DNA from: a virus
Reading direction: 5' to 3' (one strand)
DNA: 63,753 bases
Virus record (IMG/VR): IMGVR_UViG_3300032236_000438
Span: 1-63,753 of that record
Shown here: one piece after another, positions 1 through 63,753 of the stretch
Layout of the letters: the number at the start of each line of letters is the position of its first letter
How positions within the stretch are numbered: the first letter of the stretch is position 1
Notes under the pieces: model-generated
Databases searched by the model: none
What the model was told of the DNA's origin: nothing
What the model saw: the letters and a program-made list of their open reading frames with translations, nothing else
Translations under genes and position numbers: made by a program

Positions 1-609
1 ATTAATGAGCTTGCTCTGCGTACCTTGGCACTAAAAGAGCCACAAGAGTTTATTTATGACCCTAATACTGATGGCCCAATCAAGGACGGTCAGTTAACTC
101 AGCTTGATTTAGCTGACCCTATTACCTACAAGAGTTATGCTCAATTCCCACAGCCACTTCCTCTTGACAAGCTCATTGTTCTTAATGAGATTCAAACCAA
201 GCTTGGAATGGGCCTTGAGTCTAAAGAAGGCGCATTGCGTCAGCTTGGCGAAGAGTTCCCAGAAGAGAAGCTACAAGAGATTCGTGACGAACTCAAGCAA
301 GACAAGATTGCTGATGGAGCTCTTGAACTTCTACAGATTCAGATTCAAAAGCAGATTATGGATATGACTGGCATGATGCCTGGTCCAGATGGCGCTTCTG
401 CAGTTCCTCTTACTCCTACACCTCTAGGTGATGGAGACGTCCTTGGTGACGGAATGGAAGGACCACAAACTCCAGAGAACGCAGCCAACCCTGCTACACA
501 AGAAGCTCAAGCCGAAAACATGATGGCTGAAGCAGATATAAGAAACAAGCTTGTCACTGAAGCCTATGGAACAAAGATTCCACAAAGGAGAACAGTAGAC
601 AAGGAATAA
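1..609 (+). CDS. Portal protein, C-terminal part (5' end cut by window)
   Basis: The reading frame is open from the first base, so this is the tail end of a longer gene whose start lies outside the window. The visible part has the flexible, acidic and Met/Pro-rich C-terminus usual for portal proteins, including LNEIQTKLGMGLESKEGALR followed by a charged helix and a disordered stretch around MMPGPDG. Portal proteins form the dodecameric ring at the capsid vertex through which DNA is packaged and to which the tail is joined. The position just before scaffold and capsid genes supports this. The N-terminal core is not visible, so the call rests on C-terminal resemblance and gene order. Confidence 0.75.
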   Translation: MNELALRTLALKEPQEFIYDPNTDGPIKDGQLTQLDLADPITYKSYAQFPQPLPLDKLIVLNEIQTKLGMGLESKEGALRQLGEEFPEEKLQEIRDELKQDKIADGALELLQIQIQKQIMDMTGMMPGPDGASAVPLTPTPLGDGDVLGDGMEGPQTPENAANPATQEAQAENMMAEADIRNKLVTEAYGTKIPQRRTVDKE

Positions 610-727
610 AAATACTTACCCATATAGCCAGACATTTCTTACCATTTAAGATGAAATTGTCTTGTTAAACCCTCGTGATACGCCGCAAGGCATTCGGACA
701 ACGACCCAAGAAAGATAAGTGACCTAA

Positions 728-1489
728 ATGGCCGATAATCAAGAAGTAATGGACGCAATTGCAGAGACAACAATCGCTGCAGTCCAAGGAAACACGGAGG
801 CAACCATGCCTGGATTTACTGCAGACGACCTTGCAAAAGCTCGTGCTCAGGAAAAGGCAAAGTTGTATCCACAGATTGAAAAGATGCAGGAAGAACTTGC
901 AAAAGCAAAAGCTATTGCAGAAGACCTTGCTGCTAAAGATGCAGCACGTGAAGCTAAGCGCCAAGAAAAGCTTGCAGAACGTGATGCAAAAAAGAAAGAC
1001 AAAGAAGAAAAAGAACTTTCATTCAAGGAACTCCTTTCTAAGAAGGAGCAAGAATTTCAGGCTCAACTAGAGGCTGAACGTCTTGAGAGAGAACGTGCAT
1101 TTGCACTCCTTGATACGGAACGCAAGTTCCAAGATTTGATGAGTTACCGTGCACAACGAATTGAAGAAGAGCGTGACAGCATTGTCCCTCAGCTCATTGA
1201 CTTGGTAAACGGAAGCTCAGAAGAAGAGATTGAACAGAGCATTGAAACGTTGAAGGCTAAGTCTGCAGGAATCATGCAGGACGTTCAGCAAGCAACAGCC
1301 AATGCAAAGCAATCAATGGCAGGCACTCGCATTACAGCGCCTGCATCAGGACCCCTGGATAATGACTCGGAACACAACCCGTTACAGATTGACCCTACAA
1401 AGGGCATTTCTATGGATGAATACATCAAGAACCGCCAAAAGTATTTAGGCGCAGCTGCAAACAACCGTGGTCAGGGACTGTTCGGTTAA
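728..1489 (+). CDS. Capsid scaffolding protein
   Basis: A 253-residue, strongly charged, mostly helical protein. Residues about 35-150 are a continuous Lys/Glu/Ala-rich coiled coil (for example KLAERDAKKKDKEEKELSF), followed by a helical C-terminal part and a Gly/Asn-rich end. This composition and the location directly between portal and major capsid genes are typical of scaffolds, which guide procapsid assembly and are then expelled or cleaved. Enzymatic motifs are not visible and no protease domain is fused to it. Start is ATG at 728 with a weak purine-rich stretch (aagaaagataag) upstream. The role is inferred from order and composition rather than from a conserved motif. Confidence 0.8.
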   Translation: MADNQEVMDAIAETTIAAVQGNTEATMPGFTADDLAKARAQEKAKLYPQIEKMQEELAKAKAIAEDLAAKDAAREAKRQEKLAERDAKKKDKEEKELSFKELLSKKEQEFQAQLEAERLERERAFALLDTERKFQDLMSYRAQRIEEERDSIVPQLIDLVNGSSEEEIEQSIETLKAKSAGIMQDVQQATANAKQSMAGTRITAPASGPLDNDSEHNPLQIDPTKGISMDEYIKNRQKYLGAAANNRGQGLFG

Positions 1490-1526
1490 TCCCCTCCAAC
1501 TAACAACAGAAAGGACTTGACCCCAA

Positions 1527-2660
1527 ATGGCAGGTTCAGCAATTACAGGTTCATCGCAACTCGCAGGTGCACCAACAGCTTATTCAGGTGCTAACAGCTC
1601 CTTGAACCAAGCAATCCAGACAATCTGGTCCAAGGAAATCTTGTTCCAGGCAATGCCAATTCTTCGTTTTGAACAGTTCGCTGTTAAGAAGACAGAGCTC
1701 GGTGTAGCTCCTGGTCTCCGTGTGAACTTCCTTCGTTACAAGAACTTCGCAGTAGACCCAACACCTCTTACAGAAGGTGTCCGTATGACAACCAACGCTC
1801 TCACAGCAGAGCAGATTGCAATCACAGTTGCAGAACACGGTTACGCAGTAGCTGTTTCTGAACTTCTTTTGAATGCATCATTTGATGACGTTATGGCTTC
1901 AGCTTCACGTCTTCTTGGTCGTCACATGGCACAGTACCTTGACGTACAGGCTCGTAACACACTCTCAGCTGCAACATCAGCTGTCTTTGGTTATGACCGC
2001 TCAGCGCTTCAGGGCGTAAACAACTGGTACGACGAGGGAACTGCTGCACAGCAAATCTCTGACCTTGACGGTGCGTACAAGCTCACAACAGGTGCAATCA
2101 AGGATGCTGCTCTTACCCTTGCTGGTAAGAACATCCCACGCTTGGGTGAGACCTATGTACAGTTCGTACACCCTAAGCAGTCTCGTGACCTCCGCTCTAA
2201 CCCAGAGTTCATTGAAGTCACAAAGTACGCTGCTCCAGGTAACTTCATGCTCGGTGAAATCGGTCGTTTGTACGACGTAGTCTTCATTGAGACAACACAG
2301 GTTAAGCAGCTTTCTGCTAACGCTGGCTACACAACCTCTTCACTCGTTGGTGCTCCAGCTAACCAGGGTTCAATCTCTGATGTAAAGGCTAACACCTCAC
2401 CAGGTAACGGTGGAAACCCAGAGTCAGCTGACTACACAGCTGAAAAGGGTTACCTCACAAACGCTACCGGTAACAATGCAACTGTTTACGAATCAATCAT
2501 GATTGGTGACAATGCATTTGGTCACGCTATCTCCCTTCCAGTTGAACTCCGTGATGGTGGCGTTCTTGACTTCGGTCGTGAACACGCTCTTGCATGGTAC
2601 GCAATCTGGGGTCTTGGAGTTATCACAGACCAGGCTATCGTCAAGGTTTACACAAACTAA
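1527..2660 (+). CDS. Major capsid protein, N4-gp56-like family
   Basis: 377 residues, a normal length for an HK97-fold capsid subunit. The N-terminal third carries the pattern of the N4-gp56 capsid family: a helix ending in IWSKEILFQAMPILRFEQF, then VAPGLRVNFLRYKNF, then TPLTEGV and an ITVAEHGYAVAVSELLL segment, followed by LGRHMAQYLDVQARNTL. The gene follows the scaffold and is preceded by an RBS (agaaaggacttgacccca). A strong hairpin follows the stop codon, consistent with a separately controlled, highly expressed gene. Codon use is noticeably richer in C-ending codons than in neighbouring hypothetical genes, as expected for the most abundant virion protein. Confidence 0.9.
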   Translation: MAGSAITGSSQLAGAPTAYSGANSSLNQAIQTIWSKEILFQAMPILRFEQFAVKKTELGVAPGLRVNFLRYKNFAVDPTPLTEGVRMTTNALTAEQIAITVAEHGYAVAVSELLLNASFDDVMASASRLLGRHMAQYLDVQARNTLSAATSAVFGYDRSALQGVNNWYDEGTAAQQISDLDGAYKLTTGAIKDAALTLAGKNIPRLGETYVQFVHPKQSRDLRSNPEFIEVTKYAAPGNFMLGEIGRLYDVVFIETTQVKQLSANAGYTTSSLVGAPANQGSISDVKANTSPGNGGNPESADYTAEKGYLTNATGNNATVYESIMIGDNAFGHAISLPVELRDGGVLDFGREHALAWYAIWGLGVITDQAIVKVYTN

Positions 2661-2672
2661 GACATCTGAATA

Positions 2673-2716
2673 CTGTGGCCCCTACTCCTTCCTGGGGCCA
2701 CAGCCTTCAATCTTTA
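2673..2716 (+). terminator. Hairpin terminator after the capsid gene
   Basis: A perfect 10-bp inverted repeat, ctgtggcccc (2673-2682) and ggggccacag (2694-2703), with an 11-nt loop, follows the capsid stop codon by 12 bases. The downstream tract (ccttcaatcttt) is only moderately T-rich, so termination may be partial. It could instead stabilise the 3' end of capsid mRNA. Confidence 0.7.
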
Positions 2717-2743
2717 ACTAACTAACTTAGGAGAATTATCACC

Positions 2744-3115
2744 GTGGCAAACACACCAACAAGTCCGCTTGACGCAACAGGCCGTGCAGCGGAAACAGCA
2801 GCAAAGAAAAACGCAAAAGCAATTCAAGACCGCAAAGATGAGATTTCAATTGCGGCACAAGTTGAGGCAGAGAATCTGGAAAATAACGTCTTTGACCCAA
2901 AGCGCCCAGACACTCCACTCGTTCTAGATGAGATTGAAAACGTCGGAGTAACAACGGCAAATGACACAGTCATTATCCGTACGATTACAGATGTTGAAGA
3001 TATGACTTACGGAGTTGGAAATCACTACACCTTTAAGGCTGGAGTGAAATACCGAGTCCCATCACATCTTGCTAATTACCTAGAGCAACTCGGATACATT
3101 TGGCGTCCTAACTAA
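2744..3115 (+). CDS. Small head-region protein of unknown role
   Basis: 123 residues with a GTG start preceded by taggagaattatcacc. Residues 1-45 are Ala/Lys-rich and helical. The C-terminal half is a compact beta-rich domain (VGNHYTFKAGVKYRVPSHLA, then a short helix and GYIWRPN). Genes of this size and type commonly follow capsid genes in actinophages and may encode head decoration or head-completion proteins. I cannot assign a specific function. It sits alone between two hairpin terminators, so it is probably transcribed with the capsid gene by read-through. Confidence 0.75.
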   Translation: MANTPTSPLDATGRAAETAAKKNAKAIQDRKDEISIAAQVEAENLENNVFDPKRPDTPLVLDEIENVGVTTANDTVIIRTITDVEDMTYGVGNHYTFKAGVKYRVPSHLANYLEQLGYIWRPN

Positions 3116-3128
3116 GACGTCGCTAGTA

Positions 3129-3181
3129 GTCCAACCTCAACTGGTTCCCGCCCTCCTCCCAGTTGGGGTTGGACCTTTTTT
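3129..3181 (+). terminator. Strong Rho-independent terminator
   Basis: Left arm gtccaacctcaactgg (3129-3144) pairs with ccagttggggttggac (3159-3174): a 16-bp stem with one G-U wobble, a 14-nt loop, then C and six T residues (3176-3181). This is the clearest intrinsic terminator in the window and closes the head operon before the fibre genes. Confidence 0.92.
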
Positions 3182-3229
3182 ATCGGAGCATATTTGAGAT
3201 GATTGCACCACATAGTTTTCGGAGGTTCC

Positions 3230-4279
3230 GTGGCAACATTAAGTAGCCTTGCAGACCGTTTGAGGTTTGAAATTGGCGATACAGGTAAATCCTTCGTCCA
3301 TCAGGCTTTAGGTGACGGAACTACAAACCGCTTTTTGATTCCTTACGCTCCAGTAGATGGCGCTAGCCTTCTGGTCTATGTAAACGGCGCAAACGTATCC
3401 GATGCTGTTACTGTAGAAGAACTTACCGGTTATGTGATTTTTGACCATAGTCCTGCAGCAAATGCTGTAGTAATTTTTTCCGGCACTTACTATCGCTACT
3501 TTGTAGATAGCGAAATCTGCCAGTTCATTGATACAGCTTTAGGGCAACACATCGCTAACCACGCTGATGCGTATGGTCGTGGTTACACACTTGCAACTCT
3601 TCCTGGACTTGAAGAATACCCAGTAGTTATTTACGCATCAACCTTGGCGCTCTACACACTAGCCACAGATGCTTCCTTTGACATTGACATCACTGCTCCT
3701 GATGGCGTAGTTATTCCTCGTACAGAGCGTTATCGCCAGCTCATGCAGATGGTTCAAACTCGCAAAGACCAGTACAAAGAAATGTGTTCTCTTCTTGGAA
3801 TCGGTCTTTATAAGATTGACGTCTTTACATTGCGACGTACGTCTAAGACAACAAATCGTTACGTACCAGTTTATCTTCCACAAGAAGTTGAAGACCGCTC
3901 TATGCCACAACGTGCAATTCTCTCTATGCCAAGTTACGGCAGCGCAATTTCTCCTTCAGATGTACCAACATACGATTTGACTATGTACCAAGGCGATTCC
4001 TTCACTGTAGAACTTGACTTTCCGTTTGATATCAGTGGTTACAACTTTAGTTCACAGATTCGTTTGCAACCTGGAGACCCAACTATTGTTGGCACATTCA
4101 CAATCACACCAGTAGATGGAAACAACCAAAAGCTTACGCTCTCACTCACTAGTGACCAAACAACCATCATTCCAGAACGCACTTACTGGGATATTCAAGC
4201 AACCTCGGATTCTGACCCAACCTACCAAAAGACATATATGCGTGGCGCTGTATTCAACACTCGTGAGGTGACAATGTGA
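3230..4279 (+). CDS. Virion protein, neck/fibre-associated, two-part
   Basis: The frame opens at a TTG at 3203, but GTG at 3230 is preferred because ggagg sits five bases before it; this gives 349 residues. Residues 1-210 form one part (starting MATLSSLADRLRFEIGDTGK) with beta strands and a helical end, resembling head-tail joining or neck proteins. The last ~100 residues (YDLTMYQGDSFTVELDFPFD onwards) look like a separate immunoglobulin-like beta-sandwich similar to N-terminal modules of baseplate or fibre proteins. The gene is first after a strong terminator and so may begin the fibre transcript. The exact role is not known; the two-domain division is my reading. Confidence 0.65.
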   Translation: MATLSSLADRLRFEIGDTGKSFVHQALGDGTTNRFLIPYAPVDGASLLVYVNGANVSDAVTVEELTGYVIFDHSPAANAVVIFSGTYYRYFVDSEICQFIDTALGQHIANHADAYGRGYTLATLPGLEEYPVVIYASTLALYTLATDASFDIDITAPDGVVIPRTERYRQLMQMVQTRKDQYKEMCSLLGIGLYKIDVFTLRRTSKTTNRYVPVYLPQEVEDRSMPQRAILSMPSYGSAISPSDVPTYDLTMYQGDSFTVELDFPFDISGYNFSSQIRLQPGDPTIVGTFTITPVDGNNQKLTLSLTSDQTTIIPERTYWDIQATSDSDPTYQKTYMRGAVFNTREVTM

Positions 4280-4680
4280 CAACGTGCAATTGTCAAAGCA
4301 CGTGCTCATGTGGAACACAGGCAGTTACTGTTCAGGTAGCTAGCCCAACTGTTATCAACGTTGTTACCCCTGGTACTCAGTCAACTCAATCAACAGTTGT
4401 TGTAAAGCCTGGTCAAGGCGGTTCTCGTGGTCCACAGGGTCTGCAAGGAACGCAAGGTATTCAAGGATTACAAGGACTCACTCGTGAAGTTGCCTATCGC
4501 CATAGCCAAAGTACACCAAATGTCACATGGAGAATCACACATAACCTTAATTTTTACCCAAACGTCACTACAATGGACTCTACTGGTGCAATTTGCGAAG
4601 GCGAAATCGTGTATACAAATCCGAACTATTTGGAAATAACATTTTTAGCAGCGTTCAGCGGCGTTGCGTACTTGTCATAA
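4276..4680 (+). CDS. Short collagen-like tail-fibre/knob protein
   Basis: 134 residues starting at GTG inside the overlap ATGTGA with the preceding gene. Residues 4-12 are Cys-rich (CNCQSTCSCG). A beta-rich stretch follows, then about eight collagen-type Gly-X-Y triplets (GPQGLQGTQGIQGLQG). The last 65 residues form a small domain (WRITHNLNFYPNVTTMDSTG ... YLEITFLAAFSGVAYLS) that recurs at the tips of many phage fibres. A collagen stem plus globular tip suggests a trimeric fibre. The Cys-rich head may cross-link or bind metal. Confidence 0.7.
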   Translation: MTTCNCQSTCSCGTQAVTVQVASPTVINVVTPGTQSTQSTVVVKPGQGGSRGPQGLQGTQGIQGLQGLTREVAYRHSQSTPNVTWRITHNLNFYPNVTTMDSTGAICEGEIVYTNPNYLEITFLAAFSGVAYLS

Positions 4681-4686
4681 GGAGAC

Positions 4687-6723
4687 ATGATGGCCCGTAA
4701 ATTTTTTACACCAATAAGTTTAACTGGACTTGAATTACAAAACTTCAAGATTCAAAATCTTCCAGATAATCCAGCTCCATATGGTGCAGGACACTCTTAC
4801 TACAACACTGTTGCTAAAGAGCTTCGCATTTATGATGGTACTAACTGGGTACCAGTTGGCGGTTCAATTGAGTACGGCACGTATGCTGCTCTTCCTGCTG
4901 CAGGTAACAATGGTCGTGTTTACGCTACAACAGACACACAGACCCTTTACTTAGATTACTCTGGTTCTTGGTTACAAATTGGCGCTTCAGGAAGTGCTAC
5001 TTATGTTAACTCTGTAAATGGTACTTCTAATCAAATTTCTGTTAACCAAACAACTGGTGATGTAACCGTAAGCCTTCCTTCATACATTGATGTCCCTAAC
5101 GGTGAACTCCATATTCGTAAAACCGAGTATTGGAGAGACAGCAGCCAATATGGAATTATTGCAGCAAACCCAGGTAACTCTGGAGAATTTGCAATTGTTG
5201 CAATTAATCAACTTGCTTTAGAAGCAAACAACGGTGACATTAACATTGAGCCATCTACAAAGACTACGGTTTTTGGTGGAGAACTTTTTGTAACAACCGC
5301 ATCAGGAGAACAGACCATTGGCACTTACGATGGGCCACTGGTTCTTCAAGCAGATAATGGAATAATCACTGCTCGTAACCAAGAAATCCACGCTCGTAAG
5401 ACAGAGTACTGGTACGGTGGAGATGCTTCTGGTACTCAAGAAGGTGTTATTGCCGCTCTATCAAGCGGAGAATTTACTGTGGTTGCTACAACTGGCAACC
5501 TTGGTCTTGAGTCCAACAATGGAAACATCACTCTTGCTGCAGACGGACATGTAGAATCACAGTCTAACTTCCAGACAAACTCTGGTTACAACATTACATC
5601 AGGCAATAACCTTTATGTAAAGAACGGCGTTTATGTCGGAGGTTCTGACACATCTACAGATGGTTACCTTTACATCAAGGATGCTGCTGGTAACAACCTT
5701 ATTGCCCTTAGCGGTACTTCTGGTTCTGGAGTCATTGAAACACATGGAATTGTAAACCTTTACCGTGGATACGGTGACGGTGGAACTGAATACGGTCAGT
5801 TCTTTAGCGATGGTGACAACAACCTCATCATCAATGCCTATGATAACAACCTTATTCTTCAAGCTGACTCTAGTCGTGCATACATTGGCTCTGTTACTGA
5901 CGGCAACAGAGTTGCAACAATGTCAGATGTCAACGCTGCAGCACAAGGGCTTTACGTTCTTGGCTCAGTTCGTACTGCAACTGGTTCAAACATTGACATT
6001 ACTGCAAATGCTTCTACCCCAATCAGTGGCGTTACCCTCGTAAACGGTGACCGTGTTCTTGTTAAGTCCCAAACAATTGCAACTGAAAACGGAATTTATA
6101 TCTATAGTTCTGCATCTCAGACACTTGTCCCATCTACAAATGCTGTGGATGCAGATATTAAAGAAGGCTCTTACACTCTTGTAGAAGAAGGAACCTATGC
6201 TGCTCAAGGTTGGATTGTTACAGCATTTACTGCTGGAGCATCTACTTGGACACAGTTCTCAGCTGCTGGTGAATACACCGCAGGTAACGGAATCTCAATT
6301 GATGGTGGTTCTATCTCCGTCAAGCTTGACTCAGATAGTCTTTCAGAGTCAGGTTCTGGCTTAAAAGTACACCTTTATCCAACAGGTGGTTTAGATAACG
6401 ACAATGGTCTTTATGTAAAAACTGCTAACGGCATAAGAGTTGACAATAGCGGATACGTAACAATTGATACTGCTATTGTGGCACGACGTTACGCTTCTAC
6501 TATTACTCCTGTCACACCGTTTACAGCTACTGACTTTACATTCAACCATGGTTTGGGAACAGATGTAATTGTTCAAGTATGGGATACCTACTCAAATGGT
6601 GGAGCAAATCAACTAGTTGATGTTGATTACTACAATATCACTGCTGACGGTGGAACAACAGTTGTTGAGTTTGCTGTACCACCAACTGATGGTCAGGTAT
6701 ATCGTGTAGTGGTGGTTGGCTAA
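4687..6723 (+). CDS. Tail fibre protein
   Basis: 678 residues. The N-terminus (ARKFFTPISLTGLELQNFKI ... YDGTNWVPVGG) is the attachment-type domain also seen at the start of the collagen-like fibre that follows, so the two are partial paralogues. The middle is a long run of beta-helix-like repeats rich in Asn, Gly and Thr. Residues about 417-530 hold the dGDRVLvKsQ...ENGIY module that recurs in the next gene. The end (FNHGLGTDVIVQVWDTY ... YRVVVVG) is a fibre-tip module. Two adjacent ATGs are possible; 4687 follows ggagac by four bases, 4690 gives a more usual spacing. Confidence 0.85.
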   Translation: MMARKFFTPISLTGLELQNFKIQNLPDNPAPYGAGHSYYNTVAKELRIYDGTNWVPVGGSIEYGTYAALPAAGNNGRVYATTDTQTLYLDYSGSWLQIGASGSATYVNSVNGTSNQISVNQTTGDVTVSLPSYIDVPNGELHIRKTEYWRDSSQYGIIAANPGNSGEFAIVAINQLALEANNGDINIEPSTKTTVFGGELFVTTASGEQTIGTYDGPLVLQADNGIITARNQEIHARKTEYWYGGDASGTQEGVIAALSSGEFTVVATTGNLGLESNNGNITLAADGHVESQSNFQTNSGYNITSGNNLYVKNGVYVGGSDTSTDGYLYIKDAAGNNLIALSGTSGSGVIETHGIVNLYRGYGDGGTEYGQFFSDGDNNLIINAYDNNLILQADSSRAYIGSVTDGNRVATMSDVNAAAQGLYVLGSVRTATGSNIDITANASTPISGVTLVNGDRVLVKSQTIATENGIYIYSSASQTLVPSTNAVDADIKEGSYTLVEEGTYAAQGWIVTAFTAGASTWTQFSAAGEYTAGNGISIDGGSISVKLDSDSLSESGSGLKVHLYPTGGLDNDNGLYVKTANGIRVDNSGYVTIDTAIVARRYASTITPVTPFTATDFTFNHGLGTDVIVQVWDTYSNGGANQLVDVDYYNITADGGTTVVEFAVPPTDGQVYRVVVVG

Positions 6724-6742
6724 GAACTAGTAAAGGGCGTAC

Positions 6743-9700
6743 ATGAGCCGTAGGTTTTTAACACCGCTTAACGTACTGCATTTGGCGACTCCGCCTAGCA
6801 GTCCGTCTATTGGCGATGTCTATTTTAATACTGCGGATAAAATCCTCTATACATGGGACGGCACTCATTGGGTTAGTGCGGGAACACAGGGTGCTCAAGG
6901 AACTACAGGTCCACAGGGTCTACAAGGAATTCACGGAACACAGGGTGCTACAGGCACACAAGGTGCAGTAGGAACTCAAGGAGCAATAGGTTACACAGGC
7001 TCACAAGGAACCACAGGTTCTACTGGCTCACAGGGCGCTACTGGTTCCCAAGGTATCCAAGGAATTGTTGGACCACAAGGAAATGTTGGTTCTCAAGGAA
7101 CAACTGGTATACAGGGAATTCAAGGATATACAGGAGCACAGGGTGCTACTGGAAATACAGGAACGCAAGGCGCTACTGGTACACAGGGTTCAACAGGAAC
7201 AACAGGTTCTCAAGGAACGACTGGAAGTCAGGGTACGACTGGTGCTCAAGGTAATACTGGCTCCCAAGGAACTACAGGAACACAGGGTTCAACTGGTAGC
7301 CAAGGAACTCAGGGTACAGTAGGTTCACAAGGAGCAACTGGCACGCAAGGAACTATTGGTGATACTGGCTCCCAAGGAGTTCAGGGCTACACAGGAACTA
7401 AGGGCGATACAGGTTCTCAAGGAACACAAGGTTCAACAGGCACACAAGGAACCACTGGTTCACAAGGCCTACAAGGAACCACAGGCAGCCAAGGAACAAC
7501 GGGCAGTCAAGGTACGACTGGTAACACTGGTTCTCAAGGTGTTCAAGGATTTACTGGTGCTCAGGGTAATACTGGCTCTACGGGTTCCCAAGGAACTACA
7601 GGTAACCAGGGAGTTCAAGGATATAACGGTACTCAAGGAACTATTGGCTCTCAGGGTATCCAAGGAACCACAGGCTCTCAAGGTGTTCAGGGAATCCAAG
7701 GAACACAAGGAACAATTGGTAGCCAAGGAACTACGGGTAACCAAGGTACACAAGGAGTTCAAGGTGTACAGGGAACCACTGGCTCTCAAGGAGTTCAAGG
7801 TACCCAAGGCATTCAAGGTATCCAAGGAGCAGTCGGCCCTGTCTCCTCTCAGAACGCACACCAATCAGTAGAGGCTGTACAAACAACGCCTCTTGGTAAC
7901 GGCGCTACTTACTATGCTGGCTCTGCTGATGCTAGCAACGGTACTGGTGTTGGCGCATACATCATCGCCACATTTAATGGGACTCTTTCTATTGACGGCT
8001 ACACCACTCCAAACATGGCAGTTGGTGACCGTGTCCTTATTGCTGGACAAACAACTCAAGCGCAAAATGGTATCTACACCGTAACGCAAACAGGTAGCGT
8101 CTCTACAAAGTGGAAACTTACTCGTGCTACAGATGCTGATAACCATGTTGCTGCACAAGTTGAGGAAGGCGATTATGTCTTTGTAACCGATGGAACTGTA
8201 TATGGTAAGACCGCATGGCTTATGTATGCCAACGGCTCTAACTCAGATGGCTCTATCCGTATCGGTACTGACGCTATCCAATGGACACAGGCTAGTGGTG
8301 TAGGAGCACAGGGTGCTACTGGTGCTCAAGGTGCTGGTGGAACAGTTGCTTATTGGGGTTCTTTCTGGAGTACAGACACTCAAACAACTGCAAGTTCTTC
8401 TGCAACTACCCCAGTAACCTTTAACAATACAGACTCTAACTCTACTGGAATATCGGTAGTCTCTAGTTCAAAGATTACTTTTGCTCATACAGGTACGTAC
8501 AACATTCAATTTTCTGCTCAAGTTCATCAAGCATCTAATGGAAGTCCAACAGTTGATTTTTGGCTAAGAAAAAATAACGTTGATGTACCTGATTCTACTG
8601 GAACTGTAGCACTTTCAAACCAAATGCACTACGCACTTCCAGCGTGGAACTATGTCATGAACTTGACTGCTGGTGATTATGTAGAACTTATTTGGGCAGC
8701 AGATACAACTGCAGTGGAGTTAGTGACTAACGCAGCACAAACTTCTCCACATGTTGCTCCAGAAACTCCGTCTGTAATCCTTACTGCTACACAAGTTGCC
8801 TACGCAATTCAAGGTACACAAGGTCTTCAAGGCACTACAGGAACTCAAGGCACCACAGGTTCTCAAGGAACAACGGGTGCACAAGGCACAACTGGCTCAC
8901 AAGGCACCACTGGTAGTCAAGGTGTTACAGGTTCTCAAGGAACTACGGGAGCCCAGGGCACTCAAGGAACAATTGGTTCACAGGGAGTTCAAGGCACCAC
9001 TGGTTCCCAGGGAACAACTGGTACTCAAGGTTCAACTGGTTCTACTGGTAGTCAGGGAACTACAGGTAACACAGGGGCTCAAGGTGCAATCGGTTCTCAA
9101 GGTGCACAGGGTACAACTGGTAGTCAAGGTGCAATTGGTTCGCAGGGCGCTACTGGTACTCAAGGCACAACTGGAGCGCAAGGAACAACGGGTACACAAG
9201 GTACAACGGGTAGCCAAGGCACAACAGGAAGCCAAGGCACACAGGGCACACAAGGTTCTATTGGTTCAACTGGTGTTCAAGGATTTACTGGAAGTCAAGG
9301 AACTACAGGTTCTCAGGGAACCACAGGTACCCAAGGAGCAATAGGTAGCCAAGGTACTACTGGTTCTCAGGGAACAACTGGAAGTCAAGGAGCCACAGGT
9401 TCTCAAGGCACCACTGGTACTCAAGGTTCTACGGGGTCTCAAGGTACGACTGGTTCTCAAGGCACCACTGGTTCACAGGGTACGACAGGTACAACTGGTG
9501 CACAGGGAACTACCGGCACACAGGGAGCTACGGGTATTCAAGGTTCCACCGGAACTCAGGGAACTACTGGTTCGCAAGGTATTCAGGGTTCTACGGGAAC
9601 GCAAGGTACGACAGGTGCACAAGGTATTCAGGGTCTTCAAGGCGCATCAATTCAAGGCGCCCAAGGAGTATCTGGTGCAACATTTATTGTTGATTACCTG

Positions 9701-9817
9701 GATGGCGGTTCTTCTGCAATAAACCCAGATATAATCTATAACGCAGGAATTTCTTCTAGCAATAGTACGACATGGACTTACACCATTGATGCTGGCGCAT
9801 CAACCGTGAGTTTCTAA
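6743..9817 (+). CDS. Large collagen-like fibre with C1q-like domain
   Basis: 1024 residues. Residues 1-46 are a fibre-attachment module ending WDGTHWVSAG. Residues ~47-364 and ~688-973 are two nearly uninterrupted collagen Gly-X-Y tracts made mainly of G-T-Q, G-S-Q and G-T-T triplets with almost no proline. Between them lie a VGDRVLIAGQ...NGIYTV module (~372-520) and a C1q/TNF-like jelly-roll (~533-686: YWGSFWSTDTQTTASSS, then HTGTYNIQFSAQV). A short beta domain closes the protein. Collagen tracts imply a trimer; the layout resembles bacterial and animal collagen-C1q proteins. The Thr-rich triplets could carry glycans, which fits the glycan-type genes downstream. Confidence 0.9.
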   Translation: MSRRFLTPLNVLHLATPPSSPSIGDVYFNTADKILYTWDGTHWVSAGTQGAQGTTGPQGLQGIHGTQGATGTQGAVGTQGAIGYTGSQGTTGSTGSQGATGSQGIQGIVGPQGNVGSQGTTGIQGIQGYTGAQGATGNTGTQGATGTQGSTGTTGSQGTTGSQGTTGAQGNTGSQGTTGTQGSTGSQGTQGTVGSQGATGTQGTIGDTGSQGVQGYTGTKGDTGSQGTQGSTGTQGTTGSQGLQGTTGSQGTTGSQGTTGNTGSQGVQGFTGAQGNTGSTGSQGTTGNQGVQGYNGTQGTIGSQGIQGTTGSQGVQGIQGTQGTIGSQGTTGNQGTQGVQGVQGTTGSQGVQGTQGIQGIQGAVGPVSSQNAHQSVEAVQTTPLGNGATYYAGSADASNGTGVGAYIIATFNGTLSIDGYTTPNMAVGDRVLIAGQTTQAQNGIYTVTQTGSVSTKWKLTRATDADNHVAAQVEEGDYVFVTDGTVYGKTAWLMYANGSNSDGSIRIGTDAIQWTQASGVGAQGATGAQGAGGTVAYWGSFWSTDTQTTASSSATTPVTFNNTDSNSTGISVVSSSKITFAHTGTYNIQFSAQVHQASNGSPTVDFWLRKNNVDVPDSTGTVALSNQMHYALPAWNYVMNLTAGDYVELIWAADTTAVELVTNAAQTSPHVAPETPSVILTATQVAYAIQGTQGLQGTTGTQGTTGSQGTTGAQGTTGSQGTTGSQGVTGSQGTTGAQGTQGTIGSQGVQGTTGSQGTTGTQGSTGSTGSQGTTGNTGAQGAIGSQGAQGTTGSQGAIGSQGATGTQGTTGAQGTTGTQGTTGSQGTTGSQGTQGTQGSIGSTGVQGFTGSQGTTGSQGTTGTQGAIGSQGTTGSQGTTGSQGATGSQGTTGTQGSTGSQGTTGSQGTTGSQGTTGTTGAQGTTGTQGATGIQGSTGTQGTTGSQGIQGSTGTQGTTGAQGIQGLQGASIQGAQGVSGATFIVDYLDGGSSAINPDIIYNAGISSSNSTTWTYTIDAGASTVSF
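6883..7834 (+). repeat. Collagen-encoding 9-bp repeat tract 1
   Basis: Degenerate tandem repeat with a 9-bp period encoding Gly-X-Y triplets. Synonymous codons vary strongly between copies (ggaaca/ggtact/ggcacc), so the DNA repeats are imperfect although the protein repeat is regular. Such tracts are prone to length change by recombination or slippage and to assembly collapse. Confidence 0.95.
8809..9663 (+). repeat. Collagen-encoding 9-bp repeat tract 2
   Basis: Second Gly-X-Y-coding tract in the same gene, again with a 9-bp period and varied synonymous codons. It is enriched in the double triplets G-T-T-G-S-Q and G-T-T-G-T-Q. It ends at QGASIQGAQGVSG just before the C-terminal domain. Confidence 0.95.
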
Positions 9818-9836
9818 CTGAAAGAGGTCTAGTTCA

Positions 9837-10496
9837 ATGACAACAAGAATGCAGCAACGACGAGACACCTCGTCTAACTGGACTTCCAATAACCCAACAC
9901 TTGCTGCTGGTGAAATTGGCGTTGAGACAGATACTAACCAATTTAAGATTGGTGATGGCTCTACTGCCTGGACAAGCTTGTCTTATGCTGGTGGTGGAGG
10001 TATCTCCTACGCCTCTACAGCTACTGCTGGTGGAACAACTACCCTTACAGTAGCAAGCAAGCTAACACAGAACTTTACTGGAACATCTGCACAGACTGTT
10101 CAACTTCCTGTTGTGAGCACATTAACCACTGGTTTTGCTTTCCAAATCCTCAACAACAGCACACAATCTTTGACTATTAACTCCTCTGGTGGAAACCTAG
10201 TCACCACATTGCAAACTGGCTTTAGCGGTTTGTTTACAGTGGTATCTACTTCAGGAACAACTGCAGCTTCTTGGGACTATCAAATCTCTGGTTTTGACTT
10301 TGTATCAGGAACTGGTGGAACTGTTCTCCTTGCAACAGGAGGAACTGCAACTAACCTTACTCTTGCGGGAACTCTTACAGCCAACTCTTCAGCAGGTACC
10401 TCTGGACAGTTCCTTTCTTCAACTGGAACAGGCACAGCTTGGGCAACAGTTACAACTGACCCAACACCTACCATCTTTATGCTGGGTGGTATGTAG
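9837..10496 (+). CDS. Tail fibre protein with Mtd-like N-terminal domain
   Basis: 219 residues. Residues 4-50 match the major-tropism-determinant N-terminal module (MQQRRDTSSNWTSNNPTLAA, GEIGVETDTNQFKIGDGSTAW), a small beta-prism that anchors many phage receptor-binding proteins. The rest is low-complexity Thr/Ser/Gly beta structure ending PTPTIFMLGGM. No C-type lectin domain or diversity-generating cassette follows, so this is a fibre segment rather than a full Mtd. RBS candidate gaaagaggtc upstream of ATG 9837. Confidence 0.8.
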   Translation: MTTRMQQRRDTSSNWTSNNPTLAAGEIGVETDTNQFKIGDGSTAWTSLSYAGGGGISYASTATAGGTTTLTVASKLTQNFTGTSAQTVQLPVVSTLTTGFAFQILNNSTQSLTINSSGGNLVTTLQTGFSGLFTVVSTSGTTAASWDYQISGFDFVSGTGGTVLLATGGTATNLTLAGTLTANSSAGTSGQFLSSTGTGTAWATVTTDPTPTIFMLGGM

Positions 10497-10509
10497 TAGT
10501 CTTTGCCGC

Positions 10510-11511
10510 ATGAATCTGGTGCAACAAGCGGTACAACAGGGCGGAAAATTAACGCCTCTTATTATTCCAGCATCCGTAACAGGTGGAACTGGATTAATGA
10601 ATCCATCTATATTTATAGATGATGATGGTGACATCCTCTGTATCTTGCGCCATATTAATTACACCCTTTATCACTCTGAGAACGACCAACGCTTTCCCAG
10701 TATCTGGGGACCACTGTCTTACCTGCACCCAGAGAAAGACCAGAAGTTACGTACAGAGAATTACTTCTGTAGATTAGATAAAGACTTTAATATCATTAAC
10801 TATTGCAAGATAGAAATGCAAAACCTTCACGAGCCTATCTGGGAGTTTGTTGGCTTAGAAGATGCCCGTCTTGTTAAGTGGGAAGGTAAGTACTACGGCA
10901 CTGGTGTGCGTAGAGATACCACCACAACTGGTCAAGGTCGTATGGAGCTCTCTGAGCTAGAGGTTGATAAAGAAGCTTGGACTGCTAAAGAAGTTTCTCG
11001 CATTAGAATCCCAGCTCCACTGGATGAAAACTCATACTGTGAAAAAAACTGGATGCCTGTTCTTGACAAGCCGTATGTCTATATCAAGTGGACTTCACCG
11101 ACAGAGGTTGTACGCACAAAGCCTTATCGCCCAGAAGTATGCGAACAACTAGCCGTAGTAGAAGGCGTTACTCCACCTACAGACCAACGTGGTGGTTCTC
11201 AACTTCTTAAATGGGGCGAGATGTACATTGCAATTACGCATGAGGTTGTGCTTACAAAAAACTACATGGGACAAAAAGATGGCGTATACCGTCATCGTTT
11301 ATGTGTGTGGAATAAAGCTTTTAAGCTCATTGGCATCTCACCTAAAGAGTGGTCATTCCTAGATGCCAAGATTGAGTTTGTTGCTGGTGCTGCTGTGCAT
11401 GAGGGCAACTTACTTATCTCATTTGGGTTTCAAGATAATGCTGCAATGATTCTTCAGGTTCCAGGAGCAGTTGTTGACTCAATGATTTCGGAGGCGCTCT
11501 ATGGAAATTAA
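10510..11511 (+). CDS. GH130-like five-bladed beta-propeller protein
   Basis: The frame is open further upstream but overlaps the previous gene there; ATG 10510 just after that gene's stop gives 333 residues. The protein shows the blade pattern of GH130-type (mannosyl-phosphorylase/hydrolase related) propellers: NPSIFIDDDGDILCILRH, then FVGLEDARLVKWEGKYYGTG, KNWMPVLDKPYVYIKW, GGSQLLKWGEMYIAITHE, YRHRLCVWNKAFKL and IEFVAGAAVHEGNLLISFG. Family members bind or cleave beta-mannosides or accompany glycosyltransferases. It overlaps the TPR-methyltransferase gene by 11 bases, so the two are translationally coupled. I infer a role in modifying or recognising glycans at the fibre; catalytic competence cannot be judged here. 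Confidence 0.65.
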   Translation: MNLVQQAVQQGGKLTPLIIPASVTGGTGLMNPSIFIDDDGDILCILRHINYTLYHSENDQRFPSIWGPLSYLHPEKDQKLRTENYFCRLDKDFNIINYCKIEMQNLHEPIWEFVGLEDARLVKWEGKYYGTGVRRDTTTTGQGRMELSELEVDKEAWTAKEVSRIRIPAPLDENSYCEKNWMPVLDKPYVYIKWTSPTEVVRTKPYRPEVCEQLAVVEGVTPPTDQRGGSQLLKWGEMYIAITHEVVLTKNYMGQKDGVYRHRLCVWNKAFKLIGISPKEWSFLDAKIEFVAGAAVHEGNLLISFGFQDNAAMILQVPGAVVDSMISEALYGN

Positions 11512-12775
11512 AGACTTGATAGTTCAACTGTCCAATAATCCTTTTAGCCCTGAACTTAACTTAAAGATTGCTGACGAGTACGACCGTATTGGTCAAACCG
11601 CATCTGCTGTTTCCTTCTACTTACGCACTGCTGAGTATGGCTACTACACGCACTACGACCATGTATATGCATCCCTTTTAAAATCAGCACAGTGCTTTAG
11701 CCACCAGCAAAACCGTGAGCACACAGTACAGAACCTGTACTACAAAGCTATTGCTTACTTGCCTCAGCGCCCTGAAGCGTGGTTCTTATTCTCACGTTAC
11801 TTTGAGCAGAACAAGAAATGGCAAGAGTCTTATACCTATGCTGAAGTGGGCTTGTCTTTACCAGAAGTAAAACATAAGCCTCTTCCTATTTGGGTTGAGT
11901 ATCCTGGGCGCTATGGCTTGACCTTTCAAAAAGCTGTTGCTGCATGGTGGGTAGGGCGCCAAGATGAGTCAGTGTCTTTGTTTAGGGAAATGCTTAAAGA
12001 CCCAACAATTGGACACGTTCATCTTCAATCTATAAAGAATAACTTAAAGAACTTAGGACATTCTTTTGATGAAGTTGACCCACTAGAGCCTGTAATTACT
12101 AACTACCGAAAGTTCTTTAGCGATAACGCTGGGTTGATTGTTGAGGTAGGAACTCGTGATGGAGATGACGCTAATTACCTGTTTAACAAACTCAATGCAA
12201 GTAAAGTGATTTCTATTGATGCTAACCCAGTTGCTGCTTACCTAACCCGTAGCAGATATCCATGGATGACTGTGATTGAGACAGCCGCCTCTGATAAAGA
12301 AGGAACAATTACCTTCCATCAAGTTAATTCGCCCAATAAAGAAATAATGGGTACTTCTTCTATTTTCAGTAAAGACCAATCAATATCTCCATCCCCTCAA
12401 GAGTATGAAGGACTTATCCAAGAGATAACCGTTCCTACTACCCGTATGGATACCCTACTCAAAGATGAGGACTCAATAGATGTAGTCAAGATTGATACAG
12501 AAGGCTACACCTGGCAGGTTCTTCAGGGCTTTGGAGATAGGCTCAAAGACGTCAAGATATTTCATCTAGAAACAGAACAAGCCCCAGTCCATGAGGACCA
12601 TGTCACTACAGAAAAAATCACGGAGTTCATGGAGAAAAATGGCTTTGCTTTGGTAGATTCGTCCTACGAATGGGGCTGGCTTATCCAAGACCAAGTATGG
12701 GTAAATAAGGCTTTAGTAGTTAAAAACAAGGAGTGTTTTAACAATACAGAAGTCCTTCAGACAGGGATAATTTAG
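11501..12775 (+). CDS. TPR-FkbM-type methyltransferase fusion
   Basis: 424 residues. Residues 1-200 are helical repeats of TPR type (IADEYDRIGQTASAVSFYLR; RPEAWFLFSRYFEQNKKW). From about 205 comes a class I methyltransferase: SAM-binding VEVGTRDGDD with Gly at 217, then ISIDANPVAAYLTRSRY, TAASDKEGTITFH and the FkbM signature VVKIDTEGYTWQVLQG. FkbM enzymes O-methylate sugars or small molecules; TPR parts usually hold glycosylated or protein partners. Sitting between a GH130-like protein and fibre genes, it may methylate fibre-linked sugars. Alternatives are a cell-surface-modifying enzyme made during infection. Confidence 0.8.
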   Translation: MEIKDLIVQLSNNPFSPELNLKIADEYDRIGQTASAVSFYLRTAEYGYYTHYDHVYASLLKSAQCFSHQQNREHTVQNLYYKAIAYLPQRPEAWFLFSRYFEQNKKWQESYTYAEVGLSLPEVKHKPLPIWVEYPGRYGLTFQKAVAAWWVGRQDESVSLFREMLKDPTIGHVHLQSIKNNLKNLGHSFDEVDPLEPVITNYRKFFSDNAGLIVEVGTRDGDDANYLFNKLNASKVISIDANPVAAYLTRSRYPWMTVIETAASDKEGTITFHQVNSPNKEIMGTSSIFSKDQSISPSPQEYEGLIQEITVPTTRMDTLLKDEDSIDVVKIDTEGYTWQVLQGFGDRLKDVKIFHLETEQAPVHEDHVTTEKITEFMEKNGFALVDSSYEWGWLIQDQVWVNKALVVKNKECFNNTEVLQTGII

Positions 12776-12800
12776 TAATCACCAGCCACAAGGAGTTTAA

Positions 12801-13166
12801 ATGGCAACAGCAACATATAAAGTTTTAGCACAAACAGGTTCTTCTGGCGCAACTGGTAACGGTTCAGCTACCCTTACAGCAGCCACAGCAACTAACCTTT
12901 ACACAGTCCCAGCAGCAACACAGACTGTTGTCTCTACAATCGTGGTTTGTAACCAAGCCTCTGCTCCAGCTACTTACCGTATTGCAGTTCGTCCAGCAGG
13001 TGCCACACTCGCTGCTCAGCACTACGTAGTCTACGGCGCAACAGTTGCCGCTAACGATGCAACCGCACTTACTCTTGGTCTCACTCTTGGTGCTACAGAT
13101 ATCGTAACTGTGTACTCTTCAACATCAACAATGTCATTCTCATTGTACGGAAGTGAAATCGCCTAA
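12801..13166 (+). CDS. Small beta-rich virion protein
   Basis: 121 residues, RBS aaggag eight bases before ATG. The sequence is almost all beta strand (TQTVVSTIVVCNQASAPATY; RIAVRPAGATLAAQHYVVYG; DIVTVYSSTSTMSFSLYGSE). Proteins of this size and pattern are common next to fibre genes in environmental phages and are probably fibre-associated or decoration subunits. No enzymatic motif. The next gene starts within its stop codon (TAATG), indicating co-translation. Confidence 0.65.
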   Translation: MATATYKVLAQTGSSGATGNGSATLTAATATNLYTVPAATQTVVSTIVVCNQASAPATYRIAVRPAGATLAAQHYVVYGATVAANDATALTLGLTLGATDIVTVYSSTSTMSFSLYGSEIA

Positions 13167-14194
13167 TGTCAATCTCTAGCGCAAGTGCGTTTATTGACCA
13201 GTATTTTGCTGGTAAAAATAAACTCATCAATGGTGACCTTCGCTATAACCAAAGAAACTTTACATCAGTAACTGGTATTGGTGGTTATCATTTTGACCGA
13301 TTTGTTACCCAAGCTTCAACAGGTAGCACAACTACTGCTCAAACCTTTACTCCAGGAACAGCTCCAGTTGCAGGCTATGAGGCGATTAACTATGTCCAAG
13401 TAACTTCATCTGGTCAATCTGCAACAACAGACTACACACAGATTGCACAAAAAGTTGAAGATGTAAGAACTCTTGCTGGTCAAACATGGACCTATTCATT
13501 TTGGGCAAAAGCATCAACAGGAACACCTCAGCTTGCAATTACCCTAGAACAAGTTTTTGGTACTGGAGGAACTCCTTCAGCAAACGTTCAAACACCTTTT
13601 GGTAACGTAACTCTCTCTACTTCTTGGCAACGTTACTCTTTAACAGGGTTTGTTCCTTCTATTGCAGGTAAAACTCTTGGAACAAACAATGACCATTTTA
13701 CTCAAACAGATACTTTTCTGTCATTAGGCTCTAACTACAGTGCTTACGGAACTCTTGGAGTTCAAAACATAACTGTTTCATTTTGGGGATTCCAGCTAGA
13801 AGCAGGAACAACAGCAACAGCATTTACTACTGCTACTGGAAACTATGCTAATGAGTTTCAAGCATGTCAACGCTATTACCATAGAAACATAGCAAACGGA
13901 CAGTATGTAGCTTTTGCTCTTGGACAAGCAAAGAGCACTACCGTTGCAGTATTCCCTTACCAACTTCCAGTTCCTATGAGAGCTTACCCCTCTCTTGAAT
14001 CAGGAGGAACTTTTGCTGTAGATTATGGCGGAGCAGGCATAACAGTGACTGTTGCAGCAAGTTCTACATTTAGTGGAAATACCAGAATGTACATGATTGA
14101 CGCAACAGGTACGGGACTTACTCAATTTAGGCCGTATATATTAGAAAACTTAACTGATGCAACAACTTATCTTGGGTTTAACGCAGAACTCTAA
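13166..14194 (+). CDS. Tail protein with carbohydrate-binding-like domain
   Basis: 342 residues. The beginning (AGKNKLINGDLRYNQR, then YHFDRFVT) and the segment AGQTWTYSFWAKA ... WQRYSLTGFVPS, VSFWGFQLEAGTTATAF are the hallmark of a phage fibre family whose fold is like CBM4/9-type galactose-binding sandwiches. The second half ends with QACQRYYHRNIANGQYV and another beta domain. Such proteins sit in the fibre apparatus and likely bind surface polysaccharide. It is translationally coupled to the preceding gene. Confidence 0.75.
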   Translation: MSISSASAFIDQYFAGKNKLINGDLRYNQRNFTSVTGIGGYHFDRFVTQASTGSTTTAQTFTPGTAPVAGYEAINYVQVTSSGQSATTDYTQIAQKVEDVRTLAGQTWTYSFWAKASTGTPQLAITLEQVFGTGGTPSANVQTPFGNVTLSTSWQRYSLTGFVPSIAGKTLGTNNDHFTQTDTFLSLGSNYSAYGTLGVQNITVSFWGFQLEAGTTATAFTTATGNYANEFQACQRYYHRNIANGQYVAFALGQAKSTTVAVFPYQLPVPMRAYPSLESGGTFAVDYGGAGITVTVAASSTFSGNTRMYMIDATGTGLTQFRPYILENLTDATTYLGFNAEL

Positions 14195-14239
14195 CCTGTA
14201 AAGTACTTTGTAAGGAAATAATCTAAGGAGACAAAACTA

Positions 14240-15073
14240 ATGCCAAATATCAATAGACCTACACGGTCTGGTGTTAGTTCTACCACTAAGAAATCAGTGT
14301 CAATACCAGACGCTCCAATTATTGGTACAGCTGTTGCGTACTCTGATTTAACTGCTGGTGTTGCATTTACACCTGGCACTGGCGGTGTTCCAGACACGTA
14401 CACAGCTACATCTACTCCAGGAAGCTTTACAGCAACAGGTTCTTCATCTCCTTTAGTTGTTTCAGGATTAACTGAAGGAACTTCGTATACCTTCACAGTT
14501 ACCGCAAGTAATCAAGCAGGTACTAGTTCCGCATCTTCTGCTTCTAACTCTATTACTGCATACAATGCGGGTTCTTTTGATTCTATTGCTACAGCTACTT
14601 TGGGTGGTTCTGGGGCAGCAGCATTTTCTTCTATTCCACAAACGTATACTCATTTACAGATTCGTGCTACATGGCGTTCTGATTACGCCTCTGTTGCAGA
14701 TGGTTTTATCCTTAGATTTAATGCAGACTCTTCAAACCACACTATTCACTACCTACAAGGTGACGGGTCTTCTGCAACTGCGTCTTATGCAGTAAGCGGA
14801 AATGCTTTTCGGTTTACTGCTGCTCCTGGAGCAAATGCTGGTTCTAGCATTTTTGGGTCTGCTGTTATTGACATTCTTGATTACACCAATACAAACAAGT
14901 ATAAAGTCATCAATGCTATTGCTGGTTTTGATAATAATGGTTCGGGTCAAGTAATGTTTGGCTCTGGTATTTACAGCTCTAATACCAATGCTATTAGCAC
15001 TATTAACTTATACCCAAACAACTCTAATAACTTTGTTCAGTACACAAGCGTCGCACTGTATGGGATGAAATAA
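14240..15073 (+). CDS. FN3 plus long beta-domain fibre protein (unit 1, module L)
   Basis: 277 residues with RBS aaggag. Residues 23-108 are a fibronectin type III domain (PDAPIIGTAVAYSDL ... GLTEGTSYTFTVTAS). Residues 112-277 are a beta-sandwich domain that recurs nine times in this region; its landmarks are IPQTYTHLQIR, FNADSSNHTIHYLQGDGSS, VIDILDYTNTNKYK and the end VALYGMK. The closest relatives in the window are the end of the gene at 15603 and the gene at 18563, which also carry FN3 before the domain. Probably a surface-exposed fibre subunit. The next gene begins in its stop codon. Confidence 0.75.
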   Translation: MPNINRPTRSGVSSTTKKSVSIPDAPIIGTAVAYSDLTAGVAFTPGTGGVPDTYTATSTPGSFTATGSSSPLVVSGLTEGTSYTFTVTASNQAGTSSASSASNSITAYNAGSFDSIATATLGGSGAAAFSSIPQTYTHLQIRATWRSDYASVADGFILRFNADSSNHTIHYLQGDGSSATASYAVSGNAFRFTAAPGANAGSSIFGSAVIDILDYTNTNKYKVINAIAGFDNNGSGQVMFGSGIYSSNTNAISTINLYPNNSNNFVQYTSVALYGMK

Positions 15074-15603
15074 TGGCTGCAGGTACAACTTATTCTCTTA
15101 TTGGTAGTTACACATACACAGCAGATGGCCCGCAATACAATGCTCTTGCTTTCTCTAATATCCCGCAAACCTACACTGATTTGGTTCTTATAGTAAACTC
15201 TAAAGACCAAATTCCCGTTACTAGCAGCGTGTATCAACCATTAACATTCAATAATGATGGAGGAAATAATTATTCTGAAACTCAGATGGCTGTTTCTTCA
15301 GGTAGCTTTGCTTCAAGTAGGTGGAGTAACCAAAATATTTTGCAATTTATGCAGCAACCTGGAAACAATTCCCCTGCTGGATACTTTTCAATAAATGAAA
15401 TTCAAATTATGAACTATTCTAGTACAAACATATACAAGACTGTACTAGTAAGAAATAATCTTAACGGAACGACAAACAACCAAGTAAGAGTAATTGCTGG
15501 GTTATGGAAAGGTACTGCAGGAATTACTACTGTTACTGTAAATGGTACTTGGGGTTATAAAACTGGGTCGTCAATTTCGTTATATGGAATTAAGGCGGCA
15601 TAA
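15073..15603 (+). CDS. Short beta-domain fibre protein (unit 1, module S1)
   Basis: 176 residues consisting of one copy of the recurrent domain: IPQTYTDLVLIV, FNNDGGNNYSETQM, EIQIMNYSSTNIYKTVLV and the end ISLYGIKAA. It groups with the genes at 16924 and 19401 by the IMNYxNTxxxKT motif and the LYGIxxA end. Starts in the overlap TAATG with the gene before and ends in TAATG with the gene after. Function unknown; presumed fibre or adhesin subunit. Confidence 0.7.
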   Translation: MAAGTTYSLIGSYTYTADGPQYNALAFSNIPQTYTDLVLIVNSKDQIPVTSSVYQPLTFNNDGGNNYSETQMAVSSGSFASSRWSNQNILQFMQQPGNNSPAGYFSINEIQIMNYSSTNIYKTVLVRNNLNGTTNNQVRVIAGLWKGTAGITTVTVNGTWGYKTGSSISLYGIKAA

Positions 15604-16922
15604 TGGCTAATACATATAAAAAGATTCAGACCATAACTGTAGGTGCTGGTGGTTCTTCCACAATTAACTTTACAAGTATTCCTCAAGGTTACACAGACTT
15701 ACGTTTAGTTGTCTCTGCTCGTAGTGCTTACAGTAGTACAAAAACAGATGGATTATCAGTTGCTTTTAATGGTTCTACATCTGGGTTTATTACTACTTAC
15801 TTATACGGGTATGGAACTAACTATATTAGCAACAGTTCTTACACCAACTACTTTGGAGAAGTACCTTCATCAACAACTACTGCAAACAGCTTTAGTAATA
15901 CTACGGTTTACTTGTCTGGGTACACAAGCAATACATACAAAGCTTTTTCCTGTAATGCCGTTGCTGAAGCCGCAACAAGCACTGCACAAGACAGTACTTT
16001 AATGATTAGCTCTGGAAGTTGGTCAAATACTGCTGCTATTAATCAAATTACTTTGTCGCTATCTTCTGCTTCAAACTTTCTTCAGTACTCTGTTGCAACT
16101 CTTTATGGTATTTCTAATGCCAACGCTACAACGACCCCTAGTGTTCCTAACATTACATCGGTGTCAGACTTAGCTGGAGGCGTTGCAACGGTGAACATTG
16201 CTACGTCATCTCCTGCTGCTGGTCTTTACACAGTTACTGCTACACCAGGAAACATCACAGCTACAGGGTTAGCAAGCCCATCAGGTACGTCTAATGCAGT
16301 CTTACTTCCAGGTCTATCTCCAAATACAACATATGCATTTTCTGCAACAGCTACTAATTCTATGGGGACATCTGCAGCTAGCGCACCAACTGTAGGTTCT
16401 GCGTTAGTTCCTTTTAACGGGTTTGTTGCCTTGGCTACTGTAACTGTTGGAACTCCAACAGGAAGTCTTTACTTTACTTCTATTCCTCAAAATTACAGCC
16501 ATTTGCAACTGCGTATGTTTGGTAAAAATACTGGTACAAGCGGTTCATTTGATTTTAGTTGGATGATATTTAACTCAGACTCTGGTGCAAACTACACTTA
16601 TCACAGACTGTTTGGTGATGGCTCAACTGCTCAAGTAGGTTCTGGAACAGGCTCAACTGCTATTTATTACGGAGAATACCCAACTACCACAGGATATGCT
16701 AATATATTTGGTGCTGGGGTAATGGACATTTTAGATTATTCTAATACCTCTAAAAATAAAACTGTTCGCAATTTATTTGGGCACGATGAAAACGGTTCGG
16801 GAAGAGTTGGAATGTATTCAGGATTTTGGAATAACACCGCTGCTATTACTTCTATCCAATTAAATGGTAACTCTTATAATTTTCAAACAGGTATGACTGT
16901 TGTTCTTTACGGGGTAAAATAA
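15603..16922 (+). CDS. S2 domain fused to FN3 and long beta-domain (junction of units 1 and 2)
   Basis: 439 residues. Residues 1-175 are an S2-type domain (IPQGYTDLRLVVSARS; SFSNTTVYLSGYTSNTYKAF; ending VATLYGISNA). Residues ~183-270 are an FN3 domain (PSVPNITSVSDLAGGVATV ... LSPNTTYAFSATATNS). Residues ~274-439 are an L-type domain (IPQNYSHLQLRMF; VMDILDYSNTSKNK; ending VVLYGVK). It therefore fuses the last module of one three-gene unit to the first module of the next. A fusion in which one stop codon was lost between duplicated units is the simplest explanation. Confidence 0.75.
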   Translation: MANTYKKIQTITVGAGGSSTINFTSIPQGYTDLRLVVSARSAYSSTKTDGLSVAFNGSTSGFITTYLYGYGTNYISNSSYTNYFGEVPSSTTTANSFSNTTVYLSGYTSNTYKAFSCNAVAEAATSTAQDSTLMISSGSWSNTAAINQITLSLSSASNFLQYSVATLYGISNANATTTPSVPNITSVSDLAGGVATVNIATSSPAAGLYTVTATPGNITATGLASPSGTSNAVLLPGLSPNTTYAFSATATNSMGTSAASAPTVGSALVPFNGFVALATVTVGTPTGSLYFTSIPQNYSHLQLRMFGKNTGTSGSFDFSWMIFNSDSGANYTYHRLFGDGSTAQVGSGTGSTAIYYGEYPTTTGYANIFGAGVMDILDYSNTSKNKTVRNLFGHDENGSGRVGMYSGFWNNTAAITSIQLNGNSYNFQTGMTVVLYGVK

Positions 16923-16923
16923 A

Positions 16924-17430
16924 ATGGCCGTTCAATTTACTTATGTACCGATTTTTACGCAGACTTTAGGGTCGGCAACTTCAACTGTAACCTTCTCTTC
17001 TATCCCTAGCACCTATCAAGATTTAATATTAGAAATATCTCCGTTTACAACAGCGGCGGGTGGCATAGATATAAATATGACTTTTAACGGTGATTCGGGA
17101 ACGAATTATTCAAGAACTTATTTAACAGGAAATGGCACATCTGCTTCATCAAACAGAAACAATAGCACTTCTTATATTCGTTTAACCGTTTCGGGTTTTG
17201 CTAGCAATAACTCTGCACCCGCAACAACCATTGCGCACATTATGAGTTATGCAAATACAAACATTAACAAAACAACATTAAATCGTTCAAGTTCTGGTAC
17301 AAATGGAACAGATATGGTTGCTGGATTATGGCGAAGCACTGCCGCTATTAACTCAATAGCGTTAGCATCAAGCGGTGGGAACTTTGATGTTAATTCAACT
17401 TTTACTCTCTACGGATTGGCGGCTGCATAA
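16924..17430 (+). CDS. Short beta-domain fibre protein (unit 2, module S1)
   Basis: 168 residues, one copy of the recurrent domain: IPSTYQDLILEISPF, MTFNGDSGTNYSRTYLTGNG, HIMSYANTNINKTTLN, end FTLYGLAAA. Closest relatives are the genes at 15073 and 19401. The start junction AAATAAAATGG is the same as before the gene at 19401, which supports descent of both by duplication of a larger unit. No RBS is visible at this junction; translation probably re-initiates. Confidence 0.7.
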   Translation: MAVQFTYVPIFTQTLGSATSTVTFSSIPSTYQDLILEISPFTTAAGGIDINMTFNGDSGTNYSRTYLTGNGTSASSNRNNSTSYIRLTVSGFASNNSAPATTIAHIMSYANTNINKTTLNRSSSGTNGTDMVAGLWRSTAAINSIALASSGGNFDVNSTFTLYGLAAA

Positions 17431-17951
17431 TGGCTAACCCAACTATCATACCTATTCAATCCTACACGGTAGGGGCTACAAGTGTTTCATCAGTTACTTT
17501 TTCCAGTATCTTATTTGGATACACAGACTTATTAGTTAGAGTAAGTGCAAGAGCGACTAACGCATCTACCGTATGCAACATCCAGTGGACATTTAATGGG
17601 TCAACAACAGGGTATTCTGGATTAGAGCTTTATGGTTCTGGGTCTGCTTCAGGTACAGGAAATGGTGGAAGCACAACTTCCTATATTCAATTAGGCTACG
17701 CTACAGGAAACAACGCTACTGCAAGTACCTTTGGCAATACTGACGTCTATATACCTAACTATTCTGGTCAATCAAACAAGTCTATACAGGTTGATGGAAC
17801 AATGGAGACAGCAGCTACTGGTTCGTATGTAGATATGGGGGCAGGTCTTTGGTCAAATACTTCAGCTATTTACCAAATAACTATGACACCAACTAGCGGT
17901 TTATGGATGCCTAATTCTACATTTTACCTATACGGTATAAACAGACAATAA
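17430..17951 (+). CDS. Short beta-domain fibre protein (unit 2, module S2)
   Basis: 173 residues, one copy of the recurrent domain of the S2 kind: LLVRVSARATNAS, WTFNGSTTGYSGLELYGSG, TFGNTDVYIPNYSGQSNKS, GAGLWSNTSAIYQITM, end FYLYGINRQ. Groups with the N-terminal parts of the proteins encoded at 15603 and 19898 by the VSAR motif and the xFxNTxVYxxxYxxxxxK motif. Start overlaps the previous stop (TAATG). Confidence 0.7.
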   Translation: MANPTIIPIQSYTVGATSVSSVTFSSILFGYTDLLVRVSARATNASTVCNIQWTFNGSTTGYSGLELYGSGSASGTGNGGSTTSYIQLGYATGNNATASTFGNTDVYIPNYSGQSNKSIQVDGTMETAATGSYVDMGAGLWSNTSAIYQITMTPTSGLWMPNSTFYLYGINRQ

Positions 17952-17956
17952 CAAGA

Positions 17957-17962
17957 TATAAT
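17957..17962 (+). promoter_or_regulatory. Possible -10 promoter element (TATAAT)
   Basis: A perfect TATAAT lies in the 39-bp gap after the gene ending at 17951, followed by AAAAACCCC and an RBS (aaggag) for the gene at 17991. No good -35 element is present at 16-18 bp spacing (bases there read ggtata/gtataa), so it would need an activator or another sigma factor. Treat as tentative. Confidence 0.3.
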
Positions 17963-17990
17963 AAAAACCCCACCCAATCAAGGAGAAACA

Positions 17991-18227
17991 ATGTCATCTA
18001 CACCAATGGCAGTTGAAGTTAACTGCGAAACAGGCGAAGTAACAGAGCGCCCATTAACAGCAGAAGAGATTGCTGCACAACAGGCTGCTGCTGATGCTTT
18101 TGCTGCACAAAAAGCTGCAGAGGAAGAAGCTGCTGCTGCAACTGCTGCTCTTAAGGCATCAGCAAAGGCAAAGCTTGTAGCTGGTACACCTCTTACAGAA
18201 GAAGAAGCTGCAGTACTAACACTCTAA
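17991..18227 (+). CDS. Small Ala/Glu-rich coiled-coil protein
   Basis: 78 residues with a good RBS (aaggagaaaca). After a short start (AVEVNCETGEVTERPLTAEE) the protein is an Ala/Glu-rich helix, ending LVAGTPLTEEEAAVLTL. Small proteins of this style are found next to fibre genes in many aquatic phages and may be fibre chaperones or linkers. No function can be assigned. It separates fibre units 2 and 3. Confidence 0.65.
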   Translation: MSSTPMAVEVNCETGEVTERPLTAEEIAAQQAAADAFAAQKAAEEEAAAATAALKASAKAKLVAGTPLTEEEAAVLTL

Positions 18228-18236
18228 GGATAACCA

Positions 18237-18566
18237 ATGGCACATTTTGCTGAAGTAAACGAGGACGGTATCGTCACTCGTGTCCTTGTCGTGCACGATT
18301 CTCAAGAGCATCGTGGACAAGACTTCTTGGCAAATGATTTAGGCCTTGGCGGTACTTGGATTCAAACTAGTTACAACAAGCAATTCAGACATCACTTTGC
18401 GGGAGTGGGGTACAAGTATGACGCAGAACGTAATGCGTTTGTACCCCCTCAACCATATCCATCCTGGATACTTAGAGATGGTGATTCCACATGGCACGCC
18501 CCTAAGCCACAACCAGAGGGCGATGTTATCTGGGATGAAGAAGAACAGGAATGGGTGGCACGATGA
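18237..18566 (+). CDS. Conserved phage fibre-region protein of unknown function
   Basis: 109 residues. The pattern MAHFAEVNEDGIVTRVLVVH ... WIQTSYNKQFRHHFAGVGY, YDAERNAFVPPQPYPSW belongs to a family widespread in cyanophages and other aquatic myoviruses, usually beside fibre genes. Its biochemical role is not established; it is a virion-linked or assembly candidate. RBS aaggataacc upstream. Its stop overlaps the start of the next gene (ATGA). Confidence 0.8.
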   Translation: MAHFAEVNEDGIVTRVLVVHDSQEHRGQDFLANDLGLGGTWIQTSYNKQFRHHFAGVGYKYDAERNAFVPPQPYPSWILRDGDSTWHAPKPQPEGDVIWDEEEQEWVAR

Positions 18567-19399
18567 GCGTAAGACTAGCTAGTGAAGAGTCACTGAACTA
18601 CGGTAAGCGTGCAATACCTGATGTACCAAGCACACCTACTATTGGAACTGCAACAGATAGCTATAACGGTGGCGCCCTAGTTACATTCACACCAGGAGTA
18701 CTTGGTGGAGCAGCGACTACCTACACAGTCACATCCTCACCTGGAGGATTAACTGGCGTTGGCGCATCAAGTCCTGTAGAAATTGACGGCCTAACTCCAG
18801 GAACTTCTTATACTTTTACAGTAACAGCCTCTAACTCAACAGGCTCATCTGCAGCATCTTCTTCTAGTTCTAGTTTTATACCTGGTCCTAAACAGAACTT
18901 TGTCTCTATTGCAACGGGCGTTGTAGGTTCTGGTGGAGGCTCAATTACTTTCTCTAACATACCTCAAACGTACTCTCACTTACAGATTCGTTTTACAGGG
19001 CGCAGTCTGTATTCTGCTGGAACAGATATTATTATTTATAGATTTAACTCTGACTCCGGTAATAACTACACTCTTCACCGTTTCTATGGTGATGGTTCCT
19101 CACCTGGCGCCCAAGGAGCTATTCCCCAAACCTATGCCCTTGCAGGCGACATGCCAGCAGCAACATCTTCGTCTTCTCTAACGACAGGTGTAGCGGTTAT
19201 TGACTTACTTGATTACTCCAATACTAGCAAGTACAAAACTGCTCGTGCATTTGCAGGAAGAGACGAAAATGGTTTGGGGTACGTTTGGTTTAGTTCTAAT
19301 CTTTGGCTAAATACAGCAGCAATCACTTCAATCAATATTTTTGGTGGTAACGGAAATCTTACCCAGTATTCTCAAGCCGCACTGTATGGGATAAAATAA
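18563..19399 (+). CDS. FN3 plus long beta-domain fibre protein (unit 3, module L)
   Basis: ATG at 18563 (ATGA overlap with the previous gene) is preferred over an in-frame ATG 12 bases upstream; 278 residues. Residues 19-107 are an FN3 domain (LTPGTSYTFTVTASNSTG), residues 112-278 an L-type domain (IPQTYSHLQIRFTGRS; FNSDSGNNYTLHRFYGDGSS; VIDLLDYSNTSKYK; end AALYGIK). It is the counterpart of the gene at 14240 and of the C-terminal half of the gene at 15603. Presumed exposed fibre subunit. Confidence 0.75.
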   Translation: MSVRLASEESLNYGKRAIPDVPSTPTIGTATDSYNGGALVTFTPGVLGGAATTYTVTSSPGGLTGVGASSPVEIDGLTPGTSYTFTVTASNSTGSSAASSSSSSFIPGPKQNFVSIATGVVGSGGGSITFSNIPQTYSHLQIRFTGRSLYSAGTDIIIYRFNSDSGNNYTLHRFYGDGSSPGAQGAIPQTYALAGDMPAATSSSSLTTGVAVIDLLDYSNTSKYKTARAFAGRDENGLGYVWFSSNLWLNTAAITSINIFGGNGNLTQYSQAALYGIK

Positions 19400-19400
19400 A

Positions 19401-19898
19401 ATGGCATCAGGTCCAACATACACTCTTATCGCAACCGCCAATGGTACTGCTTCAAGCGGATTAATTACCTTTACATCTATACCTTCATCTTATACTGATT
19501 TAGTAGTGGTCTGCTTAAACACAAATATATCGGCAGCAAATCTTTACGTAACTTTTAATGGTGATGCTGGAGCACATTACTCAGAAACATATTTTAATGG
19601 CAATGGTTCAAGTGCTATCTCTGGAAGAGACACAGTTCCGTACTTAAATAGAGCAACAACTATTGGAACAACACCTGTTCAAACCATCATTCAAATTATG
19701 AATTATGCTAATACTTCTTTTTATAAAACTGCTATTGCAAAGTTTGCAAACAGTTCTGCTGAAATAAATACTACCGCTATTCTTTACCGAGGCTCAACTG
19801 GTTCTTCAACAGAAGCAATTACTTCCATTCAATTAAACGGTACAACAGCGTTTACTACATTAAGTACATTTAGTCTGTACGGAATTGCGAGTGCATAA
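19401..19898 (+). CDS. Short beta-domain fibre protein (unit 3, module S1)
   Basis: 165 residues, one copy of the recurrent domain: IPSSYTDLVVVCLNTN, VTFNGDAGAHYSETYFNGNG, IIQIMNYANTSFYKTAI, end FSLYGIASA. Closest relatives are the genes at 15073 and 16924. The start context AAATAAAATGG repeats that at 16924. Next gene starts in the stop codon. Confidence 0.7.
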   Translation: MASGPTYTLIATANGTASSGLITFTSIPSSYTDLVVVCLNTNISAANLYVTFNGDAGAHYSETYFNGNGSSAISGRDTVPYLNRATTIGTTPVQTIIQIMNYANTSFYKTAIAKFANSSAEINTTAILYRGSTGSSTEAITSIQLNGTTAFTTLSTFSLYGIASA

Positions 19899-21232
19899 TG
19901 GCAAGTACATATACGCTTATTGAACGTGTGACTGTAGGAGCAGCTGGTTCTTATGGGGTTACCTTTAACAGTATTCCACAAACATATACAGATTTAGTAC
20001 TAAAAGTAAGTGCAAGAAGCAGTCGTGTTTCTTTTACTGATGAAACATTAATGACTATCACCGGTGCTTCTACTGGTTACTACGGAACTCAATTGTCTGG
20101 AAATGGTAGTTCAACAAGCAGTTATGCATTATCCAATGGAACTACATACATCAATCTTCTAACGATTCCTGGAGCAAGTCAATCCTCAAATACTTTTGGA
20201 AGTTACGAAATTTATTTTGCAAACTATACTTCTGGCAATAATAAAACTTGGAGCGTAGACATTGTTTCAGAAGACAATGCGACTGCTGCTTATGATGCTT
20301 TTCTTGCTGGATATGTAGCAAACAGTGCAGCTATTACCTCAATTAATTTTTCTCCAAGAATTGCTAGCTTTGTACAGGGTTCTACTTTTAGTTTGTACGG
20401 AATATCTAAAGCTTCAACAATGTCTGGTCAAGGATTCCCATACGCTACTGGTGGAGATATTATCCAAACAGATGGTACATATTGGTATCACGCATTCCTA
20501 ACTAGTGGAACATTTACTCCACAAAAATCTTTAAGCTGCGATGTTTTGATTGTTGGTGGAGGAGGCGGGGCATCGTCTCACCAAGGCGGTGGAGGTGGAG
20601 CAGGAGGAGTTTTAGCTGTTGCATCACAGAGCTTAAACTCCAATTCTGGTTATGGAGTTATTGTTGGTGCGGGTGGTACAGGAGCTTCTGATGTTGCTAC
20701 TTCAGGTGGTAATTCACAATTTGGTTCGTACACTGCTCTAGGTGGTGGTGCTGGTGGATTAATTTACTTAAATGGTACTGCTGGAGGCTCAGGTGGTGGT
20801 GCTGGCGGAGGAAACGTAGCATCGTATACAGGAGGCGCTGGCACAGCAGGTCAAGGTAACGCAGGTGGAAACAGTGCAACTGTTTGGTATGCCGGTGGTG
20901 GTGGAGGCGCCAGTGCAAATGGCGGTAACGCAACATCGTCTGTTGCAGGTGCTGGTGGGGCAGGAACAAACTCGGTAACTGGTTGGGGTGCACTTTCTAC
21001 AGCATTGACTACTACAGGTCTTGGAGTTAGTGGGTACATTGCTGGTGGTGGTGGTGGTGGGTCTAACTCTGCTACAAGTGGAACGGGCGGTTCAGGCGGT
21101 GGTGGTGCAGGCTCAACTAGCACAGGTACTGCGGGTACGCCAAATACAGGTTCAGGAGCAGGTGGCGGTGGAAATGGTGGCTCTGGGTCTAATGGCGGTT
21201 CTGGACTAGTAATAGTCAGGTATGCAGTCTAA
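19898..21232 (+). CDS. S2 domain plus glycine-rich adhesin domain
   Basis: 444 residues. Residues 1-172 are an S2-type domain (IPQTYTDLVLKVSARSS; TFGSYEIYFANYTSGNNKTW; end FSLYGISKA). Residues ~185-444 are a separate glycine-rich domain that starts YWYHAFLTSGTFTPQKS, continues CDVLIVGGGGGASSHQG and ends GGSGLVIVRYAV. This is the Gly_rich_2 type fibre-tip pattern; comparable polyglycine-sandwich regions form the receptor-binding tips of T4-like gp38 adhesins. It is therefore the best candidate for the host-recognition tip. Low-complexity GGTGGT runs could mediate tip variation. Confidence 0.8.
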   Translation: MASTYTLIERVTVGAAGSYGVTFNSIPQTYTDLVLKVSARSSRVSFTDETLMTITGASTGYYGTQLSGNGSSTSSYALSNGTTYINLLTIPGASQSSNTFGSYEIYFANYTSGNNKTWSVDIVSEDNATAAYDAFLAGYVANSAAITSINFSPRIASFVQGSTFSLYGISKASTMSGQGFPYATGGDIIQTDGTYWYHAFLTSGTFTPQKSLSCDVLIVGGGGGASSHQGGGGGAGGVLAVASQSLNSNSGYGVIVGAGGTGASDVATSGGNSQFGSYTALGGGAGGLIYLNGTAGGSGGGAGGGNVASYTGGAGTAGQGNAGGNSATVWYAGGGGGASANGGNATSSVAGAGGAGTNSVTGWGALSTALTTTGLGVSGYIAGGGGGGSNSATSGTGGSGGGGAGSTSTGTAGTPNTGSGAGGGGNGGSGSNGGSGLVIVRYAV

Positions 21233-21765
21233 TGAGAGGCTCCAAGGTTCAGGGGCGCTTTACTGTTGGCTTTGAAAATAAGTCTATTAACGAAGGCGTT
21301 GTTGACGAACTTCGTGACCCTGTAGGTTCCATCGTTGATTGGTGGCTTTGGGATGATGCCTATCTAAGCGCTCATCCAACTGATGTCTATGACGATACCT
21401 ACGATGTATCTAGCCAAACCCCAGGCAAAGGCCGTAGATGGAAAAACCCATTTAAGCTGCCTGTAATCATGGCCCAACAGCTACGTGGTACTAACATCAT
21501 GAATGAACGTGGTTTCTACACCACCGATACTTTGCGCCTAGTTATTTCGGTTTCTGATGTAGAACAATACCTTCCAGCAATGTTGGATAACCCCAACGTA
21601 CACATCAAAGACCGTGTAGTATTTCAGGGCGAAGTATTCATTCCTACACGAGTCCTCCCTCGTGGACGGTATGCCAATAACTACGCTGTTATAACCATTG
21701 ACCTAAACCAACTAAACCCAGAAGAACTTGTGAACGATTCACAGTTCGCCCAGTTTGCAAACTAA
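21232..21765 (+). CDS. Probable neck / head-tail connector protein
   Basis: 177 residues, starting in the stop codon of the adhesin gene. It is a mixed alpha/beta protein with VDWWLWDDAYLSAHPTDVYD, then RRWKNPFKLPVIMAQQLRG and a closing beta region (VVFQGEVFIPTRVLPRGRYA). Proteins like this sit among the neck genes of actinophages with long tails, ahead of the gp10-like and tail-terminator genes, which here are displaced by the small-gene cassette. The connector role is inferred from order. Confidence 0.6.
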   Translation: MRGSKVQGRFTVGFENKSINEGVVDELRDPVGSIVDWWLWDDAYLSAHPTDVYDDTYDVSSQTPGKGRRWKNPFKLPVIMAQQLRGTNIMNERGFYTTDTLRLVISVSDVEQYLPAMLDNPNVHIKDRVVFQGEVFIPTRVLPRGRYANNYAVITIDLNQLNPEELVNDSQFAQFAN

Positions 21766-21777
21766 GAAAGGCTAGAC

Positions 21778-22011
21778 ATGACAGACAAGACAACACCAGC
21801 AGTAGAAGACACAACTGTTGAAGCTCCAGTAGCAGATGCTCCTGCAGAAGATGCAGCAACAGAAGACGCACCTCTTGATGAGTCACTCTTTGATGAGGAC
21901 TTTGACGAAGAAGACGACGAAGACGTTGACCTAGACGACGAAGATGAGGTAGATGATGAAGAAGATGACAGCGAAGAAGACATCACCAGCGAAGAAGACA
22001 GCGCCGAATAA
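21778..22011 (+). CDS. Very acidic small protein
   Basis: 77 residues, about half of them Asp or Glu, with the run FDEDFDEEDDEDVDLDDEDE. No fold is expected; it is probably disordered. RBS aagaaaggc before ATG 21778. Possible roles are charge balance for the basic proteins encoded next to it, or a DNA-mimic type function, but nothing in the sequence decides this. Its 3' end overlaps a Lys-rich frame. Confidence 0.7.
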   Translation: MTDKTTPAVEDTTVEAPVADAPAEDAATEDAPLDESLFDEDFDEEDDEDVDLDDEDEVDDEEDDSEEDITSEEDSAE

Positions 22012-22162
22012 AGGCAAAGTTGAAGTCGTTATGAAAGAGTACAAAGCTGGAAAGCTACACTCTGGAAAGCCAGGACCTGGCAAAGGCGGCGTCGTTACAA
22101 AAAAGTCACAAGCAATTGCTATCGCACTGAGCGAAGCAAATAAAGCAAAGAAGAAAAAGTAA
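21953..22162 (+). CDS. Lys-rich small protein, DUF6496-like, overlapping frame
   Basis: 69 residues from ATG 21953 (or ATG 21956). The second half (VMKEYKAGKLHSGKPGPGKG, then KSQAIAIALSEANKAKK) fits the small DUF6496-type proteins found in many phages and bacteria, so the frame is real. The first ~20 residues (MMKKMTAKKTSPAKKTAPNK) are read from bases that in the other frame encode the acidic tail of the gene before. A gaggt box sits just ahead of the two ATGs. A later in-frame ATG at 22031 would remove the overlap but has no visible RBS. Confidence 0.7.
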   Translation: MMKKMTAKKTSPAKKTAPNKGKVEVVMKEYKAGKLHSGKPGPGKGGVVTKKSQAIAIALSEANKAKKKK

Positions 22163-22182
22163 TGGACCATCCATTTAGGTTA

Positions 22183-22203
22183 GGGCAGGAACACCTGCCC
22201 TTT
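22183..22203 (+). terminator. Short hairpin, possible terminator
   Basis: gggcagg (22183-22189), loop aaca, cctgccc (22194-22200), then TTT. A perfect 7-bp GC-rich stem with a tetraloop but a short T-run, so likely a weak terminator or an mRNA boundary inside the small-gene cassette. Confidence 0.5.
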
Positions 22204-22227
22204 CCTAACGGAGGAGGATTGAAATCT

Positions 22228-22374
22228 ATGGCAAGTAAGACACCACAGTCTCAGCAATTAGAAGTTGAAGCTTTGGAAGCAAAGCACAAAGTTGAACTTG
22301 CTAAGCTCAAAGAGAAGCATGCTTCGGCAAATAAGCCAAAGCCTATTTCAGTAAAGGCGAAGAAGAATGGCTAA
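22228..22374 (+). CDS. Small Lys-rich helical protein
   Basis: An upstream in-frame ATG at 22162 exists, but ATG 22228 is favoured: gaggagg lies ten bases before it and a hairpin sits between the two candidate starts. This gives 48 residues, one amphipathic charged helix (LEVEALEAKHKVELAKLKEK) and a basic end. Unknown function; part of a run of tiny basic proteins. Confidence 0.65.
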   Translation: MASKTPQSQQLEVEALEAKHKVELAKLKEKHASANKPKPISVKAKKNG

Positions 22375-22558
22375 GACATTTAAAGCAGATGGCGAAAAGC
22401 ACACTGTCAAGAAGAACAGTAAAGGCGATGTCATTGTTGACCATGCCGGAAACAAAGGCAAGTGGGACAAGATTAACCTCACCAAAAAAGCTGGTGCTAA
22501 GAACATTTCACAGGGCGTAAAAGCAGTTAAAAAATATCACCGAACGACAGGAAAGTAA
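22367..22558 (+). CDS. Small basic protein of unknown function
   Basis: 63 residues, rich in Lys with a short beta hairpin (KHTVKKNSKGDVIVDHAGNK) and the end GVKAVKKYHRTTGK. Overlaps the preceding gene by eight bases. Related tiny proteins occur in phage small-gene cassettes; no function is known to me. Confidence 0.7.
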   Translation: MAKTFKADGEKHTVKKNSKGDVIVDHAGNKGKWDKINLTKKAGAKNISQGVKAVKKYHRTTGK

Positions 22559-22559
22559 C

Positions 22560-22868
22560 ATGGCATCAGAAGCATGGCAAACTAAAAAAGGTAAGAATAA
22601 AAAGGGCGGACTTAATGCAGAAGGCCGTAAGTCTTACGAGCGTTCTCATCCTGGTTCTGACTTAAAAGCTCCAGTAAAGTCTGGCGACAATCCTCGTCGT
22701 GCTTCGTTCCTTGCCCGCATGGGTAACATGCCAGGACCAGAGCGTAAGCCAAATGGTGAGCCAACACGTCTTCTCCTTTCATTGCAGGCATGGGGCGCAT
22801 CTTCAAAGGCTGATGCCAAGAGCAAAGCTGCTGCGATGTCTAAGCGACTAAAGAATAAGAAAAAGTAA
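22560..22868 (+). CDS. DUF6321-like small basic protein
   Basis: 102 residues. The pattern AWQTKKGKNKKGGLNAEGRK, then SDLKAPVKSGDNPRRASFLA, RMGNMPGPERKPNGEPTRL and LQAWGASSKADAKSKA matches the DUF6321 type small proteins common in phage genomes. The role is unknown. The strongly basic composition would suit DNA or RNA binding, or packaging with DNA inside the capsid, but that is inference. Confidence 0.75.
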   Translation: MASEAWQTKKGKNKKGGLNAEGRKSYERSHPGSDLKAPVKSGDNPRRASFLARMGNMPGPERKPNGEPTRLLLSLQAWGASSKADAKSKAAAMSKRLKNKKK

Positions 22869-23057
22869 ATGCCTACCAAGAAAACAAAGTCCAAGGTAAA
22901 CGAGGCAGGTAACTACACCAAGCCTGGTATGAGAAAGTCTTTGTTCAATAAGATTAAGGCTGGTTCTAAGGGTGGAGACCCTGGAGAATGGTCAGCTAGA
23001 AAAGCTCAGCTCCTTGCTTCTGAGTACAAGAAAGCAGGGGGAGGGTACAAGAACTAA
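22869..23057 (+). CDS. Small basic protein of unknown function
   Basis: 62 residues. Recognisable by KPGMRKSLFNKIKAGSKGGD and WSARKAQLLASEYKKAGGGY, a pattern seen in short proteins of many environmental phages. It abuts the previous gene and its stop overlaps the next start (TAATG). Basic, probably nucleic-acid associated; function unknown. Confidence 0.75.
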   Translation: MPTKKTKSKVNEAGNYTKPGMRKSLFNKIKAGSKGGDPGEWSARKAQLLASEYKKAGGGYKN

Positions 23058-23293
23058 TGGCTCTTGCAAAATCCCAGCAATCGCTCAAGAAGTGGACCAA
23101 CGAGAAGTGGAAAACTTCAGACGGCTCACCTTCAAAAGGCAATAAGCGTTACTTACCTGAAAAAGCATGGGATGCTTTATCTCCTGGAGAAAAAGCTTCT
23201 ACCAATCGGGCTAAAAAAGAAGGCAATAAAAAAGGTAAGCAATTTGTCCAGCAACCAAAGAAGATTGCAAAGAAAACCGCTAACTACCGATAG
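23057..23293 (+). CDS. Small basic conserved phage protein
   Basis: 78 residues with the pattern LKKWTNEKWKTSDGSPSKGN, then RYLPEKAWDALSPGEKAST and QFVQQPKKIAKKTANYR. This belongs to a family of short Lys-rich proteins frequent in environmental phages. Function unknown. Start TAATG overlaps the preceding stop. Confidence 0.75.
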   Translation: MALAKSQQSLKKWTNEKWKTSDGSPSKGNKRYLPEKAWDALSPGEKASTNRAKKEGNKKGKQFVQQPKKIAKKTANYR

Positions 23294-23301
23294 GAGAACC
23301 C

Positions 23302-23406
23302 ATGTGCGCTAAGTGTGGATGTGGATGTAAAGCTGGCAAGCCAGCAAAAGGATGCAAGTGCACCTGTGCAACTTGCAAAGCTGCTCGTGCAAAGAAGGTT
23401 AAATAA
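23302..23406 (+). CDS. Metallothionein-like Cys-rich mini-protein
   Basis: 34 residues with eight cysteines (positions 2, 5, 7, 9, 18, 20, 22, 25) in CxxCxCxC and CxCxCxxC clusters separated by a Lys/Gly linker, and a basic end. The spacing is what metallothionein-type metal clusters use. RBS ggagaaccc immediately upstream supports translation. It starts the same way as the next protein (MC..CGCG), so the two may share ancestry. Metal binding is inferred; no aromatic residues are present, as is usual for metallothioneins. Confidence 0.65.
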   Translation: MCAKCGCGCKAGKPAKGCKCTCATCKAARAKKVK

Positions 23407-23576
23407 TGTGTATGTCATGTGGTTGCGGGAAAAAGAAAGGTCAACCTGGCTACGGAAAAGGTAAGCCAGCTAAAAAGACCATGTCTCCAAAGCAAAAGAA
23501 GCTTGCTGGTGCTGCTGCTCCAGCAGACAAAATTACTGGCGCTGATTTCAAGGCGTTAAAGAAGAAAGCCAAATAA
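23406..23576 (+). CDS. Small Cys/Lys-rich conserved phage protein
   Basis: 56 residues starting in the TAATG overlap. N-terminus MCMSCGCGKKKGQPGYGKGK with four Cys, then KKTMSPKQKKLAGAAAPADK and ITGADFKALKKKAK. This short family is recurrent in environmental phage cassettes of this type. The CxxCxC start may bind a metal ion. Function unknown. Confidence 0.75.
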   Translation: MCMSCGCGKKKGQPGYGKGKPAKKTMSPKQKKLAGAAAPADKITGADFKALKKKAK

Positions 23577-23578
23577 CT

Positions 23579-24331
23579 ATGGCAATGATGAACCCTGCTC
23601 AGTTTGGTAACGTGCCTTCAGGTTCTGCACCTGCACGAAACATTCCAGGATGGCCTGGTACCTTCAATCAACCAAGCAGTGGTGGAGCACCTAAGCCAGC
23701 TCTAAACATTCCTGGTTGGCCTGGAACCTTTGGTAGTTCAGCTGCTCCTAAGCCCTCTGCTCCTTCTGCAGGTTCTGCACCAGCAAGAAATATTCCTGGT
23801 TGGCCTGGAACATTCCAACAGCCAAGTGCTCCAAAGAACCCAGCACTTAATATTCCTGGATGGCCTGGAACGTTTGGTGGTAAAGCTTCTCCTGCTGCTC
23901 CTTCAACTCCAGCAAGTTCTGCGTACACAATTCAGCGTGGAGATAACCTAAGCTCTATTGCTGCTTCTCATGGAACAACTCTTGGAGCTCTTCGTTCAGC
24001 TAACCCACAGTTTGCTTCTAACCCTAAGTACAACAACGGCAATATGATTTTTGCTGGTGGTAAGGTCAACATTCCTGGAGCTTCATCTATGCTCAATAAC
24101 CAGCAGATGAAGAACGCTGCTCCTGCAGCACCTTCAGTACCACGTCCTAATCCTATGACTGCTGGAACACCTCGCCTTGGTGGGGCTATGACTCCTGCTC
24201 CTGCTGCTCCATCTGCCCCTAGTATGGGTATGATGAACAACGTTCAAAAGATGCCTTACACAGGTGGCGGTTCTATTGCCCCAATCCCTAACCAGATGCT
24301 AGGCAATAAGCCAACCATTCAACCCCTCTAA
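23579..24331 (+). CDS. LysM protein with four NIPGWPGTF repeats
   Basis: 250 residues. Four copies of A(R/L)NIPGWPGTF lie at residues 19-29, 41-51, 69-79 and 89-99; they form two copies of a ~50-residue unit (ARN type then ALN type). Residues 116-166 are a LysM domain (YTIQRGDNLSSIAASHGTTL ... VNIPGAS), which binds N-acetylglucosamine-containing peptidoglycan. The remainder is Pro/Ala-rich and probably disordered. There is no signal peptide or catalytic domain. It may be a virion-associated wall-binding protein; the repeat peptide could be a short binding motif for a virion or host partner. Confidence 0.75.
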   Translation: MAMMNPAQFGNVPSGSAPARNIPGWPGTFNQPSSGGAPKPALNIPGWPGTFGSSAAPKPSAPSAGSAPARNIPGWPGTFQQPSAPKNPALNIPGWPGTFGGKASPAAPSTPASSAYTIQRGDNLSSIAASHGTTLGALRSANPQFASNPKYNNGNMIFAGGKVNIPGASSMLNNQQMKNAAPAAPSVPRPNPMTAGTPRLGGAMTPAPAAPSAPSMGMMNNVQKMPYTGGGSIAPIPNQMLGNKPTIQPL

Positions 24332-24340
24332 GGAGAACAG

Positions 24341-24553
24341 ATGAAGAAGAAAGATTCAGACGCAGCACAAGATGCCAAGGTCATGAAGAACATGACTCCA
24401 GCACAGATGGTTGCTTTTAAAAAGGGTGACAAGAAGATGGACAAGGACAAGACAATGTCTCGTTCCGAAGACACGGCTAAGGACAAAACGTTAGCTAAAA
24501 AGATTAAGAAAGAAGTACCTGCCAAAAAGAAAAAGGCAGAGAAAAAGAAGTAA
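24341..24553 (+). CDS. Small Lys-rich protein
   Basis: 70 residues, RBS aaggagaacag. Over a third of the residues are Lys; the sequence is helical and ends VPAKKKKAEKKK. It is the last gene of the small basic cassette and is followed by a terminator. Function unknown; nucleic-acid association is possible from charge alone. Confidence 0.7.
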   Translation: MKKKDSDAAQDAKVMKNMTPAQMVAFKKGDKKMDKDKTMSRSEDTAKDKTLAKKIKKEVPAKKKKAEKKK

Positions 24554-24559
24554 GAGATT

Positions 24560-24582
24560 GCCCCACAAATGTGGGGCTTTTT
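24560..24582 (+). terminator. Rho-independent terminator
   Basis: gccccac (24560-24566), loop aaat, gtggggc (24571-24577), then five T. A compact textbook terminator closing the small-gene cassette. Confidence 0.9.
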
Positions 24583-24694
24583 CTTTATCATTGCTGTATC
24601 GGGAGTTCGTGCGAACCCTGTGCAGTCCCACTGCTTGCGCTTTGTTAGGGGTCTTACTCATGCTGTCTTTGCCTACCCAGATGGTGGCTTAACC

Positions 24695-25012
24695 ATGAAA
24701 GAAATTAAAGACTTCCACAGCGCACTATCTAAAGCAACCAAAGACACAACACATTTTATGTCTGCTCATCTGCGTTCTGAAGCAGAGGCAAGTGGTTGGC
24801 CTTCTCACGTTGTACGTGGTTTACACGTTAAGTACGAGGACAATAAGTTCCAAGCCCATGTTGCTGACCGCCATGTTGCTGAGGCCAAGAACCTTGAGTA
24901 CGGCACTCCTAGCACTCAGCCTACCGCTGCAGTTCGTCGCTTTGCTAACCGTCCAGAAGAATCTGGCAAGTTCCTTGTAGGCCGCCTATCGCACCACCTA
25001 GGAGAGCTATGA
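24695..25012 (+). CDS. HK97 gp10-like neck protein
   Basis: The frame extends up to an ATG at 24569, but that lies inside the terminator hairpin, so ATG 24695 is preferred (105 residues). The protein begins with a helix (MKEIKDFHSALSKATKDTTH), then a beta part (VVRGLHVKYEDNKFQAHVAD) and the signature AKNLEYGTPSTQPTAAVRRF of gp10-like head-tail joining proteins. It couples by ATGA overlap with the tail-terminator gene. No convincing RBS is seen, which leaves the start uncertain. About 110 bases between terminator and start hold no gene I can support. Confidence 0.7.
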   Translation: MKEIKDFHSALSKATKDTTHFMSAHLRSEAEASGWPSHVVRGLHVKYEDNKFQAHVADRHVAEAKNLEYGTPSTQPTAAVRRFANRPEESGKFLVGRLSHHLGEL

Positions 25013-25698
25013 CATTCATTCTTTCTGAAGATAAGGCTCTTCGTGACCTTCTTAAGGGTATGAAGGTTACAGACCAGAAAGCCGATGGAGGCACTGGCGC
25101 TCTTCGTAATGTGGACGTTTGGTTTGGTCAACCTGACCAAGAAATCCGTGCTCAGTCTTATCCTTACATCACCATTGATTTGATTGATATCTCTGAAGAC
25201 TTCCAACGTGCGATGCGTGGAAAAGTTAAGCCTGCATATCTTCCAGACCCACAGAACATGCCTCCAGTAAATGAAGGCGATGACCCAACAGCGTATGACC
25301 CAGAGCTTAATAACTGGTCTATCCATATGCCAATCCCAGTTAACATTGATTATCAGATTACTGTTTACTCACGTCAACCACGTCATGACCGTGAGTTAAT
25401 AGCGCAAATTCTTTACAAGAAGATTCCATTGCGCTTTGCAATCCTAGAGCCAGATGATGGCACTGTACGACGTTTAGATGTGCTGGATGTCTCCAAGAGA
25501 GATGTTACAGAACAAGGAAAGCGCCTATTCGTAAACACTCTTACAGTAAGAGTTTCTTCGGAGATTGCGCCAGAAACATATACCCAAGTATACAAAGCGT
25601 TGCAAGTATCGGTTGAAGGCACGGAAGGTGTGGCTGCTCCTGGAGCAACTACAAATCCTTTCACTGCCATAAATTCGTTCACTATCTCGTCACAATAA
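25009..25698 (+). CDS. Probable tail terminator / tail completion protein
   Basis: 229 residues, ATGA overlap with the gp10-like gene. The protein has an alpha/beta core: DLLKGMKVTDQ start, ALRNVDVWFGQPDQE, YPYITIDLIDISEDFQRA, then VNIDYQITVYSRQPRHDREL followed by a helix and strands. This arrangement, together with the position directly before the sheath gene, is that of tail-terminator proteins in contractile-tailed phages. Assigned mainly by order and predicted fold. Confidence 0.65.
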   Translation: MTFILSEDKALRDLLKGMKVTDQKADGGTGALRNVDVWFGQPDQEIRAQSYPYITIDLIDISEDFQRAMRGKVKPAYLPDPQNMPPVNEGDDPTAYDPELNNWSIHMPIPVNIDYQITVYSRQPRHDRELIAQILYKKIPLRFAILEPDDGTVRRLDVLDVSKRDVTEQGKRLFVNTLTVRVSSEIAPETYTQVYKALQVSVEGTEGVAAPGATTNPFTAINSFTISSQ

Positions 25699-25732
25699 CA
25701 AACCCCTACCAAACAACTAGTTAGGAGAAAAA

Positions 25733-27262
25733 ATGGCATACGCCCGTCCTGGTGTGTACATCACCGAACGTCTGCTTCCACCAGTACTCCAAGGAGGAGT
25801 AACTGCGGATGCAGCTGGAGCCGTTGTTGCGTCATTCGCACAAGGCCCAGAAGCTGTAACTCGTGTTCAGTCTTGGTATGAGTTCACCTCATATTTTGGC
25901 GGATACAACGCTGCTTACCCAGCAACCTTTGAAGTTGGAGCTTTCTTCAACAACGGAGGTAAAGAGCTCTATGTAAAGCGCATCCTTCACTCAGATGCTT
26001 CACCATCTACTGTCAACCTTCTTACCTCTTCAAGCGCTACAGTAGCAACTGTAACCTCAAAGAACTCTGGAACAGACAGCAACAAGCTTTACATCAAGGC
26101 AACTGCAGGTCAAGTTTCAGGAACATACACCTTGTATCTCTACAAGGATTCTGGTGTTGCTGATAGCTTTGCATCGCCTTCTGCTCCAACAAACACCAAT
26201 GATGACCTTCTTCTTGAGCGTTATGAGAACATCGTATTTGATGACCCAACCTCAAGCAGCTTTGCAGAAACAGTAATCAACACTGTTTCTCCAAACATCA
26301 CAATCAGTGCTAGCGCATCAGGAACACTTGCAACCACTAACTTCTACCCACTAACAGGTGGAAGCAATGGAACTGCAGTTGTTGCTGCTGACTACACAGC
26401 GTACAAGGGTGGAAGCACATCAGTATTTGAAAGCTTCTCAGCATTGGACCGTCCACTCGTAATCTTCCTTCCAGATGCAAGCTCTCTCACAAGTTCAGCA
26501 GGCATCTACACAGCTGCTGCTTCATGGGCTTCAGCAAACAAGTCATTTGTTATTGTTCAACCTCCAAAGGGTTCAGCAGTCTCAGATGCAATCAGCTATG
26601 GTTCAAGCGTAGGAACAAGCAGCTACTCAGCTACTTACTACCCATGGCTCTACATTGCAGACCCAGTCGGTCGTAGCTCAGCATCACTTCGTTTGATTGG
26701 ACCTTCTGGCGCAGTTGCCGGATTGTTCATCAAGACAGACGGCAACCGTGGAGTGTTCAAGGCACCTGCAGGTATCGGTGTTGCGGTTACTGGCGTAGTT
26801 GCAGTTGAGAAGTCATTTACTTCTGCTGACCTTGACAACATGAACTCAAGCAACACCCCTGTTAACCCAATCCGTCAGATTCCTGGCGCTGGTCTTTCAG
26901 TCATGGGTGCTCGTACATTGCTTCAAGATGGAACAGCAAACAAGTATGTCAACATGCGTCGCTCTCTTAACTACCTTGAGAAGCAACTCAACAACCTTAC
27001 TCAGTTTGCTATCTTTGAAAACAATGATGAAAACTTGTGGGCACAAATCCGCACAACCATCAACGTGTTCTTGAACGATTACAAGAACAAGGGTGGTCTT
27101 CGTGGTGCTACTGCTTCACAGGCATACTTCATCAAGTGCGATGCAGAGAACAACAATGCAACAACAATCGCAAATGGCGAAGTACATATTCAAGTTGGCG
27201 TGGCTCTCCAGTATCCTGCAGAGTTCATTGTCATTGACCTAAGTCAAAAGACTCTGGTCTAA
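25733..27262 (+). CDS. Tail sheath protein
   Basis: 509 residues, RBS ttaggagaaaaa. It begins with the sheath hallmark YARPGVYITERLLPPV and continues FAQGPEAVTRVQSWYEFTSY, GGYNAAYPATFEVGAFFNNG and ELYVKRI. The C-terminal domain has VNPIRQIPGAGLSVMGARTL, YVNMRRSLNYLEKQLNNLTQ and FENNDENLWAQIRTTINVFL. These are the conserved parts of contractile sheaths; contraction drives the tube through the cell envelope. This gene, with the tube gene that follows, establishes myovirus morphology. Confidence 0.95.
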   Translation: MAYARPGVYITERLLPPVLQGGVTADAAGAVVASFAQGPEAVTRVQSWYEFTSYFGGYNAAYPATFEVGAFFNNGGKELYVKRILHSDASPSTVNLLTSSSATVATVTSKNSGTDSNKLYIKATAGQVSGTYTLYLYKDSGVADSFASPSAPTNTNDDLLLERYENIVFDDPTSSSFAETVINTVSPNITISASASGTLATTNFYPLTGGSNGTAVVAADYTAYKGGSTSVFESFSALDRPLVIFLPDASSLTSSAGIYTAAASWASANKSFVIVQPPKGSAVSDAISYGSSVGTSSYSATYYPWLYIADPVGRSSASLRLIGPSGAVAGLFIKTDGNRGVFKAPAGIGVAVTGVVAVEKSFTSADLDNMNSSNTPVNPIRQIPGAGLSVMGARTLLQDGTANKYVNMRRSLNYLEKQLNNLTQFAIFENNDENLWAQIRTTINVFLNDYKNKGGLRGATASQAYFIKCDAENNNATTIANGEVHIQVGVALQYPAEFIVIDLSQKTLV

Positions 27263-27280
27263 GGCCGAAGGAGATAACTA

Positions 27281-27907
27281 ATGGCAACAATTCAAAATAA
27301 CCGCTCAACGTTGGCTACAGACCCGATTCGTAACTTTCGGTTCCTTGTAACCTTCCAACCTCAAGATACAGGTAACACTGCTCTTCCTAAGACAACAACC
27401 TTTGGGTTCACATCTGTCTCAGGTCTAGCGGTTACAACTGACTCTATCCCTTACCGTGAAGGTGGATACAACACCACTGTCCACCAGATTCCTGGACAGA
27501 CATCCTTCACACCTCTCACACTACAGCGTGGTGTGGTTCTTGGTTCAGACCAGAACTGGAAGTGGATGAAGCAGTTGTTCCAGACTGTACAGCAGACTGG
27601 TGGACTTGCAACAGGACGCAACTTCCGTTGCGACCTTGAGATTGCAGTTCTCAATCACCCAGTTCCATCATCAGGAGCTGACGTAGTTGCTGGTGCAGCT
27701 ACAGCTGCAGCTGATGAAGTAGCAATGCGTTTTAAGGTTTACAACGCATGGCCTACAACAGTTGCGTACTCTGACCTTAACGCTGGAGATAACGCTCTCT
27801 ACGTTGAGCAGATGACTCTTGTCCACGAAGGTTTTGACCTTAACTGGGCAACTATTACCTCAGCAAATGGCGCTACAACCGTAAACTCAGCTGCAACATT
27901 TCAGTAA
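27281..27907 (+). CDS. Tail tube protein
   Basis: 208 residues, RBS gaaggagataacta. T4 gp19-like pattern: DPIRNFRFLVTFQ near the start, FTSVSGLAVTTDSIPYREGG, then TPLTLQRGVVLGSDQNWKWM and the end ALYVEQMTLVHEGFDLNW. The tube is the rigid inner cylinder inside the sheath. Order sheath-tube is conserved in contractile systems. Confidence 0.93.
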   Translation: MATIQNNRSTLATDPIRNFRFLVTFQPQDTGNTALPKTTTFGFTSVSGLAVTTDSIPYREGGYNTTVHQIPGQTSFTPLTLQRGVVLGSDQNWKWMKQLFQTVQQTGGLATGRNFRCDLEIAVLNHPVPSSGADVVAGAATAAADEVAMRFKVYNAWPTTVAYSDLNAGDNALYVEQMTLVHEGFDLNWATITSANGATTVNSAATFQ

Positions 27908-27922
27908 TAACAAAGGATAAAA

Positions 27923-28735
27923 ATGACAAGTAAAACAATTAGTGCAGCGGTTAATCCCGCATTGGCAAACAATCTCATTAAAGAAGTTATGGCTGAAAAG
28001 CCAAAGCAAGTAGAAGTAAAGATTGTATCTCCTTCTGACACTTCAGTGACCCTCCCTGGCGGCTACATCACAGACGCTGGGGAGGTCATCACCGATGCTG
28101 AAGTTCGTGAACTTAACGGACGAGATGAAGAGGCAATTGCTCGCTCAACCAATGTAGGTAAAGCGTTCCTTACTATCTTGCAACGTGGAACTGTACGCAT
28201 TGGTGACAAGAAGGTTGATGATGAGCTCCTTAACGAGCTTCTCTCAGGAGACCGAGACATGCTCTTGCTCTCAATCTTTAAGGTCACCTTTGGTGCAGAG
28301 CCAGAGGTAGCAACCTACTGCTACACCTGTAAAGAAGCTAAGACAGTTAATGTTGATATTGACACCGATATCAAAGTCCGAAAGCTAGAAGACCCAATCA
28401 ATGACCGAGTCTTTACTGTACAAGGAAAGAAAAGCGAATTCCTCGTTCAGCTTCCTACTGGCAGTACTCAAAAGGAACTCATGTTAAGCAGCGACAAAAC
28501 AGCCGCAGAACTTAACACCATTCTTCTTGAAAAGACAGTAGTTCAGATTGATGGTGCTCCAGTACTAAGCAAGTTCAACGTACAAAACATTGGTCTTGTT
28601 GACCGTAAGAAGATTATTGAAGAAATTAACAACCGCATCCCAGGTCCACAGTTTGAGCCTCTACAGCTTACCTGCCCTGATTGCGAAAGCGAGGTAAGTG
28701 TTCCTATTAGTTTAGGGTCATTTTTTCGCTTTTAA
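27923..28735 (+). CDS. T4 gp26-like / tail assembly chaperone, zero frame
   Basis: 270 residues, RBS aaaggataaaa. It carries a split zinc-ribbon-like set of Cys (YCYTCKEAKT and LTCPDCESEV) and ends SVPISLGSFFRF. T4 gp26-like baseplate/tail assembly proteins share a C-terminal zinc ribbon followed by an FF motif. Its position between tube and tape measure is that of the tail assembly chaperones (lambda G, Mu gp41), which are usually made in two lengths by frameshifting. The stop codon lies in a short overlap with another open frame, so a longer 316-residue product is likely. Confidence 0.75.
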   Translation: MTSKTISAAVNPALANNLIKEVMAEKPKQVEVKIVSPSDTSVTLPGGYITDAGEVITDAEVRELNGRDEEAIARSTNVGKAFLTILQRGTVRIGDKKVDDELLNELLSGDRDMLLLSIFKVTFGAEPEVATYCYTCKEAKTVNVDIDTDIKVRKLEDPINDRVFTVQGKKSEFLVQLPTGSTQKELMLSSDKTAAELNTILLEKTVVQIDGAPVLSKFNVQNIGLVDRKKIIEEINNRIPGPQFEPLQLTCPDCESEVSVPISLGSFFRF

Positions 28736-28874
28736 TAGAGCTGGGTACGAAGAGCTAATGGCTGAATGGAAGCTAGTAGCTGATGAGTACCCAGGTTGGA
28801 CTCTTAGTGACATACAAGCTATGTCACGAAGAGAACGTAAGAACTGGATTGAAGTAAGCCGTATTCATATCTGA
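28716..28874 (+). CDS. Frameshift extension of the tail assembly chaperone
   Basis: This frame, +1 relative to the preceding gene, is open from just after a TAG (28713-28715) to a TGA (28872-28874) and overlaps the end of the zero frame by 20 bases. Continuing from the slip site it reads NRAGYEELMAEWKLVADEYP, then GWTLSDIQAMSRRERKNWIE, VSRIHI, adding 46 residues. The W..I..M...ER..WI pattern is typical for C-terminal extensions of tail assembly chaperones. An independent start at ATG 28758 is possible but has only a weak RBS. Confidence 0.65.
   Translation, partial: GHFFAFNRAGYEELMAEWKLVADEYPGWTLSDIQAMSRRERKNWIEVSRIHI
28730..28735 (+). other. Probable +1 frameshift site (TTT TAA)
   Basis: The zero frame ends ...TCA TTT TTT CGC TTT TAA. 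A tRNA-Phe reading TTT at 28730-28732 can slip one base forward onto TTT at 28731-28733 with full re-pairing while the slow stop codon is in the A site, giving AAT next. This is the same principle as the CUU UGA shift in prfB. The TTTTTTC run at 28721-28727 is a second candidate. The -1 frame is not the open one. Confidence 0.6.
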
Positions 28875-28885
28875 AGGGAGCAGCA

Positions 28886-31306
28886 GTGAGTGTAGTAACT
28901 AACATACAGCAGATGTCTGAAGCTGTTGATGCACTGACCCAAAAAGTAAACACTCTTAATGCTGCTGTTTCTAGCACAGCAACTACTGCTCAATCTGCTT
29001 TTGGTAGCGTCCTCAATGGCGTTGCTGCTCAAGGTGGTCAGCTTCAACTAGGCTCAACAAATACAAACATGATGGCTGGCTCTTTAGCGCCATTCAGCAC
29101 ACAGCTCCCAGCACCAACCGGAATGACAGGTGCTGCTGGTGGTGGAGCTACTGGAATGTCTGGAGCGGGAGCGCCTCCTTCTCTACCACCTAGTGCACCA
29201 TCTGCAGCTGCTGCAGGCGGTGGCGGTGGTAACCGTATGACAGGTGCTCTTGCCAAGGTAGGTGGTATTGACCCATCAACAATGGCACAAGGTGCTGGCA
29301 TTATGCAAAGCGCTATCGGTGTTGCACAGATGGCTCTTGCTCCTGTAGCTGGAGCATACGCAGCAGCGATGCCTACTGGACAGATTGTTGACTCTGCTAC
29401 TTCTTACTACCAAGCAACTTTGCGTGCTCCTGGAATGTCTCGTTCTTCAGTAGAGAGCGCAACCTTTGCTGCTATGCAAGGTGGAATGACTAGCGTTGGT
29501 TCTCCAGCAGTTGTCTCTAATATCTTAGCTAACTCTGGATTTATGCCAGGCACATCTCAGTACACACAAGCAGCACAACAAACAGCTCTTGCAGCACAAA
29601 ACTATGGAATAGAAAACTCTGCTGCAGCTAATTCTATTACTTCCATGTCACAAATGGGAATTGCAAATAACCTCTTTAACGTAGGTATTGCAACGCTAGA
29701 TGCAAACGGTAACCAGTTAAGCATGGGTGACATCACTAAGCAATTGATGAATCGTCTGTATCCTAACGGAATTAATCCAGCAGGATTAAACCGCTCAATT
29801 CAGTACGGTTCTTTCCAGAATCAGTTAGCACAGTTTGGTATCACTGACCAAACAACACAGCAACTTATCACTGGAAATGCTATGGACATTGCTTCCGGTA
29901 GAAACCCTAATGCCGTAAACAATAACGCCAATAACGCAAATCCATTAAACGCTATCATGTCAATGAACCAGTCACAGACTGGCATCCTTCAAGGCTCTGA
30001 AGCTAACGCTCTTTCAGGACTACAAACAGCAGCACAATATGTAAAAGCATTTAATGACACTATGGGTCCAATCATTGAAAGCATGGCACGCTACAGAGCT
30101 ATCCTTGAAGGCGGTCTTTCTACTAACGCTGGTCAAGGAGTGAAGGCTGGAGTATCTACCTTCTTTAGTGGCGTTAAGAACCTTGTCGGTGGTTTGGGAA
30201 CAATTGCAATGGCTGCTATTGGTGGGGGAGGAACACCTGGTTATGGTGGTACTTTTGGAGGACCAAAAGGTGGAGGAACTCCTAGCCTAAACGGAATGTC
30301 TTCTACTGCTAACCCAATGATTTCTGCCCCTTACGGTGCTACAGACTCTTCTGGTATCTGGAGCTCAACAGGCAACCAACACCAAGGTGTTGACTATGCA
30401 GTTCCTTCCGGTACTCCTGTTCGTGCAACTAAAGATGGAATTGTTTCTGGAAAAGTTCTTAGCGCAGATTATGGTCAAGCAGTTCTTCTTGAGCATAAAG
30501 ATGGTTGGTCTTCAATCTATGCTCACTTAAGCAATAAAGAAGTTAGCATTGGCTCACAGGTTCTTGCTGGTGATGAGGTTGGTAAGTCAGGCGCATCCGG
30601 TAATACCACAGGTCCTAGCCTTCACTACGAAGTATGGAAAGGCGACAACAATCCTGTTGACCCTGCTTCTCTTCCTGGTTCATTTAATTCTCCAATAGCA
30701 TCAGGTTCTCTTGCTGATGTTAGCTCAGCCGCTGGTCCAAGAGCAGTAAACCCTAATGCAGGAACTGCTGGTGACCAAGAGTTTGCTAAAGCGCTATTAG
30801 CTAAAGCAGGAATCAATGCAACTGATACAAACATTTCTGCGTTGACTACGTGGATGCATTGGGAAGGTGGAACTGCTAACAATGCGTTTAACCCACTTAA
30901 CACAACGCTGGATGCACCAGGAGCTACAAACTTTAACAAGGTAGGAGTTAAGGCTTACACTTCCTTGGGACAAGGCGTTGATGCAACATACAACACCTTA
31001 ACAGGACAAAGCGCTGATAAACGTGGTTACACAGCCATTCTTAATGACCTTAAGAATAACGCTCCATTAGACCAAGTTGTTTCAGACATTAATCATTCTT
31101 CATGGGGAACACACATTAAAGGTGGAGGAACTCCTGGAGCTGGAACCACTATTTCCAACGGCAATTCTGGTGGGGGAACTATAAACAACGTAAGCATCAA
31201 CTTAAGCATTGCACATGCAACTGACAGTGAAGCCCATTTGTTTGCTAAGAAAGTAAAAGAAATATTAGCCAATGACCACAATGTCCTAGCGATTGGAAGC
31301 TCCTGA
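28886..31306 (+). CDS. Tape measure / tail lysin with M23 peptidase domain
   Basis: 806 residues, GTG start with aaggga six bases before. Residues 1-~440 are Ala/Gly/Asn-rich and helical with hydrophobic segments, as in tape measure proteins. Residues ~485-595 are an M23 metallopeptidase: HQGVD (His499, Asp503), YAHLS (His547) and SLHYEV (His580). The usual HxH is SxH here, with Ser578 in place of the first His. The next part (LTTWMHWEGGTANNAFNPLN ... NFNKVGVKAYTSLGQGVDAT) resembles a second wall-hydrolase domain. It would set tail length and open peptidoglycan during entry. Start is coupled to the frameshifted gene upstream. Confidence 0.8.
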   Translation: MSVVTNIQQMSEAVDALTQKVNTLNAAVSSTATTAQSAFGSVLNGVAAQGGQLQLGSTNTNMMAGSLAPFSTQLPAPTGMTGAAGGGATGMSGAGAPPSLPPSAPSAAAAGGGGGNRMTGALAKVGGIDPSTMAQGAGIMQSAIGVAQMALAPVAGAYAAAMPTGQIVDSATSYYQATLRAPGMSRSSVESATFAAMQGGMTSVGSPAVVSNILANSGFMPGTSQYTQAAQQTALAAQNYGIENSAAANSITSMSQMGIANNLFNVGIATLDANGNQLSMGDITKQLMNRLYPNGINPAGLNRSIQYGSFQNQLAQFGITDQTTQQLITGNAMDIASGRNPNAVNNNANNANPLNAIMSMNQSQTGILQGSEANALSGLQTAAQYVKAFNDTMGPIIESMARYRAILEGGLSTNAGQGVKAGVSTFFSGVKNLVGGLGTIAMAAIGGGGTPGYGGTFGGPKGGGTPSLNGMSSTANPMISAPYGATDSSGIWSSTGNQHQGVDYAVPSGTPVRATKDGIVSGKVLSADYGQAVLLEHKDGWSSIYAHLSNKEVSIGSQVLAGDEVGKSGASGNTTGPSLHYEVWKGDNNPVDPASLPGSFNSPIASGSLADVSSAAGPRAVNPNAGTAGDQEFAKALLAKAGINATDTNISALTTWMHWEGGTANNAFNPLNTTLDAPGATNFNKVGVKAYTSLGQGVDATYNTLTGQSADKRGYTAILNDLKNNAPLDQVVSDINHSSWGTHIKGGGTPGAGTTISNGNSGGGTINNVSINLSIAHATDSEAHLFAKKVKEILANDHNVLAIGSS

Positions 31307-32475
31307 TGACTGCCCCAAAAAAGAAAACAGGTTTCCTTGGTTGGATTGAGAACCACGCAAAAGGGTTAGAGCAAGGTGCGCTTGGTGCTGGTCTTCTTCT
31401 TGCACCTGAAATTGTTGCTCCTATTTTTGGTACTTATGAAATCTATAAGTCTTTGCATTCAAGTTCTCCTAAGACAAAACAAACTAAACCAAAAACTTCA
31501 ACTTCTTCTAGTACAAGCGGAAGTGGCACAACAATTCCATGGAAGCAAACTGCGCCTTTTACTGGTGGTTATGTTTACAACGCTCCAATGGTTGACAATG
31601 CAATCTTTAATCCAACTCCAATTAGCACAGATGATGGTGTGTTTGGTCAAGTAGATTTACAGGCATATCAGAACGCAAAGAATGCTTGGACAACAAAAGA
31701 TGGCAAAGTACATGCAGCAAAAGGCGCTTTTCAAATGGATAGATACCTTTGGAAATCCTCTGCTGCTATGCAAATTACTGCTTCTCTAAAGAAGCAAGGC
31801 AAGCCAGTACCAACACAGATGAATGGATTTAAGTTTTTGTATAACCCTCAGACTGTAGCTATGACTTGGGGACAAACTACATTTACTAATAACCAAGCTT
31901 TGTTGCAAGGACTTGACTCTATTGTTCCAGCTGCACCTGGCTCAACAAATTCAAGTATTAGTTTTTGGATTCCTTTAAACCGTATGCAAGATGCTAACTA
32001 CCTAAATCCGGATGGAAGCTACTTGTGGTCTGATGACAAATTTACACAAGCAACAGACAGCATCAATTACAACATAAACCAAATTAATAAAACATTAGGT
32101 GGCAAAGGAAACTTGCCAATTACTCCAAAGCTTCCTTACTCATACGACGTCCCTATTGCTGAACGTAAGGCAGTCTATGAAAAAGGAACTATGTATGACG
32201 TTGAGTGGTTAATGAAGACCATTAATGGTTGGGCTTTCTTAGACCATACATCAGACGTTAGTGGCTTGAAAACAAACGATATGGGATTTTTGCTTCAGTT
32301 CCCAGTGGAACTACATCTTGGTAATAGCCTTAGATATCGTGTTCAAGTTACAGACATTTCTGTTAACCATATAATCTTTAACTCAAGAATGATTCCTATT
32401 TGGTCAACAGTTAACATTACATGTAGAAGATTCCCAGAGTACAACTTCTCTGACATCAGTAAGACTCTAAAGTAA
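31306..32475 (+). CDS. Tail/baseplate protein of the hub region
   Basis: 389 residues in TGATG overlap with the tape measure gene. A hydrophobic helix (residues ~22-48, GLEQGALGAGLLLAPEIVAP) is followed by a Ser/Thr/Lys-rich linker and then a long domain containing FKFLYNPQTVAMTWGQTTF. FxYNPQT-type motifs mark proteins between tape measure and LysM/gp53-like genes in contractile tails; they help link tube, tape measure and hub. Specific partner not known. Confidence 0.7.
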   Translation: MTAPKKKTGFLGWIENHAKGLEQGALGAGLLLAPEIVAPIFGTYEIYKSLHSSSPKTKQTKPKTSTSSSTSGSGTTIPWKQTAPFTGGYVYNAPMVDNAIFNPTPISTDDGVFGQVDLQAYQNAKNAWTTKDGKVHAAKGAFQMDRYLWKSSAAMQITASLKKQGKPVPTQMNGFKFLYNPQTVAMTWGQTTFTNNQALLQGLDSIVPAAPGSTNSSISFWIPLNRMQDANYLNPDGSYLWSDDKFTQATDSINYNINQINKTLGGKGNLPITPKLPYSYDVPIAERKAVYEKGTMYDVEWLMKTINGWAFLDHTSDVSGLKTNDMGFLLQFPVELHLGNSLRYRVQVTDISVNHIIFNSRMIPIWSTVNITCRRFPEYNFSDISKTLK

Positions 32476-32487
32476 AGGTGACATCAG

Positions 32488-32763
32488 ATGATTTATTCAG
32501 ATAGTAGATACCTTGATGGAGCATTGCCTGTTGTTTATAGGGAGTATTCAGGCAACCATGAGCAAGCCGTGTACAGAACTTGGCCTTCTTACACTGTTGA
32601 TTACCGCTATTACACAGTCAATGAGATTGACCGCATTGAAGGTATTGCATCTAAGTTCTTAGGTAATCCAGAACTTTGGTGGATGATTATGGATGTTAAT
32701 CCAGAAATTTTAAATCCATTTGAGATTCCACCAGGAACTCAATTAAGGATTCCTAATGAGTAA
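32488..32763 (+). CDS. LysM-like / gp53-type baseplate protein
   Basis: 91 residues, RBS aaaggtg. The core YTVNEIDRIEGIASKFLGNP, ELWWMIMDVNPEILNPFEIP, PGTQLRIP is the well-known short baseplate LysM/gp53-like pattern found in many contractile tails, where it clamps the hub to the tube or wedges. Overlaps the hub gene by eight bases. Confidence 0.85.
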   Translation: MIYSDSRYLDGALPVVYREYSGNHEQAVYRTWPSYTVDYRYYTVNEIDRIEGIASKFLGNPELWWMIMDVNPEILNPFEIPPGTQLRIPNE

Positions 32764-34012
32764 CGAGACACGCCAGTTAAGATACGGCACTAGTTACACG
32801 GTTGAGTTTCCTGACTTTCCTTCTTTTAACGTTCAACCAAAAAAGTTTAGACTAGTGCAAGAACAAGGAAAACACGATGTTCTTGAGCTCACCTTTCCTG
32901 TAATCAATCCTTTCTTTTTAAAGTCTTTTAAGACCGGCGCACTTGTGCGTTTAAAGTGGAAGACAGGCCGAGCATCTGGGGAGTTTGTTGGGCATCTATA
33001 CAGTGTCCGTACTGCTACTCAATCCACACAGACACGAGACACAATCATCACTTGCATGGGTACAGGATTTTCTTTAAAAGAAGGCGGTGCAAAAGTCTGG
33101 AACAATAAGACTGCTTCAGAGATTGTTACCGACGTTGCTAAGTCAGCAAAGCTAAAGCCTATTGTCACACAAAGCCCTGTCAGGTTTGCACAGCAATCTA
33201 TGACCGGCCATTCTTACTGGGAGAAAATCCAAGAGCTTGCACAACGTATTGGTTATGTAGCGCATATCTATGGAGTAGAACTTCACTTTCATCCTATTGA
33301 CAAAATGATTGATGCGTTTATCTCTAACATTCCTGTGCTGTCTTTTCAAGATGCTTTCTATAACTCTGGAACAAGTATAGAAGGCCAAACTTTAGACGTC
33401 TTTAAACCTTTAGTTGGAGACATACATGAAGCTGGAAAGCACACTAAGAAAGACAAAATTGTTTCAGGAATAGATAGCACTACAGGTAAATCTTTTAGCC
33501 ATGTTGCTTCCCCTTCCAAAGTTGGAAAGAACTTAAGAAAGAAAGCAACAACAGAGTTGTTTCAAGAAATAGTTCCTTCAAGAATTGTAGAGACTCCTGC
33601 AGAGGCTAAGGCGATGGCTGAAGCATTTGCTCAGTTAGGAAGGTTCTCTATTCATGCTGAAGGACAGGCACAAGGTGACCCAAGAATTGCCCCATATAAA
33701 ACCGTAGAGATTAATGGCACAGGAGATTTTACTGATGGTTTTTGGGTAGTAGACAAAGCAGTTCATACAGGATTTATGGACGGTCGCTACATCTGCGAAT
33801 TTACTTGTATGACCGATGGTTTAGGGGAGAACAAATCTAGCGGAAGTCGTCCAGGTTCAGCTGTAACCATGTCTGGAACAAGAAACATACCTGTTGAAAA
33901 CGTTACAGGCATTAAGGTTAAAAGCACTCCTGCTAGAATCAGTGCACCGTCTCAAGTGTTTAATCAAGGTAACTCAAGCTATAAAGCTTTTCCTAGGAAG
34001 TGGGTAGGTTAA
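32756..34012 (+). CDS. Baseplate hub protein, gpD/gp27-like
   Basis: 418 residues. Beta-barrel features of late control protein D / T4 gp27: FNVQPKKFRLVQEQGKHDVL at the start, LVRLKWKTGRASGEFVGHLY, then TIITCMGTGFSLKEGG, NKTASEIVTDVAKSAKLKPI and SYWEKIQELAQRIGYVAHIY. The hub trimer carries the spike and crowns the tube. The C-terminal part is less conserved and ends in a Ser/Gly-rich tail. Confidence 0.85.
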   Translation: MSNETRQLRYGTSYTVEFPDFPSFNVQPKKFRLVQEQGKHDVLELTFPVINPFFLKSFKTGALVRLKWKTGRASGEFVGHLYSVRTATQSTQTRDTIITCMGTGFSLKEGGAKVWNNKTASEIVTDVAKSAKLKPIVTQSPVRFAQQSMTGHSYWEKIQELAQRIGYVAHIYGVELHFHPIDKMIDAFISNIPVLSFQDAFYNSGTSIEGQTLDVFKPLVGDIHEAGKHTKKDKIVSGIDSTTGKSFSHVASPSKVGKNLRKKATTELFQEIVPSRIVETPAEAKAMAEAFAQLGRFSIHAEGQAQGDPRIAPYKTVEINGTGDFTDGFWVVDKAVHTGFMDGRYICEFTCMTDGLGENKSSGSRPGSAVTMSGTRNIPVENVTGIKVKSTPARISAPSQVFNQGNSSYKAFPRKWVG

Positions 34013-34413
34013 TGGAAACAGCTATTTCATTACCCTTTGTAGTAGACCCATATGGTTCTATAACTTCTACTACAGACCAAGCAAAAATTTGGGCTGACAG
34101 AGTTCGTTCTGTTATCGGAACAAACTTAAATGAAAGAGTGATGCTGCCTACCTTTGGAACTTTAGTTCCTTCTGCTTTTATGGAAACAGTTGATGCAGCA
34201 GACGCCCTAATATCAAGCGAGATAAGAGCAGCTTTTGCTAATCAACTTCCTCTCTTGACATTTGAAACAGCAGACATTACATACGATGAATACTCCAACA
34301 CCGTAAATATCAGCATTATCTATGACCTACCAAACAATCAGCAAACTGCAGTAACAACAATTGCTCTTATAACCGTTGACGGAAGTAACCCAGCTTCAGA
34401 GGAGAACCTATGA
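34012..34413 (+). CDS. Baseplate wedge protein, gp25-like
   Basis: ATG 34012 in the TAATG overlap is preferred over an in-frame GTG 12 bases upstream; 133 residues. gp25/W pattern: ISLPFVVDPYGSITSTTDQA, WADRVRSVIGTNLNERVMLP, TFGTLVPSAFM. gp25-like proteins start sheath polymerisation at the baseplate. ATGA overlap with the baseplate J gene. Confidence 0.9.
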   Translation: METAISLPFVVDPYGSITSTTDQAKIWADRVRSVIGTNLNERVMLPTFGTLVPSAFMETVDAADALISSEIRAAFANQLPLLTFETADITYDEYSNTVNISIIYDLPNNQQTAVTTIALITVDGSNPASEENL

Positions 34414-35960
34414 CAATCACACCTCCATCCCTTATTCCGGTATCGGTTGATTACACAAGCCGTGACTACTATGCAATTCGTGACCAGTTAATCTCCCGTG
34501 TTCAAGACCGTCTACCAACATGGACTGGTAACAACCCTGCAGATTTTGGAATTGCTTTGATTGAAGCGTTCTCTTACATGGGCGATTTAATGTCTTTCTA
34601 TATTGACAGAGCTGCTAATGAGTCCTTCATAGCAACAGCTACCCAACGAGAAAGCGTTTACAACCTTGCTAAAACCTATGGATATAACCCATCAGGCTAT
34701 AAATCAGCAACGGTTTCAGTTAAGTTTACAAACTCAGCTGATGTGCAGATTGACATTCCTGCAGGAACGGTTGTATACGGAGATGTTGTTACAGGAACAA
34801 ACAAAGACATCGTTAACCAAGTTTATTTTACAACTACTGTAGACACAACTGCTCCTGCCAATAACTATGTTTATGTAGACGCAACACATGGGCAGTCAGT
34901 CTCTCTTGTTTCTGCAAATGCAAATGCGTATGGAGAATATGTAGGCTCTTCTGATGGAACCCCTAACCAAGTATTTTTACTTGGAGAATCTCCTGTTGTA
35001 GATGGCTCAATTACTGTTTACATTAAAGACGGAACTTCTTACTCTAAGTGGAAAGAAGTAAAGCACATTCTTGACAGCGGTCCTAGCGACCAGGTCTTCA
35101 CTACGTTTAGTGACTCCAATAACAACATTTATATTCAATTTGGTAACGGTATTTCAGGATTGATTCCAGTAAACCTCAAAGAAATTAGAGCACTGTACAC
35201 AGTAGGTGGAGGAACTATTGGAAATATTCTCAATGGAATCATCACAAACATTGAATATGTTCCTGGATTAAACACAAATGATTTTGCAGCTTTTGTAACT
35301 AACATTTCAGTGTTAAACGAGACAGTAGCCACAGGAGGAACGGACCCAGATACTATTGAAGTTGTTCGTTATCTTGCTCCTCTTTATCTTCGTGCAAACA
35401 GCCGTGCAATTACTCTTGAAGATTTTAAGAGCCTTGCTATTGGAGCTGGTGCAGGAAAAGCAAAAGGGGTTTCAGGAACTAACTGGACGTCTGTAACGCT
35501 TTATATTGGTCCAAAAAGAAATGCTACAGATAATGACTTGGCTCCTGGGTTAGATAGCAACGGAGACCCAACTACTGAGTTTACAAATCTGTCAACAACA
35601 GTAGTAAATGCTTTGACTCCAAGCTTATTGATTGGTACGTCATTGACTATTCAACCACCTACTTATGTAGACGTTGTTATTGCGATTCAATATTTAGCTA
35701 ACCCACAATACACACATTCAGAAGTGGAAGCTGAAATTAAATCTGCAATGATTACTACCTATGGGTACTACAACAATGATTTTGCCCAAACAATTCACCA
35801 ACAAGACATTGAGTACACCTTAAATGGCTTAAACTCTGTAAAACTTGCCAAGGTAACAGTGTTGCATCGCCAAGGAGATTCGGGACTAAACACTCTAGTT
35901 GGGGATGAACCTGAAATCTTTCGTTTCCAAGAAGGAAACATTAGCCTTGGTTCTATGTGA
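34410..35960 (+). CDS. Baseplate wedge protein, J-like (gp6-like)
   Basis: 516 residues. Begins VDYTSRDYYAIRDQLISRVQ, then NNPADFGIALIEAFSYMGDL and MSFYIDRAANESFIATATQR, the signature of actinophage baseplate J proteins. The middle contains VPAGT-like IDIPAGTVVYGD and NNNIYIQFGNGISG; then RYLAPLYLRANSRAITLEDF. These proteins make the wedge ring that contacts fibres and sheath. ATGA start, TGATG end overlap. Confidence 0.93.
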   Translation: MTITPPSLIPVSVDYTSRDYYAIRDQLISRVQDRLPTWTGNNPADFGIALIEAFSYMGDLMSFYIDRAANESFIATATQRESVYNLAKTYGYNPSGYKSATVSVKFTNSADVQIDIPAGTVVYGDVVTGTNKDIVNQVYFTTTVDTTAPANNYVYVDATHGQSVSLVSANANAYGEYVGSSDGTPNQVFLLGESPVVDGSITVYIKDGTSYSKWKEVKHILDSGPSDQVFTTFSDSNNNIYIQFGNGISGLIPVNLKEIRALYTVGGGTIGNILNGIITNIEYVPGLNTNDFAAFVTNISVLNETVATGGTDPDTIEVVRYLAPLYLRANSRAITLEDFKSLAIGAGAGKAKGVSGTNWTSVTLYIGPKRNATDNDLAPGLDSNGDPTTEFTNLSTTVVNALTPSLLIGTSLTIQPPTYVDVVIAIQYLANPQYTHSEVEAEIKSAMITTYGYYNNDFAQTIHQQDIEYTLNGLNSVKLAKVTVLHRQGDSGLNTLVGDEPEIFRFQEGNISLGSM

Positions 35961-36490
35961 TGACGGACAGCGTTAAGACCTTAAATGGTGTCTACAAAGC
36001 TACGGTCTTAGATAACAAAGACCCTAAAAAACAAAACCGTGTAAAAGTAACCCTTCAGTTTTTTAATACGCCTAAAGGCTCTACTCAGAAACCTTTAAGC
36101 ACTGATTGGATTCTTCCTATAACTCCTGTCGGATTAAACCTTCCTGCACCAGCTATTGGTCAAGGGGTATGGGTAATGTTTCAAGCGGGAGACCCTTCCT
36201 ATCCTGTATGGATAGGGGAGTTTGGAAAGCACCAAGACAAAAGTAAAAAGATGTTAATAAAGCCGTTACTTAACTCGGTTTCTTTAACGGGCCTTACTCC
36301 TTACTTAATCATAGTTACCCAAGCAGACGGCACACAAGAAGTAGATTTAGTTGCAACTTTGCTTGCTATGGCAGCCAAGTTAAAAGACCATGAAACAAGA
36401 ATTGCTTCTATTGAGTCTCAATTAACTACTTTGCATACAACTTTGGCTTCTAGAACTAGCCCAAGCCACACTCACGGCAGCAACGGATAG
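35960..36490 (+). CDS. Baseplate spike protein with gp5/VgrG-type OB fold
   Basis: ATG 35960 in the TGATG overlap (a GTG three bases earlier is also in frame); 176 residues. The first ~95 residues are the gp5-type OB fold: GVYKATVLDNKDPKKQNRVK, LPITPVGLNLPAPAIGQGVW and WVMFQAGDPSYPVWIGEF. A coiled coil follows (LLAMAAKLKDHETRIASIES) and the end is PSHTHGSNG. His-rich tips in spikes can bind iron, but the pair here is short. It caps the tube and pierces the envelope. Confidence 0.88.
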   Translation: MTDSVKTLNGVYKATVLDNKDPKKQNRVKVTLQFFNTPKGSTQKPLSTDWILPITPVGLNLPAPAIGQGVWVMFQAGDPSYPVWIGEFGKHQDKSKKMLIKPLLNSVSLTGLTPYLIIVTQADGTQEVDLVATLLAMAAKLKDHETRIASIESQLTTLHTTLASRTSPSHTHGSNG

Positions 36491-36556
36491 CAGTTAAGGC
36501 AGTAAAAAGAGGGCAAACCAGAGAAAATAAGCCGATAGGTTTGAAAGGACAGACTA

Positions 36557-37102
36557 GTGGCAAACGTTTCACCTACATACCCAGCCAACCTCGTTTCGTA
36601 TGGAACCGATGTTGTTGACTTCACCACCACTGTTCTTGCTGCACATGTCAACACTCTTCGTGCGGAAGTTGTATCTTTAGAAACAGTAGTAGGAACTTAT
36701 CCAACTCTTAGCTCTGGATGGGTAGGCTCATTTGTTCAACAGCCTATTTCGTACACCTGGAACACCCTTAAAGACCGTATCAATAACATTGAGTACGGAT
36801 TAGCAGTAGCCTACGCAGCTAAGACCCCAACAGGTGGAACCTCTGGTCAAGTTCTCGTAAAGAACTCAAGCACTGACTACGACTTCTCATGGACTACTGC
36901 AAACTTCTTGCCTTCTCAGTCTACGCACAATGGTCAGTTCTTAACTACCAACGGTTCATCGGCATCATGGGCTGCAGTAAGCCAGGTACCTTCAGTAACT
37001 GGAAACAACGGCAAGTTCTTAACCACAGATGGTAGTACCTATTCATGGGGAACTATCCCTTCAGGAGAAACGTTTAATCCACTTCTACTTATCGGAGCGT
37101 AA
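36557..37102 (+). CDS. Minor tail / short fibre protein
   Basis: 181 residues, GTG start with aaagga seven bases before. The N-terminal half (VDFTTTVLAAHVNTLRAEVV, then WNTLKDRINNIEYGL) is helical and matches the adaptor part of actinophage fibre proteins. The second half has two GKFLTT(D/N)GS-SW type repeats (GQFLTTNGSSASWAAV; GKFLTTDGSTYSWGTI) that are common in fibre shafts. Likely attached to the baseplate. Confidence 0.7.
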   Translation: MANVSPTYPANLVSYGTDVVDFTTTVLAAHVNTLRAEVVSLETVVGTYPTLSSGWVGSFVQQPISYTWNTLKDRINNIEYGLAVAYAAKTPTGGTSGQVLVKNSSTDYDFSWTTANFLPSQSTHNGQFLTTNGSSASWAAVSQVPSVTGNNGKFLTTDGSTYSWGTIPSGETFNPLLLIGA

Positions 37103-37105
37103 TAC

Positions 37106-39109
37106 GTGTCAAAATACGGCGATATAGTTTATGGAGGCGCCAGGTACGGCGAAACTCCTAAGCTTTCATACTCAGTAGCACCGATGACAATTAACGTCTT
37201 ACGGTTTGATGAGGCGTATGTAACTTGGCAAAATGCTATTGGTGTCTTTACCCGATTCCGCATTGTTAGAAATCAAAATGGGTTTCCTGAAACAGCAGAA
37301 GATGGAGTTATTGCTTACGAAATAAGCAGCCCCGATGGTTCTAATCTTTCAGGTACTTTAGAGAAAACTCTTTTAAAAGATGGAGAAGAAAACACTGGTG
37401 ACGCTACCTTCATTCCAATTGTTCCTGGAAAAAATCTTTACTATCGTGCGTTCTTATACACAGACCAAAAGATTTGGGTTAAAGCAGGAGAAATTTATGA
37501 CGTAGTTCCTTCTGATACAGATGTCATGGATAAGATGCTTAATTTTCTTCCTCGTACATTAACTAGTGATGTCCTCAGTCCTTTCGGTGTAGTGCCACAA
37601 AAAACTGATGCATATAAATCTGACCTTTACAGATTTTTAGATGGCATGGCGTTTACGTACGAACAAATGCTCACTCAGCTTCAGCTTTTAAGGCCGTACC
37701 ACAATATTGACCCATCAAACTACACCACCATCCCTGCTGAAATGTATAGCGTAGGTATGGAGCCAGAAGCTAACCTACCAATCGTTAGCCAACGCAGACT
37801 TATTCGTGACGCTATTTACCTATACTCTCAAAAGGGAACCGCATTAGGATTAAAGAATTACTCACAAGCTTTGACTGGGTTTCTTACCAACGTAACTGTA
37901 TCCCCTAATCTTTTGTTATCTGTTCAAGACTCTACCTTTTATAAGTCAACAGGAAACTGGGTTGCTACTAATGCAACCATTAGTTACACAGCTGAGCTTC
38001 TTCCAAATACAGCAATATCAAATGTAATTGACCAAGTTTATACACTAAAGATTGTTGCTAGTGGTGCGGGGAATATCTCATTAGGAAACACATCACCTGT
38101 ATCTCAGGGAATTCCAATCACTCCTGGAAACCATTACGCATATTCTTTCCAAGTTAAATCTCCAACTAGTGCTGGCTCGGTAACGCCTTCTGTTACGTTT
38201 TATGATGCTGACGACAATGCTATTTACACAATTCCTGGCAGCTCAACTGCAGCTAACAATTCTTGGAAATTAGCATCTCAAATCATTAACGCAGATGAAG
38301 CGGATGTTGGAGCAGCAAGTTATGCAGGACTTAAAATTTCTTGGTCTGCTGCTGGAACATACTATGTAGATATGGTTTGCTTCCAAGTTGGAACATCTGT
38401 TGCTTACGATGAGGCTCGTGCAGTCACAGTGCAGTTGGAGCCCTCACAAACCAACTACATTGCAAATCCTTCTTTTGAAACTGACGCTACTGGTTGGACA
38501 CTGACAGGATTAACTTTTTCGCAAGACCCAACTAACTATCCTAAAGAAGGTTACCCAAGCCTTCATAGTGGAAAGTTTACTGCTACAGCAACCACGTGGA
38601 CGTTGTCTAACACCTCTCAAATTCCTGTAGACCCAGGAACATACTTTAACGTTTCCATGTACGCATATTCAGACTCTATCCCAATGATGGACATGTACAT
38701 TGACGTATTTGACGCAGATGATAACTTGATTACTTCTTTCCAAGATACCCACATGATGGGCATGATGTGGATGCGTCACTACGTAGGTGGACTTATGGAT
38801 ATTGGAACACAACCAGACCACGCTCACGTTCGGTTTGTCGGCACTGCAAACATTGGCGACTCATTTAACCTAGATATGATTCAGGGACAAGACACTTACC
38901 TCCCTACAGACTATTTTGACGGCTCAATGCCAGCATCTGTTGGAGTCATTTGGCAAGGAACAGCCAACAATTCACCAAGCCTTTACTACCCAGGTAAGGA
39001 CACTAAGTTCCTACGCCTTGCCCAGACCATGATGGACTGGGTGCCTATGAATACCTGGTGGAGAATCACCACACCTGCTGGACTGGAGTACACCAACCTG
39101 ACCGTGTAG
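37106..39109 (+). CDS. Tail protein I-like baseplate protein with carbohydrate-binding-like C-terminus
   Basis: 667 residues, GTG start, ggag eight bases upstream. Residues ~135-275 look like the P2 gpI/tail protein I region: FLPRTLTSDVLSPFG, LYRFLDGMAFTYEQMLTQLQ, LLRPYHNIDP, RRLIRDAIYLYSQKGTALGL. The N-terminal ~130 residues are an FN3-like beta domain. The C-terminal ~350 residues contain two CBM-like sandwiches (NHYAYSFQVKS; NYIANPSFETDATGWTLTGL). Tail protein I links wedges to fibres; the added sugar-binding domains suggest a host-surface role. Confidence 0.75.
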   Translation: MSKYGDIVYGGARYGETPKLSYSVAPMTINVLRFDEAYVTWQNAIGVFTRFRIVRNQNGFPETAEDGVIAYEISSPDGSNLSGTLEKTLLKDGEENTGDATFIPIVPGKNLYYRAFLYTDQKIWVKAGEIYDVVPSDTDVMDKMLNFLPRTLTSDVLSPFGVVPQKTDAYKSDLYRFLDGMAFTYEQMLTQLQLLRPYHNIDPSNYTTIPAEMYSVGMEPEANLPIVSQRRLIRDAIYLYSQKGTALGLKNYSQALTGFLTNVTVSPNLLLSVQDSTFYKSTGNWVATNATISYTAELLPNTAISNVIDQVYTLKIVASGAGNISLGNTSPVSQGIPITPGNHYAYSFQVKSPTSAGSVTPSVTFYDADDNAIYTIPGSSTAANNSWKLASQIINADEADVGAASYAGLKISWSAAGTYYVDMVCFQVGTSVAYDEARAVTVQLEPSQTNYIANPSFETDATGWTLTGLTFSQDPTNYPKEGYPSLHSGKFTATATTWTLSNTSQIPVDPGTYFNVSMYAYSDSIPMMDMYIDVFDADDNLITSFQDTHMMGMMWMRHYVGGLMDIGTQPDHAHVRFVGTANIGDSFNLDMIQGQDTYLPTDYFDGSMPASVGVIWQGTANNSPSLYYPGKDTKFLRLAQTMMDWVPMNTWWRITTPAGLEYTNLTV

Positions 39110-39118
39110 GATGACCGC

Positions 39119-39397
39119 ATGGTTAACCTACTCATCTCCGTACTCCTATCAGGAACAGCAGTCACCTTTGGAATTGAATTCCTTGCTCTCGTGCTTGCGT
39201 GGTTCTTTGATAAGGAAAGGCTTTATGCCGTTCTATCACTGCCATTAAGTTTTGGCGCACTGTTTTGTTTGGACAACTTAAACAAAACCTACATCGTCTT
39301 AGTGCCTGCAACTGCTTTTATTGCACTTATCCTTAACAAGGTAATCAACAAGCCAGTTGTCTTCAATGCCTCCCGACGCAATTTGCCGAGGTTCTAA
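39119..39397 (+). CDS. Small membrane protein, three TM segments
   Basis: 92 residues. Hydrophobic segments at about 5-28, 37-52 and 58-76 separated by short charged loops (FFDKERL, NLNKT), with a basic C-terminus (VFNASRRNLPRF). Placed directly after the last tail gene it could be a holin, but it lacks any decisive motif, and no endolysin is adjacent. Function open. Confidence 0.65.
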   Translation: MVNLLISVLLSGTAVTFGIEFLALVLAWFFDKERLYAVLSLPLSFGALFCLDNLNKTYIVLVPATAFIALILNKVINKPVVFNASRRNLPRF

Positions 39398-39988
39398 ATG
39401 AAGATAGCCCTATTTTCAGATGAGAACCTTGATGTCTCTAAAGCACTTGACCAGTTAATCACAAAGTATTCTGAACAATCCCCAGAGGTTATTTTTCCAG
39501 TAAAGAAAAATTACGACGAGTTCTCACAGTCAGTTATCCGTAAGTGCCTTGAGAACAGAGTCAAAGTAACTGCTTACTTCAAAGATGCCACAGGGCTAGA
39601 GCATATCCTCAAGCAAGCAGATGATATCTCCATCACCGATGAGCCAATCCAGGAAGTCTTAAGGCAACTAGAGTCCAAGGATGCCGTTGGTATCGTCTGG
39701 ACAGATAGCCTCAATGACCATCTCATCCTTCATACCGTTGAAGACCTGGCGCTAGATGTCTGGGATATCACCGATGGCATAGACCCGATTGAGATTGATG
39801 ACCCGTTCACCGACATGGACACCGAGCAGTTGCACGATGCCATGCATAAAACTTTGGGAGTTGCTATAGACATGATGGCTGCCTACATTGCCAGCACGGT
39901 CATGGAGTCAATCAGCGAGTCTGTCATGGACCACATCATCAATCAGATAGCCAAGAAGGACATTTCACCTTTTGAGGATAACGAGTAG
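39398..39988 (+). CDS. Unknown acidic protein, possible Rossmann-type domain
   Basis: 196 residues, abutting the membrane-protein gene. The first ~110 residues alternate strands and helices (MKIALFSDENLDVSKALDQL; RVKVTAYFKDATGLEHIL; AVGIVWTDSLNDHLIL), compatible with a Rossmann or SLOG-like nucleotide-binding domain. The rest is acidic and helical. I do not recognise a family. Its end overlaps an upstream start candidate of the next gene. Confidence 0.6.
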   Translation: MKIALFSDENLDVSKALDQLITKYSEQSPEVIFPVKKNYDEFSQSVIRKCLENRVKVTAYFKDATGLEHILKQADDISITDEPIQEVLRQLESKDAVGIVWTDSLNDHLILHTVEDLALDVWDITDGIDPIEIDDPFTDMDTEQLHDAMHKTLGVAIDMMAAYIASTVMESISESVMDHIINQIAKKDISPFEDNE

Positions 39989-39998
39989 TCTTCGCCCC

Positions 39999-40973
39999 AT
40001 GCTGCCACCAGAGGCCTTTACAGCCGACATATCCGATTACCAGTTCAGGCTACTAGCCATTCTTTGCCGTTTAGCGGGCCCTGGAGGGCTCGTACAGGCC
40101 TCAGTAGCTGAGCTTTGTGCAGAGAGTGGCAAGTCAAGTGACAAGACGGTCCGTAGCGCCCTCCAAGGCTTGGAGAAGGCTGGGCTAATTCTTACCGAAG
40201 CAACAAGGCGGGCTAACGGTTACCAGGGAAAGAAAATTATCTTGGTAAAAAATTACCGGCATGTGGATAATGTAGCGGTAAAAAATTACCGCACCTCACA
40301 TGACTATGTGACTAATAGTCGTATTAGCCATCCTAGCTATAAGCCATTAGTACCTAATGCCAATAGCCAAGATAGTAATAAATTAAAAGAATCTGAAACC
40401 GTAGGTTTCACAAAGGAGATTAAGGTTCCTATGAGAAAATGGGAAGATGACACAGACTCACTTGCAGGCTTTGGACTCGTTGAACCGAAAGATGCACCAC
40501 AGCCCAAGGTCCGAAAGTCTGACCCCAAGACCCGTGGCAAGAGGCCAGAGCATGAATGGACGGCTATGGATGTGGCTGCTGAGTTTAGTTACCAAGTCGG
40601 GCGCAAATATCCTCTTCTACCCGGAACGGTTAGCGTCAAGCAACTTTCAGGAGCGCTCCGTGCCTTCAGAACAAAGTACGGAACAACACCGCTCATAGAG
40701 CTTGAGTTGCTTCGTTTGTTCATGCAGGACGAGCGCAACTTCAAAGGCATTGGCGATGAAGCTCCGATGCTCTACAAGAAGTACCTTGCCTCCTTCGGCA
40801 CCAAGATGAACCAAGCCCGTGAGAACTTAGGTCTCAACAAAGTTACTGCTAAGATTGAGACTGCCACAGCATCTGATAGGCTCATGGCAAGTGATGGTCG
40901 CACATTCCAGAATTCACTCTCTGGTCGTGCACAGCTTGAGCGGCACGAAAAGAGAATAAAGGAAAACAAATGA
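39999..40973 (+). CDS. Winged-helix replication initiator candidate
   Basis: ATG 39999 is preferred over a TTG 27 bases upstream; 324 residues. Residues ~12-75 form a winged helix (YQFRLLAILCRLAGPGGLV, CAESGKSSDKTVRSALQGLE, KAGLILTE). A Lys/Asn/Ser-rich linker follows. Residues ~185-270 form a helical domain (MDVAAEFSYQVGRKYP). The layout resembles lambda O-type or helicase-recruiting replication proteins, and a DnaC-like loader follows shortly after. The bases encoding the linker could hold an origin, as in lambda O, but I see no clear iterons there. It could also be a transcription regulator. Confidence 0.6.
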   Translation: MLPPEAFTADISDYQFRLLAILCRLAGPGGLVQASVAELCAESGKSSDKTVRSALQGLEKAGLILTEATRRANGYQGKKIILVKNYRHVDNVAVKNYRTSHDYVTNSRISHPSYKPLVPNANSQDSNKLKESETVGFTKEIKVPMRKWEDDTDSLAGFGLVEPKDAPQPKVRKSDPKTRGKRPEHEWTAMDVAAEFSYQVGRKYPLLPGTVSVKQLSGALRAFRTKYGTTPLIELELLRLFMQDERNFKGIGDEAPMLYKKYLASFGTKMNQARENLGLNKVTAKIETATASDRLMASDGRTFQNSLSGRAQLERHEKRIKENK

Positions 40974-41065
40974 AAACAATACTTGGTTACGCACTTGTTG
41001 TTGCAGCAGGTTTGTTTGCAGCAAATATGTTCAAGGGAGGAATAAGAGCATGGCTAAAAAAGTAA
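40970..41065 (+). CDS. Single-TM mini-protein
   Basis: 31 residues in ATGA overlap with the previous gene, RBS aaaggaaaacaa. Nearly the whole protein is one membrane helix (ILGYALVVAAGLFAANMF) with a basic end (GGIRAWLKK). It overlaps the next gene by 16 bases. Tiny TM proteins of this sort are frequent in actinophage early regions; function unknown. Confidence 0.65.
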   Translation: MKTILGYALVVAAGLFAANMFKGGIRAWLKK

Positions 41066-41358
41066 CAAAGAAATTCACAGCAACACTTACACTCAACACC
41101 GAACAAGGTGGCGCATGGTTGGCTAACGTCAGCCTTCTCACTCCAGCAATTAATGTTGATAATCCAAACTCAATGCAACCAGCAGAAGCTGTAAGTGCAG
41201 AAGCAGCATGGAAGAACGCATCAGCAGGTAAGCGTTGGATTAAAGCAAAGGTTCTTGAAATGACTCCTCGTAAGAGCGTTAAGATGAGCCCAACAAAAGT
41301 TGATAAGACAACAGAAAAACCAACAGCATTTGTTGGAGTATTGGAGTTCAAAGCATGA
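41050..41358 (+). CDS. Small basic beta-rich protein, unknown
   Basis: 102 residues with a strong RBS (aagggaggaataagagc). Strands FTATLTLNTEQGGAWLANVS and WIKAKVLEMT, then a Lys/Pro/Thr-rich segment and a final strand (AFVGVLEFKA). Possibly an OB-like or DNA-associated protein, but no motif decides. Next gene begins four bases before its end (ATGA). Confidence 0.65.
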   Translation: MAKKVTKKFTATLTLNTEQGGAWLANVSLLTPAINVDNPNSMQPAEAVSAEAAWKNASAGKRWIKAKVLEMTPRKSVKMSPTKVDKTTEKPTAFVGVLEFKA

Positions 41359-41486
41359 GTACAGAAGTTTTACCGGACCTTATGAAAGACCCAGATTTCT
41401 TAGAGTACCTTGAAGAAAATCAAGTTGCTGAAGAAGAAACACAAATTGCATTTGCTGCTTGGCTTAAGGAAAACGAAGACAAGTAA
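41355..41486 (+). CDS. Acidic mini-protein
   Basis: 43 residues in ATGA overlap. Helical and acidic (MKDPDFLEYLEENQVAEEET). No recognised family. The next gene starts with GTG directly after the stop codon, so the run is translationally linked. Confidence 0.6.
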   Translation: MSTEVLPDLMKDPDFLEYLEENQVAEEETQIAFAAWLKENEDK

Positions 41487-41648
41487 GTGACTGAAGACGA
41501 ACTTGAGCAAGCCCTAATGCGTTTGTACGAATTGGGGCTTGTTTCAATTGAGTACGATGAGAACCTAGAGGCGAGGTTCAAGGTCACCGATGTCGGTAGA
41601 CTGGAAACATTAATTCAAATATTAAAAGAGGGCGAAAACGATGTATGA
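41487..41648 (+). CDS. Mini winged-helix-like protein
   Basis: 53 residues from GTG abutting the previous stop. The sequence LEQALMRLYELGLVSIEYDE, then RFKVTDVGRLETLIQIL looks like the recognition-helix-plus-wing part of a MarR-type winged helix. It may be a small DNA-binding or adaptor protein. Overlaps the loader gene by eight bases. Confidence 0.55.
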   Translation: MTEDELEQALMRLYELGLVSIEYDENLEARFKVTDVGRLETLIQILKEGENDV

Positions 41649-42363
41649 CGTTAACACTTTGTCGCCAATTAAAAAACATTGGCTATTAAGAACTTCAAAT
41701 ATTCCACCAAGATTCATTGGTCTAGAGCCCTCAGATATTGCTGAGAAAGTTGGCTCATTCCCTGACGAGATTAAGAACTGGTTGGACGATGTTTCTAGCG
41801 GTCAGGTTGTTCAAAGCATTGGGAACATAGGCATCAATGGCGTTGGGTTGGTTTTTGATGGCGGTCCTGGGCTAGGAAAGACTACTCATGCTGTTGTTGC
41901 AGCGATGGAGGTAGTCCGTAATTTGCCTGACGAGGAAGTTAAAGCGGCATCATTGATGCATGTCAAACAAACAGAGTACGGTTTAGGTTTTCGCCCAATC
42001 TATTACATGACATACCCAGAATTTCTTGCCCGTAAAAAGTCAACATTTGATATGGATGGCGAAGACAAGCGGGAGATGATGTATGAGTTAGATGGTTTCC
42101 ACGGTCGTTGCCGTTTTGATTGGCTTAATGTAAGAGTATTAATACTTGATGATTTAGGTAAAGAATACGGTTCTAAGTATGACGACACATCTTTTGATGA
42201 GATTCTAAGACTGCGCTACGACAAAGGTTTGCCTACAATTGTTACTACCAATGTCAGGTTAGAGAACTGGGAAGCCCAGTACAGCGAGGCTATGGCTAGT
42301 TTTGCTAACGAAGCTTTCATTAGAGTCCCTATACTTGGCTCAGATTTGCGTGGCGCACAATGA
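41641..42363 (+). CDS. DnaC/IstB-like AAA+ helicase loader
   Basis: 240 residues. Walker A GGPGLGKT at 74-81, Walker B VLILDDLGKE at ~166-175, and sensor-1-like PTIVTTNV near 215. The N-terminal part (LLRTSNIPPRFIGL) is typical of DnaC-family loaders that place the replicative helicase on DNA. The DnaB-like helicase is encoded 1 kb downstream, which fits. Overlaps the previous gene and the next (ATGA). Confidence 0.88.
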   Translation: MYDVNTLSPIKKHWLLRTSNIPPRFIGLEPSDIAEKVGSFPDEIKNWLDDVSSGQVVQSIGNIGINGVGLVFDGGPGLGKTTHAVVAAMEVVRNLPDEEVKAASLMHVKQTEYGLGFRPIYYMTYPEFLARKKSTFDMDGEDKREMMYELDGFHGRCRFDWLNVRVLILDDLGKEYGSKYDDTSFDEILRLRYDKGLPTIVTTNVRLENWEAQYSEAMASFANEAFIRVPILGSDLRGAQ

Positions 42364-42659
42364 AAGGATTCCAAGTGGACAAAGAATGGATGACTGTTCA
42401 GCAGTTCATTTCTGTTCATGGAGTTTTTGAAGTTGAACTTGATACTGAAAGTAAAAGAACTCGTTGCAACTGTCCAGTTTGGATTAAGAAAGAGTCTTGC
42501 AAGCACAGTTCTTTTGTAGACCAAAAGATTCGTTCACAAGGCCATTACTCAATCAGCGTTCCAGTAAACGTCCCAGAAGAATGGGCTATGGAAGCAAGCC
42601 AAGACCCAGACAAGTTTCGTGAGTTCGTAGTTAACTACGCTACTATAGAAGTACTATGA
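42360..42659 (+). CDS. SWIM-type zinc finger protein
   Basis: 99 residues. Cys36, Cys38, Cys47 and His49 make a CxCx8CxH motif (RCNCPVWIKKESCKH), the SWIM zinc-binding signature found in DNA- or protein-interacting proteins such as SNF2-associated and recombination factors. The rest is a small alpha/beta domain. The location in the replication region suggests a DNA-related role. ATGA overlaps at both ends. Confidence 0.7.
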   Translation: MKGFQVDKEWMTVQQFISVHGVFEVELDTESKRTRCNCPVWIKKESCKHSSFVDQKIRSQGHYSISVPVNVPEEWAMEASQDPDKFREFVVNYATIEVL

Positions 42660-43072
42660 AAAACGGAGACATTTCAAACGTCTCCTCTCCTCAAGTTATA
42701 GCAACAACAACTCTTCTTTTAACGTTAAAGACAGTTGAGGAGAAACGTCTTTTAGGTAAGAAGATAACTTACGCTATTGGAGACGTTGACCTTCTTGTAG
42801 CTAACAAGCTGTGGACATTGGGAAACAAGTATGGAATTTCTTTAGAGCTAGCTGGCTTTGAGGATGAGGGTTGGACAGAAGAGCTACTTGACAAAGCATT
42901 TGAGAAGTTAGAGAGACGTGCTGTCAACCCATTCAACTATTGGCAACTCTACGAGGACCCGCATGAGATTGTGGGTGGACTGCCCTACCGTGCTAACCTT
43001 AAGGCAGTGATAGATGTGCCAGGCCGAGTTGCAATGTATGGCTCAGCAGGAGTACAACTAGACAATATCTAG
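42656..43072 (+). CDS. Unknown replication-region protein
   Basis: 138 residues. A helical N-terminal part (ATTTLLLTLKTVEEKRLLGK) and a conserved-looking C-terminal segment (NPFNYWQLYEDPHEIVGGLP; LKAVIDVPGRVAMYGSAGVQ). I do not recognise the family with confidence; the last segment resembles ones seen in actinophage HAD-related proteins. ATGA overlap with the SWIM gene. Confidence 0.6.
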   Translation: MKNGDISNVSSPQVIATTTLLLTLKTVEEKRLLGKKITYAIGDVDLLVANKLWTLGNKYGISLELAGFEDEGWTEELLDKAFEKLERRAVNPFNYWQLYEDPHEIVGGLPYRANLKAVIDVPGRVAMYGSAGVQLDNI

Positions 43073-43090
43073 TCCTTGAGGGAGGGCGTT

Positions 43091-43207
43091 ATGTTCAGTG
43101 TTGCAAACACCAATTGTCCTATGTGCCATGCTCACAATGTTGAGCGCATATATGTGAATGGTAATTCTTATTTACAATGTAAGTCATGTGGAGAGCGGTG
43201 GAAGTAA
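43091..43207 (+). CDS. Zinc-ribbon mini-protein
   Basis: 38 residues with a strong RBS (gagggagggcgtt). Two CxxC knuckles (CPMC and CKSC, NCPMCHAHNVERIYVNGN ... LQCKSCGERWK) make a complete rubredoxin-like zinc ribbon. It ends one base before the TTG start of the helicase gene. Probably binds nucleic acid or a replication partner; unproven. Confidence 0.75.
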   Translation: MFSVANTNCPMCHAHNVERIYVNGNSYLQCKSCGERWK

Positions 43208-44461
43208 TTGGCAGCAGATAACGAACACAGATTAGTCAGCAAGGTAATCAAAGAACGTGAAATTACCCCTGTCCTGCAAAGAGGCATTACTGACGTCTGG
43301 TTCTTAGATGACGACAACCGCAAGGTGTGGGCATTTGTCCGTAAGCACTACAGCGAGTACAGCGAAGTCCCAACTGCCACAACTGTCTTAGACCATTATC
43401 CAAACTACAAGGTTCTCAATGTTGAAGACAGCATGGATTACTTGCTGGATACGATGGTTGAGTTTCGCCGTCGTTTACTCACACGGCAAGGACTTGAGAA
43501 TGCAGTTGAAAACCTGCAGACAAATGACCATGAAGCAGCGCTTCTTGCTATGGAACAAACTGTTTCCAAAGTCAATGAACAAGGCGTACTTGGCACTCAC
43601 GAAGTTGACCTTACAAAAAATACTGAAGAACGTTACAAGGAATACCAAGCAATTCAGAACCAAGAGTTTCTTGGAATACCTACAGGATTTAAAGATATTG
43701 ATGAAGCAACTGCAGGGTTACAAGGGGGACAACTTGTAACTATTATTGCGCCACCTAAGACAGGTAAATCTCAGGTGGCACTGCAGGTAGCAATCAATGT
43801 TCATGCGCTTGGCAAGATTCCGATGTTTCAGTCATTTGAGATGAACAACCATGAGCAACAACAGCGCCATGATGCTATGCGTTCTCACATTGACCACGGA
43901 AGATTGCGCCGAGGAAAGTTATTACCAGCAGAAGAGAACCGTTACATAGACATGCTCAACAAGATGGAGACAGAGCATCCCTTTCATTTAGTTGATGCGG
44001 TAAACGGTATTACCGTCTCTGCATTGTCCGCAAAGATTGAGCAGCTAAAGCCAGACATTGTCTTTGTAGACGGTGTGTACTTGATGCTTGATGATTTGAC
44101 TGGAGAGATGAACACTCCACAAGCAATCACTAACATTACTCGTGCGTTAAAGCGTTTAGCACAAAAGGTAAACCTTCCTATTGTCATTACAACTCAGACA
44201 TTGTTATGGAAAATGCGTGCAGGAAAAGTTACTGCTGACTCTATTGGTTACTCATCCTCATTCTTCCAAGACTCAGATGTAATTCTTGGTCTTGAGCCAG
44301 TAGAAGAAGATGACTCTATTCGTTTGCTTAAGGTAGTTGCTTCTCGTAACTGCCCACCAAAAGAAACGTCATTGACATGGAAGTGGGAAACCGGTTGCTT
44401 CCACGATGAATCAGAAATGTTAAAGTGTCCATACTGCTCTAATTGGGGCGGCAATGGTTGA
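43208..44461 (+). CDS. Replicative DNA helicase, DnaB-like
   Basis: 417 residues, TTG start immediately after the zinc-ribbon stop. The N-terminal ~130 residues are the helical DnaB domain. The RecA-like core has the family phrase LGIPTGFKDIDEATAGLQGG, Walker A APPKTGKS (181-188), FQSFEMNNHEQQQR as the DnaB-type H1a region, and Walker B IVFVDGVYLM (284-293). A C-terminal CPYC knuckle is an unusual addition. It unwinds the fork and works with the DnaC-like loader and the primase encoded directly downstream (8-base overlap). Confidence 0.9.
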   Translation: MAADNEHRLVSKVIKEREITPVLQRGITDVWFLDDDNRKVWAFVRKHYSEYSEVPTATTVLDHYPNYKVLNVEDSMDYLLDTMVEFRRRLLTRQGLENAVENLQTNDHEAALLAMEQTVSKVNEQGVLGTHEVDLTKNTEERYKEYQAIQNQEFLGIPTGFKDIDEATAGLQGGQLVTIIAPPKTGKSQVALQVAINVHALGKIPMFQSFEMNNHEQQQRHDAMRSHIDHGRLRRGKLLPAEENRYIDMLNKMETEHPFHLVDAVNGITVSALSAKIEQLKPDIVFVDGVYLMLDDLTGEMNTPQAITNITRALKRLAQKVNLPIVITTQTLLWKMRAGKVTADSIGYSSSFFQDSDVILGLEPVEEDDSIRLLKVVASRNCPPKETSLTWKWETGCFHDESEMLKCPYCSNWGGNG

Positions 44462-45392
44462 TGTTGAGAAGGTACTTCTTAACTTAGATATTCCTCTCGT
44501 TGCTCAGCGAGGAGATGAGGTGCAGGGCCTATGCCCTATGCACAAAGCTCGTACTGGAAAGGAAGACCACAATCCGTCGTGGTGGATTAACTCTGTAACA
44601 GGAGCACATATCTGCTTCTCATGTGGTTACAAGGGCAACGTATACACGTTAGTTGCTGACATCAAGGGTATTGATTACTTTGATGCCAAAGACTATGTGA
44701 ATTCCAGTAACGAGATAGATGCAGACGTACTGTTAAAGCGTATCCGTGAGTTGCCACAGTATGTCTCCATTGAAGAACCAATCGCCATGTCAGAAGCACG
44801 GCTTGCTGTGTACACAGACCCACCAGAAAAAGAATTACGAAAGAGGTTCATCAGTGTTGAAGCAGCAAAGCACCACAACGTCTTATGGGATAAAAATAAC
44901 GAAGCCTGGATTGTCCCTATCCGTGACCCAAACGATTACAGTCTATGGGGATGGCAGGAGAAGGGAGCACGTGGAAGGTTCTTTCGCAATCAACCTCAAG
45001 GAGTTAAGAAGTCAAGAACAGTCTTTGGCGTTGAAGTAATGAGCACAGAGACTCTTGTAGTCGTAGAGTCTCCTTTGGATGTACCAAGGCTAGCAAGCGC
45101 TGGAGTTGAGGGAGCTATCTCTACTTTTGGCGCAATCATTAGCGAAGAACAAGCAAAGATTATGCGTAGAGCTAAGCGTGTAATTGCAGCTTTTGATAAA
45201 GACGATGCGGGTATGCACGCCAATGAATTGATGCGTGGCTTTGCTCGTAAGTATGGGATTGAGTTGTCGTACTTCAACTATACTGGGATTGATGTGAAGG
45301 ACCCAGGAGACATGACAGAGGCAGAAATCCATCAAGGAATCTCCACTGCTCGTGACATGATTTACGGCAAGGAAGCTTATAAGTGGCACTAG
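44454..45392 (+). CDS. DNA primase, CHC2 zinc finger and TOPRIM
   Basis: 312 residues. Zinc-binding Cys27, His30, Cys54, Cys57 (LCPMHKARTGKEDHNPSWW; ICFSCGYKGN). TOPRIM catalytic region LVVVESPLDVPRL with Glu205 and Asp209, then AAFDKDDAGMHAN (Asp248, Asp250). This is a compact DnaG-like primase lacking a helicase-interaction domain; the helicase is a separate gene that overlaps its start. It makes RNA primers for lagging-strand synthesis. Confidence 0.9.
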   Translation: MVDVEKVLLNLDIPLVAQRGDEVQGLCPMHKARTGKEDHNPSWWINSVTGAHICFSCGYKGNVYTLVADIKGIDYFDAKDYVNSSNEIDADVLLKRIRELPQYVSIEEPIAMSEARLAVYTDPPEKELRKRFISVEAAKHHNVLWDKNNEAWIVPIRDPNDYSLWGWQEKGARGRFFRNQPQGVKKSRTVFGVEVMSTETLVVVESPLDVPRLASAGVEGAISTFGAIISEEQAKIMRRAKRVIAAFDKDDAGMHANELMRGFARKYGIELSYFNYTGIDVKDPGDMTEAEIHQGISTARDMIYGKEAYKWH

Positions 45393-45562
45393 ACGCACGT
45401 GGATTACCTACTCATGCATGTCCTAACTGCGGGCATTTAGTATTAAAGATTAGAGCTATGTTTGAAGACTACGACATAGCATTGTGGTTTACCGATGGTG
45501 AATGCGATGATTGCGGAACCCTTCTAACGGTTCCTACTCCGGTGGATAATCCCGATGTTTAA
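45383..45562 (+). CDS. Zinc-ribbon mini-protein
   Basis: 59 residues from GTG inside the end of the primase gene. CPNC and CDDC knuckles flank a short beta meander (ACPNCGHLVLKIRAMFEDYD ... GECDDCGTLLTVPTP). It overlaps the helicase gene start by eight bases. Position between primase and SNF2-like helicase suggests a DNA-metabolism accessory. Confidence 0.7.
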   Translation: MALDARGLPTHACPNCGHLVLKIRAMFEDYDIALWFTDGECDDCGTLLTVPTPVDNPDV

Positions 45563-47174
45563 AGGAACTTTGAAACCGTATCAAGTTGAGGCAGTAGCCA
45601 AGATGGTAGAACGTAAGAAGATGTTAGTCGCTTACGAAATGGGTCTTGGAAAAACTCCAATGACTATTGCTGCTATTGAAGAGCTGAAAGAACAGGGAGA
45701 AATAACAAAGCCTATACTCGTTATTGCTTTGTCTAGTTTGAAATACCAGTGGGAGAAAGAGATTAAAAAGTTCTCTGATGCCAGTACTAGTGTAATTGAT
45801 GGTAGCAAAACAACACGCATGGTCCGTTGGTCACGAGAGATGGAATGGGAAGTCCATACCAACTATGTAATCTGTAACTACGAAACAATCGTCAATGACT
45901 GGAACCATATTAAGCATTACGACTGGGGCGCTGTTGTTTGCGATGAAGCCACCGCTGTTAAAGGCTTCCGGTCTCAACGGTCAAAGAGAGTCAAGGAACT
46001 TGCACGCCAGGTCCCTGTCCGCTTTGCCCTTACAGGTACACCCATTGAGAACGGTCGCCCAGAAGAACTGTATTCCATCATGCAGTTTGTTGACCCAACA
46101 CTGCTAGGGCGTTTTGACTTGTTTGACCAAACCTTTATCGTACGCAATCACTTTGGCGGAGTTCAGCGTTACAGGAACCTACCTATTTTCCATGAGAAGA
46201 TGAAGCAAGTAGCAGTCCGCAAAACACAGAAGGACCCAGATGTAGCGCCTTATCTTCCAGAAACAATTCATTTAGAGCCAATACTTGTAGGACTAGACAA
46301 ACCCAACAAAGAGCTTTACAAGAAGATTTCTTCTGACTTAGTACAGGAACTGTTAGAAGCTCAAGAATTGCTGGGAGGTTCTTTCTCCCTAGACGCTCAC
46401 TACGGACAAGGCTACCAAGCCAATAGCCCAGCTGATAAACTACGGGGTTCCATAATGTCCAAGATAACTTCTTTAAGGATGCTATGCGACTCACCTCAGC
46501 TACTAGTTGAAAGTTCAACTAAGTTTCGTAACGGATGGCAGGATATTGATGGCGAAAAAGTTAACATTGAAGGTTCTCGTGGGGGTAGCGTTTATAACGC
46601 TGGGCTTGAAGACGCTGGACTTCTTTCAAAAACGCAAAAATCTCAAAAACTAGAGGCTGTAATTAGCTATGTTGTTGAGCACCTAGAAGCCAACGAAGAC
46701 CACAAGGTAGTCATCTTTACCTGCTTCCTAGGTATGCTTCCCTTGCTTCAAGAGGCTCTGGAGAAAAAGAAGATTGTTAGCACTCTCTACTCAGGACTGC
46801 TAAACGCTAAAGAAAAAGAAGAATCAAAGGTGCTTTTTCAAACTTCTAAAGAAGTTAGGGTACTCATATCCTCTGATGCAGGCGGCTATGGTGTGGACTT
46901 GCCACAAGCAAACATGTTAGTTAACTTTGACTTACCTTGGTCATCAGGTACTGCTGTCCAACGCAACTCCCGCATACGACGTGCCTCCAGTACTTGGTCC
47001 CACGTTGTGATTCAAGACTTCCTTGTGCTAGACTCAATAGAAGAAAGACAACACCAAATGTTGATGCAGAAGAATGCAGTAGCAGACGCTGTGATGGACG
47101 GAGAAGGCATCAATCACAAGGGTGGTGTAGACTTAACGGTAGGAAGTCTTCTTAACTTCCTGAAGGGGGAATAA
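45555..47174 (+). CDS. SNF2-like superfamily 2 helicase/translocase
   Basis: 539 residues. Motif I MGLGKT (29-34) after the Q-motif region LKPYQVEAVAKM; motif II CDEAT (DEAT at 130-133 rather than DEAH); motif III ALTGTPIENG (158-167); C-terminal RecA lobe with VVIFTCFLGMLPLLQEAL, STLYSGLL, LISSDAGGYGVDLPQANMLV and motif VI QRNSRIRR. Such ATPases are standard in actinophage replication modules and probably act in recombination or fork restart. Confidence 0.9.
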   Translation: MFKGTLKPYQVEAVAKMVERKKMLVAYEMGLGKTPMTIAAIEELKEQGEITKPILVIALSSLKYQWEKEIKKFSDASTSVIDGSKTTRMVRWSREMEWEVHTNYVICNYETIVNDWNHIKHYDWGAVVCDEATAVKGFRSQRSKRVKELARQVPVRFALTGTPIENGRPEELYSIMQFVDPTLLGRFDLFDQTFIVRNHFGGVQRYRNLPIFHEKMKQVAVRKTQKDPDVAPYLPETIHLEPILVGLDKPNKELYKKISSDLVQELLEAQELLGGSFSLDAHYGQGYQANSPADKLRGSIMSKITSLRMLCDSPQLLVESSTKFRNGWQDIDGEKVNIEGSRGGSVYNAGLEDAGLLSKTQKSQKLEAVISYVVEHLEANEDHKVVIFTCFLGMLPLLQEALEKKKIVSTLYSGLLNAKEKEESKVLFQTSKEVRVLISSDAGGYGVDLPQANMLVNFDLPWSSGTAVQRNSRIRRASSTWSHVVIQDFLVLDSIEERQHQMLMQKNAVADAVMDGEGINHKGGVDLTVGSLLNFLKGE

Positions 47175-47175
47175 C

Positions 47176-47613
47176 ATGGCAAGAGTAGCGCCAGCAGAAA
47201 ACCGCAATGCAGATGAGACAGACCTCATTGCCCGTGCAAAGAAGTATTCGTTTCTTAAATCACAGCTAGATTATTTAGAGAAAGAGCAAAAAGCTCTTCG
47301 TGCTGAGTTGTTTGAGGTTCTTGACCTTGAAGGAGAAGAAGATGACAAAGGAAACATTGTCATTGAACTTCCAGAAGAAGTAGATGGTTATAACTCAATC
47401 ATTAAACAACGCCGTGTATCAAGAAAGATTGATGAGACACGAGCAGAAGAACTCATTACTGAAAAAAGTATGGAAGATACTCTCTATAAAACTATTCGTG
47501 TTGTTGACGAAGACGCATTGATGGCAGCGCTGTACAACGACGAACTTACAGAAGCAGAAGTTGATGAAATGTATCCATCCTCAATTACTTGGGCGTTGGT
47601 ATTAAAGAAGTAA
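47176..47613 (+). CDS. Unknown coiled-coil protein of the replication region
   Basis: 145 residues. A coiled-coil start (FLKSQLDYLEKEQKALRAEL) leads to an acidic turn and a small beta hairpin (NIVIELPEEVDGYNSIIKQR), then helices. Conserved genes like this sit after SNF2-like helicases in actinophages; the function is not known to me. It begins one base after the helicase stop. Confidence 0.65.
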   Translation: MARVAPAENRNADETDLIARAKKYSFLKSQLDYLEKEQKALRAELFEVLDLEGEEDDKGNIVIELPEEVDGYNSIIKQRRVSRKIDETRAEELITEKSMEDTLYKTIRVVDEDALMAALYNDELTEAEVDEMYPSSITWALVLKK

Positions 47614-47615
47614 AA

Positions 47616-47741
47616 ATGAAATGTTATGTAGACGGATGTTCTAATACAGTTAAATGGTACATCTGGATAGATGGTTCCGTTTGCTGTGACAAACACGCAG
47701 AACCAATAGGAAGTTACGTAGATAAGTTAGAGGATAAATAA
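47616..47741 (+). CDS. Cys/His-rich mini-protein
   Basis: 41 residues. The pattern KCYVDGCSNTVKWYIWIDGS, VCCDKHAEP gives C-x4-C...CCxxH, a likely single zinc site. No strong RBS; starts two bases after the upstream stop and ends in TAATG overlap with the MerR-like gene. Function unknown. Confidence 0.65.
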   Translation: MKCYVDGCSNTVKWYIWIDGSVCCDKHAEPIGSYVDKLEDK

Positions 47742-48217
47742 TGGCTGGTCTACGTAGTGACGACGAAATTGAAAAGGCGTTTGCTGATTTAGAGTACATT
47801 CCTGGCTCTAAGAAGAAGCGTCGTGAACCAGACCCAAAGGTTTCTCGCCGTAAAAGCGGTGAGACTAATGGTTGGGATGCAAACCCAATCATTAAAACAT
47901 TAGGTGGACAAGAAACAGAAGTGTTTACCATCGGTGCGTTAGCGCAAGCGTTGGAGAAACAAATTGTTACTGTTCGTCTATGGGAGCGCAAAGGGTATAT
48001 ACCACGTGCCCCGTATAGGCTTCGGGCTAAGACCCTAAAGGGTCAGAAAACTGGAGGAAATCGGGTTTATACCAAAGCACTCATTGAAGCCACTGTTGAC
48101 GAATTCGCCAAAAGAGGCTTACTTGGAACCGCTCGTGTAGAGTGGGGCCAGCACGAAGACCTGACAGAGGCTTTAGTTAGTCGCTGGAAGGACATCACAT
48201 CCACAGAGAGCCGTTAG
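47741..48217 (+). CDS. MerR-like helix-turn-helix protein
   Basis: 158 residues. A basic disordered start (RSKKKRREPDPK-like region) and then a MerR-type winged helix at ~60-95: VFTIGALAQALEKQIVTVRL, WERKGYIPRAPYRL, and the wing with VYTKALI. It lacks a ligand-binding dimer domain. It is either a transcription regulator of phage genes or a DNA-bending replication accessory. Confidence 0.8.
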   Translation: MAGLRSDDEIEKAFADLEYIPGSKKKRREPDPKVSRRKSGETNGWDANPIIKTLGGQETEVFTIGALAQALEKQIVTVRLWERKGYIPRAPYRLRAKTLKGQKTGGNRVYTKALIEATVDEFAKRGLLGTARVEWGQHEDLTEALVSRWKDITSTESR

Positions 48218-48239
48218 GCCTCATTACCAAAGGAACCAC

Positions 48240-48893
48240 ATGCCAATTACAAAGCCGTCAGTTGATGCTGACACATATCTCGCTGAAGACAGCGCAGATA
48301 TCCAACCAACAGTTGGAACAACCGTTCAAGAAGGTTGGGGCGCAGTAGACGCTCTACTTAACGCACCTACTTCTGAGTTCCCAACGGACTTCCGTTTCTC
48401 AGAAGAACCACAACTTGTTAAGTTCCTTCAAGACCACCCATTTGCAACCTACGAGCAGCACTGGATTGACGCTATTTCAAAAGGAAAGAAGTCATTTGTT
48501 TGCATCGGAGATGGTTGCCCACTCTGCGAAATTCTTGGCGACAAGCCTCGTGGAAAGTTTGCATTCAACATTCTTGTTCTTGCTGGTGAAACAACTGGCG
48601 TACAGGTTTTGACTGCTCCACCTTCACTTGCTCGTCAGATTAAGAAAGCTCATGATGATGAGCGCAAGGGACCACTTGACCGTGAGTTCTGGGAAATTTC
48701 TCGCATGGGTACAGGACCAACGACACAGTACACCCTCAACTATGTACGTGGTCGTGACCTTGCTGAGGAGTGGAAGTTGTCACTAGACGACGTTACAGCG
48801 CAAATTGCAGCTGCTGAGTTATTCACAGCAGACAAAGTAGTCCGAGAGACCCCTCGCTCTGAACTTCTTGAAATTGCTCGCACCGTAGCGTAA
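48240..48893 (+). CDS. Probable single-stranded DNA-binding protein
   Basis: 217 residues, RBS aaaggaaccac. Around the middle is a compact OB-fold-like core with a CxxxxCPLC cluster (FVCIGDGCPLCEILGDKPRG) followed by KFAFNILVLAGETTGVQVLT and a long acidic helix at the end. This pattern and the position before the DNA polymerase are typical for the actinophage ssDNA-binding proteins. Known family members are called by resemblance to gp32-like SSBs; direct DNA-binding residues are not evident. Confidence 0.7.
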   Translation: MPITKPSVDADTYLAEDSADIQPTVGTTVQEGWGAVDALLNAPTSEFPTDFRFSEEPQLVKFLQDHPFATYEQHWIDAISKGKKSFVCIGDGCPLCEILGDKPRGKFAFNILVLAGETTGVQVLTAPPSLARQIKKAHDDERKGPLDREFWEISRMGTGPTTQYTLNYVRGRDLAEEWKLSLDDVTAQIAAAELFTADKVVRETPRSELLEIARTVA

Positions 48894-48903
48894 AGCTTCC
48901 ACA

Positions 48904-48944
48904 GTAGTGGGGGGTCTGTCTTCCGTTTCCAGGCCCCCTTCTAC
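48904..48944 (+). promoter_or_regulatory. Stem-loop before the DNA polymerase gene
   Basis: GTAGTGGGGGGTCTG (48904-48918) pairs with CAGGCCCCCTTCTAC (48930-48944): 14 of 15 positions pair, including two wobbles, with an 11-nt loop. No T-run follows, so it is not a standard terminator. It may be a processing or attenuation element that separates the abundant SSB message from the polymerase message. Confidence 0.6.
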
Positions 48945-48963
48945 ACACCTAGAGGGGATTAAA

Positions 48964-50973
48964 ATGAACATCATTACAACAAAAGAACAGTTAGCAAACC
49001 TTGTTGAGTTTTACTCCAAGGTAGATGGATTTGCATTTGACGTAGAAACTGTTGGAGAGAACCGCATCCAACCAGTCGTCAACGATGTCTTGTGGATTTC
49101 ATTAGCAACAGATGGTCGCACAGACGTTATACCTATGGGACACCCTAACGGCGAGTTCTTACGTTGGGACAAAGAACTTCTTCTCAGTGGTCAAAAGAAA
49201 CTTGCTGCAGGAAAGAACTTAGAAGATTTAAAAGAGACTGACTTCTCAAAGAACCAATCAAAGTGGCAACCTGTCTTTGATGTTCCTCCTGTTCAGCTAT
49301 TACCGGGAGATGTGTTTAAAGCATTAAAACCTTTGTTCTTTAGCGACAAGTTAAAGGTGGGTCACAATATTAAGTTTGACCTTAAATCAATTGCTAAGTA
49401 TTACCGAGGCGTTGTTCCACCAAAGCCATTCTTTGACACGATGATGGCAGCATTTATTTTAGATAACCGCAACCGTGGCAAGTTGGGATTAAAAGATACT
49501 TCAGAAAAGTATCTAAAGATTAAAGTTGAAAAAGGCATTGGAGCAATGGTGGAAGTCCATTCGTTCTCAGACGTTGCACATTATTCAGGGTTTGACTCAG
49601 AGGTAACTTGGAAGCTGTATAAAGAACTACAGCCTAAGTTAACCGGAAGCCTTGCTCGTGTATGGCAGTTAGAGATGGATATCATCGCTGCTCTCTGCGA
49701 TATGGAGTTGGCTGGAGCAACCGTTGATGTTGATGAACTAGAGAACTTGAAAAAGCGTCTTGATATTGATATTGATAATGCTAAAGCCACTGCTTGGAAA
49801 CTTGCAGGCAAAGCATTTTCTATGAACTCAGTTCCAGAGAAACAAAAGATTTTGTTCTCACCTAAAGAAGAGGGTGGACGTGGAATCAAGCCTAACCTCA
49901 AAGTAAAGATTGCTTTGACTAGCAAAGGACAGGACATGCTTGCAGCAGGTCAAGCCCTTACTATCAATCAGTTTTCTGTATCTTCTGACGCACTTGAGTT
50001 TTACCGCTCTAAAGATGAATTAGTTGACGCCATCTTGGAGTATCAAGACTTAAACAAGTTGATGACGACTTATGTAATGCCTTATTTGGGCGGAGAAATT
50101 ACTCGTACAAATTTAGGCAAAGCAAAGATTGTTGATAAAAAATCATTACTTATTAACGGCAAGGTACACACAAGTTTTAAATCCCATGGAGCAGAGACAG
50201 GTCGTTTTTCCAGTAGTGACCCTAACTTACAGAACATCCCTAGTAGCGGAACATATGGAAAGTTAATCCGTAATTTGTTTATTGCTCCTGAAGGATACAA
50301 GATAGTAGTTGCTGATTACTCACAGATTGAACCACGCATCATTGCTTCGTTTTCTAACGACCCAATCATGATGGACAATTATCTAAACGGCAAAGATATC
50401 TACACCACTATTGGTGACACTGTAGGGCTTGACCGTAAAGCAGGTAAAGTTTTGGTATTAGCGATGTCTTACGGTGTAGGTCCTGACAAGATTGCTTCAT
50501 CACTAGGGCTAACTGTTGATGCTGCTAAGAAACTGTTGAACGACTTTACAGAGCGGTTCCATGATATCGCTAAGTACAAAGCCAAGGTTATTCGTTTAGC
50601 TTCTCAACGTACTCCATCTCCTTATGTGGAAACGATGTTTGGACGCCGTCGTTATATTCCTGACCTAAAAAGTTCTGATAAAGGGTTACGAAGCAGGGCA
50701 GAACGACAAGCGTTTAACACAATGATTCAAGGTTCTGCTGCAGATTTGATGAAACTCGCCATCGTCAGAGCACATTCGTGTTTCGTGGATGAGCCAGGTG
50801 TTGATGTAGTATTGACTGTGCACGACGAACTCGTTACAGTGGCACGTGAAGATTTAGCAGAAGAAACAGCGGAGGCAATTAGAGAGTCAATGGAAGGTAT
50901 CAAGTTACCTGAAATTACGGTTCCTCTTATTGCTGAAGTTAAAATCGTAGATAAATGGGGAGAAGCAAAATGA
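48964..50973 (+). CDS. Family A DNA polymerase with 3'-5' exonuclease
   Basis: The frame opens at 48907, but ATG 48964 with agagggg before it is the better start; 669 residues. Exonuclease: FAFDVET (Asp26, Glu28), VGHNIKFDLKSI, YSGFDSEVTW. Polymerase: motif A VVADYSQIEPR (Asp451), motif B RKAGKVLVLAMSYG (Arg491, Lys495, Tyr503), motif C VHDEL (His620, Asp621). By alignment of motif B, Leu499 occupies the place of E. coli Phe762. No 5'-nuclease domain. It is the phage replicase. Next gene overlaps by ATGA. Confidence 0.93.
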   Translation: MNIITTKEQLANLVEFYSKVDGFAFDVETVGENRIQPVVNDVLWISLATDGRTDVIPMGHPNGEFLRWDKELLLSGQKKLAAGKNLEDLKETDFSKNQSKWQPVFDVPPVQLLPGDVFKALKPLFFSDKLKVGHNIKFDLKSIAKYYRGVVPPKPFFDTMMAAFILDNRNRGKLGLKDTSEKYLKIKVEKGIGAMVEVHSFSDVAHYSGFDSEVTWKLYKELQPKLTGSLARVWQLEMDIIAALCDMELAGATVDVDELENLKKRLDIDIDNAKATAWKLAGKAFSMNSVPEKQKILFSPKEEGGRGIKPNLKVKIALTSKGQDMLAAGQALTINQFSVSSDALEFYRSKDELVDAILEYQDLNKLMTTYVMPYLGGEITRTNLGKAKIVDKKSLLINGKVHTSFKSHGAETGRFSSSDPNLQNIPSSGTYGKLIRNLFIAPEGYKIVVADYSQIEPRIIASFSNDPIMMDNYLNGKDIYTTIGDTVGLDRKAGKVLVLAMSYGVGPDKIASSLGLTVDAAKKLLNDFTERFHDIAKYKAKVIRLASQRTPSPYVETMFGRRRYIPDLKSSDKGLRSRAERQAFNTMIQGSAADLMKLAIVRAHSCFVDEPGVDVVLTVHDELVTVAREDLAEETAEAIRESMEGIKLPEITVPLIAEVKIVDKWGEAK

Positions 50974-51095
50974 GTTTTATCTGTAAAGTATTTGGGCACA
51001 AGATGTACAGCATCTCTTGGACACAGGCCAAGTTCACAGTGCTATGCACACGCTGCGAGAAGCGTTGGGAGAAAATGGACGACATAAATGAGTAA
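50970..51095 (+). CDS. Zinc-finger-like mini-protein
   Basis: 41 residues in ATGA overlap with the polymerase gene. Cys5, His10, and a CTRC knuckle (FTVLCTRCEKRWEKMD) form a likely zinc site. Ends eight bases into the next gene. Short proteins like this recur between actinophage replication genes; function unknown. Confidence 0.65.
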   Translation: MSFICKVFGHKMYSISWTQAKFTVLCTRCEKRWEKMDDINE

Positions 51096-51480
51096 TGCAG
51101 ATTGGTGGGCTAAGCAGCTAGGCACACAACCACAGGCACCTCAACAACGCCCTGTAAACAATCCGTTGCCACCCTCACAGCAACCCATGACTCCATATGT
51201 TGCGCCACAACAGCAGGCACCGTCAGCAGCAAAGGCACAGAGTGCAACACAAAGCAATCCATGCCCTGAATGTGGTGGAGGAAATTACATGTCACCACAA
51301 CCCAACATTGCTTTACGTTGTTATGACTGTGGTTATCCGGTTATGCAATCAGGCTCTCGTTATGGAGCATTGACTGGAGCAAAAGTTGAAGGTGGCGTTA
51401 AAAGCGCAATAGGAAACTCAAGCACTTCTGGTTTCAATCCGATGCCAGACGGTTACAACGCCCAAGGACAAAAGATATGA
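51088..51480 (+). CDS. Zinc-ribbon protein with Pro/Gln-rich N-terminus
   Basis: 130 residues. The first 60 are Pro/Gln/Ala-rich and disordered (RPVNNPLPPSQQPMTPYVAP). A zinc ribbon follows (NPCPECGGGNYMS ... RCYDCGYPVMQSGSRYGAL). The end is Gly/Ser/Asn-rich. It overlaps the RecA gene by ATGA. A nucleic-acid or RecA-linked adaptor is plausible but not shown. Confidence 0.7.
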   Translation: MSNADWWAKQLGTQPQAPQQRPVNNPLPPSQQPMTPYVAPQQQAPSAAKAQSATQSNPCPECGGGNYMSPQPNIALRCYDCGYPVMQSGSRYGALTGAKVEGGVKSAIGNSSTSGFNPMPDGYNAQGQKI

Positions 51481-52526
51481 TAAATGCTGAAGCAAGAAAA
51501 CTTGTTGCACAACTTAACAAGAAGTTTAAGTCTGACGTTGTCGTTCTTGCGAGCGATATTCGCAGCGATATTATTCCCCGTATTACTAGTGGTAGTACTA
51601 CTCTTGACTTTGTTCTTGGTGGTGGTTTTCCTGGTAACCAATGGAACGAACTTATTGGCGAGCCATCGCACGGCAAGACAGCTCTCGCTCTTAAAACAAT
51701 TGCTGCAAATCAAGCGTTAAATCCTGAGTACACCACAGTGTGGGTAGCAGCAGAGCAATGGGTTCCAGAATATGCAGCAATGTGTGGCGTAGATACCAGT
51801 CGTGTAATCGTTATTGAAACCAGCATTATGGAAGAGGCATATCAAGCAGTCATTGAGTTTGCTGAGTCTAAATCTGTAGATGCAATTGTTATTGATTCAT
51901 TACCAGCACTCTCTCCTATGCCAGAAATGGAAAAGGATATGAGTGAAGCAACTGTTGGTCGTGGAGCACTTCTCACCAACAAGTTCTTCCGTGTAGTAGG
52001 CACAGCAATGAAGCGTTCCCTTACTGAGGACGAGCGTCCGGTATTGGGTCTTATCATTAACCAGTACCGAATGAAAATTGGTGTCATGCATGGTGACCCT
52101 CGTACAACTCCTGGTGGAGAAGGTAAGAACTATGCGTTTTTTACTCGTTGCGAAGTTCGTCGTAAGGAATGGATTGAGATTGGTTCTGGAACAAACAAGG
52201 TTCGTGTAGGTCAGCAAATTGTTGTTCGTACACTTAAAAACAAAACTGCACCACCACAGCGTGTTGCATACTTTGATTTCTACTTTGCAGAAGGTGGCGC
52301 CTGTGCTCCAGGAGAGTTTGATTTCGCTAAGGAAATCGCATCTCTTGGCGTAATTATGGGAGTCGTTGAACGCAAAGGTGGTTGGTTCTATTACGGCGAG
52401 AGGAAATGGCAGGGCATTGACTCTGTTATTGCCAGTATCCGTGAAGAAGTTGACCTTAAAGAAGCAATACAGAAAGCCGTACTGTCATCAGATGCTGCAC
52501 CAATATTGGCGGACGATGAAGACTGA
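51477..52526 (+). CDS. RecA-like recombinase
   Basis: 349 residues. Starts with a short helix, then IPRITSGSTTLDFVLGGGFP, Walker A GEPSHGKT (61-68), WVAAEQWVPEYAAMCGVDTS with the catalytic-type Glu, Walker B DAIVIDSLPALSP, and GLIINQYRMKIGVMHGDPRT corresponding to loop 2. It keeps GGEGKNYAFFTRCEVRR as the C-terminal part of the ATPase core. It should promote strand exchange, with the Hjc-like, Cas4-like and RuvC-like nucleases encoded close by. Confidence 0.9.
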   Translation: MINAEARKLVAQLNKKFKSDVVVLASDIRSDIIPRITSGSTTLDFVLGGGFPGNQWNELIGEPSHGKTALALKTIAANQALNPEYTTVWVAAEQWVPEYAAMCGVDTSRVIVIETSIMEEAYQAVIEFAESKSVDAIVIDSLPALSPMPEMEKDMSEATVGRGALLTNKFFRVVGTAMKRSLTEDERPVLGLIINQYRMKIGVMHGDPRTTPGGEGKNYAFFTRCEVRRKEWIEIGSGTNKVRVGQQIVVRTLKNKTAPPQRVAYFDFYFAEGGACAPGEFDFAKEIASLGVIMGVVERKGGWFYYGERKWQGIDSVIASIREEVDLKEAIQKAVLSSDAAPILADDED

Positions 52527-52833
52527 AGGACAAAAGCAATCACAGAAGCATGAAAAGCGTCTCGCTAAGAAGATTGGCGGTAAGACAATGGCAGCTTCTG
52601 GAGCGTTTTGGTCTCACAAAGGAGATGTTCGGTCAAGCGACCTCTTGATTGAACATAAATTTACAGGGAAGAAATCTTTCTCAGTAAAGTCAGAGGTGTT
52701 GAAGAAAATAACTGGAGAGGCAATCATGGATGGACGCATGCCCGTATTGGGTGTCCATCTAGACGGGGAGAATTATGTGATTCTCCTTGAAGACGATTTC
52801 TTAGAGATGAGGGACCGACTTAAGGATGCCTAA
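52516..52833 (+). CDS. Hjc-like PD-(D/E)XK nuclease (Holliday junction resolvase candidate)
   Basis: An upstream stretch of the frame lies inside recA; ATG 52516 gives 105 residues. Motif pattern: Glu13 in the first helix (KHEKRLAKKIGGKT), Asp37 in GDVRSSD and Glu46-x-Lys48 in LLIEHKF, followed by KSFSVKSEVLKKITGEAIMD and MPVLGVHL. This is the E...D...ExK arrangement of archaeal-type Holliday junction resolvases and small phage endonucleases. Overlaps recA by 11 bases. Confidence 0.7.
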   Translation: MKTEGQKQSQKHEKRLAKKIGGKTMAASGAFWSHKGDVRSSDLLIEHKFTGKKSFSVKSEVLKKITGEAIMDGRMPVLGVHLDGENYVILLEDDFLEMRDRLKDA

Positions 52834-52836
52834 TAC

Positions 52837-53169
52837 ATGTATGAAGAAGACTCACCCTGGTGGGCTAAAGCACGTTGCTTTGGTGCCGCTCCTAAATCAC
52901 GGGACGAAGAGGACATCTTCTATCCCCCTAGAGATAAAGAGAAGTACAAGTTAATAGCAGAGCAAGCCAAGGTCTATTGCTTTGGTGAAAATGGCAAGAA
53001 CCCATGTCCAGTTCTAAAAGATTGTTTGTGGGATGCAGTACAGCGTGAAGAGCCACACGGTATCTGGGGCGGTTTGAGCCACAGAGAACGCAATGCTTTA
53101 ATACGAAAACATAAAAAATCATTCGCAAAGAAGATGACCCTCAAAGAGTACATTTTCAGTAAGGACTAA
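52837..53169 (+). CDS. WhiB-like transcription regulator
   Basis: 110 residues. Four Cys at 14, 48, 57 and 63 and the turn GIWGGLSHRER (75-85) followed by a basic helix identify the WhiB/Wbl family, whose 4Fe-4S cluster and G(I/V)WGG turn bind the principal sigma factor. The middle spacing is Cys48-x8-Cys57-x5-Cys63 instead of the usual CxxCx5C, because of the insertion FGENGKNP. Phage WhiB proteins (for example of phage TM4) reprogramme host transcription. Strong evidence that the host is an actinobacterium. Confidence 0.88.
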   Translation: MYEEDSPWWAKARCFGAAPKSRDEEDIFYPPRDKEKYKLIAEQAKVYCFGENGKNPCPVLKDCLWDAVQREEPHGIWGGLSHRERNALIRKHKKSFAKKMTLKEYIFSKD

Positions 53170-53170
53170 C

Positions 53171-54028
53171 ATGGCTACAGAACTGAAGAAGTTCTTAGAT
53201 GCAAAGAAGACGACAACACGCTTATTGGGTGATGTTGAACGACACCTTATGCGCCGTCCAATGGATGACCGTCGTATGGATGTTCTCCACCCGTCAGAAA
53301 TCATTAAACCTGACTGGTGTCACCGTTATTCTTATTACCTGCTAACGGGTGGAGAAGCCAAGAGAGATAAGCCAAACCTTAGACTGCAAAATATCTTTGA
53401 TGAAGGCCATTACATTCACGCTAAATGGCAAAAGAGATTCCAGGAAATGGGAGTCTTGTACGGTAAGTTCCAATGCGTAGCCTGTAAAACAGTCACCACA
53501 GCTATATCTCCTGAGTGCGACGAGTGCGGTACAGCAGAGACCATGGAGTACAAAGAAGTAACTCTTGTAGAGCCTTTACTGCGTATTGCAGGGCATACTG
53601 ATGGTTGGATTAAAGGCATTGGAGATGATTGCCTTATTGAAATCAAATCCATTGGTGCTGGAACTCTGCGTTTTGAAGCCCCAGAGATTTTGGCTGATGC
53701 TGATGGCGATATCGGAAAAGCCTTTAATAATATCCGTCGCCCATTCCGTAGTCACTTATTGCAGGGTCAAATGTACCTAGAGCTAGCTCACCGTATGTTT
53801 GGTGCAGATGCTCCAAAAGAAATTGTGTTCTTGTATGAGAACAAAGCTGACCAAGCCACAAAAGAATTTACAGTTAAAGCAGATTACGAGATTGTAGAAC
53901 GTATCTTCTTTAGCGCTCAGAAATTAATGAAAGCTATTGAAACTGGTAAGATGCCGGATTGTAACGTCACTCCTGGTGGCTGCAAGCAGTGCGACAAGTT
54001 AGTGGATTTAGGAGACTGGGATGCTTAA
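53171..54028 (+). CDS. Cas4-like PD-(D/E)XK exonuclease
   Basis: 285 residues. Nuclease motifs: EGHYIH (His80), GHTDG (Asp144) and LIEIKS (Glu157, Lys159), with a later QGQMYLEL helix (QxxxY). Cys50 and Cys264, Cys271, Cys274 are placed for the Fe-S cluster of Cas4/AddB-type nucleases. Residues 102-119 add a CxxC...CxxC zinc ribbon inserted before the catalytic part. Phage homologues usually act in recombination rather than CRISPR, and no cas genes are present. Begins one base after the WhiB stop. Confidence 0.85.
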   Translation: MATELKKFLDAKKTTTRLLGDVERHLMRRPMDDRRMDVLHPSEIIKPDWCHRYSYYLLTGGEAKRDKPNLRLQNIFDEGHYIHAKWQKRFQEMGVLYGKFQCVACKTVTTAISPECDECGTAETMEYKEVTLVEPLLRIAGHTDGWIKGIGDDCLIEIKSIGAGTLRFEAPEILADADGDIGKAFNNIRRPFRSHLLQGQMYLELAHRMFGADAPKEIVFLYENKADQATKEFTVKADYEIVERIFFSAQKLMKAIETGKMPDCNVTPGGCKQCDKLVDLGDWDA

Positions 54029-54509
54029 TCTAGGACCAATGTCAGACCTAGCCGTAAAGAAGATGGCTGAGCAGAACATCAACATGTGGCCTGACCAGTC
54101 AGACCAACCTAAGATGCCTAAAGACATTTCAGTTCTAGATAGCGATGAACTTAGCTCATTGTTTACTGAGCTCACAGCTTGGTCTAACTTTGTAGCTGGT
54201 CAACTAGCTGCAGCTCAAGTAGATGAGCATGTACTGAACAAAAAGAAAGATTCTTTAGAGGCAAAGTTGTTCCTTGATAAAGATAATTCCAAAGTCAAAG
54301 GCGAGAGAGTTACCCTTATCAAGGCACAGGTTGCTGCAGACCCACGCATTGAGGACTTAGAGAACCAACTAACCCATGCTTACGCATACCGCAAAATGGT
54401 AGAGGTTGTAGCAAACAACTTTGAGCGTGATGTTGCGTTGGTATCTCGTGAAATTACTCGTCGTACCAATGACCTACGAGCAACCCGTAAAGATAGGTTT
54501 GCAATATGA
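54021..54509 (+). CDS. Coiled-coil protein of unknown function
   Basis: 162 residues starting within the end of the Cas4-like gene; ATG 54039 is an alternative. After an acidic N-terminal part it is almost entirely coiled coil (ELTAWSNFVAGQLAAAQVDE; ENQLTHAYAYRKMVEVVANN; VALVSREITRRTNDLRATRK). Similar proteins accompany Cas4-like genes in actinophages and may be structural or recombination accessories. No catalytic motif. ATGA overlap with the kinase gene. Confidence 0.65.
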   Translation: MLNLGPMSDLAVKKMAEQNINMWPDQSDQPKMPKDISVLDSDELSSLFTELTAWSNFVAGQLAAAQVDEHVLNKKKDSLEAKLFLDKDNSKVKGERVTLIKAQVAADPRIEDLENQLTHAYAYRKMVEVVANNFERDVALVSREITRRTNDLRATRKDRFAI

Positions 54510-55042
54510 TTATTGGACTTACAGGTTATGCCCAATCAGGTAAAGACACTGTTGCTCAAATACTAGTTGAAAAATACAAGTATGAACGAGTTGCATTTGC
54601 AGATGCCATTCGTGAAATTTTGTATGATATGAACCCAAATTTTAGAGACACTTTACTTCAGCAAGCAGTAAACAATCATGGTTGGGATGAAGTAAAGAAA
54701 GACCCTGCAGTCCGAAGAATGTTGCAAAACCTAGGCGTTGGTGCTCGTAAGGTTTTAGGTGATGATGTTTGGGTGGTTGCTGCTTTACGTAAACTATACG
54801 ACATAAATCAAAACTATGTAATTACCGATGTTAGATTTGAAAACGAAGCAGTGATGATTCAACAATTAAAAGGAGAATTGTGGCGTGTTAAGCGTCCAGG
54901 AGTAGAAGCAGTTAACAGCCATATATCTGAGCATGAGATGGATGGATATAAAGTAGATAGAATTTTGCACAACGGGGGAACGTTGGAAGAACTAGAGTTA
55001 CTAGTTACCACACGGATGGGTTCCCTCTTAAATGCCAACTAA
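54506..55042 (+). CDS. Deoxynucleoside monophosphate kinase
   Basis: 178 residues. P-loop GYAQSGKDT (7-15) followed by AFADAIREILYDMNPNFRD, LGVGARKVLGDDVWVVAALR and NYVITDVRFENEAVMIQQLK with R-V-K-R-P. This is the pattern of phage dNMP kinases (T4 gp1-like), which raise dNTP supply for replication. Overlaps the RuvC-like gene by 11 bases. Confidence 0.85.
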   Translation: MIIGLTGYAQSGKDTVAQILVEKYKYERVAFADAIREILYDMNPNFRDTLLQQAVNNHGWDEVKKDPAVRRMLQNLGVGARKVLGDDVWVVAALRKLYDINQNYVITDVRFENEAVMIQQLKGELWRVKRPGVEAVNSHISEHEMDGYKVDRILHNGGTLEELELLVTTRMGSLLNAN

Positions 55043-55622
55043 GCTACTTGACGGTGGATTAAAAACAAAAGGTAACGTAACAATTGGTATTGACCAATCA
55101 CTCACCGGATTTGCATTAACAGTTCTCTCATTAGACGACCCAACTAAACACATTACGTGGGTATACAAGTCTCCTTATTTTGGCATTGAAAGATTAGTAG
55201 ACATCCGTCAATGGTTGGTGGACACACTCAACTATATTGAGATGGAAATTGAAATGAACATCGTGGATATTGCAATGGAAGGAACGGTCCTTGCAAGTCA
55301 AGCCGCTCTTGTATTGGGAGAACTTTCAGCAACAGTACGTCTAGCAATCTATGACTTATTTGATGAGGGGGACCCTAGACGCTACCCACTCAAGGTCCCA
55401 CCTATGACCCTGAAGAAGTACGCAGCAGGTAAAGGCAACGCCAAGAAACAAGAGATGCTCCTGCAGATATACAAACGATGGGGTGTTGAATTTAACGACG
55501 ATAATGCTGCCGATTCCTACGCTTTAGCACGCCTTGTAGGAAAATTTTCAATTAACGAAGTTGAAAAGGCAGTAGCCATTCAAATGTCAGACGCTAAATA
55601 CAGAGACGCCCCTAGGTTTTAA
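55032..55622 (+). CDS. RuvC-like Holliday junction endonuclease
   Basis: 196 residues with an RNase H-like fold: strand 1 TIGIDQSLTGFAL (Asp21), IVDIAMEGTVLASQAA (Glu83), then PLKVPPMTLKKYAAGKGNAK and the acidic pair in NDDNAADSYALA (Asp156/157, Asp161). These are the four acidic positions of RuvC-type resolvases. The K-x-A-x-GKGNAKK segment is also typical. It would process recombination intermediates or branched DNA before packaging. Confidence 0.85.
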   Translation: MPTKLLDGGLKTKGNVTIGIDQSLTGFALTVLSLDDPTKHITWVYKSPYFGIERLVDIRQWLVDTLNYIEMEIEMNIVDIAMEGTVLASQAALVLGELSATVRLAIYDLFDEGDPRRYPLKVPPMTLKKYAAGKGNAKKQEMLLQIYKRWGVEFNDDNAADSYALARLVGKFSINEVEKAVAIQMSDAKYRDAPRF

Positions 55623-55628
55623 ACGTAT

Positions 55629-55667
55629 CCTTTAGTTCGGGAGTGGCACACCAAACCGAACCAAAGG
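55629..55667 (+). promoter_or_regulatory. RBS-masking inverted repeat before the SpoVS-like gene
   Basis: CCTTTAGTTCGG (55629-55640) and CCGAACCAAAGG (55656-55667) pair in 11 of 12 positions with a 15-nt loop. The right arm contains the aaagga RBS of the gene starting at 55676. No T-run follows. A hairpin that hides the RBS suggests translational control, or an operator on DNA. Confidence 0.6.
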
Positions 55668-55675
55668 ACTAACAA

Positions 55676-55969
55676 TTGAGCAATACACCAGAATCAGTAC
55701 CAACTGAAGAGCCATTCCTCCGAGTGAGTGCAAGTTCAAACCCTCAGAGCGTAGCTTCAGCAATCGCACATGCAATCTATGACAAGCACGAGGTCAAACT
55801 CCGTGCCGTAGGTGCAGGCGCAGTAAACCAAGCTGTTAAAGCAATTGCCATTGCCCGTGGGTATGTAGCCCCTCGTGGCATGGATTTGACCGACAAGCCA
55901 GGGTTTACGACGATTGAATCACGAGATGGCGAAATTTCAGCAATCGTTTTTCACATTACAGCGTCGTAA
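55676..55969 (+). CDS. SpoVS-like protein
   Basis: 97 residues, TTG start seven bases after aaagga. The core LRVSASSNPQSVASAIAHAI, VKLRAVGAGAVNQAVKAIAI, ARGYVAPRGMDLTDKPGFTT is the Stage V sporulation protein S family, an Alba-like fold thought to bind nucleic acid. SpoVS proteins are common in spore-formers and some other bacteria. In this phage the gene is alone behind a hairpin. It may coat or regulate nucleic acid; no sporulation link is implied. Confidence 0.85.
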   Translation: MSNTPESVPTEEPFLRVSASSNPQSVASAIAHAIYDKHEVKLRAVGAGAVNQAVKAIAIARGYVAPRGMDLTDKPGFTTIESRDGEISAIVFHITAS

Positions 55970-56006
55970 AAGCGCCGTATCCTTATACCCAAGGCAAGGA
56001 GTCATC

Positions 56007-56459
56007 ATGGCATTATGGACATCAATGGGTCACGCAATGCGTCGTCGCATGGGCGCACCATCTAATCATCTAGAGGCAGCAGGTAAATCTATGGCACGTA
56101 ATATTCCAACTCCAGAAGAAATCATCGCTTCTGCAGCACACTCATCATCACCACGTAAGTACATGGGAATGGATGCAGTTAATTCTGCAGCACCTGTGAT
56201 GCCAGAGCGTGGAACAAAGATAGCAAAGAAGAACACTCAGGCTGGCGACCCAACAATCAAGAACAAAGCTAATCGCAAGAATGTATCTGCAGGCAATGCA
56301 GCTGCATCAGAGCGTATGGGTGCTCGTTACGCAACTTCAGTGAAGTTCCCTGCAGGCCATGAGCCAGCAGCAGCACCAACAATGGCAAGTGCACGTACTG
56401 TTCCATCAGTGCCAAGCCAGAGTGCTAACTTCATGGGTGAGAGAGACGCTTCTTACTAA
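56007..56459 (+). CDS. Unknown basic, disordered protein
   Basis: The frame opens earlier inside the SpoVS-like gene; ATG 56007 with aaggagtcatc is the clear start, 150 residues. Rich in Ala, Ser, Lys, Met (KYMGMDAVNSAAPVMPERGT; KNKANRKNVSAGNAAASERM). No predicted fold or motif. The composition recalls the structural-cassette proteins. Ends in TAATG overlap. Confidence 0.65.
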   Translation: MALWTSMGHAMRRRMGAPSNHLEAAGKSMARNIPTPEEIIASAAHSSSPRKYMGMDAVNSAAPVMPERGTKIAKKNTQAGDPTIKNKANRKNVSAGNAAASERMGARYATSVKFPAGHEPAAAPTMASARTVPSVPSQSANFMGERDASY

Positions 56460-56692
56460 TGTCCTCATCTGAAGAGTTTAACGATTACGGAACACCGCAT
56501 CATGCCCCACAGGTTGATTTGCCGTTGTCTCTAAGTAGTCAAACAAACACTACAGATAAAAAGAATACTGCATGGAGAAGTTCTAGTGGAGTACTCTCAG
56601 CACAAAACTTTGGAAGCGTTAGAAACTTTGATAGCAAGGCACCTGCACAGGCGCCAGAGGCTGACAAAGGAGCTAAATTCGGAGGAGTCTAA
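56459..56692 (+). CDS. Unknown small disordered protein
   Basis: 77 residues starting in the TAATG overlap. Ser/Asn/Ala/Pro-rich (SSGVLSAQNFGSVRNFDSKA) with no recognisable motif. Its stop overlaps the stop of the opposite-strand gene by four bases (convergent). Confidence 0.6.
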   Translation: MSSSEEFNDYGTPHHAPQVDLPLSLSSQTNTTDKKNTAWRSSSGVLSAQNFGSVRNFDSKAPAQAPEADKGAKFGGV

Positions 56693-56856
56693 TCCTGATT
56701 TTCAGGAGTAAGCCCATGGAGGGCGCAGTGTTCTTCGTAACGTTTGTCAATTAAGTCATCGTCAGTTGTAGGTTCACCAATACGGTCCTTACAAATCTCA
56801 CACTCAAGAACCCAAACAGTTGGGTCAAAATCTATAGCGACTACATCAATTGACAT
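56689..56856 (-). CDS. Opposite-strand zinc-binding-type mini-protein
   Basis: 55 residues on the - strand, the only reverse gene seen. Read on that strand, an aaaggag RBS sits directly before its ATG at 56856. Sequence: MSIDVVAIDFDPTVWVLECE, then ICKDRIGEPTTDDDLIDKRY, EEHCALHGLTPENQD. CEIC plus HCALH gives a CxxC...HCxxH zinc site. It faces the neighbouring genes: convergent with the one at 56459 and divergent from the one at 56907. Function unknown; the codon pattern, RBS and Cys/His motif argue that it is real. Confidence 0.7.
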   Translation of the reverse strand: MSIDVVAIDFDPTVWVLECEICKDRIGEPTTDDDLIDKRYEEHCALHGLTPENQD

Positions 56857-56906
56857 TTGGACTCCTTTATACAGACATTTAGCTCTCTAACAAGGAAAAT
56901 AGTAAC

Positions 56907-57467
56907 ATGGCTAATACCAACGACATGCACGGCTGGCTCAAGGAGCAGAATCGTCCTGAGTACACCAAGGAAGAAGTCCGTACATTAGCCTCAAATCCAA
57001 AGGGCGCTCAAGACTTTATTGACTCTACCAACAATTATGGTGGAGCAACTATCAACATAAAGAGTGGACGAGTCGCTCAGCCTGGTGACAGAGTCCACCT
57101 TGTAGGCAAGGAACCATCACGCCTTAGTGGTCACCCAGTTCCTACAGAATTTGAAAGTGCTGGAGAAGCACATCCTAAATTAAGCGCAAAACAATTTGCC
57201 TTTCATTTTGTACGCTTAAGTGGGCATGCAACAGACGATAAAGCCAGCATGGGTAGTTGGGTAGATAACAGCAACAAAAAAGCCCGTAGTAAGGGTGTGC
57301 AGATTGACTTGTCAACTGGTCATAAGTATAAAAAAGTTGCTGAGAAAAAAATGATTGACCGTAATGAAGATGCCATCTTTAGCATGAAGAATATGCGTAC
57401 TACCCGCAACGAAGCCGCTCGTAAGCGTCATGGCATTACAGAGCCCCGTCCTCCAAAGGAGAACTAA
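56907..57467 (+). CDS. Unknown protein of the late accessory region
   Basis: 186 residues, RBS caaggaaaa. Mixed: helix start (MHGWLKEQNRPEYTKEEVRT), a small beta domain (INIKSGRVAQPGDRVHLVGK), then a basic C-terminus (RTTRNEAARKRHGITEPRPP). No family recognised. It abuts the next gene. Confidence 0.65.
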   Translation: MANTNDMHGWLKEQNRPEYTKEEVRTLASNPKGAQDFIDSTNNYGGATINIKSGRVAQPGDRVHLVGKEPSRLSGHPVPTEFESAGEAHPKLSAKQFAFHFVRLSGHATDDKASMGSWVDNSNKKARSKGVQIDLSTGHKYKKVAEKKMIDRNEDAIFSMKNMRTTRNEAARKRHGITEPRPPKEN

Positions 57468-58001
57468 ATGGCTGGTGGCGTAAACAACTTTTCTCCACAA
57501 CAAAACTGGCAATCTTTAGGTGGCAATGGTTTATATGGCTATAACAATCAGGGTGGTGCGGGTACTCCTGTTGCTCGTGATGAACTGGATGCCTCTCGCA
57601 TTGGTGTGGGTAGGGTTCCGTCAGCGGAATATCCTGATGGTTATCTTGGCACTATTCGTTCACGGCGTGATGACCGCTTGTTGGATTCAATCAAATCTCG
57701 TGTCAATCAGAAAGCCTACCAACGAGGCGTCCACAAAGGCGAGCGTATTGAGCCGTCTATGTACTTTTGGCCTGAAGGCATGAACGATATGTCAGGAATT
57801 CAACGCCAGATGAATGCACAACTTGTTAATATAAATGGCGTTAATGTTTACCAAACAATGCGTAGTGCACCAGAAGTTACTCTTCTTCCAGCACCACACC
57901 TTGTTAACGATGGTAAGGCAAACACAATTGCTAATGAGCCAGCACAAATGAATGAACGTCGTCAAGCAATGCTTGCTTACTTGAAACCAGCGTGGCGATA
58001 A
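57468..58001 (+). CDS. Unknown protein
   Basis: 177 residues, starting one base after the previous stop with a ccaaaggagaacta RBS inside it. A Gly/Asn-rich start (LGGNGLYGYNNQGGAGTPVA) leads to VGRVPSAEYPDGYLGTIRSR, RDDRLLDSIKSRVNQKAYQR and an acidic/hydrophobic middle. It looks like a virion-associated or phage-specific protein but cannot be named. Confidence 0.65.
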   Translation: MAGGVNNFSPQQNWQSLGGNGLYGYNNQGGAGTPVARDELDASRIGVGRVPSAEYPDGYLGTIRSRRDDRLLDSIKSRVNQKAYQRGVHKGERIEPSMYFWPEGMNDMSGIQRQMNAQLVNINGVNVYQTMRSAPEVTLLPAPHLVNDGKANTIANEPAQMNERRQAMLAYLKPAWR

Positions 58002-58366
58002 TGACACAGACTTTTGATGGTAACTACGATTACACGAAGCCATGGCGAGCACCCGTACAACCAGACCAAGTTGCAAAACGTTGGTCGTACCAGGGCCCAT
58101 GGGCAACCAACATGGAACGCCTAACATCACAGGCCCTGATGGTTGCTACTATTCCTGGAGCAGACCTACAAGCAATGGTGCGTCCACCAATGCCACAGAT
58201 TCGTTTGTTTCCTGACCGTTTTGGTTACGGAGACAATCGTCCTCAGCCAGGTATTGAAGATGTAGTCACAGTTGACCGTCAATATCACGAGCCTCGTATA
58301 TCCTGGTTCTCAGGAAGCCCAGCAGGATTTGGTGGCACAGCACGTAATGACCTTGGAGGTATCTAA
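58001..58366 (+). CDS. Unknown protein, Pro/Arg-rich
   Basis: ATG 58001 in the TAATG overlap is preferred over a GTG nine bases earlier; 121 residues. Contains YDYTKPWRAPVQPDQVAKRW, MVRPPMPQIRLFPDRFGYGD and WFSGSPAGFGGTARNDLGG. No domain recognised. Coupled to both neighbours. Confidence 0.65.
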   Translation: MTQTFDGNYDYTKPWRAPVQPDQVAKRWSYQGPWATNMERLTSQALMVATIPGADLQAMVRPPMPQIRLFPDRFGYGDNRPQPGIEDVVTVDRQYHEPRISWFSGSPAGFGGTARNDLGGI

Positions 58367-58566
58367 TGTTTGATGGCGATGGCATGGAAACAATGGAGTT
58401 GCAAGCACGCAAGATTGTTGAGAACGCAACTCAGTACAAAGGTTCCTCACCTTGCCCAACTTGTGGGGTCATTCTTAATCCAGTAGAAGCCCTTTACAGC
58501 AAGGGAATGTGTTCTACTTGCTATGCTCAAAAGATGGCTGACCGTGTTAAGCGTAAGATGGTGTAA
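58366..58566 (+). CDS. Zinc-ribbon small protein
   Basis: 66 residues in TAATG overlap. CPTC and CSTC knuckles (SSPCPTCGVILNPVEALYSK, MCSTCYAQKMADRVKRKMV) after a short helix. A structural zinc site; role unknown. Confidence 0.7.
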   Translation: MFDGDGMETMELQARKIVENATQYKGSSPCPTCGVILNPVEALYSKGMCSTCYAQKMADRVKRKMV

Positions 58567-58568
58567 TC

Positions 58569-59480
58569 GTGGCAAAGAAAAAGAAACCTGTTGGATTACC
58601 GCTTGAAGAATCTCGCAGATTACAAGGCTCTGCAGCAGAGTTAGAGAAGTTTCAAACAGATAAAGCCAGAAAAGCAGAAGAAGCTAAGCTGCCAACTGCT
58701 GAAGACATTGTTGCTCCAAGAGTTGATACTCCTGCGCCAAAAACCCCAAAGAAAAGTAAACCTAAAAAAAGCAGAACCGTTGTTCGCAACCCTGAAACTG
58801 GTCGTGCAGAAAAACCAACACCTGTTGATATAACCAAGCCGGTAGAACGTACTGCAGACCCAGTGATAAAAAAGTTTAAAAAAGGTCAACTTGTAACTGT
58901 TAAGCCTCGTAGACAAAAGAAGCAAACTCCTATTCCTACACCAAAACCAGGACAGGTAGGAAAACTTGAAGGACAAGTTGTTCGTGTAACTCCAGAGAAC
59001 GCAACACAGATTTATGAAGAGCGTCGTAGAACTACTCTTCCAGTTGCAACTCCAGAAGATATGACTCCTGCTGGTCGTCCAGCAGTTCAACCAGTTGTAT
59101 TGCCCTCTAGACTTCGTGGCTCACAAAACAAAAAGAACTTAGGTGGGTTTGCTCGTTCCCATAAAGAAGTTGCAGGAGTCGCACACGAAGCTCTTGGACA
59201 TCTGCAAACTATGGCCCAACATGAGCCAGGAACCCCAGAGCATCACGATGCCCATGAGTCGTTTAACGTCTTACACGCTAAATTAGGGCAGATAAGTAAC
59301 AGTAATTTCCATAAATTTATGGGTATGGGACGAACAATCGTTACCCAGCACAGAGATAAGAACATGGCTAAAGCACTTGAGGTCCATAAACAGGGTGTAG
59401 AAGGTAAACTTGAGGAAGGCAGAATCGCAGAGCAGTCTCGTGGAGAACGCTCTAGAGAAGGTGGAAATAATGGCAGTTAA
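58569..59480 (+). CDS. Large basic low-complexity protein
   Basis: 303 residues, GTG start. Lys/Pro/Thr-rich (TPAPKTPKKSKPKKSRTVVR) with a possible KOW/SH3-like strand segment (KFKKGQLVTVKPRRQKK; QVGKLEGQVVRVTPENA). The last third is His-rich and helical (HKEVAGVAHEALGHLQTMAQ; GTPEHHDAHESFNVLHAKLG). The HEALGH sequence looks like an HExxH zinc-protease motif but is HEALGH in a low-complexity context. Probably a virion or DNA-binding protein; not assigned. Confidence 0.6.
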   Translation: MAKKKKPVGLPLEESRRLQGSAAELEKFQTDKARKAEEAKLPTAEDIVAPRVDTPAPKTPKKSKPKKSRTVVRNPETGRAEKPTPVDITKPVERTADPVIKKFKKGQLVTVKPRRQKKQTPIPTPKPGQVGKLEGQVVRVTPENATQIYEERRRTTLPVATPEDMTPAGRPAVQPVVLPSRLRGSQNKKNLGGFARSHKEVAGVAHEALGHLQTMAQHEPGTPEHHDAHESFNVLHAKLGQISNSNFHKFMGMGRTIVTQHRDKNMAKALEVHKQGVEGKLEEGRIAEQSRGERSREGGNNGS

Positions 59481-59676
59481 CTCATCTCGCTCAATGAACC
59501 AATCATTGAATGAAGGCTCAACAGACGGCAAGTACCGCAAAGCTCGTCCAGATACAGAGGTTATTCCTGGTCTTGGAGACGAAGCGACACTTGATAACCG
59601 CCAGTCACTTCACCCATTTTATGGTTATGGATTCATTACATCTGAGTACCCAAACAAAGTTAACCCAGGTAAGTAA
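59470..59676 (+). CDS. Unknown small protein
   Basis: The frame opens earlier inside the previous gene; ATG 59470 follows gaaggtggaaata and gives 68 residues. Contains GKYRKARPDTEVIPGLGDEA and SLHPFYGYGFITSEYPNKVN. No family recognised. Confidence 0.6.
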   Translation: MAVNSSRSMNQSLNEGSTDGKYRKARPDTEVIPGLGDEATLDNRQSLHPFYGYGFITSEYPNKVNPGK

Positions 59677-59678
59677 TC

Positions 59679-59834
59679 ATGATGTTCAACGACCGTCGTA
59701 CCGCTAAAAAAGCATACAAACAAGAAGTAAAGAGAGCAATGACTGCAACCATTGATGGAAAGCCTGTTTCTAAAAAAGAAGCAAAAGAAGCGGCTAAAAA
59801 ATTTCCCATGGCAACATCTTGGAAACTCAGGTAA
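59679..59834 (+). CDS. Small Lys/Ala-rich helical protein
   Basis: 51 residues (ATG 59679 or 59682). Basic and helical (RRTAKKAYKQEVKRAMTATI; SKKEAKEAAKKFP). Starts two bases after the previous stop in the context GGTAAGTAATCATG, which recurs at the next gene. Function unknown. Confidence 0.6.
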   Translation: MMFNDRRTAKKAYKQEVKRAMTATIDGKPVSKKEAKEAAKKFPMATSWKLR

Positions 59835-59840
59835 GTAATC

Positions 59841-60152
59841 ATGGCTATAATTAAACGAGGCGACAAGGTTGCAGAAGAAGCACTAAAAAAGCGTGCAAGA
59901 GAACAAAGCCGCAATAGACTAATATCTTCTGACGAAACAAAACGTAAAGCAGGCTTAGAAACGGTTGCTGGAAAAAGAATCAAAAAAACTCAAGACGGAA
60001 AAACAAAAGCAACTAAAGTAAATAAAAATGCTAATATTACGAAATCCGAATCTCCAGTAAGTGGAAGCGCTATTACTAAAGCAAAAATTAGTCAAATTAA
60101 AGACCCAGCAAAAAGAAAAGCTGCTTTAGATAAATTTAATGGACGGGACTAA
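59841..60152 (+). CDS. Small very basic protein
   Basis: 103 residues, about a quarter Lys. Helix-rich ends (VAEEALKKRAREQSRNRLIS; AKISQIKDPAKRKAALDKF) around a Thr/Lys-rich middle. Start context GGTAAGTAATCATG is the same as at 59679. Probably nucleic-acid binding by charge; unnamed. Confidence 0.6.
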   Translation: MAIIKRGDKVAEEALKKRAREQSRNRLISSDETKRKAGLETVAGKRIKKTQDGKTKATKVNKNANITKSESPVSGSAITKAKISQIKDPAKRKAALDKFNGRD

Positions 60153-60154
60153 TC

Positions 60155-60358
60155 ATGGCTACAGCAGTCCCAGACCGTGGAGATAGCCCAAAACGTAAAA
60201 TTAAGTACGCTGATATGAACGTACTAAAGAATCCTGTTTCAGGTGCGTATAACATCCATCACATGGATGATGCGGGTAACTACTACCACAAGCAATATTA
60301 TGGTTACACAAAAAAGCAAGCCATGAAAAAGCATAAAGACGAATATGAAGGTAAGTAA
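60155..60358 (+). CDS. Small basic protein, unknown
   Basis: 67 residues. Contains MNVLKNPVSGAYNIHHMDDA, GNYYHKQYYGYTKKQAMKKH, which reads like a short beta hairpin followed by a Lys-rich helix. Starts two bases after the previous stop. Function unknown. Confidence 0.65.
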   Translation: MATAVPDRGDSPKRKIKYADMNVLKNPVSGAYNIHHMDDAGNYYHKQYYGYTKKQAMKKHKDEYEGK

Positions 60359-60360
60359 CA

Positions 60361-60699
60361 ATGGCTAAGCCAAAGAAGACTAACCGTGCAGGCGCAGGCG
60401 CAGAGATTCGTGGTCGTCGTCCTTTTGAAGCCTCAGCCCTTTCAGGTGTTCCAGGAAGTTCAGGAACAGGCCGTATGGCACAGGAAGATGCAGACAACTA
60501 CCGCAACGCAGACGTTTCCTACACAGTAAAGTCTTACGACACTCCTATTGCATGGCATGACCGCAGCACGGGTTGGCATGTACCAAAGACAAAGCATTCC
60601 TCAACAACATCTCGCCATCAAAGCATCGTTCGTAATGCCTTGACCGAGTTCTCAGATGGACACGACAACGCTAAAGAACAGCAGCTTTGGAACTCTTAA
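60361..60699 (+). CDS. Small protein with a DUF8033-like segment
   Basis: 112 residues. A basic Gly/Arg-rich start leads to SYTVKSYDTPIAWHDRSTGW, VPKTKHSSTTSRHQSIVRNA. The TPIAWH...YS-TT-RHQ type pattern is found in short phage/plasmid proteins of unknown role (DUF8033-like). Closes this run of tiny genes; a 35-base gap with an RBS follows. Confidence 0.65.
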   Translation: MAKPKKTNRAGAGAEIRGRRPFEASALSGVPGSSGTGRMAQEDADNYRNADVSYTVKSYDTPIAWHDRSTGWHVPKTKHSSTTSRHQSIVRNALTEFSDGHDNAKEQQLWNS

Positions 60700-60734
60700 T
60701 CTGCTAAGATAACCGGTTTACTACAAGGAGCACA

Positions 60735-61289
60735 ATGAGTAACGTACCTTTACTGGGACAAAAACAACAGCCAGCAAATGAACCTATGTTTCGTTTGTTG
60801 TACTGTCTTGTTTGTCAGACCCTTGAAGAATTACCACCGTACGATGGCGACCCAGAATTAGACCACCTTCTCACTATCGCATGTGAAGCACACGTCTTCC
60901 CATCAGGTGAGCCACACAAAGGCAAACTGTTCGTTCTTCCCCTACGAACATGGGCAAAGCCTGAATCAAAGAAAGAAATCATCCGTCAGATTAAAGGCGG
61001 AGGCTCTAAAGGTCTTGCAGAAGTTGACGACACGTTTTACGACTCTCGTTCTACCTTTATGGAAGGCGCAATGGAGTGCTACCAACGACACAACAAGCCA
61101 AAAGACGGTTGTGCTGATTGGCAAGATAAGAGCAAGCTTCTTATTCCTAACACAGTCAAAGAACGTAAGGCTGAGGGAATGGCAAGGTATCAAGATGAGG
61201 CAGGTCCAAAGACCTACCTTTGTAACTTCTGCCCTGTAGCGATTGGGGTAGCAGAACGTAAGCGCAAACTACTAGGAGGAAGACTCTAA
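60735..61289 (+). CDS. Unknown Cys-containing protein
   Basis: 184 residues, RBS caaggagcaca. Two Cys clusters, CLVC at about 24-27 with CEAH following (LLTIACEAHVFPSGEPHKGK), and CNFC near the C-terminus (KTYLCNFCPVAIGVAERKRK). The layout suggests two zinc knuckles or a split zinc site. The basic end could contact nucleic acid. Family not recognised. TAATG overlap with the next gene. Confidence 0.65.
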   Translation: MSNVPLLGQKQQPANEPMFRLLYCLVCQTLEELPPYDGDPELDHLLTIACEAHVFPSGEPHKGKLFVLPLRTWAKPESKKEIIRQIKGGGSKGLAEVDDTFYDSRSTFMEGAMECYQRHNKPKDGCADWQDKSKLLIPNTVKERKAEGMARYQDEAGPKTYLCNFCPVAIGVAERKRKLLGGRL

Positions 61290-61564
61290 TGGCACAAGTA
61301 AAGTTCACCGTTACCGTAAATGATGACGGTTCAATTAGCACGGCTCCAACACCGGTAGAAGATGGCGTAGCACGTCAAGCCTCTACCTTTGATATTTACC
61401 AAGCAGCCAAAGAGATTGTTTCAGAGATTGAAAACCAACTGCTTGCAGACCGCATAGCACGAACTGTTCTCTCTCGTATGCAGCCTGTAGACCCTGCTGA
61501 AGAAATTAAGTCAAAGATTATTGATGCTTTGAACGATAGGAAGCAAGAAGCCCCAATAGAATAG
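61289..61564 (+). CDS. Unknown small protein
   Basis: 91 residues. A strand pair (MAQVKFTVTVNDDGSISTAP) and a helical remainder (FDIYQAAKEIVSEIENQLLA; DPAEEIKSKIIDALNDRKQE). No family recognised; coupled to the gene before by TAATG. Confidence 0.65.
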   Translation: MAQVKFTVTVNDDGSISTAPTPVEDGVARQASTFDIYQAAKEIVSEIENQLLADRIARTVLSRMQPVDPAEEIKSKIIDALNDRKQEAPIE

Positions 61565-61568
61565 GGGT

Positions 61569-62501
61569 ATGTTTAGAAACCTAGGAAGTAACGCAAATCC
61601 TGTTCACATTCAGGGTTCGCCTACTTCCTATTTTTCTGCCCCTGAACAAGAGTTAGACCCTAAGTTATTCTCAGGAACAACTCTTAAGGGATGGGTTCGT
61701 AATGGCATCTTGCATCTTCTTTTTGACTTCCTAAAAGAACGTTACCGTCATCCTGAGCTATGGGCACATGTATGGATTGCTGGTTCTGGAGTTTCTTACC
61801 AATGGTCTGCTGCTCGTGAGCCTGGTGACTTAGATGTTCTTATTGGTGTGAACTACATTCAATTCCGTAAAGCACATCCAGAGTATGCAGGTCTTGGCGA
61901 TGTTGAAATCAGCAAAATGCTTAATGAGGATTTCCGCAACTATCTACAGCCTGATACTGCAAATTGGAATGGCTATGAAGTTACCTTTTATGTCAATCCT
62001 GGAGCAACAGATATCCGCTCTATTAACCCCTATGCAGCCTACGACTTAACCCATGATGAGTGGACAGTTCATCCTGCACAGACAACTGCTCCTCACAATG
62101 CCGTTTGGGATGAAGTAGCAAAACGTGACCTTTCAATGGCAACTGAGATTGTTACACGATATAGCAAAGCAAGCACTGATATAGACGCTGCTCCTAACGA
62201 TGCAGCACGACGCAACGCTGAAGCACGTTTACACGCTTCTTTGATGCAGGCATCCGCCCTGTATGACGATATCCATTCATCACGCAAATTTGCGTTTCGC
62301 CCTGAAGGACAAGGTTACTCAGACTTTTACAACTACAGATGGCAGGCTGGAAAGAAATACGGAACCATACCTGCCTTACGAAAGATGTCTGAGTACTGGT
62401 CAGCATACAAAGCGCAACAAGCTGATGAGACCTATGGCGTTGAACTGCCAGATACTCAGACCCTAATTAGAAGAGCAGCAACATATAGGGCAAAATCATG
62501 A
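61569..62501 (+). CDS. Nucleotidyltransferase-like protein
   Basis: 310 residues. The segment IAGSGVSYQWSAAREPGDLD, VLIGV carries the GS...DxD signature of the nucleotidyltransferase fold (Asp87, Asp89), and YEVTFYVNPG ~50 residues on fits the strand that usually carries the third acidic residue. The rest is helical. Substrate unknown: it might modify nucleotides, RNA or proteins. It is coupled (ATGA-type) to the ADP-ribosyltransferase-like gene, so the two may work together on a host target. RBS is weak (ataggggt). Confidence 0.65.
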   Translation: MFRNLGSNANPVHIQGSPTSYFSAPEQELDPKLFSGTTLKGWVRNGILHLLFDFLKERYRHPELWAHVWIAGSGVSYQWSAAREPGDLDVLIGVNYIQFRKAHPEYAGLGDVEISKMLNEDFRNYLQPDTANWNGYEVTFYVNPGATDIRSINPYAAYDLTHDEWTVHPAQTTAPHNAVWDEVAKRDLSMATEIVTRYSKASTDIDAAPNDAARRNAEARLHASLMQASALYDDIHSSRKFAFRPEGQGYSDFYNYRWQAGKKYGTIPALRKMSEYWSAYKAQQADETYGVELPDTQTLIRRAATYRAKS

Positions 62502-62830
62502 GTAACCGCAATTTATCTGCAGTTCTTTTTCACGGAACAAATAAGAAGTTTAAAAAAGGTGACGTTCTTTTGCCTCCAAACAAAACAGGTGAAGAGTCTA
62601 GGTCTCATCCAGACATAGACCCACAAGAGTTTAATAACAGAGCACATGTATATATGACTGATTCTCCAGAAGCAGCAGCCAACTATGCTGCTGACAAAGG
62701 TGGCAAATATGTTTATGAAGTAGAACCACATAAAGACGTACATGAAGACCCTGAATCAGCCATTACTGGAGAAGCAGGCAACTACCGAACATCCAAAGCA
62801 ACTGTAAAAAGGCGCATTAGAACCAAATAG
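62498..62830 (+). CDS. Arr-like ADP-ribosyltransferase
   Basis: 110 residues. LFHGTNKKFKKGDVLLPP with His12, VYMTDSPEAAANYAADKGGK with Tyr52, and YEVEPHKDVHEDPESAI with Asp84 reproduce the H-Y-D layout of rifampin ADP-ribosyltransferases (Arr family). Size is slightly below the usual ~135 residues. Phage mono-ADP-ribosyltransferases typically modify host RNA polymerase or other proteins; chromosomal Arr inactivates rifampin. The target here is unknown. Overlaps the previous gene by four bases. Confidence 0.65.
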   Translation: MSNRNLSAVLFHGTNKKFKKGDVLLPPNKTGEESRSHPDIDPQEFNNRAHVYMTDSPEAAANYAADKGGKYVYEVEPHKDVHEDPESAITGEAGNYRTSKATVKRRIRTK

Positions 62831-62845
62831 ATACACCACATTAGT

Positions 62846-62869
62846 TAGACTGTTCATGTAGACTGTTCA
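62846..62869 (+). repeat. Tandem 11-bp repeat before the HNH gene
   Basis: TAGACTGTTCA occurs at 62846-62856 and again at 62859-62869, with two bases between, ending one base before the HNH start codon. The 13-bp period puts both copies close to the same helix face. It may be an operator or a leader feature; no RBS is visible there. Confidence 0.6.
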
Positions 62870-62870
62870 C

Positions 62871-63449
62871 ATGATTAGATGTTGTGGCGTTAAAGCCTTA
62901 AACCTAGAACCCCACTTGGCAGATACATCTGAGTTTCCAGTAGACCCTACTAGAGACCGTGGCTACGACCGTATGTGTCGCAAGTGTAAGTACGAATACA
63001 ACTTTGCTCGTAGAACAGGCGCACTTCCTACAGGAGTTAGAAAACAATCGTTAACTCATAGGTTTTTAGATGCCTACAAAGTTTCTCCTCAAACTGCATT
63101 AGAAGTGTTACAAGAAGAAGCAGTAATAAATAACAATGGGTGTTGGGTTTGGACTAGAACAGCGAAAATTGATGGATACGGTAATTTTGTTATTAGGACA
63201 TCAAATAAACCTAAAGAACTACCTAACTTTCAAGTTGTACACCATTATTCATATTGGCTTTCTACAGGAAAACTTCCACTAGAAACAATCCATCACAAAT
63301 GTGCTAATCGTTCTTGCTATAACCCAGACCATTTGGAAGAAGCAACAGCACGAGAAAACATGGGAGAAATGTTTGCAAGAAAAGCCTACGAAGAACGTAT
63401 TAGACTACTAGAAGCACGAGTTGCAGAATTAGAAGGAGCACAAAATTAA
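62871..63449 (+). CDS. HNH endonuclease
   Basis: 192 residues. The catalytic part is VVHHYSYWLSTGKLPLETIH, HKCANRSCYNPDHLEEAT: His124/125, His141/142 with zinc ligands Cys144 and Cys149, Asn151 and His154, of the HNH_3 type. An N-terminal RMCRKCKYEYNFARR adds a CxxC. Leader lacks an RBS and carries an 11-bp repeat. In phages such free-standing HNH genes are often homing endonucleases or packaging nucleases; no intron or split gene is evident next to it, so homing is not established. Confidence 0.85.
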   Translation: MIRCCGVKALNLEPHLADTSEFPVDPTRDRGYDRMCRKCKYEYNFARRTGALPTGVRKQSLTHRFLDAYKVSPQTALEVLQEEAVINNNGCWVWTRTAKIDGYGNFVIRTSNKPKELPNFQVVHHYSYWLSTGKLPLETIHHKCANRSCYNPDHLEEATARENMGEMFARKAYEERIRLLEARVAELEGAQN

Positions 63450-63753
63450 TATTCTTTTAAGTCTTGATGGCGTACTAAGTTCGGAATCAGGAGAACCAAT
63501 CCGAGCAGGAGTGGCACTTTACTACGCCCTAAACATCAACAACCGTGTAGCCATTGCAACCACACGCACTAAAGAAGATGCGGAACAATGGCTAAACTCT
63601 CATGGAATCATCAACTACGATGATTTGATTGACTCCTCTCAGAAGTTAGAGGGCGAAGACCTAAAGAAGCGTCAGTTCATAGTCTCTAGAGCAGCAGCCC
63701 CTATTGAGTTGTATGTGGATTCAGACCCAAGTATGTGTGCATGGGTATTTGAA
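63445..63753 (+). CDS. HAD-like protein (3' end cut), apparent AUU start
   Basis: The frame continues past the window. It encodes NILLSLDGVLSSESGEPIRA, RVAIATTRTKEDAEQWL and ELYVDSDPSMCAWVFE, matching HAD motifs in order, but motif I reads LSLDGVL, with Ser where the nucleophile Asp (DxD) is expected, so phosphatase activity is doubtful. No ATG, GTG or TTG precedes the motif. aaggag at 63433-63438 is six bases before an ATT at 63445, which is the likely start codon. The frame overlaps the end of the HNH gene. Confidence 0.65.
   Translation, partial: MNILLSLDGVLSSESGEPIRAGVALYYALNINNRVAIATTRTKEDAEQWLNSHGIINYDDLIDSSQKLEGEDLKKRQFIVSRAAAPIELYVDSDPSMCAWVFE

Follow-up and report, generated by a model that had tools for sequence, protein, structure and literature searches.

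The window, that is the whole stretch of DNA analysed here, is a linear 63,753-bp IMG/VR virus record from a contractile-tailed phage, whose structural genes can be placed as follows:

1527-2660: major head protein
25733-27262: tail sheath
27281-27907: tail tube
34410-35960: baseplate wedge

Within its structural region, eight genes (14240-21232) carry nine copies of one domain, arranged as three units. These genes, and the two small ORFs found between units 2 and 3, are:

14240..15073, + strand: g1, N-terminal anchor, FN3 and L1 (14573-15070); the anchored chain of unit 1
15073..15603, + strand: g2, S1 subunit of unit 1, beginning directly at the domain; its start overlaps the g1 stop (TAATG)
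15603..16922, + strand: g3, S2 of unit 1 (15612-16115), FN3-like linker (~16122-16418) and L2 (16419-16919)
16924..17430, + strand: g4, S1 subunit of unit 2
17430..17951, + strand: g5, S2 subunit of unit 2
17991..18227, + strand: small Glu/Ala-rich ORF without family match
18237..18566, + strand: 109-aa ORF matching phrog_7759 (function unknown; E 6e-34)
18551..19399, + strand: g7, anchor, FN3 and L3 (18896-19396); the anchored chain of unit 3
19401..19898, + strand: g8, S1 subunit of unit 3
19898..21232, + strand: g9, S2 of unit 3 (19907-20407) with a C-terminal glycine-rich tip, PF21722 (~20500-21229)

Upstream of the cassette region lie a 1024-aa collagen-repeat fibre protein (6743-9817; PF01391, E 4.5e-91), in which residues around 370-660 form a non-collagen insert, and a protein (9837-10496) that starts with Mtd_N (PF18454, E 3e-15), the family found at the N-terminus of the major tropism determinant of the Bordetella phage. 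An FkbM-type methyltransferase domain among the fibre genes (11501-12775; PF05050, E 1.6e-17) might modify virion glycans. For the tail sheath, the matches listed that cover most of the query come mainly from Streptomyces phages (33-43% identity), a weak hint that the host may be actinobacterial. A promoter scan gave fewer hits than the shuffled expectation, and a terminator scan returned 12 candidate sites where shuffled sequence gave 7.5 +/- 2.3. Comparison of Shine-Dalgarno sequences of gene 1 with those of genes 2 and 3 showed a weak, uninformative asymmetry.

The domain is a beta-sandwich of about 168 aa. A profile search recovered all nine copies (E 3.6e-35 to 1.4e-52), and together with all-against-all BLASTP it bears out what an earlier note on this DNA had read from the letters, namely that the copies fall into three subtypes repeated three times in the fixed order L-S1-S2. 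The best BLASTP match of every copy is of its own subtype, with identities of 42-49% between L copies (E 2e-35 to 1e-46), 32-38% between S1 copies (E 4e-23 to 2e-30) and 38-40% between S2 copies (E 5e-29 to 1e-34). The motifs proposed for each subtype stood up in part. DxLDY(S/T)NT(S/N)K is present in all three L copies and VSAR in all three S2 copies; the second S2 motif, (S/T)FxN, is absent from S2_3 (TFGS), the S1 motif (I/M)xxYxNTxxxKT is a loose one (S1_1 reads SST, not xNT), and the C-terminal LYG(I/L/V/M) is common to all nine copies. The junction AAATAAAATGG does recur between L and S1, at L2/S1_2 and L3/S1_3, and TAATGGC, in which stop and start overlap, is the sequence of all S1/S2 junctions of the window. 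The proposed gene fusion of unit 1 to unit 2 is a single ORF (15603-16922) encoding S2_1-FN3-L2. Unit 3 follows the two small genes and has its own anchored L, and its S2 chain, g9, bears the glycine-rich tip that had been described (PF21722, E 4e-20, 73.2 bits against a cut-off of 24.3). The FN3 domains F1 (28.1 bits) and F3 (31.6 bits) score above the PF00041 gathering cut-off of 25, and the FN3-like F2 in the fusion gene g3 falls below it (22.8 bits). In a Pfam search of the eight proteins the domain itself was covered by no family, and a PHROGs search of the cassette proteins gave only weak or flanking-domain matches.

To assess the distribution of the cassette, IMG/VR was searched with alignments that took in either every copy or only S1, S2 or divergent L, plus read-through queries, and the loci were rescanned in six frames. 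These scans used queries from the family itself and the best 80 per scan, and very divergent single-copy relatives are under-sampled. They yielded at least 292 unique L-S1-S2 units. Among non-redundant clusters away from contig ends, the number of strong copies was three in 151, six in 21 and nine in five, that is, a multiple of three in 177 of 180. The remaining clusters (L370, L393 and L397) comprise two with two copies and one with five, and in each the missing copy is an S2 that is sub-threshold or split or broken. The subtypes follow one another as L-S1-S2 on the same strand in 285 of 290 units, the other five having three copies each with ambiguous subtype calls. When 50 virus records of at least 31 kb were searched whole, beyond the fetched flanks, 46 held 3, 6 or 9 copies, and the other four (G412, G428, G450 and G454) each have a unit at the record end; one 136-kb record contains 12 copies. 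In G454 (L340) an HNH-endonuclease-like frame (8640-9185) follows S1 in the place expected for S2, and the record ends there. L368 has a normal L-S1-S2 unit and, downstream of it (3082-6411), three weaker copies that stand alone, each in a gene of its own. None of 398 and none of 296 bacterial genomes matched in searches run with no positive control, and a scan of bacterial genome contigs for prophages returned FN3-only loci with no match to the domain in them. The search of cultured phages yielded relatives in two Streptomyces phages, all weak and with a single copy, and otherwise only the ct2KA10 records, which are uncultured.

The three genes of a unit overlap or abut, and differ in what surrounds the domain. 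The first gene carries an N-terminal extension with a median of 20 aa (23 aa when counted to the distal ATG). Peptides of the MSPILGIYASQISGHL type are one example, and the window phage has FN3 here. At least 85% of first genes have an anchor of 10 aa or more, a minimum because first genes without an upstream ATG were scored 0. Genes 2 and 3, encoding S1 and S2, have a median of 3 aa before the domain. At L072, L448 and L456 the subtype call of the anchored first gene is different or ambiguous, and the units still consist of one anchored and two stalkless chains. At the other end, a C-terminal extension was found in none of 252 L chains. Glycine-rich tips are absent from 241 of 291 units and sit on S2 only in 24 and on both S1 and S2 in 26, never on S1 alone or on L (Fisher p 1e-23, only a guide because the units are related). 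Both tips of the L034 unit exceed the PF21722 cut-off of 24.3 (68.3 bits for S1 and 58.3 for S2). In place of a glycine-rich tip, one gene (L148, 6602-8254) has S2 followed by an FN3-like domain (PF00041, sub-cut-off) and a domain of ~290 aa. In 104 of 199 units the S1 stop and S2 start share one base, and a fusion of S2, FN3-like domain and L as in g3 is also present in L143/L145.

The domain also exists as a single copy. Lone distant copies at L074, L127, L141, L375 and one at L368 follow N-terminal parts of 57-248 aa, some of them with collagen-like or lambda-Stf-like repeats. In the cultured Streptomyces phages, Intolerant gp29 and Crosby gp30 have one copy after an N-terminal part of ~180 aa, and profile comparison identifies this type as the same domain (E 3e-14). 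Fold matches in BFVD likewise place it in viral proteins whose annotation names collagen or lambda-Stf repeats. These stalked relatives and fold matches fit a trimer head fold, and we infer that the domain is one, homotrimeric in its single-gene form. Lone copies at L388 (12-aa N-terminal extension) and at L368 (positions 4142, with no extension, and 5947, with 24 aa) lack a long stalk and count against this reading.

To look at the fold, we predicted the structure of S2_2 (g5) alone with AlphaFold2, which gave a 12-strand all-beta domain (pLDDT 94.0, pTM 0.89), a fold predicted with high confidence. In the PDB its best matches are generic, with a TM to query of no more than 0.44, and include galectin-type sandwiches, while viral predicted structures in BFVD match with TM up to 0.94; a PDB sequence search with a profile of 139 S2 sequences found no match. 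For the three subunits together we made use of seven units in which L, S1 and S2 are in one frame with stops and short spacers between them. Reading the stops as glycine, a device of the analysis that claims no read-through, gave an alignment of 53 rows, 46 of L-S1 only and seven covering S2, and a single-chain AlphaFold2 model with pLDDT 81.4 and pTM 0.73. By our own estimate three independently placed domains would score about 0.3, and three-way packing of L, S1 and S2 is thus predicted with moderate confidence, judged by pTM alone in a chain with short read-through linkers; the packing could form a closed ring. Foldseek of this three-domain model returned only meaningless multi-domain matches, which is why the single S2 was folded and searched instead. 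Inter-subunit couplings (288 effective sequences) have top-10 means of 0.103-0.110 against 0.070 +/- 0.004 in shuffled pairings, an excess of roughly 9-11 sd for all three subunit pairs that reflects contact or shared history, two sources that coupling analysis does not distinguish. The coupling maps carry no signal for ring chirality, matched and transposed maps correlating equally (0.03-0.05).

In a maximum-likelihood tree of 91 rows, L forms one clade (96/97) and S2 another (86/91), and the S1 copies are kept from forming a third only by lone copies on long branches that fall among them. The grouping by subtype anticipated in the earlier note therefore holds, while the matching branching order among units does not: no two window copies of the same subtype pair with support, and they group with copies of other phages instead. 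Across units, the pairwise identities of each subunit correlate with those of the other two (r 0.32-0.41; sd under permutation 0.05). A stricter comparison exchanges subunits between units of one genome, since genome and host are then held constant. Shared history was greater for matched than for swapped subunits in 33 of 44 cases for L-S1 (sign p 0.0013), 32 of 44 for S1-S2 (sign p 0.0037) and 36 of 44 for the non-adjacent L-S2 (sign p 2.5e-5). The three subunits of a unit are thus shown to have a common history, also when set against the other units in their genome.

The identical module order of the three units had suggested whole-unit duplication followed by divergence in the lineage of the window phage. 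The identities speak against it. Over 32 multi-unit genomes, units of the same genome have median identities of 42/41/42% for L/S1/S2 with maxima of 50/51/52%, so that no within-genome pair exceeds 52%; units of different phages have medians of about 43-45% (44/43/43% for random units). The window units, 42-48/31-41/37-38% identical to one another, resemble each other no more than units of unrelated phages do; each has closer relatives in other phages, and its copies cluster with other phages in the tree. The three are thus unrelated cassettes lying side by side rather than recent duplicates. A recent triplication in the window is ruled out by the identities and the tree, and we give it almost no credence; that verdict is on a recent event, and the units may have been gained by transfer or have arisen by a duplication older than the sampled diversity. 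The region looks like an accumulation of unrelated copies of a cassette that is itself ancient and conserved.

Copies in threes, a fixed order, a single anchor per unit, tips confined to certain chains and coherent units are all observed in these genomes. Together with the 1:1:1 packing model, they make a hetero-oligomer of three subunit types, which the earlier note had raised, the best supported reading. We consider that L, S1 and S2 are probably ancient paralogous subunits of an obligate 1:1:1 heterotrimeric receptor-binding head, and that the first two heads of the window would be chained. In this scheme the three chains would assemble into one pseudo-threefold head, for which position, fold and modularity suggest receptor binding. 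L would hold the head on the virion by the sole N-terminal anchor, a short conserved peptide often accompanied by FN3, and the stalkless S1 and S2 would reach the virion only through L. The optional glycine-rich C-terminal domains of S2, or of S1 and S2, would form a distal tip, and the overlapping or abutting stop/start junctions would couple synthesis at near-equimolar levels. If the units are heterotrimers, the S2_1-FN3-like-L2 fusion in g3 ties head 1 covalently to head 2 and may chain them in series. Head 3 has an anchor and a glycine-rich tip of its own and would be separate from both.

The tips of phage fibres and spikes are generally regarded as homotrimers. Three homotrimers stacked on one fibre axis, with an anchored L trimer followed by an S1 and then an S2 trimer, would also account for the fixed order, the single anchor and the glycine-rich tips on distal members. 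However, each chain of a homotrimeric fibre head would be expected to have its own stalk or anchor, and S1 and S2, which begin 3 aa before the domain, have neither a stalk nor an N-terminal connector. Moreover, such a stack gives no contact between L and S2, whose shared history (36/44) is at least as strong as that of the adjacent pairs, and the single-chain 1:1:1 model packs all three. We regard the stack as unlikely. It must be said that shared history within units can stem from co-transfer without contact. In a further alternative, three independent adhesins stay together only as a transferable module and form no joint complex. Receptor-binding genes are often mosaic, and the sequences are very diverse (median between-unit identity about 43%), as this would lead one to expect. 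But the number of independent adhesins should vary, whereas multiples of three were found in 177 of 180 clusters and the third copy could be traced in the others too, and neither S1 nor S2 carries an anchor; this alternative we judge very improbable.

The heterotrimer, if true, would change how these genes are annotated and modelled, as monomer or homotrimer predictions would be wrong, and one head could present three different surfaces. Copies in threes provide a simple genomic signature for it. Such cassettes may well represent a widespread and unrecognised class of tailed-phage receptor-binding proteins, an obligate heterotrimer with one anchored and two displayed chains and with tips on S2 or S1 and S2, of which a phage can have several unrelated heads, some chained by S2-FN3-L.

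Among known systems, the lone fibre heads (Intolerant gp29, Crosby gp30, L127, L141, L368) share the domain of the cassette and differ in being single-copy, mostly with their own N-terminal stalk, and presumably homotrimeric. PF21722 (Gly_rich_2), the C-terminal tip of g9 and of other S1 and S2 chains, is an optional extension in the cassette. In C1q-type A:B:C heads, three paralogous beta-sandwich chains form one pseudo-threefold head. The cassette has only this principle of a three-chain head in common with C1q and no collagen stalk on each chain; C1q/TNF structures are not among the best 50 fold matches listed (TM to query up to 0.44), nor was there a PDB sequence match. A heterotrimeric receptor-binding head in tailed phages was not found in the literature searched, mostly open-access with few preprints; the heterotrimer of phage A-1(L) is a baseplate wedge.

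One close precedent in principle is virophage DSLV2, whose tripartite tail proteins (QIG59353-55) form a 1:1:1 heterotrimer according to co-purification, native PAGE, negative-stain EM and AlphaFold3 (J Virol 2025, PMC12724248). As in DSLV2, the cassette consists of three consecutive paralogous genes in one orientation (285/290 units) whose proteins group by gene position and not by virus, L and S2 each lying on one side of a branch and S1 being broken only by lone copies. In contrast, the DSLV2 proteins resemble the T4 gp37 tip, have the collar domain PF07484 and are encoded beside the capsid genes (PMC12724248), whereas the cassette lies among the structural genes of a tailed phage, PF07484 is absent from its eight proteins and from the whole window, and gp37 is not among the best 50 fold matches listed for S2_2. 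The 1:1:1 complex of DSLV2 was shown biochemically, and that proposed for the cassette comes from a single-chain prediction. If the latter is true, the two cases together would point to more than one origin of heterotrimeric adhesion heads, in unrelated folds.

Follow-up and report, generated by a model that had tools for sequence, protein, structure and literature searches.

In this bacterial virus, a protein that helps to build the tail appears to be made in two versions, the second arising when a ribosome skips a single base at UUU-C. The window, which is the whole stretch of DNA analyzed here, spans an entire virus record (bases 1-63,753; length 63,753). Sequence comparison makes it highly likely that one locus in this window is a tail assembly chaperone gene that is read in two ways, with a +1 slip at UUU_CGC. 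The programmed +1 frameshift would very probably yield a gp26-like protein and a gp26-extension protein, analogous to the G and GT products of phage lambda. The mechanism is of a known kind; the gene family, the invariance of the site within it, the upstream hairpin, and the switch of shift direction appear to be new. The features of the locus are collected in Table 1.

Table 1. Coordinates of the chaperone locus, its neighbors, and its proposed recoding elements in the window
Feature	Position	Strand	Basis or remark
Tail sheath	25733-27262		upstream neighbor
Tail tube, T4 gp19-like	27281-27907	+	PF06841, E 2.1e-28
0-frame product, T4 gp26-like / PF12322 tail assembly chaperone, "G-like" form, 270 aa	27923-28735	+	PF12322 and phrog_150
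GAGGT, unusually conserved nucleotides	28691-28695	+	GAG in 163/165 Glu codons
Candidate RNA hairpin, directly 5' of the E-site codon	28699-28720	+	arms 28699-28706 and 28713-28720; 7/8 pairs form in the window
E-site codon, TTT in the window	28721-28723	+	purine-ending Leu (TTG/CTG/TTA/CTA) in most relatives
Putative shift site UUU_CGC	28724-28729	+	P-site UUU (28724-28726) to UUC (28725-28727), A-site CGC; TTT then C in 174/174
+1-frame extension, 48 aa from GCT, stop TGA 28872-28874; P2 E'/DUF6760/gp51-C-like helical domain	28728-28874	+	alignment, weak family matches
TTT TAA, slip site proposed earlier; 0-frame terminator	28730-28735	+	TTT not conserved, 12/172
Tape measure with M23 peptidase domain	28886-31306	+	PF01551, E 9.3e-28; phrog tape measure matches

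As in G/GT arrangements, the chaperone gene sits between the genes for the major tail tube and the tape measure, and a second open reading frame in another frame overlaps its end, an overlap that is kept across relatives. The product of the first frame scores above the curated cut-off of PF12322 (T4_baseplate; E 2.5e-10, 40.8 bits, cut-off 24.5) and also matches phrog_150, a baseplate hub family (E 3.8e-8). The gene ends in GGG TCA TTT TTT CGC TTT TAA. A previous sequence-only reading of this DNA had described a T4 gp26-like gene between tube and tape measure that ends in TTT TAA, and both the reading frame and its neighbors are as it stated. The +1 frame is open over 28716-28874 and overlaps the first frame by 20 nt; past the 0-frame stop, it encodes 46 residues, reading NRAGYEELMAEWKLVADEYPGWTLSDIQAMSRRERKNWIEVSRIHI. 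This extension and its short overlap, also part of the sequence-only reading, were recomputed and exceed what chance would give, as the same phase recurs in all 80 loci of the first scan described below. The M23 peptidase domain of the tape measure occupies residues 498-593, and no tRNA genes were found within the 63,753 bases of the window.

Relatives were gathered in several scans. Viral contigs searched with the 270-aa protein as the query gave 80 loci, and every one of them continues into a homologous +1-phase extension. A profile scan also returned 80 loci, of which 25 lay on contigs seen earlier; the 55 new ones were analyzed, and a homologous +1-phase extension is present in 55/55. A scan seeded with the corresponding protein of Streptomyces phage BRock gave 80 viral and 2 genome loci, a few of which lie on contigs of the earlier sets. 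The extension is in the +1 phase in 81 of these 82, and the remaining locus, L173, is cut off by its contig end within the slip site. Six Streptomyces phage records were matched, one being a RefSeq duplicate of BRock; the four that were fetched (BRock, LuckySocke, pSt2308, and GiJojo) all have the +1-phase extension. Together, the 222 rows, minus L173, reduce to 174 distinct coding sequences. Counts of stop distances and start codons use 172 of these, two having been dropped because their segments ran off the contig. No relatives were found on plasmids. The proposal that this tail assembly chaperone gene is subject to programmed +1 frameshifting holds up in that both the phase and the short overlap are conserved among relatives.

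The extension behaves as a protein-coding sequence. Differences among 276 close pairs fall 802/392/2057 on the first, second, and third +1-frame codon positions, a distribution that indicates that the extension is a translated protein. Six of its residues (Y7, W24, R35, E36, R37, and W40) are invariant in a chosen set of 29 sequences (29/29), and a few further loci deviate from the extension consensus, for example with Phe for Tyr or RDR for RER. Family matches are weak: DUF6760 is hit by 9/29 extensions (best E 0.0015), Phage_P2_GpE by 7/29 (best E 0.01), and the T4 gp51-like phrog_634 by 3/29 (best E 0.11). The window extension itself reaches 13.5 bits against DUF6760 (PF20546), below the curated cut-off of 27, and thus has weak similarity only. 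The public records of BRock, LuckySocke, and GiJojo carry the extension as a separate hypothetical protein, and that of pSt2308 leaves it without any annotation. If the frameshift is real, the extension would need to be reannotated in the first three and added in the fourth.

The nucleotides at which the slip is proposed are strikingly constant. An in-frame UUU followed by C lies near the stop in 174/174 distinct genes. The UUU is present in 110/110 genes below 48% GC, 23/23 at 48-56%, and 41/41 above 56%, and its share of the Phe codons elsewhere in the same genes is 65%, 30%, and 3% (9/322), respectively. The conservation of UUU then C thus runs against codon usage, as expected for a UUU_C site of the PA-X-like class. 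Codon entropy at the shift site is 0, and it is 0.7-2.5 at other conserved columns, the exception being a single Glu column (0.09). The stop lies 3, 4, or 6 codons beyond the invariant UUU in 107, 63, and 2 of the 172 sequences, respectively. The conserved Tyr lies 7 codons from UUU_C in each of the 49 distinct sequences of the first scan, and it lies closer in the Streptomyces phages and in a small number of other sequences. The preceding E-site codon is a purine-ending Leu codon in 104/110 genes below 48% GC and in 59/64 at or above it; elsewhere, purine-ending codons make up 56% and 55% of Leu codons in these two sets. In the window, this codon is UUU instead, giving a run of six U. The A-site codons in the 174 genes are CGN and CAR, with a minority of CTC or CTT. 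A slow A-site codon does not fit consistently as a general cause of the slip, these codons being rare in part of the set (CGC 6.2 and CGG 1.5 per 1000 in the low-GC genes) and common in the rest (CAG 29.7 and CTC 32.3 per 1000). Rarity of the A-site codon thus does not account, across the set, for the pause that would drive the slip.

The sequence-only reading had placed the slip at the stop codon itself, by a mechanism like that of prfB. In the window, UUUU before AA would indeed let tRNA-Phe re-pair one base forward, but just 12 of the 172 distinct relatives have TTT ahead of the stop. The other 160 carry a different codon, mostly TTC (71), CTC (37), or CTG (30), with ATA, GTG, TCG, and GCT also occurring, and by inspection most of these pre-stop codons are unable to re-pair one base forward. 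The distance between the stop and UUU_C varies as well, and in two loci (L079 and L080) the stop has moved one codon later while UUU_C keeps its distance to the Tyr of the extension. Because the pre-stop codon is free and this distance is kept, the shared shift site is the invariant UUU_C two codons upstream and not UUU_UAA; we consider a slip at UUU_UAA quite improbable. An alignment of relatives, which the same reading had offered as a check, thus upholds the +1 phase and the short overlap, but not the TTT before the stop.

Two further explanations would leave the +1 phase intact without a +1 slip at UUU_C. The extension could be an independent small gene that has a start codon and is coupled to the 3' end of the first gene; this is implied by the public annotations of BRock, LuckySocke, and GiJojo, and the overlapping GTG or ATG starts of bacterial DUF6760 loci (17/20 resolved) illustrate it. 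The window offers an ATG at 28758, preceded by GAAGAG and in frame at extension codon 11. However, 81/172 relatives have no ATG, GTG, or TTG between the upstream +1 stop and extension codon 7, and 42/172 have none up to codon 20; moreover, UUU_C would not stay invariant under independent initiation. A separate start is consequently unlikely. Alternatively, the frame of a +1 shift would also be reached by a -2 shift or if transcription slipped on the run of U, and the window does have six U. Most relatives, however, read UUG_UUU_C or CUG_UUU_C, with only three U, and a -2 move from UUG_UUU would land tRNA-Phe on UGU, without pairing; this explanation is very hard to credit. A +1 slip at UUU_C is the reading that we favor.

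The region upstream of the site may contain a stimulatory element. The 60 nt before it fold better than shuffled sequences in 52 representatives of less than 70% identity (mean z -1.70, s.e. 0.19), and six control segments of the same genes give z values of -0.33 to -0.67. Downstream, at +6 to +66, the mean z is -0.84 vs the same control range, and conserved structure was not found there. A recurrent 8-bp helix pairs positions -25 to -18 with -11 to -4 and stops immediately short of the E-site codon. In three of its pairs, both partners are third-codon positions, and these three are paired in 94/156 cells; redrawing synonymous codons per gene gives an expectation of 60.9 cells (s.d. 5.9, maximum 82 in 1000). 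Hairpin cells are paired in 71.4% vs 63.8%, and the covariation score is 0.311 vs 0.213, reached by 0/500 shuffles, although relatedness can inflate this score and the helix was picked from the same sequences. Every slid version of the hairpin gives a lower score. RNAalifold returned no consensus structure upstream or downstream of the site, and, over the hairpin as a whole, neither the number of pair types nor that of pairs with both partners changed is elevated. The 3' arm is expected to be inside the ribosome while the slip site is decoded. The hairpin could re-form behind the ribosome and favor its forward movement; if so, it would represent a novel type of 5' element that stimulates +1 shifts.

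A lower stem pairing GAG with UUUC appears in many single folds, but its pairs show no excess over independence, and GAA could pair there equally well. In the low-GC genes, the codon at the GAGGT column is GAG in 104/105 vs 34% elsewhere. A second Glu column, at a long distance upstream, likewise consists entirely of GAG in the low-GC set (94/94). GAGGT resembles a Shine-Dalgarno sequence, yet it lies 28 nt from the slip site.

The sequences themselves show how the two frames are arranged and phased, that UUU_C does not vary, that the extension evolves as coding sequence, and that the upstream hairpin covaries; from these observations we infer that frameshifting occurs, at some rate, and what the two products do. 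Most ribosomes would stop at the TAA at 28733 and release the gp26-like chaperone. In a fraction of them, tRNA-Phe in the P site at UUU_CGC would slip from UUU to UUC, and translation would continue into the extension. The predicted junction peptide is ...GSFFAFNRAG..., so that the test peptide ...SFFRFNRAG... named in the sequence-only reading should be replaced by ...SFFAFNRAG... By analogy with lambda gpG and gpGT, the common part may bind the tape measure, and the extension may recruit tube subunits in a fixed ratio.

The fold of the predicted fusion protein was examined with an AlphaFold2 model built from a 51-row alignment of the unfused parts. The model has a mean pLDDT of 94.1 and a pTM of 0.87, and its best viral structural matches are T4-like baseplate hub assembly proteins. 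In a Foldseek search of the PDB, the HK97 tail assembly chaperone is the sole relevant match (E 0.47 and 0.92; probability 0.89 and 0.85). In the VIA comparison, the same chaperone (2ob9_B) aligns to residues 56-243 with a Z of 6.9, an rmsd of 3.7, and 88 aligned residues, the next row being at 4.0, although unrelated models can also reach 6.9. These comparisons are suggestive, not decisive, of a tail assembly chaperone fold like that of HK97 in the gp26 part. A second comparison with PDB chains gave no row centered on fusion residues 263-316, a part that it barely probed.

Known frameshifts in tail assembly chaperone genes are mostly -1. That of lambda gpG/gpGT is a -1 shift (PMC5009743), whereas the one proposed here is +1 at UUU_C, in a virus with a contractile tail and a T4 gp26-like first part. 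The same review lists HSTV-2 as very likely +1. Closer in kind is a TTT-CGC +1 shift proposed, as a prediction, in the chaperone gene of six genomes of HF1-group haloviruses (PMC7230728). These viruses (HF1, HF2, Serpecor1, and Hardycor2 among them) share the motif, its direction, and its gene position, with the motif conserved near the stop. In HF2, the chaperone gene (25028-25811) ends in AAG TTT CGC AGA TAG, with an open +1 extension. The HF1-group haloviruses are archaeal, however; the HF2 first protein has no PF12322 match, and its extension scores as noise against the window family, so that the HF2 chaperone is apparently an unrelated protein family using the same motif. In the open-access literature, TTT-CGC with frameshifting was found only in PMC7230728; no paper on DUF6760 and no report of frameshifting in gp26/gp51-type genes were found there.

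A precedent for the slip itself is influenza A PA-X, for which a P-site slip was argued from peptide data and mutants, and a wider class of UUU_C shift sites was predicted (PMC3498833). Its site, UCC_UUU_CGU, shares with the window family a restricted E-site codon and the proposed +1 slip, in which P-site tRNA-Phe moves from UUU onto UUC. PA-X differs in coming from a eukaryotic RNA virus, in its unrelated product, and in its A-site CGU, compared with CGN, CAR, and CTY in the window family. The PRFect paper treats a general +1 motif as not established (PMC10274946). The conservation of UUU_C in 174 distinct genes, from low to high GC, offers a testable class of bacterial +1 sites and would make the UUU_C class more than an oddity of influenza and haloviruses.

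The gp26 of T4, KVP40, and cyanophages belongs to the same Pfam family as the first part of the window gene (KVP40 gp26 was the one tested). We examined nine T4-like phages (KVP40, Vibrio 6E35.1a, S-SM2, P-RSM4, S-IOM18, Bellamy, P-SSM2, S-SKS1, and Atu_ph07), drawn from 64 and 31 matched records. In all nine, gp26 ends in NNT TTT TTC plus one codon and a stop, and a gp51-like reading frame is open in the -1 frame across the heptamer U_UUU_UUC. A -1 frameshift from gp26 into the gp51-like frame is therefore probable on this pattern, in contrast to the +1 phase of the window family. In KVP40 and the cyanophages, a small reading frame follows gp26 and precedes the next large gene; the KVP40 record says that its small frame resembles the C-terminal 40 residues of T4 gp51. 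In T4 itself, genes 26 and 51 are separate and divergent and are listed as coding for baseplate hub proteins. The -1/+1 contrast inside one gene family would give a direct view of frameshift direction changing in evolution, and T4 gp26 and gp51 would probably act as the G and T components of a chaperone for the tape measure. P2 E+E' likewise shifts -1 according to its record annotation, with an unrelated-looking first protein, whereas the shift proposed for the window family is +1; by eye, P2 E' has an F-W...E...M...E...W pattern similar to that of the window extension.

Six distant relatives that are not T4-like were also examined. An open +1 frame follows UUU_C in SP-15 (UUU_UUU_CAC), GXN1 (UUC_UUU_CGU), and LR756508 (UUU_CUA), and it follows runs of U in LIS04 and RM378; in LR756511, the second frame is -1 and has a possible start of its own. 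Homology of these six extensions to the window extension is weak or unproven. In the RM378 record, the tail tube gene (3286-3792) and its sheath and gp26 neighbors are placed on different strands.

With these cases in hand, we tentatively suggest, with slightly less than even confidence, that gp26/gp51-C could be a widespread G/GT-like module of T4-type contractile tails, its two products being kept by different recoding. These would be a +1 shift at YUR_UUU_C, with an upstream hairpin pushing the ribosome forward, in the large phage group described here and probably in SP-15 and GXN1; a -1 shift at U_UUU_UUC in T4-like cyanophages, vibriophages, and Atu_ph07; and a start codon for each part in bacterial clusters and in T4.

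Of the candidates compared with the extension profile, bacterial DUF6760 matches it best (E 6e-5, with a small set searched), and the domain is present in 53/99 genomes drawn from the order of a Saccharothrix genome. Its loci, which we take to be contractile injection clusters, have a zinc-ribbon reading frame ahead of DUF6760, and the domain has its own GTG or ATG start, so that no frameshift is needed. One such upstream frame was compared with PF12322 and gave no match. Of 20 bacterial loci, 17 were resolved by script, and in 17/17 a GTG or ATG overlaps the stop of the zinc-ribbon frame. In these loci (L251 and L253-L270; 17/20), the overlap takes the form GTGA or ATGA, with a GGGGGAA stretch just upstream.
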